Source: Xestospongia bergquistia
Lineage: Eukaryota > Porifera > Demospongiae > Haplosclerida > Petrosiidae
NCBI GenBank assembly: GCA_963965975.1
Contig: OZ014411.1
Coordinates: forward strand, 26,894,249-26,958,248
Length of the DNA stretch: 64,000 nucleotides
Direction: 5' to 3'
Shown: positions 1 to 64,000 of the stretch, one piece after another
How positions within the stretch are numbered: position 1 is the stretch's first letter
Layout: each line of letters starts with the position of its first letter
Made by a program: the position numbers and the translations under genes
The notes under the pieces: model-generated
The model's database searches: none
The model's input: only the letters and a program-made list of their open reading frames with translations
What the model was told of the DNA's origin: nothing

Positions 1-997
1 AGTACATTATATATTAATTAAAAATTTGATAAATCATTTCTTATTTTTTTTAGTCTAGCTAGCTGAAATTTCTACTATGTCCAATAATACAACTTCATAC
101 TTGGTTATTACTTTCATTTTTATAGGAGCTGATTTTATTGCTATACATTTTGCTGCTATAAACTGTGTCTAAATGCTATGTCTCTAAATTATGTGAACAA
201 GTAAATAACAAAAAGGAACAGGTAACGTCAGTCCAATACAAAGAATCCAAGCAAAATAGTCAAGATGGCTGTCTAATCATCTGTATGTAATAACACAAGC
301 AAAGACTGTCTGATACTGATACAATTTAAATGATATATACATATCACTATAATGTCTATAAATGTGCTAATATACATATATATATATATATATATATACA
401 TTTTAATATATTATTGTATCCAACTATTAATGAAACATAAGTCATAAGATATGCATATGCTAAACCATGCGAGTAAATGTTATTGTTAACTTATACTAAC
501 AATCCATTTTAGTCATTAGCAAGAAACAAGCAAATCATTCTTCCATAAATTAGACTCCTTCTATGTTTGGCTATATATTACACATATGATGTTTGAAACC
601 AAACATTGTAAATGAACACATTAATAAATTACCAAATTTACAATATACATGTTTTCCAAATATAATATATTATCTAGTTTAATATAATATTATTTGTGTT
701 ATTGTTAGTCACATAAAAACACAATTGTTAGTTTTTTTTACTAGAGTCAACTAATTATCCTTTATATTATTGATTGCGTGGACTATATATATGTTTATGT
801 TATTATAAGCTTAATGACTTGTAAATAAAGTAGTATTATGTTGATTGTTTAATGAGTATAGAATACTAAATAGTAAGAGACTATATACATTAATATAGCA
901 TGAAATAATAAACCACTGTATGTAAAACTATTATAATAACTTTATGAATAAAGAACAAATAATTGTAATGAGTTTGCTAGTGGTAATTACAAAATTA
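1..997. other. AT-rich flank, no gene seen
   Basis: No convincing coding exon is visible. There is a short TA microsatellite near 372-398. From about 590 onward the sequence resembles the 3' flank of the second DSL-like gene (about 4580-4990), so this part belongs to the duplicated gene block. Confidence 0.6.
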
Positions 998-2430
998 TTA
1001 CATATTGTCACCGGAGAGAATGCTGTATTCAGCATTAGCAGTGGACATAGGAGGAGATGAATCAAAAAGTGTATTGTAAGTATCGGCTGATTTGTTCTCA
1101 ATTTTTGATAAAACATAAGAATCTGTATGTTAAAAACGATGTAGTTATTGTGTACTAAAAGTAAACTAAATTTTTACCTTTTGTACTAATAATGGGTTGT
1201 GCATATATAAGATTGTTAACTCCACTTGAATTGCCTACATCAACTATAGAATAACATTTATTGATGATTATAATATACAAAGATACTTTATTTTATATTT
1301 AAATAACATTGTATTCCCTTCATACCTCTGTCATCATTTCTCTTTATCTTCAATATACAAGAACAGAAAACTATTATCAATATTATCAAGCACAACATGA
1401 GCAGAAAGCAGAATACTAGAGAAACTATAGCTACAGGTTTCCAAACTGTGAAACAATTATAGCAGTGAGGAAGTGAGGATATACAGTAATATAAATTTAC
1501 CGTCATTATCTTGATAATTCACAGAGGGATCAACAGGAGTGGGTGTAGTACTTGAATTGCATGAATCTGGGAAGAAGTAAGTTTCATATTTTGTTATGGT
1601 ATATATAGTTTTACTTTTTACCAATTTTTGTAGTACAATACTTTTCAGGACTAGTATAGCCATTTTTACATGTCTTGTTACCATAGCAATCACAGACATA
1701 ATGACCATATTCATTATCTTTTTCAGTGCAGTCGATAGCATGACAAGAGAATATAATACTTAGATTTAATTGGCTGTTACCATAAGAGCCATTGTATATA
1801 GCTTTGTCAGGAGATCTCTTGTTAATAGCAATAGAATAATTGTCATATATATACAAAGTATTATTCAAAGTTTTTTTGACTTCTATAGTTAGCAAAGAAT
1901 CCTATAAAATAAATGGTATATCCATTCAACTGAACTGGTTAGTTATATACTGGGACATATGAATATATCTTTGCATGTAATACACTAATACTTACCACTT
2001 CACACAATAAGTTTGTATAGAACTGCACTCTATTAGAAGTAGTAAATGGTATAATTGTTGTATTATCTCCTGTTGGTTCAGTTGTGTTATAACATGTTTC
2101 AGAAATGAGAGTACTTTCATTGAAATATACTTTTAAAAATGTGTCACAATTCATCTTACAATCATCACAGCTCATGCAATAGGTAGTATTACAACAGAAA
2201 GAGCTGTTTCCAATTGTGTAACCTGAATTCAAGTATGTGTGATTAAGATTTGAATAATGATGAAAAGTAACAATTATCCATTCACTGTTGACAAATAATA
2301 AGATCTACAATGACAGATGTAATATATGATCCAGCCATGATAAAATCACTCGAAATGCATAATTTATATATTTACCTGGAAATTTAGAAGAATGCAGAAA
2401 AGACTAAATGGGCAATTCATCATAACTGTA
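590..2430. repeat. Tandem gene duplication, unit 1 (partner about 4580-6590)
   Basis: Exon order, most intron phases and the 3' non-coding flank match between the two DSL-like genes. For example, both flanks share an AAATTTACAATAT stretch and a TATTTGTGTTATTGTTA stretch. The offset is about 4 kb. The non-coding similarity suggests a fairly recent duplication. Confidence 0.7.
998..2423 (-). CDS. Short DSL-like (Notch-ligand-like) type I membrane protein, copy A
   Basis: Seven exons join in one frame (337 aa): 2423-2376, 2304-1996, 1901-1622, 1566-1501, 1445-1326, 1243-1178, 1122-998. Exon 1 encodes a 16-residue signal-peptide-like start. A cysteine-rich region with many N-glycosylation sites follows and resembles the MNNL region of Delta/Jagged. 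Next is a DSL-like module (about residues 172-208): the spacing C-x11-C-x7-C and the cores EYGHYVC and YGNKTC fit DSL, although the first half has fewer cysteines than usual. A short Thr/Pro stalk and one membrane helix (about 238-262) follow, then a roughly 70-residue tail with YAQP and YSIL tyrosine motifs. No EGF repeats are present. In the DSL family these proteins present a ligand to Notch; that role here is inferred. The start was chosen because it gives the signal peptide. Gene B is its paralogue in the same orientation. Confidence 0.72.
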
Positions 2431-4990
2431 CCCTTCAGTCACCTAAGTGCGTGCTTTTCTATCAGAAACCGAAACTCAACTTTTAACATAATGAGCCTCA
2501 ACGACTTGCCACTGTATATGACGACATGACACGCCTCTTGAACACGTGATTCATTCTTAGAAAAGCATAATGTTGTAAAAGTAATGGATTTATATTTTAG
2601 TTATTGTTATTGTTATTGTAAAGCATTTGTAATAATTATTGTTTTAGTTATTAATTGTTCACAAAAACTCCAAGAATTTTAGTTTTAGTTATAGTAATAG
2701 GTTTTTATTATAAATCAATAAACCAAAGAAGTTAATAAATTTACTACATGCTAAATATGCAAGTAATCCTTGCTATTTTTTGATTAATACTTCTCTTTAC
2801 TGTTTACACATTTGAATGATTAACTGATCTGATTGTGTGAAATCTGGAAATGAAATAACTAAAATTCACAACCACTTTTGTGCAATTTTAGTTTTTGTTA
2901 TTAATTATAAATCAATAGCTGGTTAATTTTAGTTATAGTTTGTTATTGTTAACAATAATGATTTGGCCATTACAAAAATAGTTTTAGTTTTAGTTATTGT
3001 TAAACAATTACAACACTACTAACAAACCAAACATTTTATTTGAATATTTTTTTCACATAAATGGTTCATGTAGCAAGTAGTTAGAGGTTGAATGACGTTA
3101 CTTTGTGCTAGAATGTTGAACACCTAATATTGAAAATGAACTACAATCCCAATAATTGGTTGCTGCTACATCAAGATGGGTGACCCTTTTTAGTAATGAA
3201 AATGACAAGGGATTGCGAATGGGAATAAGTTTGGAATGGAAATTCATCTTTGTATTGCTTTGTTATATTCATGTTAGCACCATCAATATAAGAATTAACA
3301 TTTTACCATTTATCTTTAATTGCTATTGAGGTGCTACTATTTTAACCCTATAGTTACTTAAAAGGAAATTGATAAAATTCTAAAATGTTTCACATAAAAA
3401 AATCAAAGCTCTTGAAAGTGTAAGTCATTTGTGTGTTTCCATAGTAATAAATCATTTTAAAATGAATATATAGAGTTTAATATCCTTAACATTACTCATA
3501 CAGTCAGAGGAACTGTTAACCTTGAATCTGCTGATAATTTTGGTGCCTGGGATATTCATGGATTTGTTGGATTATATCAGTATTAAGAAAGCATATTCAT
3601 TGTATAGATTTTAAACATTTGATATTTGTGCTATGATGACGACTGTCATTTACATGCACTAGCATTTCTTGTGTCCCTGGAAGTCATGTCTGCCAACTCA
3701 GACTCTGTCAAATATTTCATTAATTTAAATTGTATGCTAATTGGCTACATTTAAAATTGTATACCTTCAGTTCTGCTGTAAAATTATTAATAACAATAAC
3801 AATAATAACAACAACAATAACAAAATCACAAAAATAGTAATAATTATAATTTTTTAAACTGAACCAGTTATAGCGGAGACATAATGCAATCTGATATAAT
3901 TTTATTAATTACAACGATAATAATAATAATAATAATGATCATTATATCTCAGTTAGTTGTTAACATATGACCTTCATTGACTTGAAGATCTATTGAAGAC
4001 TCATTAATTGGCTTTGATTAGAGGATCAGCTGCCCCATATGCAAAGGATAGAGGAACATAATAGAGCAAAAGTTATTTTGCATGTAATCAGTTCAGTCGT
4101 ATTGTATGATGTCTCACTTTTGTCACTTATCAGAGTTGCTAGTCTATTATAGAATGATGTTGCACATTTGCCCATCCCTCCAGAAGTTGAGAAAATCAAT
4201 GGGACGAAATAAATGTATTACCTCATGTACCTGCTGGTCATGTTGTCACCTTTATCATCCTCATGTCGACATTATACAATTGTGAGCGGAGTGAGACAGT
4301 TTTGGGGGCAAAAGGATTAAACACCCATATATCAAAAAGTATTTGTCAAACCGGTCACCCCACACCCCATTTGCTGCAATGTCAAGGTGAGCATAAGGGG
4401 TGGTATTTGCTGTGTTGTAATCAAGCTGTTATCCAGAGAGTTGTTGCAGAGTTACGTTGTGGTACACTTCAGAATAAAAGAAGGCAGTGAGTGATGTCAC
4501 ATATTTTGTTGTGTCTTATAGAGGGGAGACTGCCAATAGACAAAACAGCAAAAAATTACTTACCTGTAAAGGTTGACCACATCAAATGAGAATTTATAAA
4601 TTAATTGCCAAATTTACAATATGTATATAATCTAAAATATTATGCATACATTTTAATAAAATAATATTTGTGTTATTGTTATTTGTGTATATGTAAAAAA
4701 TAATTGCTAGTTCTTTTATTTAAGTCAATTAAATGTAGCTTATGTTATTGATTATGTACACTATGCATATTTTTGCATTATTAATTATTATTATTACTGT
4801 TATTCAATTACTACTCTATTGATTGTTTAATGAGTAGTACTATACTATATACTAAATAGTAAGAAATCAGAGTATATTCATTGTTAAAACATGGAACAAT
4901 ATACCAGTGCATGTATAAGACTATTATGATAACTATATGTGAAAAGAACAAATAACTGTAACTAGTTTACTATTGGTAATTACAAAATTA
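2424..4990. other. Intergenic region with low-complexity tracts
   Basis: Contains TTATTG/TTAGTT-rich tracts at about 2580-3010 and their inverted counterpart (AACAATAAC-rich) at about 3785-3840, plus a GATAATAATAATAATAATAATG tract near 3915. A GC-richer stretch (about 4240-4560) holds an open frame of 75 codons (4263-4490) with no recognisable domain and no splice-supported continuation. I do not call it a gene. Confidence 0.5.
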
Positions 4991-6589
4991 TTATTGTTCA
5001 TTATCTGAGACATGTACATTGTCATCAAAGAATGTGGTGTAGTCAACACCAGCAGTGGACATAGAATGTGGATTAAAATGTGTATCACAGGTATCAACTG
5101 GTTTGTCCTCAATTGTTGATGAAATATATACACCTATATAATTACATGTATAATATATTTATTGTGTAATAAAGGAAAATAAATACCTGTTGTACAAATA
5201 ATGGGTTGTGTATATGCAACATTGTTAATTCCACTTGAATTCCCTGTATCAACTATAAAACAGACATTTGTGATTACAATATCCATACGTGTGCGTCAAT
5301 GTAAAAATGATAGTTACATTTATTACAGTATAAACACATTATATTCTCTGTATACCTCTATCATCTTTTCTTTTCATCTTCAATTTACAAGAGCAGATAG
5401 CTATTATAAGAATTATCCAGGACAACACAAGCAAAAAGCAGAATGTTAGAGAAACTATAGCTATAGGCTCCCAAACTGTAAATAAATAATGATTGATGTG
5501 AATTAAGATAGTGTTACATAAACTTACAATCATCATTTTGACAACTTGCAGATGGACTGATATTCCAAGAAATGGATGTAGCTAAAATAAATAAAGTAAT
5601 CCATTATTATGTGATTGAAGGTTTATGGTAACTCAAAGAGAGAGCAATATTGGATGTAGCTGATAGAAAAAGTATATTTCTATAATTACAGTTCTAGTTA
5701 ATATACATATAAATTAAGTCTTACATGAAGTGGTCCATGTTGTTTTTATTAATGAAGAATTACACTTGCATGTATCTGTAATGGGAATACAAAAGTGAAA
5801 ACAGAAACTTCGTCAATTTTCTAAGTAAACTTACTTTCTGGATTAATGTAGCTATTTCTACATGTCTTGTTACCATAGTGATCGCAAATATAATGACTGT
5901 ACTCATTCTCTCTCTCAGTACAGTTGGTAGCATAGTAATTACATGAGAATGATAACATTAAAATACTTATATCAATCTGACTATTTCCTTTAGAACCAAT
6001 GTAGATGGCTCGCTTCAGAGTTGTCTGGTTAATGTCAATAGAATAGAAGTCAATGAGGAAAGGAGAAGGGTTTTCATTAGTAATCTCTATAGTCAGCAAA
6101 GTGTTCTAAAACAAAAGTTATAGAGCATACATGCATACAAGTTGATTTTGTTCATGAAAGTCAGTAAAATTACCTCAAGTGTCATACTTTCATTGTTGAT
6201 AATGAACTGTACTATGTTAGGAGTAGTAAATGGTATCAATGTTGTGTTAACATCAGTTGGTTTAGTTGTATTATAGCATACTCTTGAAGAACTGAGAGTA
6301 TTTTCTTTGAAGCATACACTAAAATATGTATTACACAGACTCTCACAAGTAATGTTAGTATTGTTATATTTATTAGAGCAGTCTGCGTTTTTACAACAGC
6401 ATTTAAACTGATGAAACAATTGTAAATGATGAGGATTTAGATAATGATGAAAAACAATGTCTACTCTTTTTTCGCCATCTGCAAATGACATAATCTGTAT
6501 TGTTAATAAACAATGACTAATGGATATAGTAATAGAAATACCTGTAGTAAAAGTAGAAGTAACGAAATACTGGCTGCTATTATCTTCAT
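4991..6589 (-). CDS. Short DSL-like (Notch-ligand-like) type I membrane protein, copy B
   Basis: Eight exons join in one frame (357 aa): 6589-6542, 6494-6174, 6105-5835, 5775-5725, 5581-5528, 5475-5356, 5252-5187, 5133-4991. The start is a 16-residue signal peptide rich in leucine. The ectodomain has an MNNL-like part with the motif CNTYFSVCFKE, then a DSL-like module with cores EYSHYIC and YGNKTC and the same C-x11-C-x7-C-x10-C spacing as copy A. The stalk comes from two exons where copy A has one. The membrane helix is about residues 252-276. The tail keeps a YTQP motif (a YxxP, Crk-SH2-type site) and ends near VDYTTFF. EGF repeats, which follow DSL in known Delta/Jagged proteins, are missing. 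Function as a Notch ligand or co-ligand is inference from the family. Confidence 0.72.
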
Positions 6590-6899
6590 CTTTTTCCTTT
6601 TAGATCGTTACAACGTACTTTGATATTATATTTGAAGCATCTAATTTCACCGCCTATGTGTAGGCGAGTAATAAAGAATGATATTATTAATATTATTATT
6701 ATTATATTATTAAAACTGCACAAAGTATGTTAGATGAAAGATTGATATTAAAATGATATATAAATTTAATTTAATTAAGAAGTTGCATTTGAAGTTCTGT
6801 AAACATTATCAGTTAAGTGAGTAGTAAGATTAGGAATATTGGCCGATAGGCAATTTGAGCATGGTCAGGAAATACACCATGTACAAGGGATCTCAATGC

Positions 6900-7620
6900 T
6901 GGATAAATTTAGAAAGTAAGTACATATTATGAGATAGACTTTACTTTTAAGGTAGAAATAGTGAGGTTAAGATAGAATTATAATGATTTTTTGAATAAAT
7001 GTATCTAGTTGAGCTATCAATTTTAATAGAGTAACAGAGCTAATATCATCAAGTCTAGAGAATTGGAGGCTCTAGACAAGCTATTTGACACGTGAAGAGA
7101 CCATGAAAGAGAGAGCTAGAGAGTAGAATGCTGAGGTCAGAGTGAGGTGTTGGTGATTGGATAGAGTTAGACACAAGATGTTAGGTAAAGGTACGAAAGC
7201 CAGATTCAAACTTCATGTGAACATAATAAATATGGTAGAAACACATGTTTCATACTTTATATGAGTAAAGAATTGAAGTCAGACTGAATAGACAGGTATT
7301 CGTTAAGTGTAGTGAGTCATCAGCGAACATTAACAGGTTGGAGAAAATAATTCTTGAAGTAATGTATAATGGATGAATGGAATTGGAATAGGTAATGGTT
7401 CCTTGTGGTAGGAACCGCCATCAATAGAAACATAGTGGGGTCTACAGTTTGCGACCTAAAAATATTCCTTTCATACCACAAAGACAGTTTGAGTTGAGGA
7501 AAACTGTCTTCAGATTTGGACCAAGCATTAAGTTTTAATTAAACTATTAGGAAATCAATCTGCAGTTGAGGCAATAGATTCACGAGTATCTGTTCTTTTA
7601 AAGAGTTGAGTACAAACTAT
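6900..7620 (-). mobile_element. Decayed non-LTR retrotransposon fragment (reverse transcriptase)
   Basis: Translation of the minus strand gives LPQGT, matching the RT motif VPQG(S/T), followed about 30 residues later by LLMFADDSLH, the catalytic FADD box. The frame around these motifs is broken by stops, and the spacing is shorter than in intact elements. The rest of 6590-7787 shows no gene. This is a relic and cannot encode a working enzyme. Confidence 0.55.
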
Positions 7621-7787
7621 GAGGACTATATATATAGATGATATCAAGTTGCCTTTCAATTGCCTTTACTATGAGTTTTAAGATGACTTTTAAATAACAA
7701 ATATAATAAAATAAACTATAATAATTAAAATAATTAATAGTTATAAAAATACTTTGACACAAATATACAATGTACTACAAATACATA

Positions 7788-10700
7788 CTAACGAAGATAA
7801 TGACCATTAATATAAAATGAACTTAAGGTTTTGTTTTTATTTAATTCTCTAGATAGTTTTCTATACTTGGTAACATTAGAACATCTGAAAGATAATATTT
7901 TTAATGATTTGTTAATAGTTAACATTTGACAGATGTATGGTATGTCTTTATCTGTAATGTTATCATCATCTGAGAACACCAATGTCTCAAGTAGTGAGTT
8001 AGTGGACACAGCACTTGTTAAGTACTGTAGAGTGTTAGGAGGAAGAGGAGAGGAGTTGAGACGTAGTGCTTCCATTGTTTTGTTATGTGTCAGTACATTA
8101 GATAACTTAGAAACACAATGAATATCGAGAGCACTGTTCTCTATGTCAAGTCTCCTTACCATACATTCGTTGATGTTACTAAATACTATTAATAAACATT
8201 CAGGACATGATGACCAGAGAGTAATTCTCCATTTTGTTTCTTGTTTTCGTTTCAATTGGGTCATGACTTCTTCACATTCTTCCATACTAGGTGAAATTAG
8301 AGTAACCCTATCATTAGACCACATAGCAGTTTCAGCATCTCCTATTATATATAAAAATTGATAGGTAATTTTATGTGGACTAATATGCTTCAAAGTCTAC
8401 TTTGTATATTATTAATAATGTAATTCCATAAAATTCAGATTTAGAGATTGTGTATCTTCATCTAATTATATTTTACTAATAATTTTTTTTTAATATTGGG
8501 TAACGCAACCAAATTTTGACAATGTCTGATTATATATCACTCCACTAGGAGCAAATATTATTTATATAGTGTTCATGTATCAAAATATTTATTATTTGCT
8601 TGTTTCTAGTTGTTGAAATTCTTATTATATAATACTTGAAACTAACCAAACAAAGTTCTATTCAAATGATCAACATAGCATGCAGGAAGTGAAAGAAATC
8701 AAAAGATGACTAATGCCAAAAACCCCAAGCATAGAAACAATTAGATTTGTATACATGATACCAAATTCACTAAAGGCTAGTTAAATCTCAATAATTATAA
8801 ATGCACTATTAATACACATAACAATAATGATTATATTAATTGTAACTTGAATACAGTAATCATCATACCAAATGTTAGCACATAATTTGTAACAAACATA
8901 CTTACTTTGTTTAATGAAATCTTTGGTTAGATGATCCCCAGAGGATTCTTGTTGAATTGATTGTGATTTTTCATTAAATTTTTTATCATCTGACACTAAC
9001 TCTAGTCCATCACCTTGAGTTGGTTTGTCATCTGATGGTGGTTCTTTCTGGCTAGTTAACTCTGCCTGACTTAACTGATGATGAATTGGATCATGTGCTG
9101 ACTGCAACATCTGAGACTGTAGAGCTAAAGAGATTATCTGATGTAATAGAATATTTTGTAATTCATTACCTTTCATGTTCTCCATTAACTGACTAATATT
9201 TTCTTCTCTCTCTTTCAGTTGCAAAGTTAGAGATGTTATTTTTTCCTGCAGTGTCTCTATTTCTTCTTGTTTGTCAACTAATAGCTTATCACTAGCTACA
9301 TGTATAGAACACAACCATATATGGTAAGTACTTTTTATTTCTAATGCAATAATAGAATGCTTCTTGATCTAACCACATCATGGTCATTTACATTTCAGAT
9401 AATACACAATGCTCTGCTTCAAAGTAAATATTACATTGCTGCCATATACTGTAAAACTTGACTGGATGAATTAACCAATATATGGTTAGACAGGTTACAT
9501 GTAAAGCAAATATCATGCCATTTTCATTTCTAGCAAGTATCAGATTGACTAAACATTACTAAATTATAATCATTATGACTGTTTAGTCAATTAACACATT
9601 AGGAATGAAAACAGCTTGATGTTTAATTTTAGTTCATTAAATAATTTGCTACATACATACAACCTGTATAACCATATATTGGTTAAATCAACCAATCAAA
9701 TTTTTACAGGATTTTTTTACAGGTTCCATAAAGTATATGGATGTGAGGGCCAACACTGTACTGTGTTATCTGTGGTAATATTATGTGTCACAATATGTGC
9801 ATGTAAGGCTGCTATTATAGAATTTTATAATTGGGACATTCCTACACATACCATATTAAGGTTGTTTGTTTAAGTACATAAACTGTGAAGTTCAACAAAA
9901 TTAGCAATAAAATTAAAACTGTAGGGATACATGCAACATCTAACTATAAACAGTTAAAAGTACAAATCTATTTTAAAGGCATCTGTTACTCACTTTCTTT
10001 ATATCTGCTTAACTGCTCTATTTCCAATGTCTTGGCCTTACTCATTCTGTCCAATAGTTTTAGCTTCCCTGCTGGTAATCATATATTATTTTCATTTTAC
10101 TTGATATCACAGTTAGAGAATGTACCTGACAAAGCTTCTGTTGGTGATTGATTGTGCTCTTCTCTCTGTGTACTAACGTGCTCTAACATAAAGGAATAAA
10201 ACACAACAACCATATAACTGAATAATAAAATTTAAATATATACAAGTACCTTCAAGAGAAGATTTCAACTCTTTTATCAACTGATCTTTCTCAGATGATG
10301 CCTTTTCTAACTCTTTTATCTCCTATATCAAAATTTGTATTAATAATTAGTTATAAATATTTCTTGCCTTATCTCTTTTTTGTCCATCCCAAACAATGTA
10401 GTTTCCAATAGACAACTTCAATAATCCTATTTTCTTAAGCAATCGAATATTGTCTTCTGCTTCTTTCAAAAGGAGATTGATTATATTTCTTGGAGCATAG
10501 CAGGTCACGATGATGGAATTGCCTCTCCTGATTGCTCTTACTTGGACTCTTCTAGCCATATCTTTAAAAGCCTTTTGTAACAGATCTCTGATTTCACTAA
10601 GAGAATAATCATCAGGTTCCCACTCCAGAACAAACTCAACAGTTTCACATTTGAGGTGAGTAGATGGCCTTAATAAGAAACTTTGATTTTCACATAAACT

Positions 10701-11855
10701 AAGTCGAACTTCAGCACAAAACTTATCAACTGCTGTCTTGTAATCTTTAATGTGTTGCTTGGCTTCTGTGATGTCGAATGTATTAATAATAGCTTCCAAA
10801 CAAACTACATTAATAATAGTGCATTTTTCTTCTACTAGCTCCATTACATCATCAAATGATTTAGCTATAGATAGTTGAGGCTTAAGCTCACGAAAACATC
10901 TTCGAAGGTATGTTTTTAGCTCTTGTAGTGAAGGAATAGATTTAGCAATGATAGGTGCAACAGTATGAAGGAGATTTCCAAAGGTTACTCTCATTTGATC
11001 AAAATCACTTTGATAAGTTGACTCAAGAGTTACTTGGGATAAGGCTTGATCTGGTAAAGTAATAACCTCAGAATTAAACATAAATCACTTACCATACTCT
11101 TTAAGTATATCTTTTGCCTCACATATTGTATCTTCTGATTTTTGCAAAACAGTAGCAAATTTTCTCAATTGCTTAGGATCTTCAGATACTGTACCAGACA
11201 GTGCTCTTAATGGACCATTAGTCAGTATACCTCTTGATCTTTCCACTTGATCAAATGTCTCCTTTGAGATAACACCTTCCATATATAACATTTGAGACAC
11301 TTTGGATGGTAGACAAACAGTTGAGAGCTTGCCAAAATGCTTTTGCAACAATCTACAAGCTGGATTGAGCATATCTTCTGTTTATGTATAAAATATTTAT
11401 TAACAATAGTATTTATATATACTGTTCCTCACTTAAAACTTCAGATATTGTTAGACCTGTAGCAACTTCTCCTATCTTCTTGAGAGCATCAACTAAAGAT
11501 TTCACTGTAGGACCACCATTCTCATCAACCTTGTCAGCTCTACTCAACCATTTAGTCAAACACTCATGAAGACATCTCTCCACATCATTTTTATGGTTTG
11601 CTTCAATCTCTGATAAAGTAGGGTATAGTAGACCTAGATGTAGACCAAAAGGAAACCATCTGTGACTTGGAAAATTGCTTTCTCTTAAAGCATCTACAAC
11701 ATCTTTTAAAGAGCCAATATCTAATTGAAAAAGTCCAGAAATCATACGTAAACTGTTAGTTTTATAATATAATAATTATTTTAGATTATGATCATGATAT
11801 ACTTACCTAACTGATGACTATCTAGTTCGATTTCTGTAGTTTGTTTTATTGCCAT
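7788..11855 (-). CDS. Death / CARD-like / coiled-coil / LRR protein without NACHT
   Basis: Nine exons join in frame (818 aa): 11855-11807, 11720-11433, 11377-11093, 11050-10368, 10322-10250, 10182-10126, 10071-9994, 9295-8906, 8341-7788. Residues 17-112 form a Death domain (core around FGLHLGLLYPTLSEIE and LTKWLSRAD). Residues 113-207 are a helical CARD/Death-fold-like module. Residues 208-435 are a module that I recall from sponge NLR-like proteins (LKCETVEF, TVWD-type end). Residues 436-634 are coiled coil, and 635-818 are leucine-rich repeats of the ribonuclease-inhibitor type. No Walker A/B or NACHT segment is present in any exon or intron. The likely role is a cytosolic innate-immune adaptor or decoy; this is inferred. 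The intron after 10368 starts with GC (AAG|GCAAGA) rather than GT. All other introns are GT-AG. Confidence 0.75.
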
Positions 11856-12379
11856 GTCATCATTGTCGATATATATGTGGGAGTGGCTCTCTTAGTGCTA
11901 AATTTGGTGCTGAAGTCAAGTACTTGTCCGATTTCTGTTTAACACACATAAACAATAATTCAGTATCAAGTAACAAGTCCAAACAATACGTAATGGAAAT
12001 ACCTCTTGTTGCAGTAGTCTTTATTAGTATTAGTCATTAGATTTATAGTTTGAATTATAACTAGACCTAATTTTTTAGTTTCCTGCTTACAAAAGCAACA
12101 AAATCACTTCAATTATCGTATTTTTATTCGGTTCTGTCACAACACAAGATCCTCAGCTCATTCTAAGCTCAGCTATATTAGATTACCTTGAAAAAAATCA
12201 TCTACACCTTTACCTAATAAATAGAGTAGAAAACTTATAGATGTCCCTTCAAGTCAAGGACTTAAGTCAATTCTTGTTGTCAATTAAGTTCAAATTAAAA
12301 TCATATCTTTATGATTACTTTATTCAACATTTTAAAGATGATTCTCTGTTCATTTGTCATTACCTATTGATCTTTCAGT

Positions 12380-12556
12380 CTATCTATCCATCTATCTATT
12401 CATCTCTCTGTCTGTCTGTCTGTCTCTCTCTCTGTGTCTTTTTCTCTCTATCTATCTATCTCTGTCTCTCTTTCTTTGTCTCTGTCTTTGTCTCTCTCTC
12501 TCTCCATCTCTGTCTCTCTCTCTCTCTTTATATATATATATATATATATATATATG
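12380..12556. repeat. Compound CTGT/CTCT/TCTA/TA microsatellite
   Basis: Imperfect TCTG, TCTC and TCTA runs lead into a (TA)n block at about 12530-12556. Confidence 0.9.
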
Positions 12557-12699
12557 AATGTTAGCTGTGACAGTAAATGTTCATAGTATTACATTGTTAA
12601 ATACTTTATAATTCAATTGAAATGATTGCAACTATAAAACAGTTAACAAACTATTCTTGACTGTGATTTGCAAATACTTATCCACACAACTCAATCCAC

Positions 12700-12955
<256 letters not shown>

Positions 12956-13199
12956 GAGTGTGTGTGTATGTACTTGTTATTAAATTTTAAAGCCTTTCAA
13001 TAGCACATGATGTTAGTATATTAGTATAATATCCATGTCATGATCATTCAGGTAAGATTCATCAATATGATATGATATCTTTAAAGATGATGGGAAATGT
13101 CTGAGCCAAATATGTCAACAAGGTTATGCTTTGCTGAATACATGGAGGATGTAATTCTACATTAAAGGATTTAGTGTTTGTGGTTGATTGACTTTATAT

Positions 13200-15500
13200 A
13201 CAATGTAGTTGGCACATGATTTTCAACTTGCAATCATTAATGGTATGCATGTTATCGTTGTATCTTGTAGAAGGAAGTTTGATGTTAATGATAGTTATAT
13301 AATTAATTTTACTTATTATAATATAACGGATAATTGCTTTAGGACACTATATATATATTCAAAGTGTATCAATGAATAGCTTTGTTTCACCATTAATATA
13401 TAGAGATAGTAGAAAATCATACCTATAACCTTTGAATTGTATATATGAAATGGAGCATTTTATAACTTTGGTATACTATGATCTAATATTTATGAATAAC
13501 TCTGCATACAATATCACCTGATGAATGACATCTGCTGTATATTGATTTGAAGTGCATGTGTAGTCTCAATTTACTAACATGTAACTTGTGACTTCCTTAA
13601 TTTAAAGTGTACTGTATAAGTACTAAATTTAATTAATCATAACTGTCAATGAGTGACTTACATGTAAGGTGTAACTTCCTTAATTTGAAGTGGACACTTA
13701 GTAACTTGTAAAGTAAAATTATTATCAACCATACTGGACTTATTAGATCAAACTGTCTCTTCTTTATTTCTTTACAAGCATCATTCATCACTTAAAACAA
13801 TTTATTTTCTCATAAGATTTAAGATTGTCAATACACTAACCTCTCCTTAGAACATAAAGATGTATCAGGAAGACAGGAAACACCTGCTTACAATCAATGC
13901 ACAATGTATGATAGATACTTACTATCTTCTCATGAATAATAAGTAACTAATAGATCAAATAGTGCATGATCTCCAAAGCAGATACCTCATGTAAAGTCAT
14001 AACTCAAAAATATTCTTCAAAATACTTGTAGTTATCATACGCATCTGTATCTATTGTGTATATAACAATATTTGTTCATTCTACTGAGAAAAGACAAAAT
14101 ATATAAAATATAATATAAATATGTACATCCTGAATTTAACAACATTTATTCACTATATCATCAGGTCTTTTTGATGATCCCTATCTATTTACATAAAAAG
14201 TTAAAAAAACATAGTATTTTATATTATCATAATATATCTGATACAATGCTATTTACAACGTTTTAATAGGAAATTAAGATGTTCATTTTTATATTTGACA
14301 TAGTTACATAATGTATACTTTAATTTTTTAAATTTTGTTTCACTGTGTACCTGTATAATGTAATTACACATTTAACATTTGTCCAGAGATTATTGACATG
14401 CTACTCAGCTATTTTTTCAAGAACTTAAAGTAGTACTATACATATGATGTTTTTATACCAAGTAATTTAATTGTGACATGAAATATACAGGAAATTGATA
14501 TATTTGTGATGATATACACTGTAGAAGCCAGATGTCTGCCTAGCTTTCTGTATATAAACACAAATTTACATTCAATCTTTACTACCAAATATAGTTTGGA
14601 CAACTCTAAAAGTATATTAAAGAAATGGCTCAGGCACCAGAAGAGAACAAGAAAAGGCTGCTTTTTGTTTGCTCTGGTAATACATGTAGATCTCCTATAG
14701 CAATGATTGTTGCAATGAACCAGGTAGGAGATAGAGCTGATTGTGATTCAGCAGCTGGCAAATTTGAAAAAGGAGTCTTTAAATCTGGCAAATTTGCTGC
14801 AAAAAAGGGTAAAATAGCCATTCGGAATATATATGGTGATCAGAGTAGTGAATATAATCATATATCACGATATGTGCCAAAACCATTGAGTATTGCGTTG
14901 GTACAATGGGCTACTGATATTCTTTTTCTTGGAAGAGAATTCATGGATAATGCAATGGCTAACTTTCCCATGGAGTATCACGATAAAATGAAATTTTATG
15001 GAACGTATGACAACAGTAGAGGAATGACAATGCATGAAGTTCCTGATCCTATGGATGGTCAGTCATGGCCTGACTACTATGGATTGGCAACTCCACCACC
15101 AGCACAACAAGAAAATTATGATATGGTACTTCAATCCATGATTGACGATTTCCAACCAAAACTGACTGAAATGCTCTGGCCATCAGCAATGTAATGCAAA
15201 AATAATTAAAAAATAATTTATTTGCTGTCTTTGTAAACACTAATATACAAAACAGTTTTGCATTTTTCAAATACTTAATTTTCAAAATCGTTCATAAAAT
15301 ATATATTTGCAACATTTAGTTTTTTTTAAATTTCATTGTTCACCTTATTCTATCAATATATAAATACATTAATAATACTTTATGTTGTTGAGCTCTGTAT
15401 ACTCAAACAGATTATTATTCATCATGAAAATGAAATTGTTTAAAATATAAGTATAATTTATATATATTCATATACCAAACTATATAGTAATATTATAATC
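13200..15500. repeat. Segmental duplication, unit 1 (partner about 15530-18720)
   Basis: Non-coding sequence upstream of both phosphatase copies is alike. For instance, both contain AACATGTAACTTGTGACTTC followed by a TTAATTAATCATAACTGTC stretch (about 13578-13648 and 15849-15920). The gene offset is 3194 bp, but the upstream flank offset is about 2.3 kb, so unit 2 gained roughly 0.85 kb. Confidence 0.75.
14625..15194 (+). CDS. Low-molecular-weight protein tyrosine phosphatase
   Basis: Single-exon gene of 189 aa. Residues 16-23 (CSGNTCRS) match the LMW-PTP P-loop C-x5-R-S, with Cys16 as nucleophile and Arg22 binding phosphate. The motif HISRYV lies where the family has an HxARQ-like element. 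The PDP at about residues 145-147 fits the catalytic aspartate loop (family DPY/DPW). The family removes phosphate from tyrosine in cytosolic proteins, and a related branch forms arsenate reductases. The protein is longer than the usual ~155 aa, mainly through a Lys-rich insert after the P-loop and a Pro/Gln-rich tail. No introns are seen, in contrast to neighbours, so retroposition is possible. It is the intact member of a tandem pair with the copy at 17819. Confidence 0.85.
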   Translation: MAQAPEENKKRLLFVCSGNTCRSPIAMIVAMNQVGDRADCDSAAGKFEKGVFKSGKFAAKKGKIAIRNIYGDQSSEYNHISRYVPKPLSIALVQWATDILFLGREFMDNAMANFPMEYHDKMKFYGTYDNSRGMTMHEVPDPMDGQSWPDYYGLATPPPAQQENYDMVLQSMIDDFQPKLTEMLWPSAM

Positions 15501-17818
15501 ATATAATAATAACCATAGTTTTGCGCTTTGTGATTAATTGACTATAAGGTACAGTTGCATATGATATTTAACATGCGTGCATAGATGGATATTAATACTA
15601 CTGCTTTTATTTTGTAGAGGGAAGATTGATTTAATAATAGTCTTAAAATTATTAAATATAGTACAATGGGTAATTGGTTTAAGCAGTCTATATGTACATT
15701 CATGGTGTATCAATGAATGGCTTCTTTTCACTATTAATATGTAGAGATGGAATAAAACCATATCAATCATCTTTGAATTATAAGTATACAAAGTCACTTA
15801 AATTATATCTATATATTAATTTGAAGTGCTCTGTTGTCTCAATTTAACTAACATGTAACTTGTGACTTCTATATTTAAAGTGTACTGTATAGCCACTAAA
15901 CTTAATTAATCATAACTGTCTATAAGTGATTTACATATAAGGTGTAACTTCCTTAGTTGAAAGCAGACATGTAGTAACTTGTAAAGCACTTATTAGACAT
16001 AACTGAATAGTTAATTGTTAACATGACATACAATATTGATTACTTCAAATTTTGACAATAGTACCTTGGGAACCAGTCACTACTCATCCTCTAAATACAA
16101 ATACAGTGAAACCTAGCATTACCAATTCAAGGGTTTAGAGGAGGGTTCATAAAATATAAGGAACATAAGGATTACCTTAATTTTTTTCGTGTCTGGATGA
16201 CAACCCACCAGAACAAAGAGATAGAGAGGGGTCAGAACCTTTAACATGGAAGGAGTAGCTTCATTGCTATGGTAACACAATTCCCAGTACTAAATAATAC
16301 TTCACATGTACCACTACCACTATATGAGATAGATCACTATTAATACATGTACATATACACTTATATATGCAGTGTCTTAGTAGGACAAAAATGGTTCATC
16401 ATTAAGATTAGGTCCAATAGCATGTTGAGGCTAAATGGATTTGTGGGCCTGGTCGTACCAACAACAGTAGACTACATATCTCGAATACCAGTACGGCTGG
16501 TTTGAAGTGAGGGGCAACACTCCAGCTAGGATTATCTCATCTTTGGACAATGGCTACCTGGCCACATAGGCAGTCCTAACTAGCAATAGCAGAGATACTA
16601 AGTAGAAAGCCTCTCATGGTGAATCAGTAGGGTCGTTATCAAACCACATACAAGTTTATTGTTTATGTGGTAAGTTTATTTTAAGTCCTCATCTCTCTCA
16701 CATATTACAGCTTTAATATTCATTGACAATTATTGCATGCATTGTAGACAATTATGGAGAATGAATGGAAAAAGAAAAAGAACAACAACAACAACAATAA
16801 TAATAATAAGGGATTTAATTAATGAACAATAAACAAAAATTAACAGAAATAAACAAAGAGTAGTACAAAGTAAAGATTGATAAAAAATCATATACTTCTC
16901 TTGCTGGAATAAGTTGAGATCAATCCATCTATCCCTCCCCAACAGCCACCTATATCTACCAAGGGAAGATTGAACATGTTAGATTTTGAACATCACATTT
17001 ACCTTATATAGGATGTAACATTAAGGATTTAGTACGTCCTATTATCTGTCCCATAAATCATTATGATATTTATTACAGCTATATAATATATATTAATTGT
17101 TTGTCAATTATTGATGTTATATATTTGAATAGCTTGTGAACTGTGTGAGATAGCACTAGACAACAAGATTATATAACAAATAGTATCTATAGTAGACCAC
17201 TCTTACCATGTTAATGAGGGTATTATATAATTTAAGCCATACACATTAGTTCATTGCATTGTAACAAATGTGAACAGCAACACCTACACTATTTTTATAG
17301 TGATGGAGTCTAAAATAATAGACAAACAGCCTTCAAAATAAAAGGAAGCATTAATGGTCAAAAAGGTATTTGCATCAGTATAATTATGATTAAAGTCATA
17401 ACTTTTACTTGGATGCTCTACACAACACTCATTAAATACAAGACCACTATATATACATAAATTTTATAATAATGTTAAACCTGTAACAAAATAAAAAATA
17501 AAAATCCTTACCTAAACACTCTTCTTCATTATCTTTTGTTTAATTTTTGTTTATTTTATTTCACTGTGTACTTAGATAATGTAATTATACATTTAACACA
17601 GATTGTAGACTTGTAACTGAGCTATTTTTATATAGCTATTTTACTAAAGTGATACTACCTGACATGTTTTACAAAGTAATTAAATTATGACATGAGATAC
17701 AATGACATATACTGTAAAATACCAGGAGTCTGATTATTTTTCTGCATATAAACACATGTTTACATTCAATCTTTACTATTAAATATAGTTTGGACAACTC
17801 TAAAAGTATATTAAAGAA
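15195..17818. other. Intergenic region between phosphatase copies, with probable insertion
   Basis: The segment of about 16040-17000 has no counterpart in unit 1 and is GC-richer. It begins near TACAGTGAAACCT at about 16102, which resembles a pogo/mariner-type terminal repeat at a TA target. No matching second terminus was found, and no coding domain is visible. An AACAACAATAATAATAATAAG tract lies near 16780-16810. Confidence 0.4.
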
Positions 17819-18389
17819 ATGAATCAGGCACCAGAAGAAGACAAGAAAAGGCTGCTTTTTGTTTGCTCTGGTAATACATGTAGATCTCCTATAGCAATGA
17901 TTGTTGCAATGAACAAGATAAGAGATAAAGCTGATTGTGATTCAGCAGCTGGCAAACTTGAAAAAGGAGTCTTTAAATCTGGCAAATTTGCTGCAAAAAA
18001 GGGTAAAATAGCCATTCAGAATAGATATGGCGATCAGAGTAGTGAATATAATCATATATCACGATATGTGCCAAAACCATTGAGTATTGAGTTGGTACAA
18101 TGGGCTACTGATATTCTTTTTCTTGGAAGAGAATTCATGGATAATGCAAAAGCTAACTTTCCCATGGAGTACCACGATAAAATGAAATTTTATGGTACAT
18201 ATGACAACAGTAGAAGAAATAACAATGCATGAAGTCCCTGATCCTTTTGATGGTTAGTCATGGCCTGACTACTATGGATTGGCAACTCCACAACCAAAAC
18301 AACAACAAAATTATGATATGGTACTTCAATCCATGGATGAAGATTTCCAACCAAATCTGACTAAAGTGCTCTGGTCATCAGATAAATAA
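17819..18389 (+). pseudogene. Tyrosine phosphatase copy 2, broken at the C-terminus
   Basis: Nearly identical to the gene at 14625 over the first ~130 codons, including the P-loop CSGNTCRS. One extra base at about 18213-18222 shifts the frame and ends translation at the TGA at 18230-18232, just before the expected PDP aspartate loop. Further down, an original-frame CAG has become TAG (18255-18257). The original-frame stop is still recognisable at 18387-18389. The truncated product would keep the nucleophile but lose the general-acid loop, so it is unlikely to be an efficient enzyme. It could only persist as a substrate-trapping-like fragment, which is speculation. Confidence 0.85.
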
Positions 18390-19947
18390 TGCAAAAATGA
18401 TTCAAAAATACCTTGTCATCTTTGTTAATTGAATACTAATATACAAACATTTTTCAATTACATCATTTTCATAATAATTTATAAAGTATATATTCACAAC
18501 ACTCAGTTTATTTCATTGATCACATTATTCTGTCTATACATAAATGCTTTAATAAGTTTATTTTTGGCTCTGCATATGCCAATAGCTATATTATATTGTT
18601 GATCATGATCATGAAATTGTGTAATTATAAGTATAATTGATATATAACAACTAAAAAGTTATATTATAATCGCACATAGTTATATTATAACTGCAATTTT
18701 TGTGATATACTCTTTGTGGTTAATTGACGTAATATTCAAGGTATTTTTTACAGTGATAGATAGGAAGTAAATGCGTGGTGCGTATTCCAAAAATCAAGCA
18801 CCACTGGTTACTAGTACTGTAACAAAGACAAGGCTGCTAAGTCATCTAAATAATCAAAGTTTGTAAGAATTAGAAATTCAATCATAGATCAATAGTTAAC
18901 ACTGAATTTGATATTAAACAGATCTAGACAACATGACAGGATAATTGATAACATATAACTATATGACTTACTTAGTATTGAAGTGCATTTTAGTAGTAGT
19001 CTATAGATCCTCTGTATAACTCAGGTTGAATATTGATCATAATTCTTTAACTATAGCTGGTTCTTTGATGAATATGACAAAGAATTTTTATTTCTATTCA
19101 ATCATTCAGAATTCAAAGAACACAAATAGATTACAAATAGTTTATGAATACATAAATTATATTTATTATTATTATTATTTGCAACGCTTGTATACACAAG
19201 TATACATGTACATGTTCTGACTCCTCTTCTCAATGTAACAATGTGTAAACACATTCACCTTGTTATTAAGTACATTCACCTTGTTATTAAGTATACATCA
19301 ATCATTCTTTTAACATCACTATCAGATGAAATCATAGACAACACTATTAATGATGTGAAGTATTAATTTCACTGATCATGTCTGGTATGAATTACTACAG
19401 AGAGGTATATCAAAATATACAATGTAAAGAATTATTTTACTTTTTGTGATATTGTAAACGAAAAGAAATGTGAAAGGGCCTGTAAATTATGTAATAACGT
19501 TTCTACAACAATGAATATGATACATTGTGACTTATGGTATCATTGGTACATTGATTAAGCCAAATAATGTATAAATTAAACATGTTTTGTCTTTCTAAAA
19601 TATTTGATCCAACATACAATAACAATAATTTCATTTACATTCAATAGGACCTGTGTTAACATAAAACATTCTACCACTACTGAATGGTATTGTAATATAT
19701 GCTTAACATCTAAGAAGACAGGACAAAACACATCAAAAGTTTAACACAATTCATACTCAATACAACAACAGTTTCATTAACAGACTATTTTACCTTTAAT
19801 ATTATTTCAATATTCTATTATAACAGTAGATGATGTTCTTGTGTGACTAGCGCTCACGTGATTAACCAAAATAGTCAAATGAATCTTATTAATTGTGACC
19901 TTTTGAAGGCTTAGTTATTATTAGAGTATCAACTGGTGACGTGACTA
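18390..19947. other. Intergenic region, TRAF upstream sequence
   Basis: No coding exon seen. The stretch 19437-19822 is copied at 22577-22960. A short direct repeat of ACATTCACCTTGTTATTAAG occurs at about 19252 and 19271. Confidence 0.6.
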
Positions 19948-21534
19948 ATGGCTAAAGGAGCCAGTGATTATAAGTATCATTTCATTAATTCTCCTCCTGA
20001 TGATGTCGTATGTCCTCTGTGTCTAGATATTGTAGAAGAGCCATATCAATTTACTTGTTGTGGTCAACATATCTGTAAAAAATGTAAAGACAAGTTCAAA
20101 CAACAGGCCACTACAACAAGGACTAATACTTCACGCCAGACTCGAAAGTGCCCAATGTGTCGACAAAGTAAGTATTCAATGTTACCTGATAAATATTTTG
20201 AACGTAATACTCTTAACAAGTTGTTGATATGGTGTTCTGAGGGATGTGGTCAAGAGATAGAACTTGGTCGACTAAAAAGCCACTTATCTCAATGTCCTTG
20301 TATTGAACTAGATTGTCCTAATGGGTGTGGTTTGAAGGTCCAAGGTCAGTACATGGCAGAACATAAGGAGAAATGTCCAAAACGTCCTTTTATTTGTTGT
20401 TATTGTAAATATCAGTCAACGTATGAGGTGGTAGTTAATGAACATCATCCAGTTTGTGACAAGTATCTCATGATTTGTCCTAATAAGTGTTCTGAAGATG
20501 AAATAGAGCGAGGGCTATTACCAGATCATCTTGAAAATTGTCCCGATCAAGTGTTAGAATGTGAGTTTAGTCATGTAGGATGTCATGAGAAGATTCGTCG
20601 TTGTGATCTATCAAAACATCAGTCCGAGCAAGGTTCCTATCATAATGCTCTTTACTTTAAAGTAATCTATGAAAGTTTGCAAATGACAAATAAAATGAAA
20701 GATGAGCTGTTACAAGAGAAGGACAAACAGCTACAAGAGAAAGATGCTCAACTGTTAGAAAAAGATAAAGAATTAAAGGAAATGTTGAGACGGCTAGAAG
20801 AAAAAGATGAAGGAGTTGTAAAGAAATTTAAGAAATTAAAAGAAGCAATGGAGCATAAAGACAAGCAATTACTGGAAATAGGTCAACAACTTATTGATAA
20901 AGATAAAGATCTACAAGAGCAACTAGTAAAAAAAGATAAGGAATTGGAAAAAACTGTGCAACAGAAAAATCAATTGCTAAGTGAAAAGGACAAGGAAATT
21001 AGTTGGAGAGACAAGCAGTTACGAGATAAAGATGATAAAATGCATACCATATTGAACCGATTTAGTAAGTTGCAATCAAGAGTTGTTGGTGATACTGTTC
21101 TATCTGTTGGAATGATAAACTTCAAAGATAAGAAAAATCATGCTGTTCAATGGTTTAGTCCTTGTTACTTTACACGTCCATTTGGTTATAGAATGTGCTT
21201 TCAAGTGAATTTCCACTATTGTTTTTTTCCACACGAATCATTGTGTGTATACTCTCACATGATGATAGGTCCTTATGATGATCATCTTTTGTGGCCATTT
21301 ACTGGTAAACTCATTGTACGTCTCCTTGATCAGTGTGGTGATGATCATTATGATTACTTTTTTGATTATACAAAAGGTAACAAGGGTAAAAGAGTTCGTG
21401 ATGCAGAGCGAGGTGAATACATGGCAAGTCAAAGCTCATACCTTCCATTTAGTCAACTACACTACAACCCTTTCACCAACTGTAAATACTTAGAAAATGA
21501 TTGTCTCTTTTTTTCAGTTATAATATTACAATAA
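19948..21534 (+). CDS. TRAF-like RING / TRAF-zinc-finger / coiled-coil / MATH protein
   Basis: Single-exon gene of 528 aa with complete TRAF order. A RING finger (about residues 22-72) begins CPLC, has CCGQHIC in the middle and ends CPMC. TRAF-type zinc fingers span about 95-215 with repeated Cys/His pairs. A charged heptad-like coiled coil with repeated EKDK(E/Q) blocks spans about 240-380. A C-terminal TRAF/MATH domain (about 385-525) contains WFSPCYFTRPFGYRMC and WPFTGKLIVRLLDQ. TRAFs are cytoplasmic adaptors and E3 ubiquitin ligases downstream of TNF and Toll/IL-1 receptors; that role here is inferred. The ATG gives a short lead into the RING. An AATAAA overlaps the stop codon. The gene sits in a local duplication with a relic just downstream. 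Confidence 0.9.
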   Translation: MAKGASDYKYHFINSPPDDVVCPLCLDIVEEPYQFTCCGQHICKKCKDKFKQQATTTRTNTSRQTRKCPMCRQSKYSMLPDKYFERNTLNKLLIWCSEGCGQEIELGRLKSHLSQCPCIELDCPNGCGLKVQGQYMAEHKEKCPKRPFICCYCKYQSTYEVVVNEHHPVCDKYLMICPNKCSEDEIERGLLPDHLENCPDQVLECEFSHVGCHEKIRRCDLSKHQSEQGSYHNALYFKVIYESLQMTNKMKDELLQEKDKQLQEKDAQLLEKDKELKEMLRRLEEKDEGVVKKFKKLKEAMEHKDKQLLEIGQQLIDKDKDLQEQLVKKDKELEKTVQQKNQLLSEKDKEISWRDKQLRDKDDKMHTILNRFSKLQSRVVGDTVLSVGMINFKDKKNHAVQWFSPCYFTRPFGYRMCFQVNFHYCFFPHESLCVYSHMMIGPYDDHLLWPFTGKLIVRLLDQCGDDHYDYFFDYTKGNKGKRVRDAERGEYMASQSSYLPFSQLHYNPFTNCKYLENDCLFFSVIILQ

Positions 21535-22159
21535 ATCCTTTTAATTTAAGTATATAATGTGTCAACCATTCTTAATTGCACATACATCTATTTAAAATCA
21601 AAATGTGAACATAATAATGAAATGCTAACTGATCAATTCATAGATCATACATAGTAATGTCCAGTCAAAATTAGATACTGAACAATAGACTCCCCTAATA
21701 GTAAACTTTAACATAAGCACACGTTACTATATAGCAGAGTTTTGATGAGTGTAAGTAGAATCTGATATATTCACATAAATTAATTAGATATAATTGTGGT
21801 TACATAGATTATTAAATTTGTGGTTGTAGTTTTGACTGGTAAACTTGGCTCCTCAGCCAATATGAGTACAACATATCAGCATGCTATTATGTGATGCATA
21901 TGTGACTAGATTAGACTCTAGCAATGGTATTAATTCATACTAGTTATAGTTACTCAGTCTACACATGAACCAGTTCAGTAATTACAGACATCTGTTAATG
22001 GTTGGCATTATGGCTCTTCGCCTAAAGAAATCATTAAGCTGTCCTTTGCAACAATTAGAATTACTGAAACAAGCTGTCACTTCTGGTGAAGGAGAATGAA
22101 ATTCAGGAAAAGGAAATCTAGCTAGTACAGCCCAATACATATTAATTCATGTATTATAA
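21535..22159. other. Intergenic region
   Basis: No supported gene. A 33-codon open frame near 22000-22100 (start MVGIMALRLKKS) is unrecognised. Confidence 0.5.
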
Positions 22160-22575
22160 CTGAACATATGAACATCATCTAGTTTGTGACAAGTATTTCA
22201 TCATCTGTCCTAATAAATGTTCTGGAGATGAGATAGAGCAAGGAATGTCATCAGATCATCTTGATAAGTGTCTCAACCAACTAGTAAAATATGAGTTTAG
22301 TCATGTGTTGATATTATGAGAAGATTATTTGTTTTGATCTATGAAATTTTACAATCAATGCTTAAAAGGAAAAAAAAGACAATTACAAGATAAAAATGTA
22401 CAACTATTAAAGAAAAATGAGGAACAAAAAGAATTAAATAAAAAATGAAAGCTAGAGGAAAAAATTGAGCACATTAAGAGAAAACTTGAGAAGCTACTAG
22501 AAGCAATTCAATGTAAATACAGACAATTTCACGAGAAAAGACAGACGGCTTCAGGAGAAATTAATGATCAACAAC
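22160..22575 (+). pseudogene. TRAF relic (zinc finger and coiled coil only)
   Basis: Starts inside the TRAF zinc-finger region with EHHLVCDKYFIICPNKC, against EHHPVCDKYLMICPNKC in the intact gene, and runs on to FSHV before a stop. A degraded coiled-coil part (KKRQLQDKN-like, with stops) follows. RING and MATH parts are absent. It is a tandem-duplication remnant of the gene at 19948. Confidence 0.85.
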
Positions 22576-22576
22576 T

Positions 22577-22960
22577 AATACTTTTTTGATATAGTAAATA
22601 AAAAGAAATGTGAAAGGGCTTGTAAATTATGAAACAATATTTCTACAACAATAAATATGATACAATGTGACTTATGTGAAGAGTGCATGGTATCATTGGT
22701 ATGTTTATTAAGCCAAAGAATGTATAAATTAAACATATTTTGTCTTTCAATAATCTTTAATCCAATGTATAATAATTTCATTTACATTCAATAAGACCTG
22801 TGTTAACATCAAACATCCTCCTAATTCTAAATGGTATTGTAACACTTCCTTAACATCTAAGACATAACACATTATAAGTCTAACACAATCTATACTCAAT
22901 ACAACAATAGTTTCATTAACAGACTATCTTACCTTGAATATTATTTCATTACTCTATTAT
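22577..22960. repeat. Copy of the TRAF upstream region (partner 19437-19822)
   Basis: Shares long near-identical stretches with 19437-19822, for example GAAATGTGAAAGGGC followed by TGTAAATTATG, then ATATGATACA and a TTTGTCTTTC stretch. The copy stops where the antisense LINE begins, so a further TRAF copy may have been lost to that insertion. Confidence 0.85.
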
Positions 22961-22975
22961 TATAATATAAAGATG

Positions 22976-24720
22976 ACATCATCAGAATTTGAGAGAAAGA
23001 AGTGGTCCAAGAATTGAGCCTTGAGGAACTCCAGATAGAATGGGGGATTTATAAGAGGAACAGCCATCAACAACCTGCTGAGATCGAAGTGTGAGATAGC
23101 TTTGAAGCCAAATGAAAAGGTGATGGGAGATGTCAAGTGAAGAAAGTACATCAAGAAGGGGTTGATGTGGAACCAAGTCAAAAGCTTTTGTTAGATCAAA
23201 AAGGTTACACAGATAGAGTACCCTTTATCCATCTGAGTAAACCATGAGTTAGTGGAAGTAATCAGATCAGGTGGACTCTGTGGAATAACCAGGTCTAAAG
23301 CCGAACTGAGAGTCAGATAAGAGATTATGAGTCTGGCAAAAGTCCAGTAGCCAGTTGAAAATATGTCTTTCTAGAACTTTGCTGACAAGTGGTAGTAGAG
23401 ATATGGGACGATAACCTGTGAGAGAAGATGAAGCTAAAGAGTGCTTTGGTATTGGGATAATATGAGAGTGGTGATGAAATGGAGTAGGTGGTTTCTCTTA
23501 ACATACAGGCTGAAATACCATCAGGACCTGTAGAAGTATTAAATGGAATCTGAAGAAGGAGCTTTGCAACTTCGACGTTGGAGCATAAAAGATAAGATGG
23601 ACAATCTTCAGAGGAACCAGGGTCACCAGAAGCCGTGAAGAGGGGAGGAACAGATAGATTAAAACAGTTACAAAAGAATTGGTAAACCATATTAGCTTTA
23701 AGAAAGGGTGTGGAAGCCGAGGAGCCATTAAAGGATAAAGTGGGAATAGAGGAAGATTTTTTATTCGATTTCTTAAATAGAGACCAGAAGTCCTTGGAAG
23801 ACAAAGAAGAAGAGGACAGCTTGTGGAAGAAAGTAGATTTCAAATGATGCTGGTAGGAGAGTGTTTTGTTTGTACAAATGTGATATTGGGACATCAGGGA
23901 TGATGATTTAGCTCTTTTGGCTTTAGTGAATAGGGCATTACGTTTGCAGATGCAATAGGGCATTACATTTGCAGGTTGTTAGCCCAGGGTAGAGAATTTT
24001 TAATAGCACTAATTTAGATGGATGGTATGAATCGTTACTTCAATAAAGACTTCTTTAAAAATGGATCAAGAGTAATTGACATACTGGAAGATAAGAGAGA
24101 GTCCCAGGGGAGAAAAGAAAGGATTACATTAGCTGCTTTAAAGTCACCTTTACTATAAAGCCAAATATTACAAAGATTCTTAGAGGATGGTTTGTAATGT
24201 TGGGACAATGAACAATAACGAATTGTGATCTGAAGAAGACAATGGAGGAAAACAAAGGAAAGACATGACAAGTTTGAAGGAACAAAGATAAGATCAATAA
24301 TTGATGGTGTTCCTGAGTGAGAATAATGGGTAGGTTCTTTGACAACTTGAGAAGGACAAGTGGAGTTGGTAAAGTCAAGGAGTTTGGTTAATAGGAGAGA
24401 AGGGCTCATAAAATTTATGTTCAAATCACCAGTGAGAAAAATTTTTTTCATATGATCATGGCTTAAACTTAGAGAGGTTAAGAAATTGATTAAGATGTCC
24501 AGGGATCCATTGTCATTTGGAGGCCAATAGAAAGAGCCAAGTGTGAGCGAGTAATTAGAAATACTGATAGAGAGAAGAATGAGTTCAAGATTCAAGGAGG
24601 ATGGTATTACTTTGAATGAAAGTGAAGATTTAATATAAACAACTATTCCACCGCCATGGCGGGAATAGTCTTTATAATTACGAACACAGTGTTAGTTAGA
24701 TATAGATATCTCATTGTCAG
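22976..24720 (-). mobile_element. Decayed non-LTR retrotransposon (LINE) with endonuclease and RT
   Basis: Read on the minus strand, the order is 5' to 3': an APE-type endonuclease with YSRHGGGIVVYIKSSL (about 24690-24620), GSFYWPP and LTGDLNINF (about 24550-24410); then an RT domain with STGPDGISACMLRET (about 23540-23495), an AFDLVPHQPLLD block, and SGVPQGSILGPLL (about 23040-23000). Frames change several times and stops interrupt them, so the element is dead. It is truncated after the SGVPQG motif at its 3' end and lies against the TRAF upstream duplicate. Confidence 0.85.
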
Positions 24721-25792
24721 AAATGTCAGGAGACAACCAGAACGTTATCAAAAGGCCAGTTTACTTATTTATGAGGTCACTAACATTATGTGGTTTGGAA
24801 AAACAAGTTAATGTGGTCTCAAGCATCAAAATTGATAATAATATTCATAATATGACATATTCAGGAAAAATGGCTTGTGAGTAGGAGGAAAGTTACACAA
24901 TGTCAAACTTTGCAATGACTAGAGTAAAGGCGGGGGTATCTGGACAAACTTTTTTTCGAGTAGCTATTCACCTATTGCCTGACTTTTCAGTATTTTCTTT
25001 TGATATTGTTGGATAATAGAACTATTATACTATATTATAGGTACTAATATTAATACTATTCGTAGTCTTTTCACTGGATCACATTACAGCAGCTTGGGCA
25101 TTAAGAGGTGTGTACATGTCATGGGATTAGCTTGGATCATATTACAACAGCTTGGGCATTAAGAGGTGTGTACATGTCACGAGACTAGCTTGGATCATAT
25201 TACAACAGCTTGGGCATTAAGAGGTGTGTACATGTATAAACAGATGACACAAAGGAACTACAACTTTAAACCCTTCTTCAATTACACCAGTGCAAGTAGC
25301 AAAAAGGATTGTCACATCACAAACTTCTCAAGGTATTACTAACACAGTATAAAAATTTCTGAATAAGTGTGGCTGTCAAGTACAATGCAAAGAGTGTAGA
25401 ATTTGCCCTCATGATAACTTATTTACCTTGTACATAAGACTACTACAACTGCTATACTTTAAAAACGACATTTCAGAGACATCTGATAACTACTCCTATT
25501 TTATCAACATACTCTTGTGACAAGATGCTAATGTCAACAAAAATATCTTTTATCAGCAAACTTCATGGACTAGAATGAACACTGTAAAGACCTCACACCA
25601 TATCTATAGCTAATAAACACCTTCAAGCAGCAATCACAGTCGTAAAAGCTATCTCACACAATACCTATCTATTGTTAATAATCATTTACGCCAATAAACG
25701 GTCTCAAATATTTCATAGTCATTATACTTTTACAGCAATACACTGAAAACAGATAGCATTTAATGACAAATTATAAATGACAATTATATAAA
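24721..25792. other. Non-coding region with 58-bp repeats
   Basis: Includes the 58-bp repeat array at 25077-25245. A GAACACTGTAAAGAC stretch at about 25576 is shared with about 29098. No gene is seen. Confidence 0.5.
25077..25245. repeat. 58-bp tandem repeat, array 1 (about 2.9 copies)
   Basis: Units begin GGATCATATTACAACAGCTT and contain GTGTACATGTCA. The same unit forms array 2 at 29142-29473, in the same orientation. Confidence 0.95.
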
Positions 25793-26836
25793 CTACATTA
25801 TGCTGCGTTTGTAGCAATTGTTGCACACAACTTTGCCTTGCTGAACTTGAGGCAGATCAGAGTAGTTGCTATTGCATTTAGTACACTTAAATTCAATCTG
25901 GAAAACATGACAACTGCTTCCTTCTTCAGCTTGTGTATGTATCTCTTCCCATGCATCCAAAAATGAGCCAGCTATTTTCTTGGTGGGATCTTCAGAGAGA
26001 ACATTAATGTTAGCATTTGATTCTGCAATTGAGATAATGTTCTGAAGATGACTGCCTTGGTCCACACCAGTATCACACAAATGTTGGAACATTGACCAGA
26101 ATTCAACTGACTTCTGAAGAAAAACAATTGCTTCTCTTAATTTGCCTACTTCATTATGATATTTTATTCGCTGCTGCTCAAAATGTTGTTTTTGTGATAA
26201 TAAAGAGGCAATTTGTGATTGTTTCTCTGAGACTTGCATCTTAGCCTTTTCAACTTCATGTTCCGCATTTGAACATTCTCTTCGACAGTCACTCAATCTC
26301 TGCTTTGCTTTGTCTTCTTCATCTCTCAATTCATTTATCACTTGTCCAACACCAGCACCAAGTGCTGCCCCTACAGCAAGCCCTCCAATTCCTCCTGTAA
26401 GTAACCCCACGACTCCTCCAAAAATAGCGGCACCAGTTCGAGTTTTGTCTGCTTCTTCCACGGAATCACGGAGCTTGCGTTGAGCACGATCAAGAGCATT
26501 CTCAGCATCTGACAAATTAGAACGTTTTGTTTGAAGGTATGACTGCTGGTTAATTAGATTACTCTGAGCAGATGTTACTTGAGACTGTAGACGCCGTTCT
26601 TCTTCGCCACACTTAGCTATTTCTCTCTGGATATTCTCTTCTTGCTCTTGATTACACTCTTGTACCTTTTCTAGTCTCTTGGCTAGGTTTCCACTTTCCT
26701 CGGCTAACTCTTCTCCTGTTGTCTTGAGAAAGGCTAGTTGGATAGAAGATTGTTCTACATTCCCTTGATTGATTTCAGTAACAGTTTTTCTTGCCACTTC
26801 GACGCAGTTCTTTCCTTTCGCAATAACCAAGGCCAT
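25793..26836 (-). CDS. Helical-bundle protein with glycine-rich hydrophobic hairpin and C-terminal CxxC pair
   Basis: Intronless, 347 aa. Long amphipathic helices (about residues 40-130) lead to a Gly/Ala-rich hydrophobic stretch (about 134-170, GAAIFGGVVGLLTGGIGGLA...). More coiled coil follows (about 170-240), then AIVFLQKSVEFWSMFQHLC, and a C-terminal CTKC-x16-CNNC that looks like a zinc ribbon. A hydrophobic hairpin between two long helices is the layout of ClyA-like alpha-helical pore formers and of apolipoprotein-L-like proteins. Membrane insertion is therefore plausible, but sequence alone does not establish it. No signal peptide is seen, so it is probably cytosolic. The FW...HC helix is shared with the gene at 29568. 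I do not recognise the family by name. Confidence 0.7.
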   Translation of the reverse strand: MALVIAKGKNCVEVARKTVTEINQGNVEQSSIQLAFLKTTGEELAEESGNLAKRLEKVQECNQEQEENIQREIAKCGEEERRLQSQVTSAQSNLINQQSYLQTKRSNLSDAENALDRAQRKLRDSVEEADKTRTGAAIFGGVVGLLTGGIGGLAVGAALGAGVGQVINELRDEEDKAKQRLSDCRRECSNAEHEVEKAKMQVSEKQSQIASLLSQKQHFEQQRIKYHNEVGKLREAIVFLQKSVEFWSMFQHLCDTGVDQGSHLQNIISIAESNANINVLSEDPTKKIAGSFLDAWEEIHTQAEEGSSCHVFQIEFKCTKCNSNYSDLPQVQQGKVVCNNCYKRSIM

Positions 26837-27415
26837 ATTAGTTCAAAGGGTCAATTTTAGTCGCTATACCTATACTGTTATGCAGTTGTTCCTTGTGTGC
26901 TTTTAACATCGGCGTCAGAAGGGAGGCGGATATGTAACATCAGGGGGTACCCCTACTTATTATTCACATCTAGCTACTTTTGGAACAAGACATACTTTAC
27001 AGGACTGGGGAGAAAGGAGAAAGTAACCAGTTAAATATAATTACCATAAATGTCTTGTTGCCTGTTGTGTTCATGTTATATTACCATAATTCCTGTGGCT
27101 TGATTTCACAATTCTAACATTTAGAATATATTGATTATTCTAAGCAAACTATTAATACTAACTAATGATGGACAATAAGTTAACACCTTATAATTATAGT
27201 CACTGAGCAATGTAATGATAATAAATGTAGGTTTGTTTTACATTGATGTTCACTAACTTCAAATTCATTCTATATAGTATACTTCATTTCACAAATTGAT
27301 ATGACTAATACTGATAGCATTCTTTTTGGAGTGTCCCTGATTATTTCATTTTAATTTTAAAATATAACTGTACTTTCCATAAATTTATTATTAGTCATTC
27401 TTTTTTATTCAGTGG

Positions 27416-27534
27416 CAGTAGTTATAGTGCTAGTTCTATTAGCTACTCAAGTGAAGATCTTGTTAGAGTAATTCCTGACTTACCAAGAGCAATAGAAGTC
27501 AATAAATACTTAGCAGACACAATGTACTTTGTAT
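27416..27534 (+). CDS. Candidate exon, unrecognised
   Basis: An open stretch follows a TTTTTTATTCAG acceptor and encodes about 40 residues (SSYSASSISYSSEDLVRV...), ending in a stop at 27532-27534 or at a weak donor near 27529. It may belong with the short splice-bounded segment near 27828-27856 and the exon at 28201. The phases could not be joined with confidence. Confidence 0.25.
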
Positions 27535-28200
27535 GATGTTTAGTGTTATAATTGATTTGTTTTATATTTTATCACAGCTATAATTCCCTCAATTCATTAA
27601 CAATCTACTGTTGTTATATATATTATTAATTTACTGATTTAAGACAAGTCTTGATGTGGTTACCCATGTTGTATCACGTTTATATGTTATAAAATGTTTG
27701 AATTATGTATTAATATAAAAGACGTTCATTCATGAAAGTTCTAATAGACAAATCCTGTGAAAATGTATCAATACTATAAGAAATTTTTATCTTGTGATAA
27801 TATTTAATTGATGTTTCATATATCATAGATCAGAAGTTGTCTTTACAATCTTCACAAGTAAGTACATATGTGTATCTGACAACTAGTCTACAGTTCCTTT
27901 CAGTATCTTCCTATATAGATTGTTACAAGTATATTTAGATACAATTTTATATGACATAGACTTAATTGATAATGTGTCCTGACTCTAAATTATATAACGG
28001 TTTGGCAACAAGTATTGATATATGGGAGTAAATGGTTTCTGCAATGTAAGGGCTTCCTGCCAGATACCCAACTATATATACTGAACCTTAACACTGTCGT
28101 CATTAAAGTAGTTAATAGTAGTAATTAGAGAGTATGATGATATTACAAAAATTATAATACGAAATTAGCAGTATTAATTATTATTTATGAGGTACAACAG

Positions 28201-28290
28201 GTTAAGATTAATGAAGAAGGTATATATGCAGACTTCCAAAAACCAAAGTCTACTTCTTCAGATAAGTCATCATCTGAAGTAATGGAATAA
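28201..28290 (+). CDS. Candidate last exon, unrecognised
   Basis: After an ACAACAG acceptor the sequence is open for 29 residues (VKINEEGIYADFQKPKS...) and ends in TAA. The serine-rich tail with a GIYADF tyrosine motif looks like a receptor tail, but no upstream domains were found. Confidence 0.3.
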   Translation, partial: VKINEEGIYADFQKPKSTSSDKSSSEVME

Positions 28291-28418
28291 ACAGACTACC
28301 ACCACCAGTATCAGCTGAGTTAGTGTTAGAGAGATGCTTTGATTAACACTCTTTAAAAAATTATCAAAGTCTTCTTCGTCTTCTTTCAGTTTAGTGTGTG
28401 CTGTTGTTCTTGATGTCC
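28270..28418 (-). CDS. Candidate last exon on the minus strand, unrecognised
   Basis: A TAG acceptor at about 28419-28420 opens a 49-residue frame with an acidic part (LKEDEEDFDNFLKSVNQ) and a hydrophobic end (LILVVVVCLFHYFR). It overlaps the tail of the plus-strand candidate, so at most one is likely to be real. Confidence 0.25.
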
Positions 28419-29141
28419 CTACAACAATAATTATAATAATCATAATTATATCATATTATTTTGTATATACAATATAGAAACATTTAACTGGAGAGAAAAG
28501 GTCAAGTGTCGAAAATTAGCACTTACAATAGCATTACTGATTTATTATAGTATAGAAGGATTACACTGTAAACTGTTAATTTTTTATCTCACATTAGCAA
28601 AAGTTGCATATTGTGAATTGATTGCCTTATACTTGCTTGGTAGAACAAAAGGACCTGTTATAAAGTTAGATAGAAGGAACAAAAGATAATGAAGAAAAGA
28701 GTTTAAGTAAAGATTTTGTTCTTTGCAACATAAAAAGGGACATAATGAATGATATTTACATTAATAATATGAAATTAACACAATAAAACAAATAATTTGA
28801 CTCAAGCAGACAACTATACTATTTAGTGTCATGCTCAGTATTAGAGAATTGACAAATGTAGTTATTAAGTATTGCATTTAGTTTTGGAATAGTACATGTA
28901 ACTTACATCAATAATAGACAGGAATCACACTCTGTCCAATTCAAAAGTTTCTTTAAAACAACCTCCATAAACGTTGGCAAAATATTAGTAGGAAAATAAA
29001 GTAGGTTACTTTTTTATAGACAATTTAGAAATAGCATGACAAGTTGAGAGAGGCAGAATTTTAAAAGTTAGAGAGAAGAGATGAGTAATTCTTAGGCGAA
29101 CACTGTAAAGACTTCATGCCATATCTACAGCTAATAAACAC

Positions 29142-29473
29142 TTTGTACTTGTCATGAGACTAGCTTAGATCACATTGCAAGAGCTTGGGTATTAAGAGAT
29201 ATGTACATGTCACAGGACTAGCTTGAATTGTATTATAACAGCTTGGGTATTAAGAGGTGTGTACATGTCATTGGACTAGCTTGGATCATATTACAACAGT
29301 TTGGGCATTAAGAGGTGTGTACATGTCATGGGACTAGCTTGGATCATATTACAACAACTTGGGCATTAAGAGGTGGGTACATGTCATGGGACTAGCGTAG
29401 ATCACATTACAGCAGCTTGGGGATTAAGAGGTGTGTACATGTCATTGGACTAGCTTGGATCATATTACAGCAG
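29142..29473. repeat. 58-bp tandem repeat, array 2 (about 5.7 copies)
   Basis: Same unit as array 1 (TTACAACAGCTTGGGCATTA, GTACATGTCATGGGACTAG). It ends about 30 bp upstream of a TATA-like box and 95 bp upstream of the ATG at 29568, so it may act as a promoter element. Confidence 0.95.
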
Positions 29474-29501
29474 CCTCTCCGGTAACTTGCGACGAACATG
29501 A

Positions 29502-29511
29502 TATATAAAAG
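29502..29511 (+). promoter_or_regulatory. TATA-like box of the gene at 29568
   Basis: TATATAAAAG lies about 58-66 bp upstream of the ATG, in a short GC-richer break directly after the 58-bp repeats. Confidence 0.5.
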
Positions 29512-29567
29512 CTTAATATAAAGATGTTCTTGGAGAACTGCTTCTTTAGTCTTAAACATTAAAGGAG

Positions 29568-30911
29568 ATGGCCGTTTCTGGCACTGAACTCAATGTTGAA
29601 ATAGAAGGAGAAAGCTATAGCCTAGATATTGTACCAGCAGAGACATCTTCCGTCGTTGCAATTCATAAAGAAACTTTACTTGGTGCCGTGGATTTAGACA
29701 GTCTTGTCAAAGACCTACACAGAGTAGGCAGCTTCATTAGAATTGCTTACAATGGAGTTGGGGCTGCTGGACCAAAATTTACGGAATTGAAGATTAAAAT
29801 TCAGCGCATTGGATTTGATATTACAAAGCTATCTGCCAATTCAGCACTAACGGTGACGAAATTCAAAACAGCTTCTAAAACAGTTCTAGTAGATTTACAG
29901 GCAACTTACAAATACCTTCTTGCTAATCATGAAGTGATGGCCATTGGGACACTTGCTCATGTCTCAAAGCTTGCTGGTGAGATGGAAAAAGCTGCACTTG
30001 ATTTGCATCATCAGTTCGAAGCACAAGCAGAGAAAGTATTTACAGCCAAAGAAGAAACAGAGAGAGCAGAAAGTGATGAAGCTGACCGAATAACAAAGCT
30101 TCAGAAAGAACGTCAAGATTTTGAAAATAAAAAGCAATATCAGCTTAAGCTAATGGAAGATGCACAAGCACTAGAAAAGGATGCTAAGGCAGAACGTCTT
30201 CAATATGAAGACAAAGAAGACAAGGCAATTAGAGAGACAGCCAACCCATTGAAGTGTCTGGCTAATGCTGTTACGTCTACAATAGGACTTGGTAAAGTCT
30301 TTGATCATGAAGCTGAAGCTGTACAATGGAAACAAAAACGAATTGAAGCATTGCAAAAAGAAAATGAGTATCGTCAGCAGCGCTATGGTGCTCTACAAAA
30401 GATGAGTGAATTTGCCTTGAAAGTATCTCATTGCACCACTGAAGAAAACATGGCTGCAATAGCAATTGATGCTTTACATCATGCTATTGGTGCACTGAAG
30501 CATCTTTCAGTTGTGATGATGCGAGCTGCCCAATTTTGGAAACAAATGCACGATCATTGCCACTCTTTGGCTGAAGGTGAAATGCAGGAACAAGTAAAGC
30601 TAGCAATGACCATGCCCAAAGAGGACCGGCATGATGTTTGGACTGGTGATTCATTCAAAATGAAAGCCATTCACTTCTATGCTGGTTGGGTTGCTTTACA
30701 CAGTGTTTGTTCAGGCTACATGGAGCAAATCAAACAGACTCAGGAAGAGCTTTATGAATACCTCAAAGAAAACCCAACATGGGAAGAGTCACGAAAGAAT
30801 ATCAAAGAATTGGCTAATACTTTTGCTGATGATTTAAAACAAGACACAATAGCTATTGCTGAAAAAGAGTTTGAGGCACAAAAAGAAATTAAGGCTCTCA
30901 CTGAACAATGA
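29568..30911 (+). CDS. Helical-bundle protein, relative of the gene at 25793
   Basis: Intronless, 447 aa, almost entirely helical by composition. A short N-terminal part (about 1-45) is followed by helices (about 45-150), a charged coiled coil (about 150-225), a mildly hydrophobic turn (ANPLKCLANAVTSTIGLGKV, about 226-245), a return coiled coil, and a block (about 300-335) with HHAIGALKHLSVVM and FWKQMHDHCHSL. The last block matches the FW...HC helix of the protein at 25793. The turn between two long helices is weaker than a true membrane hairpin. The layout recalls two-part alpha-helical pore formers, but function is not established. A TATA-like box precedes it and an AATAAA lies at 30938-30943. 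No signal peptide or intron is present. Confidence 0.75.
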   Translation: MAVSGTELNVEIEGESYSLDIVPAETSSVVAIHKETLLGAVDLDSLVKDLHRVGSFIRIAYNGVGAAGPKFTELKIKIQRIGFDITKLSANSALTVTKFKTASKTVLVDLQATYKYLLANHEVMAIGTLAHVSKLAGEMEKAALDLHHQFEAQAEKVFTAKEETERAESDEADRITKLQKERQDFENKKQYQLKLMEDAQALEKDAKAERLQYEDKEDKAIRETANPLKCLANAVTSTIGLGKVFDHEAEAVQWKQKRIEALQKENEYRQQRYGALQKMSEFALKVSHCTTEENMAAIAIDALHHAIGALKHLSVVMMRAAQFWKQMHDHCHSLAEGEMQEQVKLAMTMPKEDRHDVWTGDSFKMKAIHFYAGWVALHSVCSGYMEQIKQTQEELYEYLKENPTWEESRKNIKELANTFADDLKQDTIAIAEKEFEAQKEIKALTEQ

Positions 30912-31640
30912 ACCTTGAAACTTATACTCTTGATCATAATAAAATTCTAGTAACTGATAAGTACAACATATTTGATGATTAAAAATGTGATAATAATAAT
31001 ATTCATTTGATGCGTACGTATCGATAGCAAGCATTGTGTCATATGGTAGGAAGTCATACTTTGCTGTGTAACCTTTAGGTGGGGGAAAGCAATAAGTATG
31101 CACTTCCTTCCGAGGCGTCTCCCACTCAGCGTTCAAGTAAAATGTTATTGTACAAAGTGCCTACTGCAAAGAGACAATTCAGTGCCACGGATGATTTTGT
31201 TGATATAGGCTATAAATGCTGTAATTAATTTTAACTTTTTGATAGCTACATAGCACTTCTCTCAAAACCACTACAAAAATGGTTTCATATATTTATTATT
31301 TCGCGGAAAAATATAGACGTTTATTTCATATTTCACAATATTTATGTACAATTTTTCATTGCTCCCAAGTATATTTAGATTACTCCTTGGTTTGGGCCAA
31401 ATATGGCTGTCCATGGACAAATATGTCTGTCTACCAGCTAGTATATATGTCCAGACATGAAGTATATCAATATCTACATTAAGATCATCTGAGACACAAC
31501 TGTGGGATACAGCAGTGAAAAGGATATGCAACATTGCATTGCTCCACAGTACACCTGCTTTCACTTAGCTGTAGTAAGAGAGGATAGAGGAGCATGATAT
31601 TATTTATAAGCAGCTGAGAAAGGCAAGTTAGAATCATTGC
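30912..31640. other. Intergenic region
   Basis: The polyadenylation signal of the preceding gene lies at 30938-30943. No other gene is supported. Confidence 0.5.
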
Positions 31641-32720
31641 ATGGAATGGCGCTTTAGTGTTCTTCTAGATCTAACATATTTTGATCCAGTTTCTATGTTA
31701 ATTATTGACCCTATGCATAATTTGTACCTTGGCACTGCCAAAAATATATTTCATTTAATGAGGTATCATTTCTAGTACAAGCATGGAAATCATTAATGAT
31801 AGAATTGCTTCCCTTGAAATCCCAGCACATTCTAAAATGTCAAGATTACCACATTGTGTTGAAGGCAGTAAAAATTTTACAGCTGAACAATGGATGATTT
31901 AGACAAATTATTATTCTATTTATTGCCTTTTCAACATTATACCTGTGGAGCATTTAGAGTGCTGGAGACATTTTGTTTTAGCTTCAAGGCTGCTCACAAA
32001 GAGTAAAGTTACTCAAGATGAACTAAGAGTCGCTGATGCTCCCTGTTTTTGCAATTTGGAAAAAGATTTGAGCAGCTATATGGTAGAGAGAGTGTGACAC
32101 CTAATATTCACATGCATTGTCATCTGGCTAGCTGTGTTAATGACTATGATCCAATCAGTTCATTTTGGTTATTTCCATTCGAAAGATATAATGGACTACT
32201 AGGTGATCAGCCAACAAATAATCATTGCATTGAGCCTCAAATAATGAAACGATTTGTGGAAGATAATTCATAATTAAAGCTACTACATGACATTCCTGAT
32301 AATCCTGTTTCACATGTTTTTAAAGATTTTGTTAACCAGCGTGCATCAATGTTTTTGTCAGTAAAGTCATCTGATTTTAATATAGATCAGCTGTATAGCA
32401 CAACTTCTGGTGTTCATTATAAAATGAACTCTAAATACACTCTTGGTATGTTTCTTTCACATCTAATTGATTAGATGCACAACCTATATGGGACTCTATA
32501 TGCTCGAGCACTGCCATTATCCATTCCTTGCTCATTCAAGATGCCATCCATCACTCTAAATGGTATTTCAATTTTTTGGGTGATTATGTGTTGGCAAAAA
32601 TGACCTCCCAAAAAGATCAGGAAGAGCAAATATCAATTTTTACTAATACACCCAGCTCATATAAAATACTTTGCAGCTCATTCAATTCCATCCATGACTA
32701 AAGGATGATTTAGATCTTAA
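31640..32720 (+). mobile_element. Decayed CACTA (En/Spm)-type transposase fragment
   Basis: Three-frame reading gives YFDPVSMLIIDPMHNLYLGT, then IPAHSKMSRLP and FTAEQW, then EHLECWRHFVLASRLL, and finally TPNIHMHCHLASC with FWLFPFERYNGLLG. This matches the order of CACTA-family transposases with their DUF4218-like end. Stops and frame changes occur between the blocks, so the copy is dead. The last block is the longest clean frame (32049-32273). Confidence 0.8.
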
Positions 32721-33063
32721 AAGTAGCAGTGGAATATGTTAAAGTACTTGTGATAATTGTTTTGGATAAAGTCTTCTTTATTAATTTTAAACACATAAAG
32801 ATTATCAAGTACTCTTATGACTAACTTACAACCACATTTCTTAACACCGTATATCAAAAGGTAAAACTCAAATTCATTCCATTAATAGACTGAAGTTGAG
32901 TATTATGCTGTCACACATATACACACACATATAATATATACATTATGTATGTTATACATATATAATAGTATATCTGTATCAATTGATAACTGATAAAATA
33001 AATAAATATTTTATGTAGGCTAGTGGTATGAATGTACTGTAAAATAATTGTGAAAATGCATAG

Positions 33064-33160
33064 TCATTCACTAATTAGTGTAAATAGGCTGTTACATATG
33101 GTGTATACCTAATACCATTCACTAATTAGTGTAAATAGGCTGGCACATAGAGTGTAAGCC
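33064..33160. repeat. Short direct repeat, two copies
   Basis: CATTCACTAATTAGTGTAAA and the next seven bases occur twice, about 53 bp apart (about 33064 and 33117). Confidence 0.9.
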
Positions 33161-33194
33161 TATTATAGTATTACTCAATATACAAATTTTGTCA

Positions 33195-34342
33195 TTAAGA
33201 TGCATGATTTACAAAATTCAAAAAGATTGATAACGACTCACCAACCTTATTAGCATGAGAGCAATTACTTCCACAGTCTATAAGATTATCCTTCTTCATT
33301 GTGTTATCCTGGAAGAAAAGACATCAACTATACATGATACTAATATTATATCTGCTGTTTCATTCTTTTAATCTTCTGCAGTTACATAAGTCAAGTCATA
33401 AAGGAATCAAAGCCAAAGTTACCTTAGCTTGTGACATTTTCTCTTCAGTCAATTCAATACCATGACTACTTCTATTACTAACAACTCTTTTCTTTCCTGT
33501 AAATAAAACATAGTATTCCTAGGAGTCATTGTGATACCTGATGTGTATTCTTTCTCTCAAAAGCAGGCAAGCCAATAAATAAATGGCTAAAATGATGATG
33601 AAAACATACCTTACTTTGAGATATCTTCTCTTCACTTGAATCAGTTAAGTCATCATCACCTGATGTTGCAATCCCTTGAACATAGTTTAACCTCATTTAA
33701 TAAGACAGCAAAGAAGCTTTACATTAGTTTTTGATATCTCTTCTTCAGTGGATGCAATAGAGTCATCTCTGCTGGTAATGCCTCTCTTCCTCCATTGAAA
33801 GTAATGTTCAGCAATTTAAAAATGCAAATTACAATTTGGTAGTGTTGTATCGCCTGTTGAGATGTTCCTCTTTCTCTGGAACATGCATGTGTATATAAGG
33901 TTAATTACTATGATTAACAAACTTACTTTAAAATGTGATGTTTCTTCTTCCACTGAATTATTAAAGCTATTGTCACTACTTAGTCTTTCTTCCTTCTTCT
34001 ATCCTAAGAAATATCTTTAAATAGTAAATGACTACAAAATAATGTTACATTACATGACATTTCCTTTCCTTGCTCAATACCTGGATTATGTTTTAAGTTA
34101 ACTCAATAAGGAAATCAAGAAAGTTACTTTAATTTGGTTTTAATCTCATCTTCAGTTGAGTCACTGCTGTCATAACTGATGTCATCTATCTTCTTTGTTT
34201 CCTTTCAAAAAAATTAAAAAGCTTATAAATTTAACAAGCATTATTATACATGGTGGATATAACTAAGTTAAAACAAAGAAATCATGAAACTTACCTTAGT
34301 TTGAGACCATTCTTGACTCTATCATCATTTTCGTCTCTCCAG
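33195..34342 (-). CDS. Array of small repeated acidic exons, unrecognised protein
   Basis: At least six splice-bounded open segments lie in a row on the minus strand: about 34342-34295, 34205-34128, 33995-33925, 33796-33730, 33674-33616 and 33496-33423. A last exon at 33308-33195 ends in TAA. Most share an acidic serine pattern: SDDDLTDSSEEKISQ, RDDSIASTEEEISK, SDNSFNNSVEEETS, YDSSDSTEDEIKTK. They are 100-200 bp apart and so look like tandem exon duplications. The junction from 33616 to 33496 and the junction from 33423 to 33308 keep the frame; some upstream junctions do not join cleanly, so parts may be decayed. No start exon was found. The product would be a low-complexity acidic region of unknown function. 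Confidence 0.45.
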
Positions 34343-37300
34343 CTTTTATTTTGTTACTATAATTATGTATTCCCTATACTATACTCACACACACGTTAGA
34401 TGATAAAGCTCATAGGCTAGTATTGATACATTCATGTATCCACAATGTACTCATGTGCTCGAATATAATTACTGAGAGATAACTTTAATGTAAGTTTATA
34501 CATGCATGTATGTATAATTAATTATTTCTAAATTTCTAGCTTCTAGCTATTATTTACAATTCAAATACATGCACTCACTCACTCACTTGTATTAAAATTC
34601 TCAATTATACTTTATACTATTAATGATAATGTAAATAAATTTTAAGTCTAATAATGTTGTCCTCTTAGACTCATAGGATTGAGGAAGTGATTTTGATTAT
34701 CTTAGCATGACAATCTAGCAAAATCTCATCATAGTTTAGTCACAGTTTGGAATACAGTAATTGCTTTACTAGAAGTGATAACCAAGTCAGAGGTATGCAA
34801 AAGCATGTGTTTAGTCACATGTGTCCTAAAGAAAATGTTTGACAATACAAGAAAGAAAAGACCAAAGCAATCTAAAACAATCAAAGGAGCATACAATACA
34901 ACTCTACTTTTGTCAGTTTCTAGTTATACATGTAATGTACATGTATACTAGTCAAGAAATAATTACTACAGTTTAATGTTTTCTTACATTTGTTCTCCTA
35001 CATGTCTCATATTATTGTTGTCTCTATCTACCATCTCATTTTTTAAATTGTTTTGGTTTGTTAGCTAAGGCAATTGAGTTAAGAGTGTAGACACACCCTC
35101 TTATATGTCTACTGACAAGCACCACAACTAAGGAAGGCCTGTCAATGAGACATTCTTTTAAAAGAAAAGTACAATCAATGAAGGTCATTTCTTATATGTT
35201 ATTATTATTATTAAAGATTTAAAACACAAATTACAATATAATATACAATAATGTGTATTGTAAATATAAATATAATAAGTAACACTTATATTATGTTTAT
35301 CCCATCATCTTTTGATCTTAGTACATATTCATAGTGAATGAGGGTGTCCATATTACACCATCTACTTTGTTTATCATATTATGTATATTATTATATATTC
35401 ATAGTCACTGTAGTGTTCATATATTACAATATATCTAGTTTTATCACATTATGTATATTATTATATATTCATAGTCACTGTGGGTATTCATATATGTTTA
35501 TTACTAGTCACAAGATCTATGAATATTATACTGAATTGTAATAACATGTTTACAAACTTGTCCTTGACTTTATAGATTATAAGAGAATGATTTCTGATTC
35601 TTTCTTTTACAAATAGGACTACATGCACTCCTAATTTTGTTACTAGTAAACTTGTGTAAATGACAGCCATCATCATAGCACAAATATCAAATGATTAACA
35701 ATGGATGTTCTTATATATTACAATAATATGTACTAAAAGTTATTTTATAGATTTAATCTTAGTCAGTTTGATTATATCTATATCTATTGAATATAATTCC
35801 TGGATACTTGGTACTATAAAATATTATTAACTATTGACTAGATATATATAAAGTTTCATGTTCCCTTCATCACTGCTGTCCTGTCAATGTTACATTCATC
35901 AATAGAGGTCATATTTTGCTTTGATTCAAACGGGGCCAAAATACTTCATCTATTCTTTATAATTTAATTACAACATCATCTCCAACATTGACATCAAATC
36001 AAAAGAACAAACAGTCAAGTCCATCCATCCATTATTTTTGGTCTCTGTATCTTTCCAGCTGGTGACAACAATCAAAACTGTCTTTCACTTTTTTTATTAT
36101 TAATGAAAGGTCCTTTATATTACCATGGACTTATATAGCTGTACCTTACTCTTTCTTTTCATATTTTATAAATATTCATAATCACGTAGCCGTAGTGAAT
36201 AAATCTGATTAGTGACCTTGTATTCTTTCGTAGGGCGGGTCTCACTATAGTAGATCGAAAATAGAAGCGATATACCTTTGGCAAATAGTTTTTCCACTAC
36301 TAAAGTAGCAGACGATAAACGTGACAAATACGTAAGTTCTATAATTTAGGAAGTTATAATATTTGTAGATGTGGTAGGAAGTACTTCCATTCATGTCAGT
36401 AGTGTATAACATCAAGCTTTGCCGCCCCTTTTTTCAGGCACGCAAATGGTTGTGCACGCGTCAGGAGACGTAAAAGCCAATTAAAGTTTAACTCGCAAGT
36501 AAAACTCTTCATTCAAATATCGTATCTATTTACAATCCTGAATATTCCTGTGTCCTGTTTGGTCGACTAGTATATACGTTTCTCGTAGCCATAGTAAGTT
36601 ATAGCCCATTGTGATTGGTATAGGCTAGATTCAAAAGTTAGAAAATTTAGCTTTTCTAATTTTTCTTAATCATTATGGTAGTACATTCTCTTTTGATTCT
36701 TTCCTTCGGGGATGTTTTGAGGAACATGCATTTTAATTCTTGATTCTTATAAGAATTATCAAGATGCATTCATCTGTAATCAAGGTCATATTAGTGATGA
36801 CTTGTACAACAACAGTCTCTTGGTATGGTATACTGTTTCTGTGTCAGAATGGAATATAGGTTTGTAAGCACACATGAAAGTGTAATACTAAAAGGAAATA
36901 GTTGTAATTTTTTTGTGCTATCAGTTAATAGAATAGCAACTACAAGCTATTGATATATTAGTTAGAAAGATACTTTCGAAAGAAAAGTGCTTCATAAACT
37001 CTTGTCATAGTCCGTAGGCAAGACAGCAAACACATTGCTGCCAGATAAAATGAATTCCTAGTGGTTTTTGGAACTCAGAACCTCTAACTGCTTCTCATTT
37101 AAGACTTTTTTTACCCAAGACCTTCACAGCAAAACTTACTGCAGTACTTGAATCTACTAAAGTAGGAAATTTACTATGAGTGTCTTTAAAGTGTTAGTTT
37201 TGAATACTATAGTCTAATCGTGCTGTATGAATGATGAATACTATTATACAACTAATTATCCTTTTCCATTAATCTAATGTTAATTTTAAACACGGCTTCT

Positions 37301-38417
37301 TGGATACAGAAAGTTGGTGACGCTAACACTTGTTTCATTTAAATATTCTTTTTTATCCCCCAAAAAGAAATTATAACTACTAGAAAGTTGAAGCATATAC
37401 AAGTATCATTTTATTGTTAGAAAAAAATTCGGTTCTATAGAGTTTATATACCATGGCTCACGTATACAAAGGCAAAGGTTCTTCTTTGAAAGAACGCCTT
37501 GACTTCTAGCTCTAAGTACTGGTGAATACACTCTAAAAACTGGGATGTGATGTTCACACAAGGGTAGTGTTAATTTCACATCTGTTAGCACTCACACATA
37601 GGTTGTAACTAGGACATCATTTGAAATTGTGTCACATTCATACAATATATTTGTGATTGACCCACAAAGATACCGTACTCATACATTTTAGCCAAGTTTA
37701 AAAGTTACAGGCTATATGAAAACCTTAGAGCAAGGTCTTTCCTAGCATGATCCATTATTTTGTGAGCATAGACTCCAGTTCAACTCAATTTGAAGAGAGT
37801 ATAGATATTATGTATTTTCTAATAATAAAATTGATGGCTTACATCTTTGAATTATAATAAGTCAGTGATCAAACTTGAACAATTGAACAGAGTACATTTA
37901 TAGTGGGCTGGACTTTTCCTTGTTGCTTCACAAAAAGGGTCTAGAAAAATCACATAAAACTTAAATGTATTATAATAATTAAAAACATTAGTGTGACCTT
38001 AGGTAGATCCTTTTTGCACATCAGTAAAGGTGAGGGTTAATTTAATGGACTAATTGTATATTTTATAATAGGTAAAGTCATTTCTATTGCATTTAAATGT
38101 TTGTTTGTTATACTAGCTTGAAGAATTCTCATAATTAAATTTGTAATTAAATTTGTTTTATGTTCTTTGTAAATAAAATAATGTCTGCATACTGCCAACA
38201 AACCTTGTGTACAATTAAACAATTTTTTTTAAAAGTACTATAATAATAAATTAGTACTAGAGATCCCAGTTTTAGTAAATTGATTTAATTCTGCATACAT
38301 TTTGCCAATCCTATTAATAATGAATTATTATAAGCCTACTGGAGATACTTCTGAGTATAGTTAACTACAACAACATTTATATACAATATTTGTGTACATT
38401 CAATTTTCTTTAGAAAC
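34343..38417. other. Long non-coding stretch upstream of the ZU5-UPA gene
   Basis: A roughly 75-bp tandem repeat with TATGTATATTATTATATATTC lies at about 35370-35500. A GC-richer segment at about 36225-36480 ends with a strong donor (AAATAC|GTAAGTTC at 36332). This segment could be the promoter and 5' UTR exon of the gene whose coding part starts at 38418 or 39145. No protein domain was recognised; short open frames here are not supported. Confidence 0.4.
35320..35500. repeat. Tandem repeat of about 75 bp
   Basis: Copies share ATGTATATTATTATATATTC followed by ATAGTCACTGTRGTRTTCATAT-like sequence at about 35380-35430 and 35450-35500, with a diverged copy before them. Confidence 0.8.
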
Positions 38418-39190
38418 ATGGCTACAGGACAGACTGAGAGTGAAAGAAATCCCATTGTAAAAATCACATAAAACTTAAATATATTATGATAATTAAAAAC
38501 ATGGAAGCCTATGACACTAATGATTTCACTTTTCAGTTCTTATTGGCTACATTTGAAGATAAAAACACTTTTAAACTTATAAGTACAGATATCTAGAGTC
38601 ATAAAACAGTCACACCTTGATACTGAACATCTAACAGGTTCTTTTCCTTTATGCAAACAAGATACTAGCATATAAACAATTGTTATAATAACATGCTCTT
38701 TCAATCTGTCTATACTACTAAGAATCTGATCTGGTTGGTCAATTGAACTGACCCTTTATGCACATCAGTAAAGAGGATGGTTAACTGATGGACTAATAGT
38801 AAATTTTATATCTGGTAATTATGAACTTACTTTTTTTGCATATGTGTTTGTTACGGTATAGCTAGCTTGAAAAATTCTTATAAAATCATGTGTTTTCATG
38901 TTCTTCGTAAATACTGCCAACAAAAATATGTACAATTATACTAATTTCTTCAAGAGTACTATGATAACAAATTAGTACTAGAGCTCCCAGCTTTAGTAGA
39001 TTGTTTTCTGCATACATTTTGCCAACCCATTTAATAATGTATTATTATAAGTCTGCTATAGAACCCTCTTGACTATGGCTAGCTACAACAACATAAAAAT
39101 TATTTATATATCATCTCTGTGTGCATTAAATGTTCTTTAGAAACATGGCTACAAGACAGGCTGAGAAGGAAAAAAAGCCGACTGTAAGTT
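37945..39190. repeat. Tandem duplication carrying the first coding exon
   Basis: Two units of about 510-740 bp share long stretches, for example ATCACATAAAACTTAAAT, then ACACATCAG-like TGCACATCAGTAAAG, AAATTAGTACTAGAG and a CTGCATACATTTTGCCAA block. Each unit ends with a TTCTTTAG acceptor and a 39-nt coding exon (38418-38456, 39145-39183). Confidence 0.85.
38418..38456 (+). CDS. Alternative first coding exon (1a) of the ZU5-UPA gene
   Basis: After a TTTTCTTTAG acceptor the exon encodes MATGQTESERNPI and ends in phase 0 at a GTAAAA donor. It has the same length and phase as exon 1b (MATRQAEKEKKPT). Used in series, the AAACATGG lead of exon 1b would be read as AAA CAT GGC and hit a TGA, so the two can only be alternatives. 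Confidence 0.5.
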
Positions 39191-40328
39191 TACTAATTAA
39201 AAACTTAATTTTGCATAAATAAAAATTGTAAGTATCAATACTATATGTGACTGGTTATAAACTCCATGCACAAGCAGCACAAGACTTTCCACGAAATTGT
39301 AATATATAAATACCCCTCCCTGGCTTACATATAAACTAAACCTGTTGGTTATTTGTAGCGTTTGAAACTCTGAATAAATGGACTGCATTGTTATGCTTAG
39401 TTCTCTCGATTATTATATAATTGTGTTACTATTGTACTCACAAAAACTTGTGTAAGTATTTTTTTTATAAACAACTGTTGTCACACTGCAGGAGTGAGCA
39501 TTTTGGCTTGACTCATTTTTCCTTTAAATGAAATAATTGATTAGATATCATGGCGTATGACAAGGTCATCCAGAATAGTTTCTAATTTTAACAAGTGTGT
39601 AAGGTTTCGTGTGAATGATAGTAGATATGGGATTGTGGGTGTGAACGTGGGTGTAGGTTTGACCAATAGTAATTTTAATTTAAGGCAATAAAATATCCAA
39701 TCAATTAAAATTGAACATGATGTCATATTTGTCCATCCACCCACACAAATATTCTCCAATTCTATAGAAATATACCATATACGTTTACTTCTTTTCAAAA
39801 ATATACCATTTTCTTTACTTTAATGATATTTTAAATCAAGGTTAAAGATATAACCTTTGGAATTTACCCTAGTCACCACAATAATAAAAAGCATTGAATA
39901 ACGTCTTTTCAAGGTTTATCTTCATATCTGTTGTGGCAATCAAGTTTAATTACTAGTTCCATAATAATTTTGATTATGACATAAAGTATTCAGTTCAGAT
40001 CAAAATAGGAACCGTATCCTCATTTATTGAAATAACAATTTTAACATAGTACCAAGCTTACAGTGTGGTCAGTAACTGTTTATGTTCCATCATTACAACA
40101 ATGTATTACATACTCTGATTATAGCAGAGCTTAATAGTAACTTTGTTTATAATAATGAATTTAAAAGGATAAATTATGAACAAAAAAATGGAAAAAGTTG
40201 ATTAACTGTTTAACAAGCCTTTGAGCAATCTTTCAGCAATGCAGTGAACTGATTAATAAAACTACAAATATCTGTACCTAAACTTAAATAGTGTGGTTGA
40301 CAACTTTTAGATAGTTCAGTTTACCAAT

Positions 40329-40371
<43 letters not shown>

Positions 40372-43300
40372 TATATATATATGTATTACTTATGACACTT
40401 GGGTAGTATCTACATATATACTAAAAGAGCTGGTATAATCTCAAGCACTATGGCCTTTTGGACTGTAAATCAGTAACAATTGTAAGCATGAGTAATGACT
40501 ACATACATCTATACAATATGTTTATAGTTATAGTCTATTTCATGTTTTTCTTTTAATATTTAACCTTACTACCTGGTATATGGATCCATTTTATAAAAGC
40601 AAATAAGTGAATCTATTGTCATACAAAAAAGTAAAAATAGCTAAGTAATAGGGTTATCGTCATAGTTTGTTTAACCCTTTTATTTCTTTCTCTACTCGTA
40701 TATTTGATGTTACTACCTGACATTTGGATGTGTTATATAATAGTTGGTACGTTTGATTTATTATAGTATAATAAGTAAATGTTATTTAATAAAATATAGT
40801 TATTGTCATAGTTTCTTTAACCTTTCTGATTCTTTTTCTACCTTTATATTTGATGTTACTACCTGACATAAAGATGTCTTATATAATAGCAGGTAATTTG
40901 ATTTATTGCAGTGAATAAGTAACTACTAATTAATAAAATATGGTTATTGTCATTGTTTGTTTAACCCTTTTGGTTCTTTCTCTACCTTTATATATGATAT
41001 TACTATCTGACATATGGATGTGTTATGTAATAGTTGGTAAGTTTGATTTATTGTAGTATAAGTAAGTATTAACAAATGAAATGTGGCATTGTCATAGTTT
41101 GTTTAACTCTTTTGTTTCCTTATCCACCTTTATATATGATATTACTATTTGACATATGGATGTATTATGTAATAGTTGGTAAGTTTGATTTATTGTAGTA
41201 TAATAAGTAAGTATTAACAAATGAAATATGGCATTGTCATAGTTTGTTTAACTCTTTTGTTTCCTTATCCACCTTTATATTTGATGTTACTACCTGACAT
41301 ATGGATTTGTCATATAATAGCGGGTAAGTTTGATTTATTGTAGTATAATAAGTAACTATTAATTAATGAAATATGTTTATTGTCATGGTTTGTTTAACAC
41401 TTTTGTTTCTTTCTCTACCTTTCTATATGATATTACTATCTGACATATGGATGTATTATGTAATAGGAGGTAAGTTTGATTTATTGTAGTATAATAAGTA
41501 ACTACTAACAAATGAAATATGGCATTGTCATAGTTTGTTTAACCCTTTTGTTTCTTTCTCTACCTTGATCTATGATATTACTATCTGACATATGGATGTA
41601 TTATGTAATAGTTGGTAAGTTTGATTTATTGTAGTATAAGTAAGTATTAACAAATGAAATATGGCATTGTCATAGTTTGTTTAACCCTTTTGTTTCTTTC
41701 TTTACCTTTATATGATATGTTAATATCTGACATAATGACGTATTATATAATAGTGGGTAAGTTTGATTTATTGTAGTATAATAAGTAACTACTAATTAAT
41801 AAAATATGGTTATTGTCATAGTTTGTTTAATCCTTTTGTTTCTTTCTCTACCTTTATATGATATATTACTACCTGACATATGGATGTATTATATAATAGT
41901 TTGTAAGTTTGATTTATTGTAGTGTAACAAGTAACTATTAATTAACGAAAAATGGTTATTGTCATAGTTTGTTTAACTCTTTTGTTTCTTTATACACCTT
42001 TATTTTTGATGTTACTATCTGACATATGGATGAATTATATAATAGTTGGTAAGTTTGATTTATTGTAGTATAAAAAGTAAGTATTAACAAATGAAATATG
42101 GCATTGTCATAGTTTGTTTAACTCTTTTGTTTCCTTATCCACCTTTATATTTGATGTTACTACCTGACATATGGATTTGTCATATAATAGTTGGTAAGTT
42201 TAATTTATTGTAGTATAATAAGTAACTATTAATTAATGAAATATGGCATTGTCATAGTTTGTTTAACTCTTTTGTTTCCTTATCCACCTTTATATTTGAT
42301 GTTACTACCTGACATATGGATGTGTTATATAATAGCCAGTAAGTTTGTATATTGTAGTATAATAAGTAACTATTAATAAATGAAATATGTTTATTATCAT
42401 AGTTTGTTTAACTCTTTTGATTTTTTTTTACCTCCTTTATATTTAATGTTACTACCTGACATATGGATGTGTTATATAATAGGGAGTAAGTTTGATTTAT
42501 TGTAATATAATAAGTAACTATTAATTATGAAATATATTCTTATCATTAGTTTTTTTTACAATTTTGTTTCTTTTTCCACCTTTTTATTTAATGTTACTAC
42601 CTGACATATGGATATCTTATATAATAGCCTGTAAGTTTGGTTTATTGTAACATAATAAGTACCTATTAATTAATGTAATATGGTTATTGTCATAGTTTGT
42701 TTAACACTTTCGTTTCTTTCTTTACCTTTATATTTAATGTTACTACCTGACATATGTATATGTTATATAACAGTGGGTTAGTTTGATTACTGTAGTATAA
42801 TAAGTAAATATAGTTAACGAAATATGTTTCTTATCATAGTTTTGTTTAACTCTTTTGTTTCTTTTTCCACTTTATATTTAATGTTACTACCCGACATATG
42901 GATGAATTATATAATAGTTGGTAAGTTTGATTTATTGTAGTTTAATAAGTAATTATTAATTATAGAAATATGGTTATTGTGATAGTTTATTTAGCCCTTT
43001 TGTTTCTTTCTTTACTCTTATATTTGATGTTACTACCTGACATATGGATGTGTTATATAATAGCCTGTAAGTTTGATTTATTGTAGCATTATAAGTTACT
43101 ATTAATTAATAAAATATGGTTATTGTCATAGTTTGTTTAACACTTTTGTTTCTCTCTTTACCATTATATTTGATGTTACTCCCTGGCATATCGATGTATT
43201 ATATAATAGTGGTAAGTTTGATTTATTGTTGCCAAATAAGTAACTATTTATTAATGAACTATAATTATTTTCATACTTTGTTTAACAATTTTGTTTCTAT

Positions 43301-46300
43301 TACTACCTTTATATTTGATGTTAATACCTGACATATGAATGTGTTATATAATAGCTGGTAAGTTTGATTTATTGTAGTATAATAAGTAACTATTAATTAA
43401 TGAAATATAGTTATTGTCATAGTTTGTTTAACAATTTGCTTCTCTCTCCATGTTTATATTTGTTGTTACTAACTGACATATGGATGTTCTATATAATAGT
43501 GGGTAAGTTTGATTTATTGTAGTATATTAAGTAAGTATTAATTAATGGCATATCTATATTGTCATAGTTTGTTTACTTCTCTCTCTATGTTTATATTTGA
43601 TGTTAATACCTGAAACATGGATGTGTTATATAATAGGAGGTAAGTTTGATTTATTGTAGTATAATAAATACCTTTCAATTAATGAAATATTGTTTTTGTC
43701 ATAGTTTATTTAACCCTTGTATTTCTTTCTCTACCTTTATATTTGATTTTACTACCTGACATATAGATGTCTTATATAATAGAAGGTAAATTTGATGTAT
43801 TGCAGTTAATAAGTAACTATTAATTAATAAAATATAGTTATTGTCATAGATGATTTAACCTATTTTTTCCTTTTCTACCTTTATATTTGATGTTACTACC
43901 TGACATATGGATGTATTATATAATAGAAGGTAAGTTTGATTTATTGTAGTATAATACGTAACTAAAAATTAATAAAATATGGTTATTGTCATAGTTTGTT
44001 TAACCCTTTTGTTTCTTTCTCTACCTTGATCTATGATGTTACTATCTGACATATGGATTTATTATATAATAGAAGGTAAGTTTGATTTATTGTAGTATAA
44101 TAAGTAACTATTAATTAATTAGTTAATGTCATGGTTTGTTTAACCTTTTTCATTTTCCACCTTTATATTTGATGTTACTACCTGACATATGGATGTATTA
44201 TATAATAGGAGGTAAGTTTGATTTATTGTAGTGTAACAAGTAACTATTAATTAACGAAAAATGGTTATTGTCATAGTTTGTTTAACTCTTTTGTTTCTTT
44301 ATCCACCTTTATATTTGATGTTACTTCCTGACATATGGATGAATTATGTAATAGCGGGTAAGTTTGATTTATTGTAGTATAATAAGTAACTATCAATTAA
44401 TACAAAATATGGTTATTATCATAGTTTGTTTAACAATTTCTTTTCTATCACCATGTTTATTTTAATGTTATTACTTGACATACGATATATTATAAATAGG
44501 AGGTAAAGTTGATTTATTGTTGTATAATATATAACTATTTACATATAAAATATGGTTATTTGTCCACCTTTATATTTGATGTTACTACTTGTCATATGAT
44601 ATATTTAAAATAGTAGGTAAGTGTGATTTATTGTTATATTAATAATAATAATAAGTACCTATTAATTAATTAAATATGGCAATTGTCATAGTTTATTTGA
44701 TCTTTTGTTTTCTTTTCCACTTTTATATTTGATATTACTATGTGACATATAAATGTATTATATAATAGTTGGTAAGTTTGATTAATTGTAGTAGACTACA
44801 TAAGTATTGTTTTAATTAATGAAGTATGTTTATTATCATAGTTTGTTTAACAATTTTGTTTTTATCTCTAATTTAATATTTGATGTTACTACCTTACATT
44901 TGGATGTGTTATATAATAGTCAGTAAGTTTGATTTATTATAGTATAATAAGTAACTATTAATTATGAAATATGTTTATTATCATAGTTTGTTTAACTCCT
45001 TTGTTTTTTTTTACCTCCTTTATATTTAATGTACTACCTGACATATGGATGTGTTATATAATAGGGAGTAAGTTTGATTATTGTAGTATAATAAGTAACT
45101 ATTAATTAATGAAATATGTTTATTATCATAGTTTATTTAACTCTTATGTTTCTTATTCCACCTTTATATTTGATGTTACTACCTGACATATGGATGAATT
45201 ATATAATAGTTGGTGAGTTTAATTTATTATAGTATAATTAGTAACTATTAATTAATGAAATATGGTTATTGTCATAGTTTATTTAGTCCTTTCTTTTCTA
45301 TCTCTACATTTATATTTGATATTACTACCTAACATATGGATGTTTTATATAATAGCCTGTAAGTTTGCTTTATTATAGTATAATAATTAACGAAATGTAG
45401 TTATTGTTATAGTTTGTTTAATCCTTTTGTTACTTTCTCTATGTTCATGTTATTACCTGACATATGGATATCTTATATAATAGCCTGTAAGTTTGGTTTA
45501 TTGTAACATAATAAGTACCTATTAATTAATGTAATATGGTTATTGTCATAGTTTGTTTAACACTTTCGTTTCTTTCTTTACCTTTATATTTAATGTTACT
45601 ACCTGACATATGTATATGTTATATAACAGTGGGTTAGTTTGATTACTGTAGTATAATAAGTAAATATAGTTAACGAAATATGTTTCTTATCATAGTTTTG
45701 TTTAACTCTTTTGTTTCTTTTTCCACTTTATATTTAATGTTACTACCCGACATATGGATGAATTATATAATAGTTGGTAAGTTTGATTTATTGTAGTTTA
45801 ATAAGTAATTATTAATTATAGAAATATGGTTATTGTGATAGTTTATTTAGCCCTTTTGTTTCTTTCTTTACTCTTATATTTGATGTTACTACCTGACATA
45901 TGGATGTGTTATATAATAGCCTGTAAGTTTGATTTATTGTAGCATTATAAGTTACTATTAATTAATAAAATATGGTTATTGTCATAGTTTGTTTAACACT
46001 TTTGTTTCTCTCTTTACCTTTATATTTGATGCTACTCCCTGGCATATCGATGTATTATATAATAGTGGTAAGTTTGATTTATTGTTGCCAAATAAGTAAC
46101 TATTTATTAATGAACTATAATTATTTTCATACTTTGTTTAACAATTTTGTTTCTATTACTACCTTTATATTTGATGTTACTACCTGACATATGAATGTGT
46201 TATATAATAGTTGGTAAGTTTGATTTATTGTAGTATAATAAGTAACTATTAATTAATGAAATATAGTTATTGTCATAGTTTGTTTAACAATTTGCTTCTC

Positions 46301-49300
46301 TCTCCATGTTTATATTTGTTGTTACTAACTGACATATGGATGTTCTATATAATAGTGGGTAAGTTTGATTTATTGTAGTATAATAAGTAAGTATTAATTA
46401 AGGGCATATCTATATTGTCATAGTTTGTTTACTTCTCTCTCTATGTTTATATTTGATGTTAATACCTGAAACATGGATGTGTTATATAATAGGAGGTAAG
46501 TTTGATTTATTGTAGTATAATAAATACCTTTCAATTAATGAAATATTGTTTTTGTCATAGTTTGTTTAACCCTTGTATTTCTTTCTCTACCTTTATATTT
46601 GATTTTACTACCTGACATATAGATGTCTTATATAATAGAAGGTAAATTTCATGTATTGCAGTTAATAATAACTATTAATTAATAAAATTTAGTTATTGTC
46701 ATAGATGATTTAACCTATTTTTTTCCTTTTCTACTCTTTATATTTGATGTTACTATCTGACATATGGATGTATTATATAATAGAAGGTAAGTTTGATTTA
46801 TTGTAGTATAATACGTAACTAAAAATTAATAAAATATGGTTATTGTCATGGTTTGTTTAACCCTTTTGTTTCTTTCTCTACCTTGATCTATGATGTTACT
46901 ATCTGACATATGGATTTATTATATAATAGGAGGTAAGTTTGATATATTGCAGTAAATAAGTAACTACTAATTAATAAAATATGGTTATTGTCATTGTTTG
47001 TTTAATCCTTTTGTTTCTTTCTCTACATTTATATGATATATTACTACCTGACATATGGATGTGTTATGTAATAGTTGGTAAGTTTGATTTATTGTAGTGT
47101 AACAAGTAACTATTAATTAACGAAAAATGGTTATTGTCATAGTTTGTTTAACTCTTTTGTTTCTTTACACACCTTTTTATTTGATGTTACTATCTGACAT
47201 ATGGATGAATTATATAATAGAAGGTAAGTTTGATTTATTGTAGTATAATACGTAACTAAAAATTAATAAAATATGGTTATTGTCATGGTTTGTTTAACCC
47301 TTTTGTTTCTTTTTCTACCTTGATCTATGATGTTACTATCTGACATATGGATTTATTATATAATAGGAGGTAAGTTTGATTTATTGCAGTAAATAAGTAA
47401 CTACTAATTAATAAAATATGGTTATTGTCATTGTTTGTTTAATCCTTTTGTTTCTTTACGCACCTTTATATTTGATGTTAGTACCTGACATATGGATGAA
47501 TTATGTAATAGCGGGTAAGCTTGATTTATTGTAGTATAATAAGTAACTATTAATTAATGAAGTATGCTTATTGTCATGGTTTGTTTAACCTTTTTGTTTC
47601 CTTATTCACCTTTATATTTGATGTTACTACCTGACATATGGATTTGTCATATAATAGCGGGTAAGTTTGATTTATTTTAGTATAATAAGTAACTATTACT
47701 TAATGAATTATGTAATTGTCATAGTTTGTTTAACCTTTTTGTTTCCTTATTCACCTTTATATTTGATGTTACTACCTGACATATGGATTTGTCATATAAT
47801 AGCCAGTAAGTTTGTATATTATAGTATAATAAGTAACTATTAATTAATGAATTATGGTTATTATAATAGTTTGTTTAACAATTTTGTTTCTATCTTCTTG
47901 TTTATTTTTGATGACATTACATGACATGTGATGTATTTTAAATAGGAGGTAAGGTTGATTTATTGTTGTATAATACATAACTATTTACTTATAAAATATG
48001 GTTATTTGTCCACCTTTATATTTAATGTTACTACCTGACATATGGATGAATTATATAATAGTTGGTAAGTTTGATTTATTGTAGTATAGTAAGTAACTAT
48101 TAATTATGAAATATATTCTTATCATAGTTTGTTTAACTCTTTCTTTTCTTTTCCACTTTTATATTTGATATTACTATGTGACATATGGATGTATTATATA
48201 ATAGTTGGTAAGTTTGATTTATTGTAGTGTAATAAGTAACTATTAATTATGAAATATATTCTTATCATAGTTTATTTAACAATTTCGTTTTAATCTCTAC
48301 TTTTATATTTGATGTTACTTCCTGACATATGGATGAATTATATAATAGTTGGTAAGTTTGATTTATTGTAGTATAGTAAGTAACGATTAATTATGAAATA
48401 TATTGTTATCATAGTTTGTTTAACTCATTGGTTTCTTTTTCCACCTTTATATTCAATGTTACTACCTGACATATAAATGTATTATATAATAGCAGGTAAG
48501 TTTGATTTATTGTAGTATAATAAGTAACTATTAATTATAAAAAATATATTCTTATCATAGTTTGTTTAACAATTTCGTTTCAATTTCTACTTTTATATTT
48601 GATGTTACTTCCTGACATATGGATGAATTATATAATAGTTGGTAAGTTTGATTTATTGTAGTATAATAAGTAACTATCAATTAATAAGAAATATGGTTAT
48701 TATCATAGTTTGTTTAACAATTTCTTTTCTATCACCATGTTTATTTTAATGTTATTACTTGACATACGATATATTATAAATAGGAGGTAAAGTTGATTTA
48801 TTGTTGTATAATACATAACTATTTACTTATAAAATATGGTTATTTGTCCACCTTTATATTTGATGTTACTACTTGTCATATGATATATTTAAATAGGAGG
48901 TAAGTGTGATTTATTGTAAAATTTTATAATAATAATAAGTACCTATTAATTAATTAAATATGGCAATTGTCATAGTTTATTTGATCTTTTGTTTTCTTTT
49001 CCACTTTTATATTCAATGTTACTACCTGACATATAAATGTATTATATAATAGCAGGTAAGTTTGATTTATTGTAGTATAATAAGTAACTATTAATTATAA
49101 AAAAATATATTCTTATCATAGTTTGTTTAACAATTTTGTTTCTATCTCTACTTTAATATTTGATGTTACTACCTGACATATGGATGTGTTATATAATAGT
49201 CAGTAAGTTTGATTTATTATAGTATAATAAGTAACTATTAATTATGAAATATGTTTATTGTCATAGTTTGTTTAACTCTTTTTTTTACCTCCTTTATATT

Positions 49301-52300
49301 TAATGTTACTACCTGACATATGGATGTGTTATATAATAGCCTGTAAGTTTGATTTATTGTAGTATAATAAGTAACTATTAATTAATGAAATATGTTTATT
49401 ATCATAGTTTATTTAACTCTTATGTTTCTTATTCCACCTTTATATTTGATGTTACTACCTGACATATGGATGAATTATATAATAGTTGGTAAGTTTAATT
49501 TATTATAGTATAATAAGTAACTATTAATTAATGAAATATGTTTATTATCATAGTTTATTTAACTCTTATGTTTCTTATTCCACCTTTATATTTGATGTTA
49601 CTACCTGACATATGGATGAATTACATAATAGTTGGTAAGTTTAATTTATTATAGTATAATTAGTAACTATTAATTAATGAAATATGGTTATTGTCATAGT
49701 TTATTTAGTCCTTTCTTTTCTATCTCTACATTTATATTTGATATTACTACCTAACATATGGATGTTTTATATAATAGCCTGTAAGTTTGCTTTATTATAG
49801 TATAATAATTAACAAAATATAGTTATTGTTATAGTTTGTTTAATCCTTTGTTACTTTCTCTATGTTTATATTTCATGTTATTACCTGACATATGGATATC
49901 TTATATAATAGCCTGTAAGTTTAATTTATTGTAGTACCTATTAATTAAAGAAATATGGCTATTGTCATAGTTAGTTTAATGTTTTTGTCTTCTTTTCCAT
50001 CTTTATATTTAACGTTACTACCCGACATTTTGATGAATTATATAATAGTTGGTAAGTTTGATTTATTGTAGTATAATAAGCAATTATTAATTAATAAAAT
50101 ATGGTTATTGTCATAGTTTATTTAGCTCTTTTGTTTCTTTATTTACCTTTATATTTGATGTTACTACGTGACAAATGGATGAATTATATAATAGTTGGTA
50201 AGTTTGATTTATTGTAGCATAATAAGTACCTATATTAGTTAAAGAAATATGGATATTGTCATAGTTTTTTAACACTTTTGTTTCTTTCTTTACCTTTACA
50301 TTTGATGTTACTACCTATCGTATCGATGTATTATATAATAGTCGTAAGTTTGATTTATTGTTGCAAAATAAGTAACTATTTATTAATGAAATATAATTAT
50401 GATCATACTTAGTTTAACAATTTTGTTTCCATTACTACCTTTATATTTGATGTTACTAACTGACATATGAATCTGTTATATAATAGTTGGTAAGTTTGAT
50501 TTAATTGTAGTATAATAAGTAACTATTAATTAATGAAATATGTTTATTGTCATAGTTTGTTTAACAATTTTGCATCTCTCTCCATGTTTATATTTCATGT
50601 TATTACCTGACATATGGATATCTTATATAATAGCCTGTAAGTTTAATTTATTGTAGTACCTGTTAATTAAAGAAATGATATTTTTTAATATTTTTGTCTC
50701 CTTTTCCACCTTTATATTTGATGTTACTACCTGACATATGGATGTGCTATATAATAGCGGGTAAGTTTGATTTATTGTAGTATAATAAGTAACTATTAAT
50801 TAATGGCATATCTATATTGTCATAGTTTGTTTACTTCTCTCTCTATGTTTATATTTGATGTTAATACCTGACATATGGATGTGTTATATAATAGTTGGTA
50901 AGTTTGATTTATTGTAGTATAATAAGTAACTATTAATTAATAAAATATGGCTATTGTCATAGTTTGTTTAACAATTTTTTTATATCTCCATTTTTATTTT
51001 TGATGTTACTACCTGACATATGGATATGTCATATAATAGCAGGTAAGTTTGATTTATTATAGTATAATAAGTTACTATTAATTAATGAAATATGGTTATT
51101 GTTATAGTTTGTTTAAAATTTTTTTTCTATCTATATGTTTATATTTGATGTTACTACCTGACACATGGGTCTTTTATATAATAGGAGGTAAGTACTTTAC
51201 TGTAGTGTAATAGGTCACTATTAATTAATAAAATATGCATGACTATTGTCATAGTTTGTTTAACAATTTTTTTATATCTACATCATTATTTTGATGTTAC
51301 TACCTGACATGTGGATGTATGATATAATAGCAAGTAAGTTCGTTTTATTGTATTATAATAAGTAACTGTTAATTATGAAATACTTTTCTTATCATAGTTT
51401 GTTTAACAATTTTTTTATATCTCCATTTTTATTTTTGATGTTACTACCTGACATATGGATCTATTATATAATAGGAGGTAAGTTTTACTTATTGTAGTAT
51501 AATAAGTACCTTTTAATTAATAAATTATGTAATTGTCATAGTTTGTTTAACTTTTTGTTCCTGAAACAAATGCTATACACTTTTGATGTTTACGGTAATA
51601 TCATAATAATTAGAGTAGATGTTTGTTATATATTTAAATATATCATGATGAAGTAATCCATAAAATATATTGACTATACATATATTATGTACTGTAGTTA
51701 GTAATTTACATCAAAGTCAATACCAAACAGTATAATTTAGGCAATGGTGGAAAGTGCTTTGTTTGTTACTACAAGTGATATGGCTTGAATAACAAACTTA
51801 TGGACCACTAGTCTAAGCGTAGAACTGAACTCATCATATTTCCAGTTTGGTCTTCATTTGACTAAACAAATTGTACTCTATGGTATTTTTCATATATAGC
51901 TTCAAATATACAAACCACTTATACCATAGTCTAATGTGGTTATTGTATATATAATATATATATGTATTTATTAAGTGTTCATATTTTGGGGGTGGACAAT
52001 TTTATAATATATTGTTATAATGCTTACTTCAATCTTTTATATTCTCTCTTGTCTAGAAAATGGGATTAAGAGGTCAGTACTGACTGTCTCATATAATTCG
52101 TATCGTATCGTTTTGTATTAACACAACCAACAAAATTTCTGTCCATTATGAAAGTATATAGTTAGTTATAATCTGAGTGTTGTAATAATTGAAATATTTT
52201 TACAACACCTGTATAATTTAACTATTTATATTAAAGTATGTCTGAAGATTAAGTTGTTAATCATTTGTCAATATTACGTGTACATTTAAATCTATTTCAG

Positions 52301-55300
52301 TTACAAGTGATATATTCCAAATAGCTAGTAACTATAGCTAGATGTATAATATTTTCTGTCAATGTATTATTTGACTTGTCTGTCACTCTTGCTTGCCTAT
52401 CACCTTAATTCTTTAAAGATCTTGAAGATGAACAACATACACTCAAAAAGACTAGTAATGGTATAGAAAGTAAAGTTTCAGAGAAAGTACAGAAGACAGA
52501 AACTACTTCTTTCAGTTTACAACTGGGTAAGAGAGACATACCGATTGAGCTTCAACAAAGCTTTTTTTTGAAAGGTAACATGTGTGTGTGTGTGTGTGTG
52601 TGTATTACTGTGTAACAATGGTACTTATCATTATGCCATACTGTTACTAGCATTAGACTTAGCAGTCATATCAAAGGCTCAGGATTTGTTAACTAATGAA
52701 GAACTGGAAAAAACACAAACAAAGACCAGAGAAGAAGAGTCTACACTGTCTAACAAAGAAAGAAAAGGTATGTTAACAACTGATATTAATCTTGTGATTA
52801 CTTTTGTAATATAAGAATTGAAGGATCAGTTAGAGGATCCATTTGAAGATGACCATGATATATTTCTTTCATCTACTAGTAAATGTAAGTTTTATTATAC
52901 AGGTATATATTACTAATGTGTTTTTCATAGTTACTGAATTGTCTGTTGATCAACAAAATACAGAGCATGATGCATTGATTTCACAGCTAAAAGAGAAAGA
53001 CAAACAAATTAAGAAGTTACAACAACATTTGAAAGGTAATAGATATTGCTGATAATTGTTACTTATTGCTATATGAAGTTCTGTGTATACTATATCTGTA
53101 TAATGTTTCTACATAGAAATGAAACAAACAAAAGTTAAAGATTTAAATTTTTATCTGAATCAAATGGAAGGTATAACAAATAGACAAAATATTATTTTAT
53201 ATATATACATGTATATACTTTCTTTTAATCATTCATATGATTTTATGTGGCTCACTATAGACAATCTTGAAGGTGTTATTCCAGCTGGAGACACACTTTT
53301 TCTTCTCCGAGGAAGTAGTCAGTCTCAATTTTTTAACTGGGAGAAATATGGATTGTCCTTATCTGCACCAGAAGGAATACTACCTCCATCAGAGACTTGT
53401 GAAGTGACTATCACTGCTCTTGCTGGAGGAGAATTTGAATTCCCTAAAGGCAGTGAGATTGTCAGTGCTGTTTATGCCATTTCTATTTCAAAGCCACTAC
53501 TAAAACCACTCACTATCAATATACAACATTGTGTAGCACTAGAGACACCAGAACAATGTAATTCTCTTCAGTTTGTGAGAGCACCACTCAATAATGGGAT
53601 ACCTCCTTATAAGTTCAAATGTTTTCCAGGAGGACATTTTACACCAGGAAGTCAATATGGCTCTATTTCTTGCCTTCAATTTTGCGAGTTTGGTATTGTA
53701 ATGAAAGGAGACGAAGGAGAAGAAGATAACACATCAGGTGAGGAAGATGGTAGCTCACAGGAGAATGAAGACCCTCCTAACAATGAAGATAGGGAAACAG
53801 ATAACGACATGGATCAACTACCAAATGACAATAGTCTGGAACATTCTGAAGGTATCTATCAATATAGCTACCCATTTATAAAATATAGCTAGCCATTTAT
53901 AAAAATAAGAAAGTGATGATTCATCAAATTGAAATGTATTGTCTATACTATAGAAACAGAAAAGAGGGAAAATGACGAAGTCCACCCTAAATTGATAATG
54001 GGAGAAAATGGTAAAAGAGAAGAAGAAGAAGGGGGACAAGAAGAGGATGAAGAAGGAGACAGAGGTGGAGAATACAATGAAAGTATAGGAGAAGAGCCTA
54101 AGAGTAAGAATGAAGGAGATCAACATCAGTTAGAAGATCAGAGAGTGGGAGAGGAAGAACAAGAATTTATTACAACACAAGAGGGTGAGAATTCAATAAT
54201 ACAATAATTAAGAAAACAAATATCATAGCTGATCAAAAACTATTGACTAAAATTATAACTATGTGCTCTTTATTTTGTGTATGTTGTTATTTTATATCTA
54301 GAATCAGAAAATGTACAAGACAAAGTTCATCCTAAGCCCCCTAAGCCACTTCCAAGGACTCGCAATTTTATAAAGAATGAAGGAAATGTGGAAAGTGATG
54401 AAGTTCATCTCAAACCATTAAAAATAATTAGTGCATCACCAAAGGGTACATAACATTAGTAACCTTCATAACTATTGCACATTTCAGCTTCTACTAAATC
54501 TATTAAAAAGGCTGACATTCTTTATTTCTGTAAAGTTTACTATGAAGAAAAAGCTATGTTGCAATGGCAGGTGATGTTAACAGTTGTGAGACGTCTCAAT
54601 GTACTTTTACAAGTAATGTTATTGTGTATTAATACATTAAATATTTAATGTAATTATTTTAGTACATGGAATTAAAACATCCTAATGCTGAGGAAGGTCA
54701 GACACTGAATGATTTAAAACTGTTACAAGATAGCATTGAATTTGACTTCAGTCAGAGAGCTCCTCAAGGATGGAGAGTCTTGCCTCAAATAGAGCCTGGC
54801 ATGGTGAGAAAGTTTCTCTTTAGTAAACAGCTGCTAGTAGAATATTACTAATTTTTTTCAGCTATCCTATACCTCTATTTACAAATTTGGAAGTACTGAT
54901 CATCCTCTGCCTCCATCTTGTTTGGTAGACGTATTTGCAGATCAAAAACCCGATACAGAAGAGGTACTCTATTATGATGTTCCAGTACTAGGAATTAAAC
55001 CACAGTACAAAATACGCATTACTCGATCTCTTAGGCCTTTAGCAGGCGCTGTTTCAATATCTGTGAAAAGTAAGGGAAACATTTTACATATAGATCTGTT
55101 CATGTGTGCATTATCCAGAAGATGTACAGTCAACTGGTGATGTTGAAAAAGTTAAGAAAGAGATACAGAAAGTTCTTAAACAGTGCTTCTCAAAATTAGA
55201 CATTTTGTTGAGAGAATCTTTACAGCAAATTGCTACAGATATGTTTTCTGCTGGTTTAGTGACACAGACCACCCAAAATGAACCAAATGTATCGAAAGTT

Positions 55301-55492
55301 ATGAAAGAATTTACATCAGGCATGGAGTTTATTAGTGATTGTCAGGAATTAGTAGAATATTGTAAATTATTTTTACGTATTTTAGCTCAACAAGGTGGTC
55401 CATTTAAAAGAGCTGCTGATAAAATAGCTCAAGAATGGACTACTAATATAGAAAAAGTACTGAAAGTGAATTTGGAATTTAATATTGAGTAA
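39145..55492 (+). CDS. ZU5-UPA protein with N-terminal coiled coil; microexon array in first coding intron
   Basis: Fourteen exons keep one frame (784 aa without microexons): 39145-39183, 52057-52072, 52419-52574, 52666-52767, 52816-52884, 52931-53035, 53117-53170, 53261-53851, 53954-54184, 54302-54445, 54488-54612, 54663-54803, 54862-55069, 55119-55492. The N-terminus is charged and coiled-coil-like (about residues 14-180). A ZU5 domain follows (about 188-310, GDTLFLLRGSSQ, LSAPEGILPPSETCEV). Next are an acidic linker (about 311-500), a UPA-like region (about 503-660, ADILYFCKVYYEE, PQGWRVLPQ), and a C-terminal helical module (about 665-784). ZU5-UPA pairs occur in UNC5, PIDD and ankyrins; here an immune or signalling scaffold is inferred. 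Exon 1b ends and exon 2 begins in phase 0, and the roughly 12.9-kb intron between them holds the triplet array. Exon 2 has its own ATG (52060) as a possible alternative start. Confidence 0.8.
39184..40530. other. First part of the large intron before the array
   Basis: No coding exon seen. A (TA)n microsatellite lies at about 40330-40382. Confidence 0.6.
42600..44085 (+). repeat. Higher-order duplicated block in the array (partner 45456-46940)
   Basis: Eleven consecutive units recur at an offset of 2856 bp with near-identical sequence. Two of the eleven triplets differ between copies: CTG (43365) against TTG (46211), and AAG (44073) against GAG (46929). Confidence 0.85.
45456..46940 (+). repeat. 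Higher-order duplicated block, second copy
   Basis: Partner of 42600-44085. Two-base units (TG) at 43211 and 46067 were copied with the block. Confidence 0.85.
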
Positions 55493-57289
55493 TTATTTAA
55501 TATGTTATAGAGAGAGTTACATGTACAGACAATCCATTATCATAATTATTATATATTTTATTACAGACTTTGTTCTGCTTCTATGATATTATTGAATTAC
55601 TTATTCAACACTGAAAAAAGTAGTATGTCATTTTAACAACTAATTCATGTCTTACATAGATGGATTACTATGGAATATAGAATTCTTGTGAATTGCTCAC
55701 TGTATAATTGGTTGCTATGTTGTACATTTACATGCCAACAAGTTATAATTTACATAAATTTTAAGATTCCATAGTAATCCACCCATGTAAAGTACAAATT
55801 AGTTGTTAAAATGACATGTTAATTTTTACTGTGATATGTACTTAAGGTGAAAGGGTATATGCACAGATAATAGTATTGCTTTTGTCTGTGACTTATGAAT
55901 CTCCTTAATATGAAAGTGATGAGTATATCTCTGTAACTACCCAAATCAACATCACTGAGTATGTCACAGTGCCCAAAGTAAACAAACTCCTGTCCAATCA
56001 CTGCTAGCAATGTTTAGTCTCGTTCCCAGAATCACCACCACCTAACCGTCAAGAAACCTTTGAGTATTGTCTGGGTTGAGACTCAGTAAGTAATGCTGAA
56101 CTAAAGATTTAACATTAATTTTAACAAGTATAATTTAAAAGCCAGAAAGATATTGAATAGCTGAGTAACTTATGTAATGCAATGAAGTATTTTGCATCCA
56201 CCATTTTATTCTATGTGAGTGTGACATGATGTACATTAAACCAGCAATATTGTGACATTCTCAACTAAATTTGATACAATTAACACTGAATTATACAACT
56301 TTATGTAATATCTCAATATAGATGCCTAATGGTGCCACAAGGTGTCTTTTTAAGTTTAAAGGAACATCACTCCAACTGATTTTTCTATCTGAGTAAGGTG
56401 TGTTGACTTTGCTACTTGTCAGTATTATAGATTAGGCCACACACTCATCTGTTGTACTATAAACAAAACAATGAATACTATATTTCCAGTACTAAACAGA
56501 GGAAAGATTTGTTGGAAGCCCTTTCTTAGATTTGTATTTGTGCCTTCAATCGTGGATTCCAAAACTGTTCACTCTATATCTCTGTAGACAATCTCTCTTA
56601 GTGCTAACTATTGCAAATATACATTCCAAAAAGTTGTATGTAGGGGTGTGACTTGAATACTGGAATCTGATTTGCTCAAACGATTTTGCTGTCACTATGA
56701 AAAATTATATATTTCCTAAACATTTCCATGAGAAAAATCTTTGTGGAAATACAATAGCCAAAATTTCATTCAAATTTCCATAAAGAATTTTGAAATTTTC
56801 TTAAGTTTCCTCTCATTAGGAAACATTAGATTTCTGAACAAAATTCTATAGAAAATACACAAGTTTCTGATATAGCTTCCATCTGGAAACACAATTGAAT
56901 GACAATATAAAGTACTACTACATAACCACGAGAAATTATTGCACAAATTCTGAAATTTAACTGATTTCTAAGTTCATTTTTTAATTAAGACATTGACTTC
57001 ACATAATCATAAGCTGCAATGTTTAGAAAAATAGTTCTGAGGAATTTAATCAATTAATAAATACGTGGCACAGTAATAAGGATAACTTTCTCGGACACTT
57101 TGTAATGTGACTCAAACAAAAAAACGAAAATAAACGTTCAATAGATATTAGAGTAATAGTTAGTACAAGTCATCCATTATTCTGCAATGAAGTTCTTATT
57201 TCAATCTTACAGTGTCCACAGAAAGTGTGCTCGAATAAGACAAAAGTCACTATCACTAGCTATTGTATATATATAATTATGTTTCACAG
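55493..57289. other. Intergenic region after the ZU5-UPA gene
   Basis: Contains the foldback element at 55625-55817. The stretch 56690-56830 is rich in AAATTTCC/GGAAATTT motifs. No gene is supported. Confidence 0.5.
55625..55817. mobile_element. MITE-like foldback element with ~50-bp inverted ends
   Basis: The left end starts ATGTCATTTTAACAACTAAT and reaches TGGATTACTATGGA at about 55674. The right end (55768-55817) is its reverse complement with a few mismatches. Total 193 bp with a ~93-bp middle and no coding capacity. No target-site duplication is obvious. Confidence 0.75.
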
Positions 57290-57389
57290 ATCCTGCTGAT
57301 CCTCCCATTCTCAATGAATATTTGTGGGTTGTTTTTTGGCGGGCTGAGACTCCTTGCTTCCAGACTCCATAGCTTTGCTTCTGTGTCGA

Positions 57390-58706
57390 AAACAAAACAT
57401 TCTATGATTACTAAGGTGACAGTAATCCCATCATCTCCTCGGAAGAAGAGTTGTCGTTTATTTAATTTTACCGATGATTAAACCGTCTTCGAGGGTCAGT
57501 TAACTGAACCACCTCGATTGGTAAAAGAAGTCAATTGTAAAGAAAGGGACTCAATTAGCGATCAAATCTTCAATTGTGATGAATCACAAATCGAAGAGGA
57601 CGATCTACAATTGAGCATAAGCACTAAATACAATTCGATCAGTTTCAACCAGACTCCCCGTCTCAAGTTCCTAGTTATGGCTGTCAAACTAGTACCAGGA
57701 CTGAAAATGATGATTTAATAACAAGTGGTATGTTGCTAAGTATAAATAAAATGTATTAAACAGCCTATTTGTCTTACCTGCATAATTACTTAATTTGTTG
57801 GAATGTATATTTAATTAACAGCTTTCATAGTGAGTAGTTATTTCCCTTGCTACATGTAATTATATATAGTTGTTCATAGAGTTAATTAAGAAACATAGCT
57901 TAAGTTCATACTTCATGTTCAATAAGTTAGAGATAACTATATATAATACTTATATAGAACTTTTGACAAAATTAGTGAGAGTTGGAATATAATTGTGAAC
58001 ATTTAAGAAGATAGATGGAAGAATATTTACAGGAAATTAAAAGACATCAAGAAAGAGATTTTGACCATAATAAACATTCTCTTTAAATTGTCAAGCCTAC
58101 AACAGAACTTAGGGTAAATTCTTTCATTTATAGTTGATATATTAATTATGGAATGCTGTTATTAAAGTGTACAAGTCTATTGAAGGGTGTGATGATTTTG
58201 ATAATAATAATCTGTGAGAGTTTAAGTTGTAAATTATTATCTGTAAAGTTAATGTGATAGATTTCTTACTTTATAACAAATCAATAAAGTGTAAAGGCAA
58301 TCAGACAATACTAAAAAGATCACAGAGGTAAAAGGAAAGGGTTTGACAGGAATAATTTAGGGTGAGTTCTTAACCATAGTTATTCTCTGATTAATTACTT
58401 ATTATAAATAGTGGCTGCTCAAGTGTACTTCACTAGTCTGGCAGTTTGATGTAAAATGAGCAACACAGATGTTTATATCCAAAAAAAGGAAAGAGAATAG
58501 ATTGTTACACGTAATTGTTTGCTCATGTTATTATTATTATTGTAGTCATTATCACATCACCATAAGTCATCATGGGATAAGAGTGCTCTTAAAAGAATGG
58601 ATGCTATGACTACAAATGATAGAAGGAACTGTCTCTCGTATCTTGTCCCAGAACTGATTAGTTTGGAATATAGTGAAACTGAGCTATACAACGGAAAAGA
58701 AGATTA
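57390..58706 (+). pseudogene. Unrecognised multi-exon gene relic
   Basis: A long coding-like segment (about 57400-57728) reads KVTVIPSSPRKKSCRLFN, meets a TAA at about 57479-57481, continues open as VFEGQLTEPPRLVKEV..., then needs a frame change near 57640 to reach DSPSQVPSYGCQTSTRTEND and a GTATGT donor. Later pieces are EEYLQEIKRHQERDFDHNKH (about 58015-58085, then TAA) and a clean last exon after TTGTAG at 58546, SLSHHHKSSWDKSALKRMD... to TAA at 58704-58706. The splice-bounded pieces look genuine, but the lesions suggest decay. No domain was recognised. Confidence 0.35.
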
Positions 58707-59497
58707 AGGTCAGACTGTTGCCTTGGAGGAGTGAGGTGACATTATTTTATGAGTATGGACTAAAAGCACTTCACTTAACGTCTTGCAAAGGCTAAATGAT
58801 GATGTTCTAGCATCTAGTTGGACTACCATCTGATCAACATTGTCCAGAAAATGAAAACTGCCAACATGAGCATTCAATTGAATGAAAGTGAGACAAGTTA
58901 TCATTGATACTGTTACCTTTGTGTTTATATTGCTTATTTTATATATCACTTATCACAAAACCATGATCATATTTATTTACCTATTACTATTGTATCTTTT
59001 TATTTCAATAATTGAAATCTTTGGAATGTTGATAATTCAAATAAATTTACATTATGTATACATGAAATATGAAGTTATAGAAACACTGTGGAATCTTCAA
59101 ATTTCATCATAAGTTTCTATTAAATGAAATTATGCCGTGTACAAAATTTCCAATCATAAGAAATCACTAAGTTTCCTTGTAAAAGAAACGCATATTAAAC
59201 TTGATGAAAATATGACATTTCTATACAGAATTCCATAATAGGAATTATTTTTTTGACACAGTGTGTGCTGTACGAATATATAAGTGCTGGACATAGTTAT
59301 ATCAATAATTTCACGTAGCCAGTCGTGTGGGAAAGAAGTAGCCGAATTTCTTCACTTTATTTAGTGACGTATTTTAACGACAATATGAGGTTACTCTGTA
59401 TTTTGTACAGAGCAAACTTTCTTTGACAATAATATAGTCCTAATTAGACTATTTACTATTGTCAAAATGATTATGACAATTGTTCTTATAACTTTAG
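58707..59497. other. Intergenic region
   Basis: A hydrophobic 76-codon open frame (58882-59112) is present but has no other support. AT-rich, with TTTCC/GGAAA stretches like those at 56.7-56.9 kb. Confidence 0.4.
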
Positions 59498-60410
59498 GAC
59501 AGTTCTAATTGTAACAATTTCATTTATACTGTGTTTGATAATACCTCTTCGTACTATCGTCACTCTCTTAAAACTTGATTACGTATACAAAGTGAGTATT
59601 GATATCACTCTACTGAATCCTGGCAATGAAATCAATATTTCTAGCCCTATAGCCCTATGCATATTAGGACACGAATGACTCATATTTATAACTTCATCAT
59701 CTGGGTATTAGGGAGTTTGATAGCACATTCATTATTCAATGAAATGAAGTCATACATGAAAATTACTGTAGCATTAAGAAATGTCACCATTTTGTCAGTG
59801 CTTGGTAACATCCTGTCTTTCATTGTTATCGTATTCTATTCGCAGTTTGCTATGAAGTTTGGATGTTTATCTATATCTTTGTTTCATATGCAGTATCTTG
59901 TGTTGTTGTCATTCAACTTACAATGGCCATGTCATTCCTTGTTGTGATAACTCACTCCATACACCAGGTTGTGTTCTTAATACAGAATGCAGGCAAGGAA
60001 GTTTGTCCTTGTAATGTACCTTTAGAACAATTTCTGTTTCATTTATATAATAATGGATTTTTTAAAATTCATCATGTTTGTTCATCTTACATCCATGGTA
60101 ATCACTGCTGTCTTCATTGGAGGTATTTCTAAGGACTGGAGGATTGAGAAATATGGGATTGTGCTCCTTGGTGTTGCAGAACTATTGTATAGAGGGTATG
60201 CTCTATATTGTTATAATAGACTTTATACTGTACACAAACCTATGTCTGATCAGGTAAATAAAAAATGCCTTTGAAAATGTTGTTGAAATTGAAATATTAT
60301 ATGCCAATCAATAGGCTCATTAACATCAAAGATGCAAGAGTACAATTTTGTAGATGGCAAAGAGTCAAATGATGACATCAGCATCTTATACTCTACTCGT
60401 GAAAGTATAG
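59498..60410 (+). pseudogene. Multi-pass membrane protein fragment
   Basis: Several hydrophobic exons lie in order: TVLIVTISFILCLIIPL (59498-59591, GTGAGT donor); FIIWVLGSLIAHSLF and ILSVLGNILSFIVIVFYSQ (about 59672-59845); then FIYIFVSYAVSCVVVIQL (about 59866-59930); and HLTSMVITAVFIGGISKDW with YGIVLLGVAELLYRGYALY (60053-60254, GTAAAT donor). A hydrophilic exon follows (60315-60410, SKMQEYNFVDGKESNDD). At least four membrane helices are suggested, but the frame changes between the pieces without clean introns, so I judge it broken or mis-modelled. Family not recognised. Confidence 0.4.
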
Positions 60411-60450
60411 GTTGTATTAAATATGTGTGAATTATAAATATATTTCATAG

Positions 60451-62843
60451 CTACCAAGACGTTACTTTCAGCATCTGATATATAACAACAAGAGAAAGAG
60501 AAACAACTAGAGACTGAGAGAAACAAACCAATTAAGGAGTTAAGGCTTGATTTGAAAGGTAACTGGCTGACATAATACTAGTATACTGGTTTTCTTAACA
60601 AGCATAGTATTCCTGCTTATATTTAATATTTCTACAGACATAAAACAAAGGAAGATTGAAAGTTTCTCATCATTTCAGACTGAAAGAGAAGGTATATGAT
60701 ACTGAACAATTATTACAATGTGTACATGTAGTTTGGAATTGCTTCAACCATGTACTTTTATGCTAACTCATGCACTGTTGTAATTCTAGCTGGAGACACT
60801 CTTTTTCTATTTCAAGGGAGTAGTCAGCCTCAATATTTTAACTGGGAGAAATATGGATTATCCTTATCTGCACCAGAAGGAATACTACCTCCATCAGAGA
60901 CTTGTGAAGTGACTATCACTGCTCTTGCTGGAGGTGAATTTTAATTCCCTAAAGTCAGTGAGCTTGTCAGTGCTGTTCATGTCATTTCTGTTTCAAAACC
61001 TCTACTAAGACCACTCACTCTCAATATACAACATTGTGTATCACTAAAGACACTAGGACAATGTAAATTTCTTCAGTTTGTGAGGGCACCACTTATTAAT
61101 GAAACACTTCCATATCAGTTTGAAGTTCTTCCAGGAGGTCATTTTATTCCAGGAAACCAATATGGCTCCATTTCTTGTATGGATTTTAGTCTGTTAGGTA
61201 TTTACTTAGAATTGGAAAGCAATGAAGATAATGAAGACAGTGAAGAAGGTAGCACATCAGATGATGATAACTCAGAGCAAACTGAAGACCCTAATGTTAG
61301 CGAAGAAAATGATCAACTTTCTCAAGGTAGTAGTGTTACATAATCTGCTGTGTATACATGCATAAATATCATTGTTTGTCTGTGGCTTTATACACTAGAA
61401 AGTGAAAACTTAGAAGATGATGAAGTGAAACAGAAGCCATTACCAAAAAGAAATACAACTGTTAGTAGATCTCAAAATGGTAAGAAAAGTTTTGTATAAT
61501 CTTAACATTTTCCAATGTGTAATTTAGCTGCCACTAAACCAACTGAAAAGGCTGATATTCTTTATTATTGTAAAGTATATTATGAGGAAACTGATGATTT
61601 AGAATACAAATGGCAAATTATGTTCACAGTTGTTAAGTGTCTCAATGCACTTCAACAGGTTATAATATATACCATGTATAAATTGATTGTGCCCAATTAT
61701 ATCACCTCAGTATATAAAACAACGTTATCCTTGTGCTGAAGAAGGTCAGAAAATTGATTTAGACTTAAGCATACAAAATGACATTGAGTTTGATATTCAA
61801 AAGTATCATCATGAAATTCCTCAAGGTTGGATGATTATGCCTCAGACACAACCTCTCAGGGTAGGAAATTATACTATTATTTCCAATGTACTACAACATC
61901 AATTTTATCTTTTGTTCAGCTGAGCCACACTGCCATTAAAATGTTTGGAACTACTGGATATCCTGAGCCTCCAATGTGTTTTGTAGATGTATGTGCATAT
62001 CAGGGACCAGAGACAGCAAAGGTACTCCATTACTGCGTTCCAATTTTGGGAATTGAATTGAAAATTGCAGAATACATTAACTTATTTCTAAGGCAAAAAC
62101 CTCTAAAATGTAAGAAAAGTAGTCACAGTCTAATCATTCATAAAACATTTTCATACACTGAATGTCATCTTAAGTTCACAAGTTAAAGGTGCTGATTCTT
62201 TTTACAGTTATCATACAGGAATTAGCAGTGACATGTCAGATGAATCACAAAGCTCACCCTAGTGCATCAGAACAGTAGAATACAATGGAAGATATCTTGC
62301 AGGTTGATCATTAGTGATAATATAATTCATTAACTAACATCCAAAATTTTTGTTCATTAGCTATCTACTATTATGATGGAGTTTATTTCAAGAAAACAAT
62401 CACAAGAAGCAAAAGAAGAGTCAAAGCAGAAAAGAGAGAAAAATGATTGCTCTGATTCTATTCTAGTTATAATTACTACTGGTGATAGACTTGAAGACAT
62501 TAAAGGAATCATAAAGAATGTTCTTACTCGGTGGTACTCTCTTCTGAGTAAAGTGCTTATGAAATCTTTGAAGAAAATAGCAGCAGACATGTATTCTCAT
62601 GGTTTGATATCAGAATCAGTCAATGAAACTCCAGAGTTTAAAGAAATCATGTCAGAATTCCAATTAGGCATGGATGTCATACGCAATTATCAGAGATTAG
62701 TGAAACACTGCGAGTTGTTTTTACAGACTTTAATTGATCAACGTGGTCCACCGAAAGAAGCAGCCATTAACATAGCTGAAGAATGGACTGACAACATTAA
62801 AAGAAAATTGGATATAACTATAGAGTTTAACATCATTGTGTAA
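60451..62843 (+). pseudogene. Second ZU5-UPA copy with three in-frame stops
   Basis: Exons mirror the intact gene: 60451-60558, 60638-60691, 60790-61326, 61399-61479, 61528-61658, 61711-61860, 61920-62109, 62207-62300, 62361-62843. The ZU5 part (AGDTLFLFQGSSQ, LSAPEGILPPSE) is nearly identical to the intact copy but has TAA at 60942-60944 where the other gene has GAA. Other stops are TAA 60483-60485 in the coiled coil and TAG 62276-62278 before the last exon. The last exon is fully open (161 codons) and carries the helical C-terminal module (ADMYSHGLISESV, QRGPPKEAAINIAEEW). Splice sites are all preserved, so decay is recent, or truncated products are made. There is no microexon array upstream of this copy. 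Confidence 0.75.
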
Positions 62844-63029
62844 CTAGACCGTATTAAAATTTTTGTACTGCTTCAAATTAATTAACTAATTAACATTTAT
62901 AATAAATCAATGGCCATATATTAATTTTATGTCACTTATGAATGTCCCATGTATGTGTGGCTACAATATTTATATTTCTACCCTGGCCTAAGTCACAAAT
63001 ATCAATGTGTACATCAGGAACATATGGTG
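62844..63029. other. Short intergenic gap
   Basis: Nothing supported here. Confidence 0.5.
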
Positions 63030-63316
63030 AAAAAAGAAATGATTTATTAGATGAGAAACCAACCATTAGTGAATTATGTGAACATATTCACATTAGTGGT
63101 AGTAGTATCACAATAGGAATCATACTGATAAGTTGGATGTTAAGAAGTTCAATAATATTCACAAATTATATCTACAAGAGGACTTAACTCACAAAACATG
63201 AAAAATGCTTAAATTGTGGTTGGAAACCAACTCTGATGCTACCAGAGAACAAATTATAGAGGGTTTGAGAAAAGGAGTCATTGGAAAAAATTTAATCGCC
63301 ATGAGTATAAGTTAAG
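63030..63316 (+). pseudogene. Death-domain relic
   Basis: Reads DEKPTISELCEHIHISGSS, then in another frame KLDVKKFNNIHKLYLQEDL, a stop, and MLKLWLETNSDATREQIIEG followed by LRKGVIGKNLIAMSIS and TAA at 63313-63315. This is a recognisable Death domain of the sponge ZU5/NLR type, with a frameshift near 63125-63133 and one nonsense codon. ZU5-UPA-Death is the layout of UNC5 and PIDD, so this may be the lost C-terminus of the copy just upstream. Confidence 0.65.
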
Positions 63317-63816
63317 ACACTGAGAACATCTTGTAATAAGTAAAAATATCTCCTATAATGTTTACAGTTGAAAATTTAAGTGGAAGATATCTATTGTTAA
63401 TTTTAATATTTTAATGCAATGAACAAATATAAAAGAAGACATATACCTGTTAATGACATATTTGAACTCTCTTAGTGTATACTGTTAATAACTTAATTTG
63501 TATACTTATTTTTGTAAACGTTATTTATTATTTTATAATTACTTATTCTATTTCTTTACCATGTTATAGGTATTGGTTCTACTGAGAAAAGAGTTCATGT
63601 TCCATCTCAATTAATTTTATATAAAATAGTTCTATTAATTAATGGAAATCATCATTATATTGTGAAGTATATACTTCACAATATAATGATGATCTATATG
63701 TTATACACTTAGCATAGTCTTAATTTAGAATAGAGCAAACTGTAAATGCAATATAGCTTTGACTAACTTGAGTTATTTATGTCCTTTGTTATCATAATCA
63801 GTTAAAAATATTTCAG
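63317..63816. other. Non-coding region with a perfect palindrome
   Basis: Contains the 46-bp palindrome listed next. No gene is seen. Confidence 0.6.
63648..63693. repeat. Perfect 46-bp palindrome
   Basis: The two 23-base arms meet at GAAGTAT|ATACTTC with no mismatch and no spacer (checked base by base). Confidence 0.95.
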
Positions 63817-63984
63817 AGTCATTCTTCTAAACCTTGTTATGCCTTTGAATCTGATCCTGTTTGTATTGTTGGTAAATTCATAGCTGATAATCAAATATCA
63901 CTAAACCATAGTAAACATGTTTGCAGCATGAGTGGTATATCATATGATAAACCTAGTAACATAATTGATGTAATACAAAGATAG
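63817..63984 (+). CDS. Candidate last exon, unrecognised
   Basis: A TATTTCAG acceptor opens a 55-residue frame in phase 0 (SHSSKPCYAFESDPVCIVGK...) that ends in TAG at 63982-63984. It may be the last exon of a gene overlapping the right part of the window. No domain was recognised. Confidence 0.35.
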   Translation, partial: SHSSKPCYAFESDPVCIVGKFIADNQISLNHSKHVCSMSGISYDKPSNIIDVIQR

Positions 63985-64000
63985 TTACAAAGCTACAATA

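Follow-up and report, generated by a model that had tools for sequence, protein, structure and literature searches.

Tandem arrays of candidate single-codon microexons in ankyrin- and Roc-COR-type genes of the sponge Xestospongia bergquistia

Described systems of very short or repeated exons

Several described systems generate sequence variety from short or repeated exons, or carry many similar introns. In Dscam-type mutually exclusive clusters, variety is obtained from tandem homologous exons, which are long, chosen singly and, in some cases, dependent on docking/selector pairing. Introners and introner-like elements are families of near-identical introns within one genome that occur as dispersed insertions. 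In recursive splicing, an acceptor is immediately followed by a donor used in the next step, and such ratchet points leave no nucleotides. The juxtaposed acceptors and donors of ratchet points lie within long introns (PMC8605326). The schistosome micro-exon genes (MEGs) are variable genes with numerous short exons, the lengths of which are mostly multiples of 3; 35 such genes, encoding secreted proteins, have been reported with 10–20 short exons per gene, mostly of 15 bp, and introns of 0.1–5 kbp, the minimum exon size being 6 bp in the text and the range 3–81 in the abstract of the same article (PMC10526429). Exons of one codon or less, for which stepwise intron removal by intron definition has been proposed, are represented by isolated cases, e.g., a 3 bp exon in Drosophila homothorax (PMC7392893) and a 1 nt exon in Arabidopsis APC11 (PMC4674806). 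The matches listed in a search of the open-access literature comprised single 3-nt exons, schistosome MEGs and introners, with no tandem codon arrays among them, and a term search of the available text of two articles on sponge and animal transcriptomes (PMC4432959, PMC6142364) showed the word microexon to be absent.

The window analyzed here, a 64,000-nt stretch of contig OZ014411.1, harbors an array that resembles each of these systems in part. The candidate exons are 3 nt long, in contrast to the MEG exons of 6–81 bp (mostly 15 bp), number up to 76 per array, alternate with near-identical introns at a median spacing of 145 bp (window) and exist in thousands of copies. They are arranged in tandem, unlike the isolated 3-nt and 1-nt microexons. 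In contrast to zero-nucleotide recursive sites, acceptor and donor are 3 nt apart in 2,748 exact cores, and each step along an array would leave one codon. The intron copies lie head-to-tail with one codon between them, whereas introners are dispersed. No common reverse-complement k-mer of ≥13 was found in the introns beside the window array (39184–40530 and 51601–52056), and choice by docking or selector pairing was rejected for it. It is probable from the sequence that thousands of units genome-wide, each resembling a full intron with a one-codon exon, allow long DNA to be spliced down to short, fast-changing peptides in ankyrin- and GTPase-type proteins.

The window array and its flanking exons

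The array comprises 76 intron-plus-codon units with an AG–GT core at positions 40530–51565 (+ strand; median spacing 145 bp), and tandem repeats of ~145 bp span 40647 to 51559. A profile HMM matched 77 units, all on the + strand. In the first of these, with the triplet at 40600 (CAA|ATAAGT), the donor G is altered and the unit was parsed as a 7-nt gap; both AG and GT are present in the remaining 76 of the 77. A first-pass annotation had described exactly three bases between AG and GT in 73 of the 76 units, with 14 kinds of triplet, and our recount gave the same figures. The first intact candidate microexon is TTG (40744–40746, + strand) and the last is GAG (51475–51477, + strand). The other three units have a 2-nt gap, namely, TG at 43210–43211, TG at 46066–46067 in a nearly identical unit, and TC at 50342–50343 in a unit that has unit-specific variants in common with both TG units (all + strand). 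The sole stop triplet, TAG (44614–44616, + strand), lies downstream of the first 2-nt unit and upstream of the second. With a loose motif set, a branch-like motif was detected in 75 of the 77 units at a median distance of 23 nt (range 10–31) from the acceptor AG, and the intervening bases were free of AG in 72 units, in agreement with the annotated unit anatomy. Column entropy was 0.0 and 0.0 bits at AG, 0.1 and 0.0 at GT and 1.8, 1.9, and 1.0 at the triplet; some intron columns reached 1.6–1.7 bits, and hence the third base of the triplet does not stand out in the window.

Upstream of the array, the start-codon exon MATRQAEKEKKPT (39141–39183, + strand; ATG at 39145) has a TTCTTTAG acceptor in front of it and, at its phase-0 end, is followed by GTAAGT. 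It reads MATR..., is rich in K/R and, by eye, is unlike an N-terminal secretion signal. Downstream, the exon AAAATGGGATTAAGAG (KMGLR; 52057–52072, + strand) starts in phase 0 and ends in phase 1, and the frame continues into the exon DLEDEQHTLKKTSNG... (52419–52526, + strand; boundaries by eye). Inspection by eye thus confirmed the earlier assignment of phase 0 to both array flanks, with the frame maintained on to 52419. The host gene had also been labeled ZU5-UPA, and this label proved weak: the ZU5-like exon (53261–53851, + strand; boundaries by eye) matched Pfam ZU5 only at E = 0.13, its score of 13 bits falling below the cutoff of 21, and UPA was not found. Structure prediction of this exon (input of two sequences; mean pLDDT 33.5) was of no use, and the PDB sequence search gave no match.

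Distribution and turnover of the units in the genome

The array had been regarded as a feature of one gene, which is too narrow since the core occurs genome-wide. The exact core TATAATAG-NNN-GTAAGT gave 2,748 matches in the genome compared with 5 for the backwards-read control, a difference that excludes chance genome-wide. The numbers were near background for gaps of 1–2 bases (26; control, 16) and of 4–6 bases (36; control, 28). One pattern searched for relatives in the viral contigs gave 0 exact matches. AG and GT, which bound the very short exon of a spliceosomal microexon, were both present in 741 of the 765 parsed units, and the gap was 3 nt in 689 of the 741. The exceptions included gaps of 2 nt (14 units) and 7 nt (12 units), the latter mostly representing a triplet plus a donor with an altered first base.

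Only 2 stops were observed among the 689 parsed triplets, as against 57 expected from within-array shuffles (minimum of 35 in 20,000). Among the exact cores genome-wide, TAA and TGA together occurred twice and TAG not at all, as compared with 159 occurrences of AGA, CGA, and GGA and 622 of the six VAR codons. The third base of the triplet was C in 19 of the 2,748 exact cores; C is poor as the last base of an exon. The gap and stop counts indicate that the frame is kept and stops are avoided, as in translated exons. Together with the fast triplet change, the fixed AG and nearly fixed GT, the second unit family and the phase-0 boundaries described below, they provide strong indirect evidence that each triplet is a translated single-codon exon.

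A second family, with 133-bp units, shares the splice signals and the 3-nt design of the first without significant sequence similarity to it. The gap was of 3 bases in 29 of 29 printed cores when 1–6 were allowed, and 59 exact matches were obtained (control, 0) with no stop. The triplet showed 1.3–1.6 bits, which is not above some intron sites (up to 1.7). Weak in-register HMM matches between the two families (best E, 0.022) make a distant common origin conceivable. The first-pass interpretation as single-codon microexons is strongly supported by the gap length, the avoidance of stops, the fixed AG and GT, the conserved phase-0 flanking exons of paralogues and this second family; nothing here demonstrates the combinatorial inclusion that it also proposed.

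The variability of the triplet relative to other unit positions, on which the annotation had staked its reading, was upheld by parsimony analysis, with 21 steps per triplet site in the window array, as compared with 3.7 for each distal intron site. The corresponding values in four other arrays were 17, 7.3, 7.7, and 5.0 against 0.92, 0.31, 0.38, and 0.26. Triplets therefore changed ~6–24 times faster than distal intron sites in the five arrays, in which AG showed 0 steps per site throughout, GT 0–0.5 and the triplet 5–21. Among near-identical unit pairs with unlike triplets, 2–3 bases differed in 96 of 127, although the pairs are not independent. Identical introns formed 56 groups with 146 copies; the left codon differed in 21 groups, the right in 18 and both in 11, and neither differed in 28.

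Roc-COR and ankyrin genes are among the host genes, and the exon boundaries that were read are in phase 0. Exons similar to the start exon were found at six loci besides the window (A2, A3, A4, A5, C1:9606k, and C1:9712k), and an exon like 52057–52072 follows the arrays at three of them (A3, A4, and A5). At C1:9606k, ankyrin exons are located between array blocks, with their ends in phase 0 where read. A4 and A5 showed 99.88% identity over 1,668 bp upstream of the arrays and carry 19 and 11 codons, respectively, in unlike strings. Identity falls to 92.5% in the Roc-COR exons of the two loci; the pair is a mosaic, and hence it does not cleanly date the codon changes. The codon sets are restricted per array, e.g., mostly CGA, GAA, and TTT at C1:9606k. 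A joined-ankyrin-exon query (150 of 5,240 candidates scored) revealed no processed copy of a spliced product; of at least 33 matches, 30 were single exons and three were contiguous at 46–48% identity, resembling other ankyrin genes, and the latter were rejected as processed copies.

Proposed splicing of the arrays and alternative explanations

It is likely that each unit represents a complete spliceosomal intron plus a one-codon exon and that the introns are removed successively, converting the array into an in-frame peptide. A unit would consist of a donor, a branch point, a pyrimidine-rich tract and an acceptor, followed by exactly one codon. Since the two splice sites of a 3-nt exon are too close together for simultaneous occupancy, successive removal by intron definition is the most likely route, and this is the model argued for tiny exons in PMC4674806. 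Once an acceptor has been joined, the donor 3 nt downstream would serve the next step, such that one codon is added per step. If all units were used, the peptide would have 75 residues in the window array and 71, 39, 19, and 11 at four related loci; that predicted for A5 reads RKHVHLIRDID. As each codon has a long homologous intron on either side, whole codons could be moved with the frame intact through unequal exchange or conversion; the length and sequence of the peptide would change quickly, and the splice signals would stay fixed. The peptides may serve in recognition or immunity.

If true, this would mean one-codon exons by the thousand and dozens of consecutive one-codon joins per gene, which challenges exon-definition ideas, and peptides that evolve by whole-codon moves, with introns as homology arms, in immune-like gene families. 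Neither standard gene prediction nor short-read alignment is well suited to one-codon exons, and hence the affected proteins may be misannotated; similar arrays could be hidden in other genomes. A further proposal, which we consider speculative and rather improbable, is that codon-by-codon spliceosomal peptides, through regulated or stochastic skipping, provide animal-, tissue- or cell-specific sets in ankyrin/Roc-COR and related proteins that serve in the recognition of self and non-self or of microbes, with the intron copies as handles for recombination through which the codon string continues to evolve in frame.

AT-rich tandem repeats are common, and the arrays might be a non-coding satellite that is not spliced, with a hypervariable 3-bp site serving another purpose or acting as a mutation hotspot. 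This is highly improbable and was rejected on the purging of stops and frameshifts and on the second family, in which the same splice signals and 3-nt gap recur without significant similarity; the absence of other gap lengths and the similar flanking coding exons also argue against it. An origin of the triplets as target-site duplications of a mobile element was rejected by reasoning alone, as it predicts equal triplets on both sides of a copy, which are often not seen. It is possible, though doubtful, that the arrays are passengers, i.e., tandem introns that multiplied through unequal crossing over and are tolerated since every copy is spliced out and leaves a single in-frame, non-stop codon, with a functionless peptide and selection only against stops, frameshifts and broken splice sites. 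The 3-nt length, the purged stops and the fixed AG and GT would then need no adaptive function, and the restricted codon sets, such as that at C1:9606k, look like copying. However, a neutral triplet should homogenize at the rate of its intron, which is at odds with the ~6–24-fold faster change, and arrays are found repeatedly in related N-terminal contexts as well as in ankyrin/Roc genes.

Alternatively, one codon or a random subset could be included per transcript, giving many peptides per animal in a somewhat Dscam-like manner. Any combination of 3-nt, phase-0 units would stay in frame, the acceptors and donors of an array are almost alike, and the purging of stops and frameshifts fits this explanation equally well. 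We nevertheless regard it as unlikely, since the neighboring units carry competent introns and nothing enforces a choice. Among 75 window units, no complementary k-mer of ≥13 was common to a flanking intron and ≥10 units; AT-rich reverse-complement k-mers of 11 and 12 were common to a flanking intron and up to 27 units. A role of RNA structure was also rejected, as folds of four unit-length stretches were no more stable than shuffles (z of 0.96, 0.77, 0.42, and −0.02).

In-order splicing is favored over combinatorial choice. All 76 window units together give 225 nt with an open frame; without the 2-nt units, the TAG would be read as a stop. Together, the three 2-nt units contribute 6 nt, and the sole TAG falls in their shifted frame. 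These units and the TAG are jointly harmless only under full inclusion, which slightly favors ordered full inclusion, although the test is weak (shuffle P of 0.13; 0.48 in a stricter test). With 76 nearly equivalent acceptors, it is difficult to see how skipping would be avoided, a point against full ordered inclusion. Of the units in the 42-unit C1:9606k block, three are without a GT donor and one with a 2-nt gap has no apparent partner, and the C4 array (L037) appears decayed.

Anatomy and genomic extent of the codon-unit arrays

The tandem array reported at 40530-51565 in the first-pass annotation was found to be real, repeating with a period of ~145 bp, and a unit profile run over the window confined its units to ~40.5-51.6 kb. 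The profile HMM recovered 77 units in place of the 76 claimed; the latter number holds for units having both AG and GT, and the first unit has a changed donor. The acceptor AG was present in 77/77 units and the donor was GTAAGT in 65/77. The reported three-base gap between AG and GT in 73 of 76 units, as well as the 14 kinds of triplet, were reproduced; the remaining three units have two bases, are copies of one another, and together contribute 6 nt. Elsewhere in the window, the same 58-bp minisatellite unit occurs twice (25075-25235 and 29144-29474).

The earlier assignment of this array kind to one gene does not hold, as it occurs genome-wide. In the 146.46 Mb searched (21 contigs), the exact core TATAATAG-NNN-GTAAGT was found 2,748 times (1,514 + 1,234) vs. 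five for the control, i.e., the pattern read backwards. This is a lower bound on unit number since the count took one exact motif. The same core with a gap of 1-2 bases occurred 26 times (control, 16), and gaps of 4-6 bases gave 36 matches vs. 28 in the control. Six of these 36 cores form one tandem repeat at C4:6885772-6886645, with copies 171 bp apart, wherein the 5-nt AGTTA, not a multiple of 3, separates TATAATAG from GTAAGT. Parsing of 19 regions, 18 taken from contig C1 and one from C4, gave 765 HMM matches, a few of them due to chance, e.g., three isolated ones ~6 kb beyond the array locus A2; AG and GT were present in 741, and 689 of those had the 3-base gap. The sample is skewed to C1 and to rare triplets or gaps, as positions were known for the first 100 of the 2,748 cores. 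At C4:3463500-3469499 (L037), the array has diverged and decayed in part; it includes recurring 2-nt GA units as well as TTT units that run into ATAAG.

The loose pattern TTTTAG-NNN-GTAAGT (119 genome matches; control, 40) led to a second unit family on contig C10, with 133-bp units of other sequence and the core TTTTTCAG-NNN-GTAAGTATGAA. When gaps of 1-6 bases and seven donor forms were allowed, the gap was three bases in 29/29 of the cores listed, one of which lay outside the repeat. The pattern TTYAG-NNN-GTAAGTATGAA gave 59 matches, all on the + strand (57 on C10 and two on C12; control, 0), and no stop triplet was found among these 59 exact cores; C10:1399506-1694026, of which the fetched region L038 is a part, holds 57 of them. 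Triplet variability in this family was not above that of some intron sites. Three first-family profiles showed no significant match to the second family (best E 0.43, 0.17, and 0.022), and the broadest of them (E 0.022) gave several weak matches in register with its units; the two families may have a distant common origin.

Triplets as probable codons and their variability

Judged from their composition, the triplets are probably read as codons. Among the 2,748 exact cores, TAA and TGA occurred once each and TAG was absent; their sequence neighbors AGA, CGA, and GGA totaled 159, and AAA, AAG, CAA, CAG, GAA, and GAG totaled 622. The parsed triplets included two stops in 689, vs. a mean of 57 and a minimum of 35 in 20,000 within-array shuffles. 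C occupied triplet position 3 in 19/2,748 cores, which is expected as this position precedes the donor, where C is disfavored as the last base. The 496 exact-core triplets of the fetched loci comprised 19 amino acids and one stop, with no Cys codon among them; in all parsed arrays, Cys codons were nearly missing (1/689 vs. 8.8 expected).

Variability was first compared in five arrays, the window (77 units) and the further loci A2 (71), A3 (39), A4 (19), and A5 (11). In A2-A5, the three triplet columns were the most variable of the unit, with AG and GT at 0.0 bits; in the window, triplet columns 1 and 2 had the highest entropy (1.8 and 1.9 bits), column 3 had 1.0, and some intron columns had 1.6-1.7. 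On trees built without the triplet, steps per triplet site were 21, 17, 7.3, 7.7, and 5.0 for the window and A2-A5, respectively, vs. 3.7, 0.92, 0.31, 0.38, and 0.26 per distal intron site. The 219 unit pairs with at most one difference outside the triplet, which are not independent, shared the triplet in 92 and differed in 127, of which 96 had 2-3 bases changed. The three bases of the triplet behave as one whole, since the distinct triplets summed over arrays numbered 213 vs. 349 in shuffles.

The loci A4 and A5 are 99.88% identical over the 1,668 bp preceding the arrays, and their codon strings differ (RKGHIMVVSDVVDGLRDER and RKHVHLIRDID, respectively). Identity falls to 92.5% in the Roc-COR exons of these two loci, which marks the pair as a mosaic by which the codon changes cannot be dated cleanly. 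In this comparison, 137-bp introns of identical sequence were found between unlike codons. Of the 621 introns between 3-nt units in all parsed regions, 146 fell into 56 groups with identical sequence; the left codon differed in 21 groups and the right codon in 18, including 11 groups with both, and 28 groups showed neither difference. The data fit exchange within introns that would move whole codons, and bear on codon movement, not on the origin of new codons.

ALTERNATIVES: probable splicing mode and competing explanations

Introns are probably removed stepwise along the arrays, as the two ends of a 3-nt exon are unlikely to be bound by factors simultaneously and as intron definition, with introns removed one after another, is argued for a 1-nt exon (PMC4674806). 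The first exon would be joined to an acceptor of the array, the donor three bases downstream would then be used for the next intron, and the cycle would repeat. Summed over all 76 window units, the inserts give 225 nt with an open frame, and the single TAG sits between the first and second 2-nt units. Together with the 2-nt units, this hints at inclusion of all units in order; it is a hint and not proof because permutations also reached an open frame, in 13% with all units shuffled and in 48% with only the 2-nt units moved. Against ordered inclusion, three units in one block of the array locus C1:9606k are missing the GT donor and just one has two bases; both unit types are present in other arrays too.

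Combinatorial inclusion of codons, as raised in the first-pass annotation, may operate instead and accounts equally well for the 3-nt rule. The arrays may also be a tolerated passenger satellite, which would account for the purging of stops but leaves the speed of codon change unexplained. A satellite without splicing, an improbable reading, would account for neither. The nearest known systems to such arrays are schistosome MEGs (PMC10526429), single 3-nt exons (PMC7392893), the 1-nt exon (PMC4674806), recursive splicing (PMC8605326), and introners. Tandem single-codon exons were described in none of the open-access titles and abstract beginnings among the matches listed.

Host genes and neighboring sequences

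An exon similar to the MATRQAEKEKKPT exon of the window precedes the arrays at A2, A3, A4, A5, C1:9606k, and C1:9712k, and the first exon before each array has 13 codons and ends in phase 0 (counted by eye). A KMGLR-like exon follows the arrays of A3, A4, and A5, and was not found by the same search after those of A2, C1:9606k, and C1:9712k. A3 and A5 run on into a 727-728 aa exon that matches Roc and COR-A. The gene at C1:9606k is of the ankyrin type: a pair of ankyrin exons (joint Pfam E 1.3e-17) recurs between codon-unit blocks of 1 to 42 units; the spacers are mostly 92-99% identical where alignable, and exon ends are in phase 0 as read in one spacer. A 1,455-aa ORF between two of its codon blocks (C1:9606000-9645999, - strand) is probably a retroelement, judged by eye. 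C1:9712k showed an ankyrin match and a Roc match slightly under the cutoff (24.8 vs. 27 bits). For the window gene, the ZU5-UPA label given earlier is tentative, as its ZU5-like exon reaches E 0.13 at best.

A paralog of this ZU5-like exon (61% identical) lies in a neighboring gene at 60945-61340. A second copy of the start exon (38375-38460; 83% over 86 nt) precedes the real one by 727 bp; its donor region is GTAAAA, and no array separates the two. Two near-copies of one ORF (14610-15194 and 17804-18232) begin like a low-molecular-weight phosphatase (FVCSGNTCRSP), and a TRAF-like ORF with zf-TRAF and MATH matches is positioned at 19945-21531.
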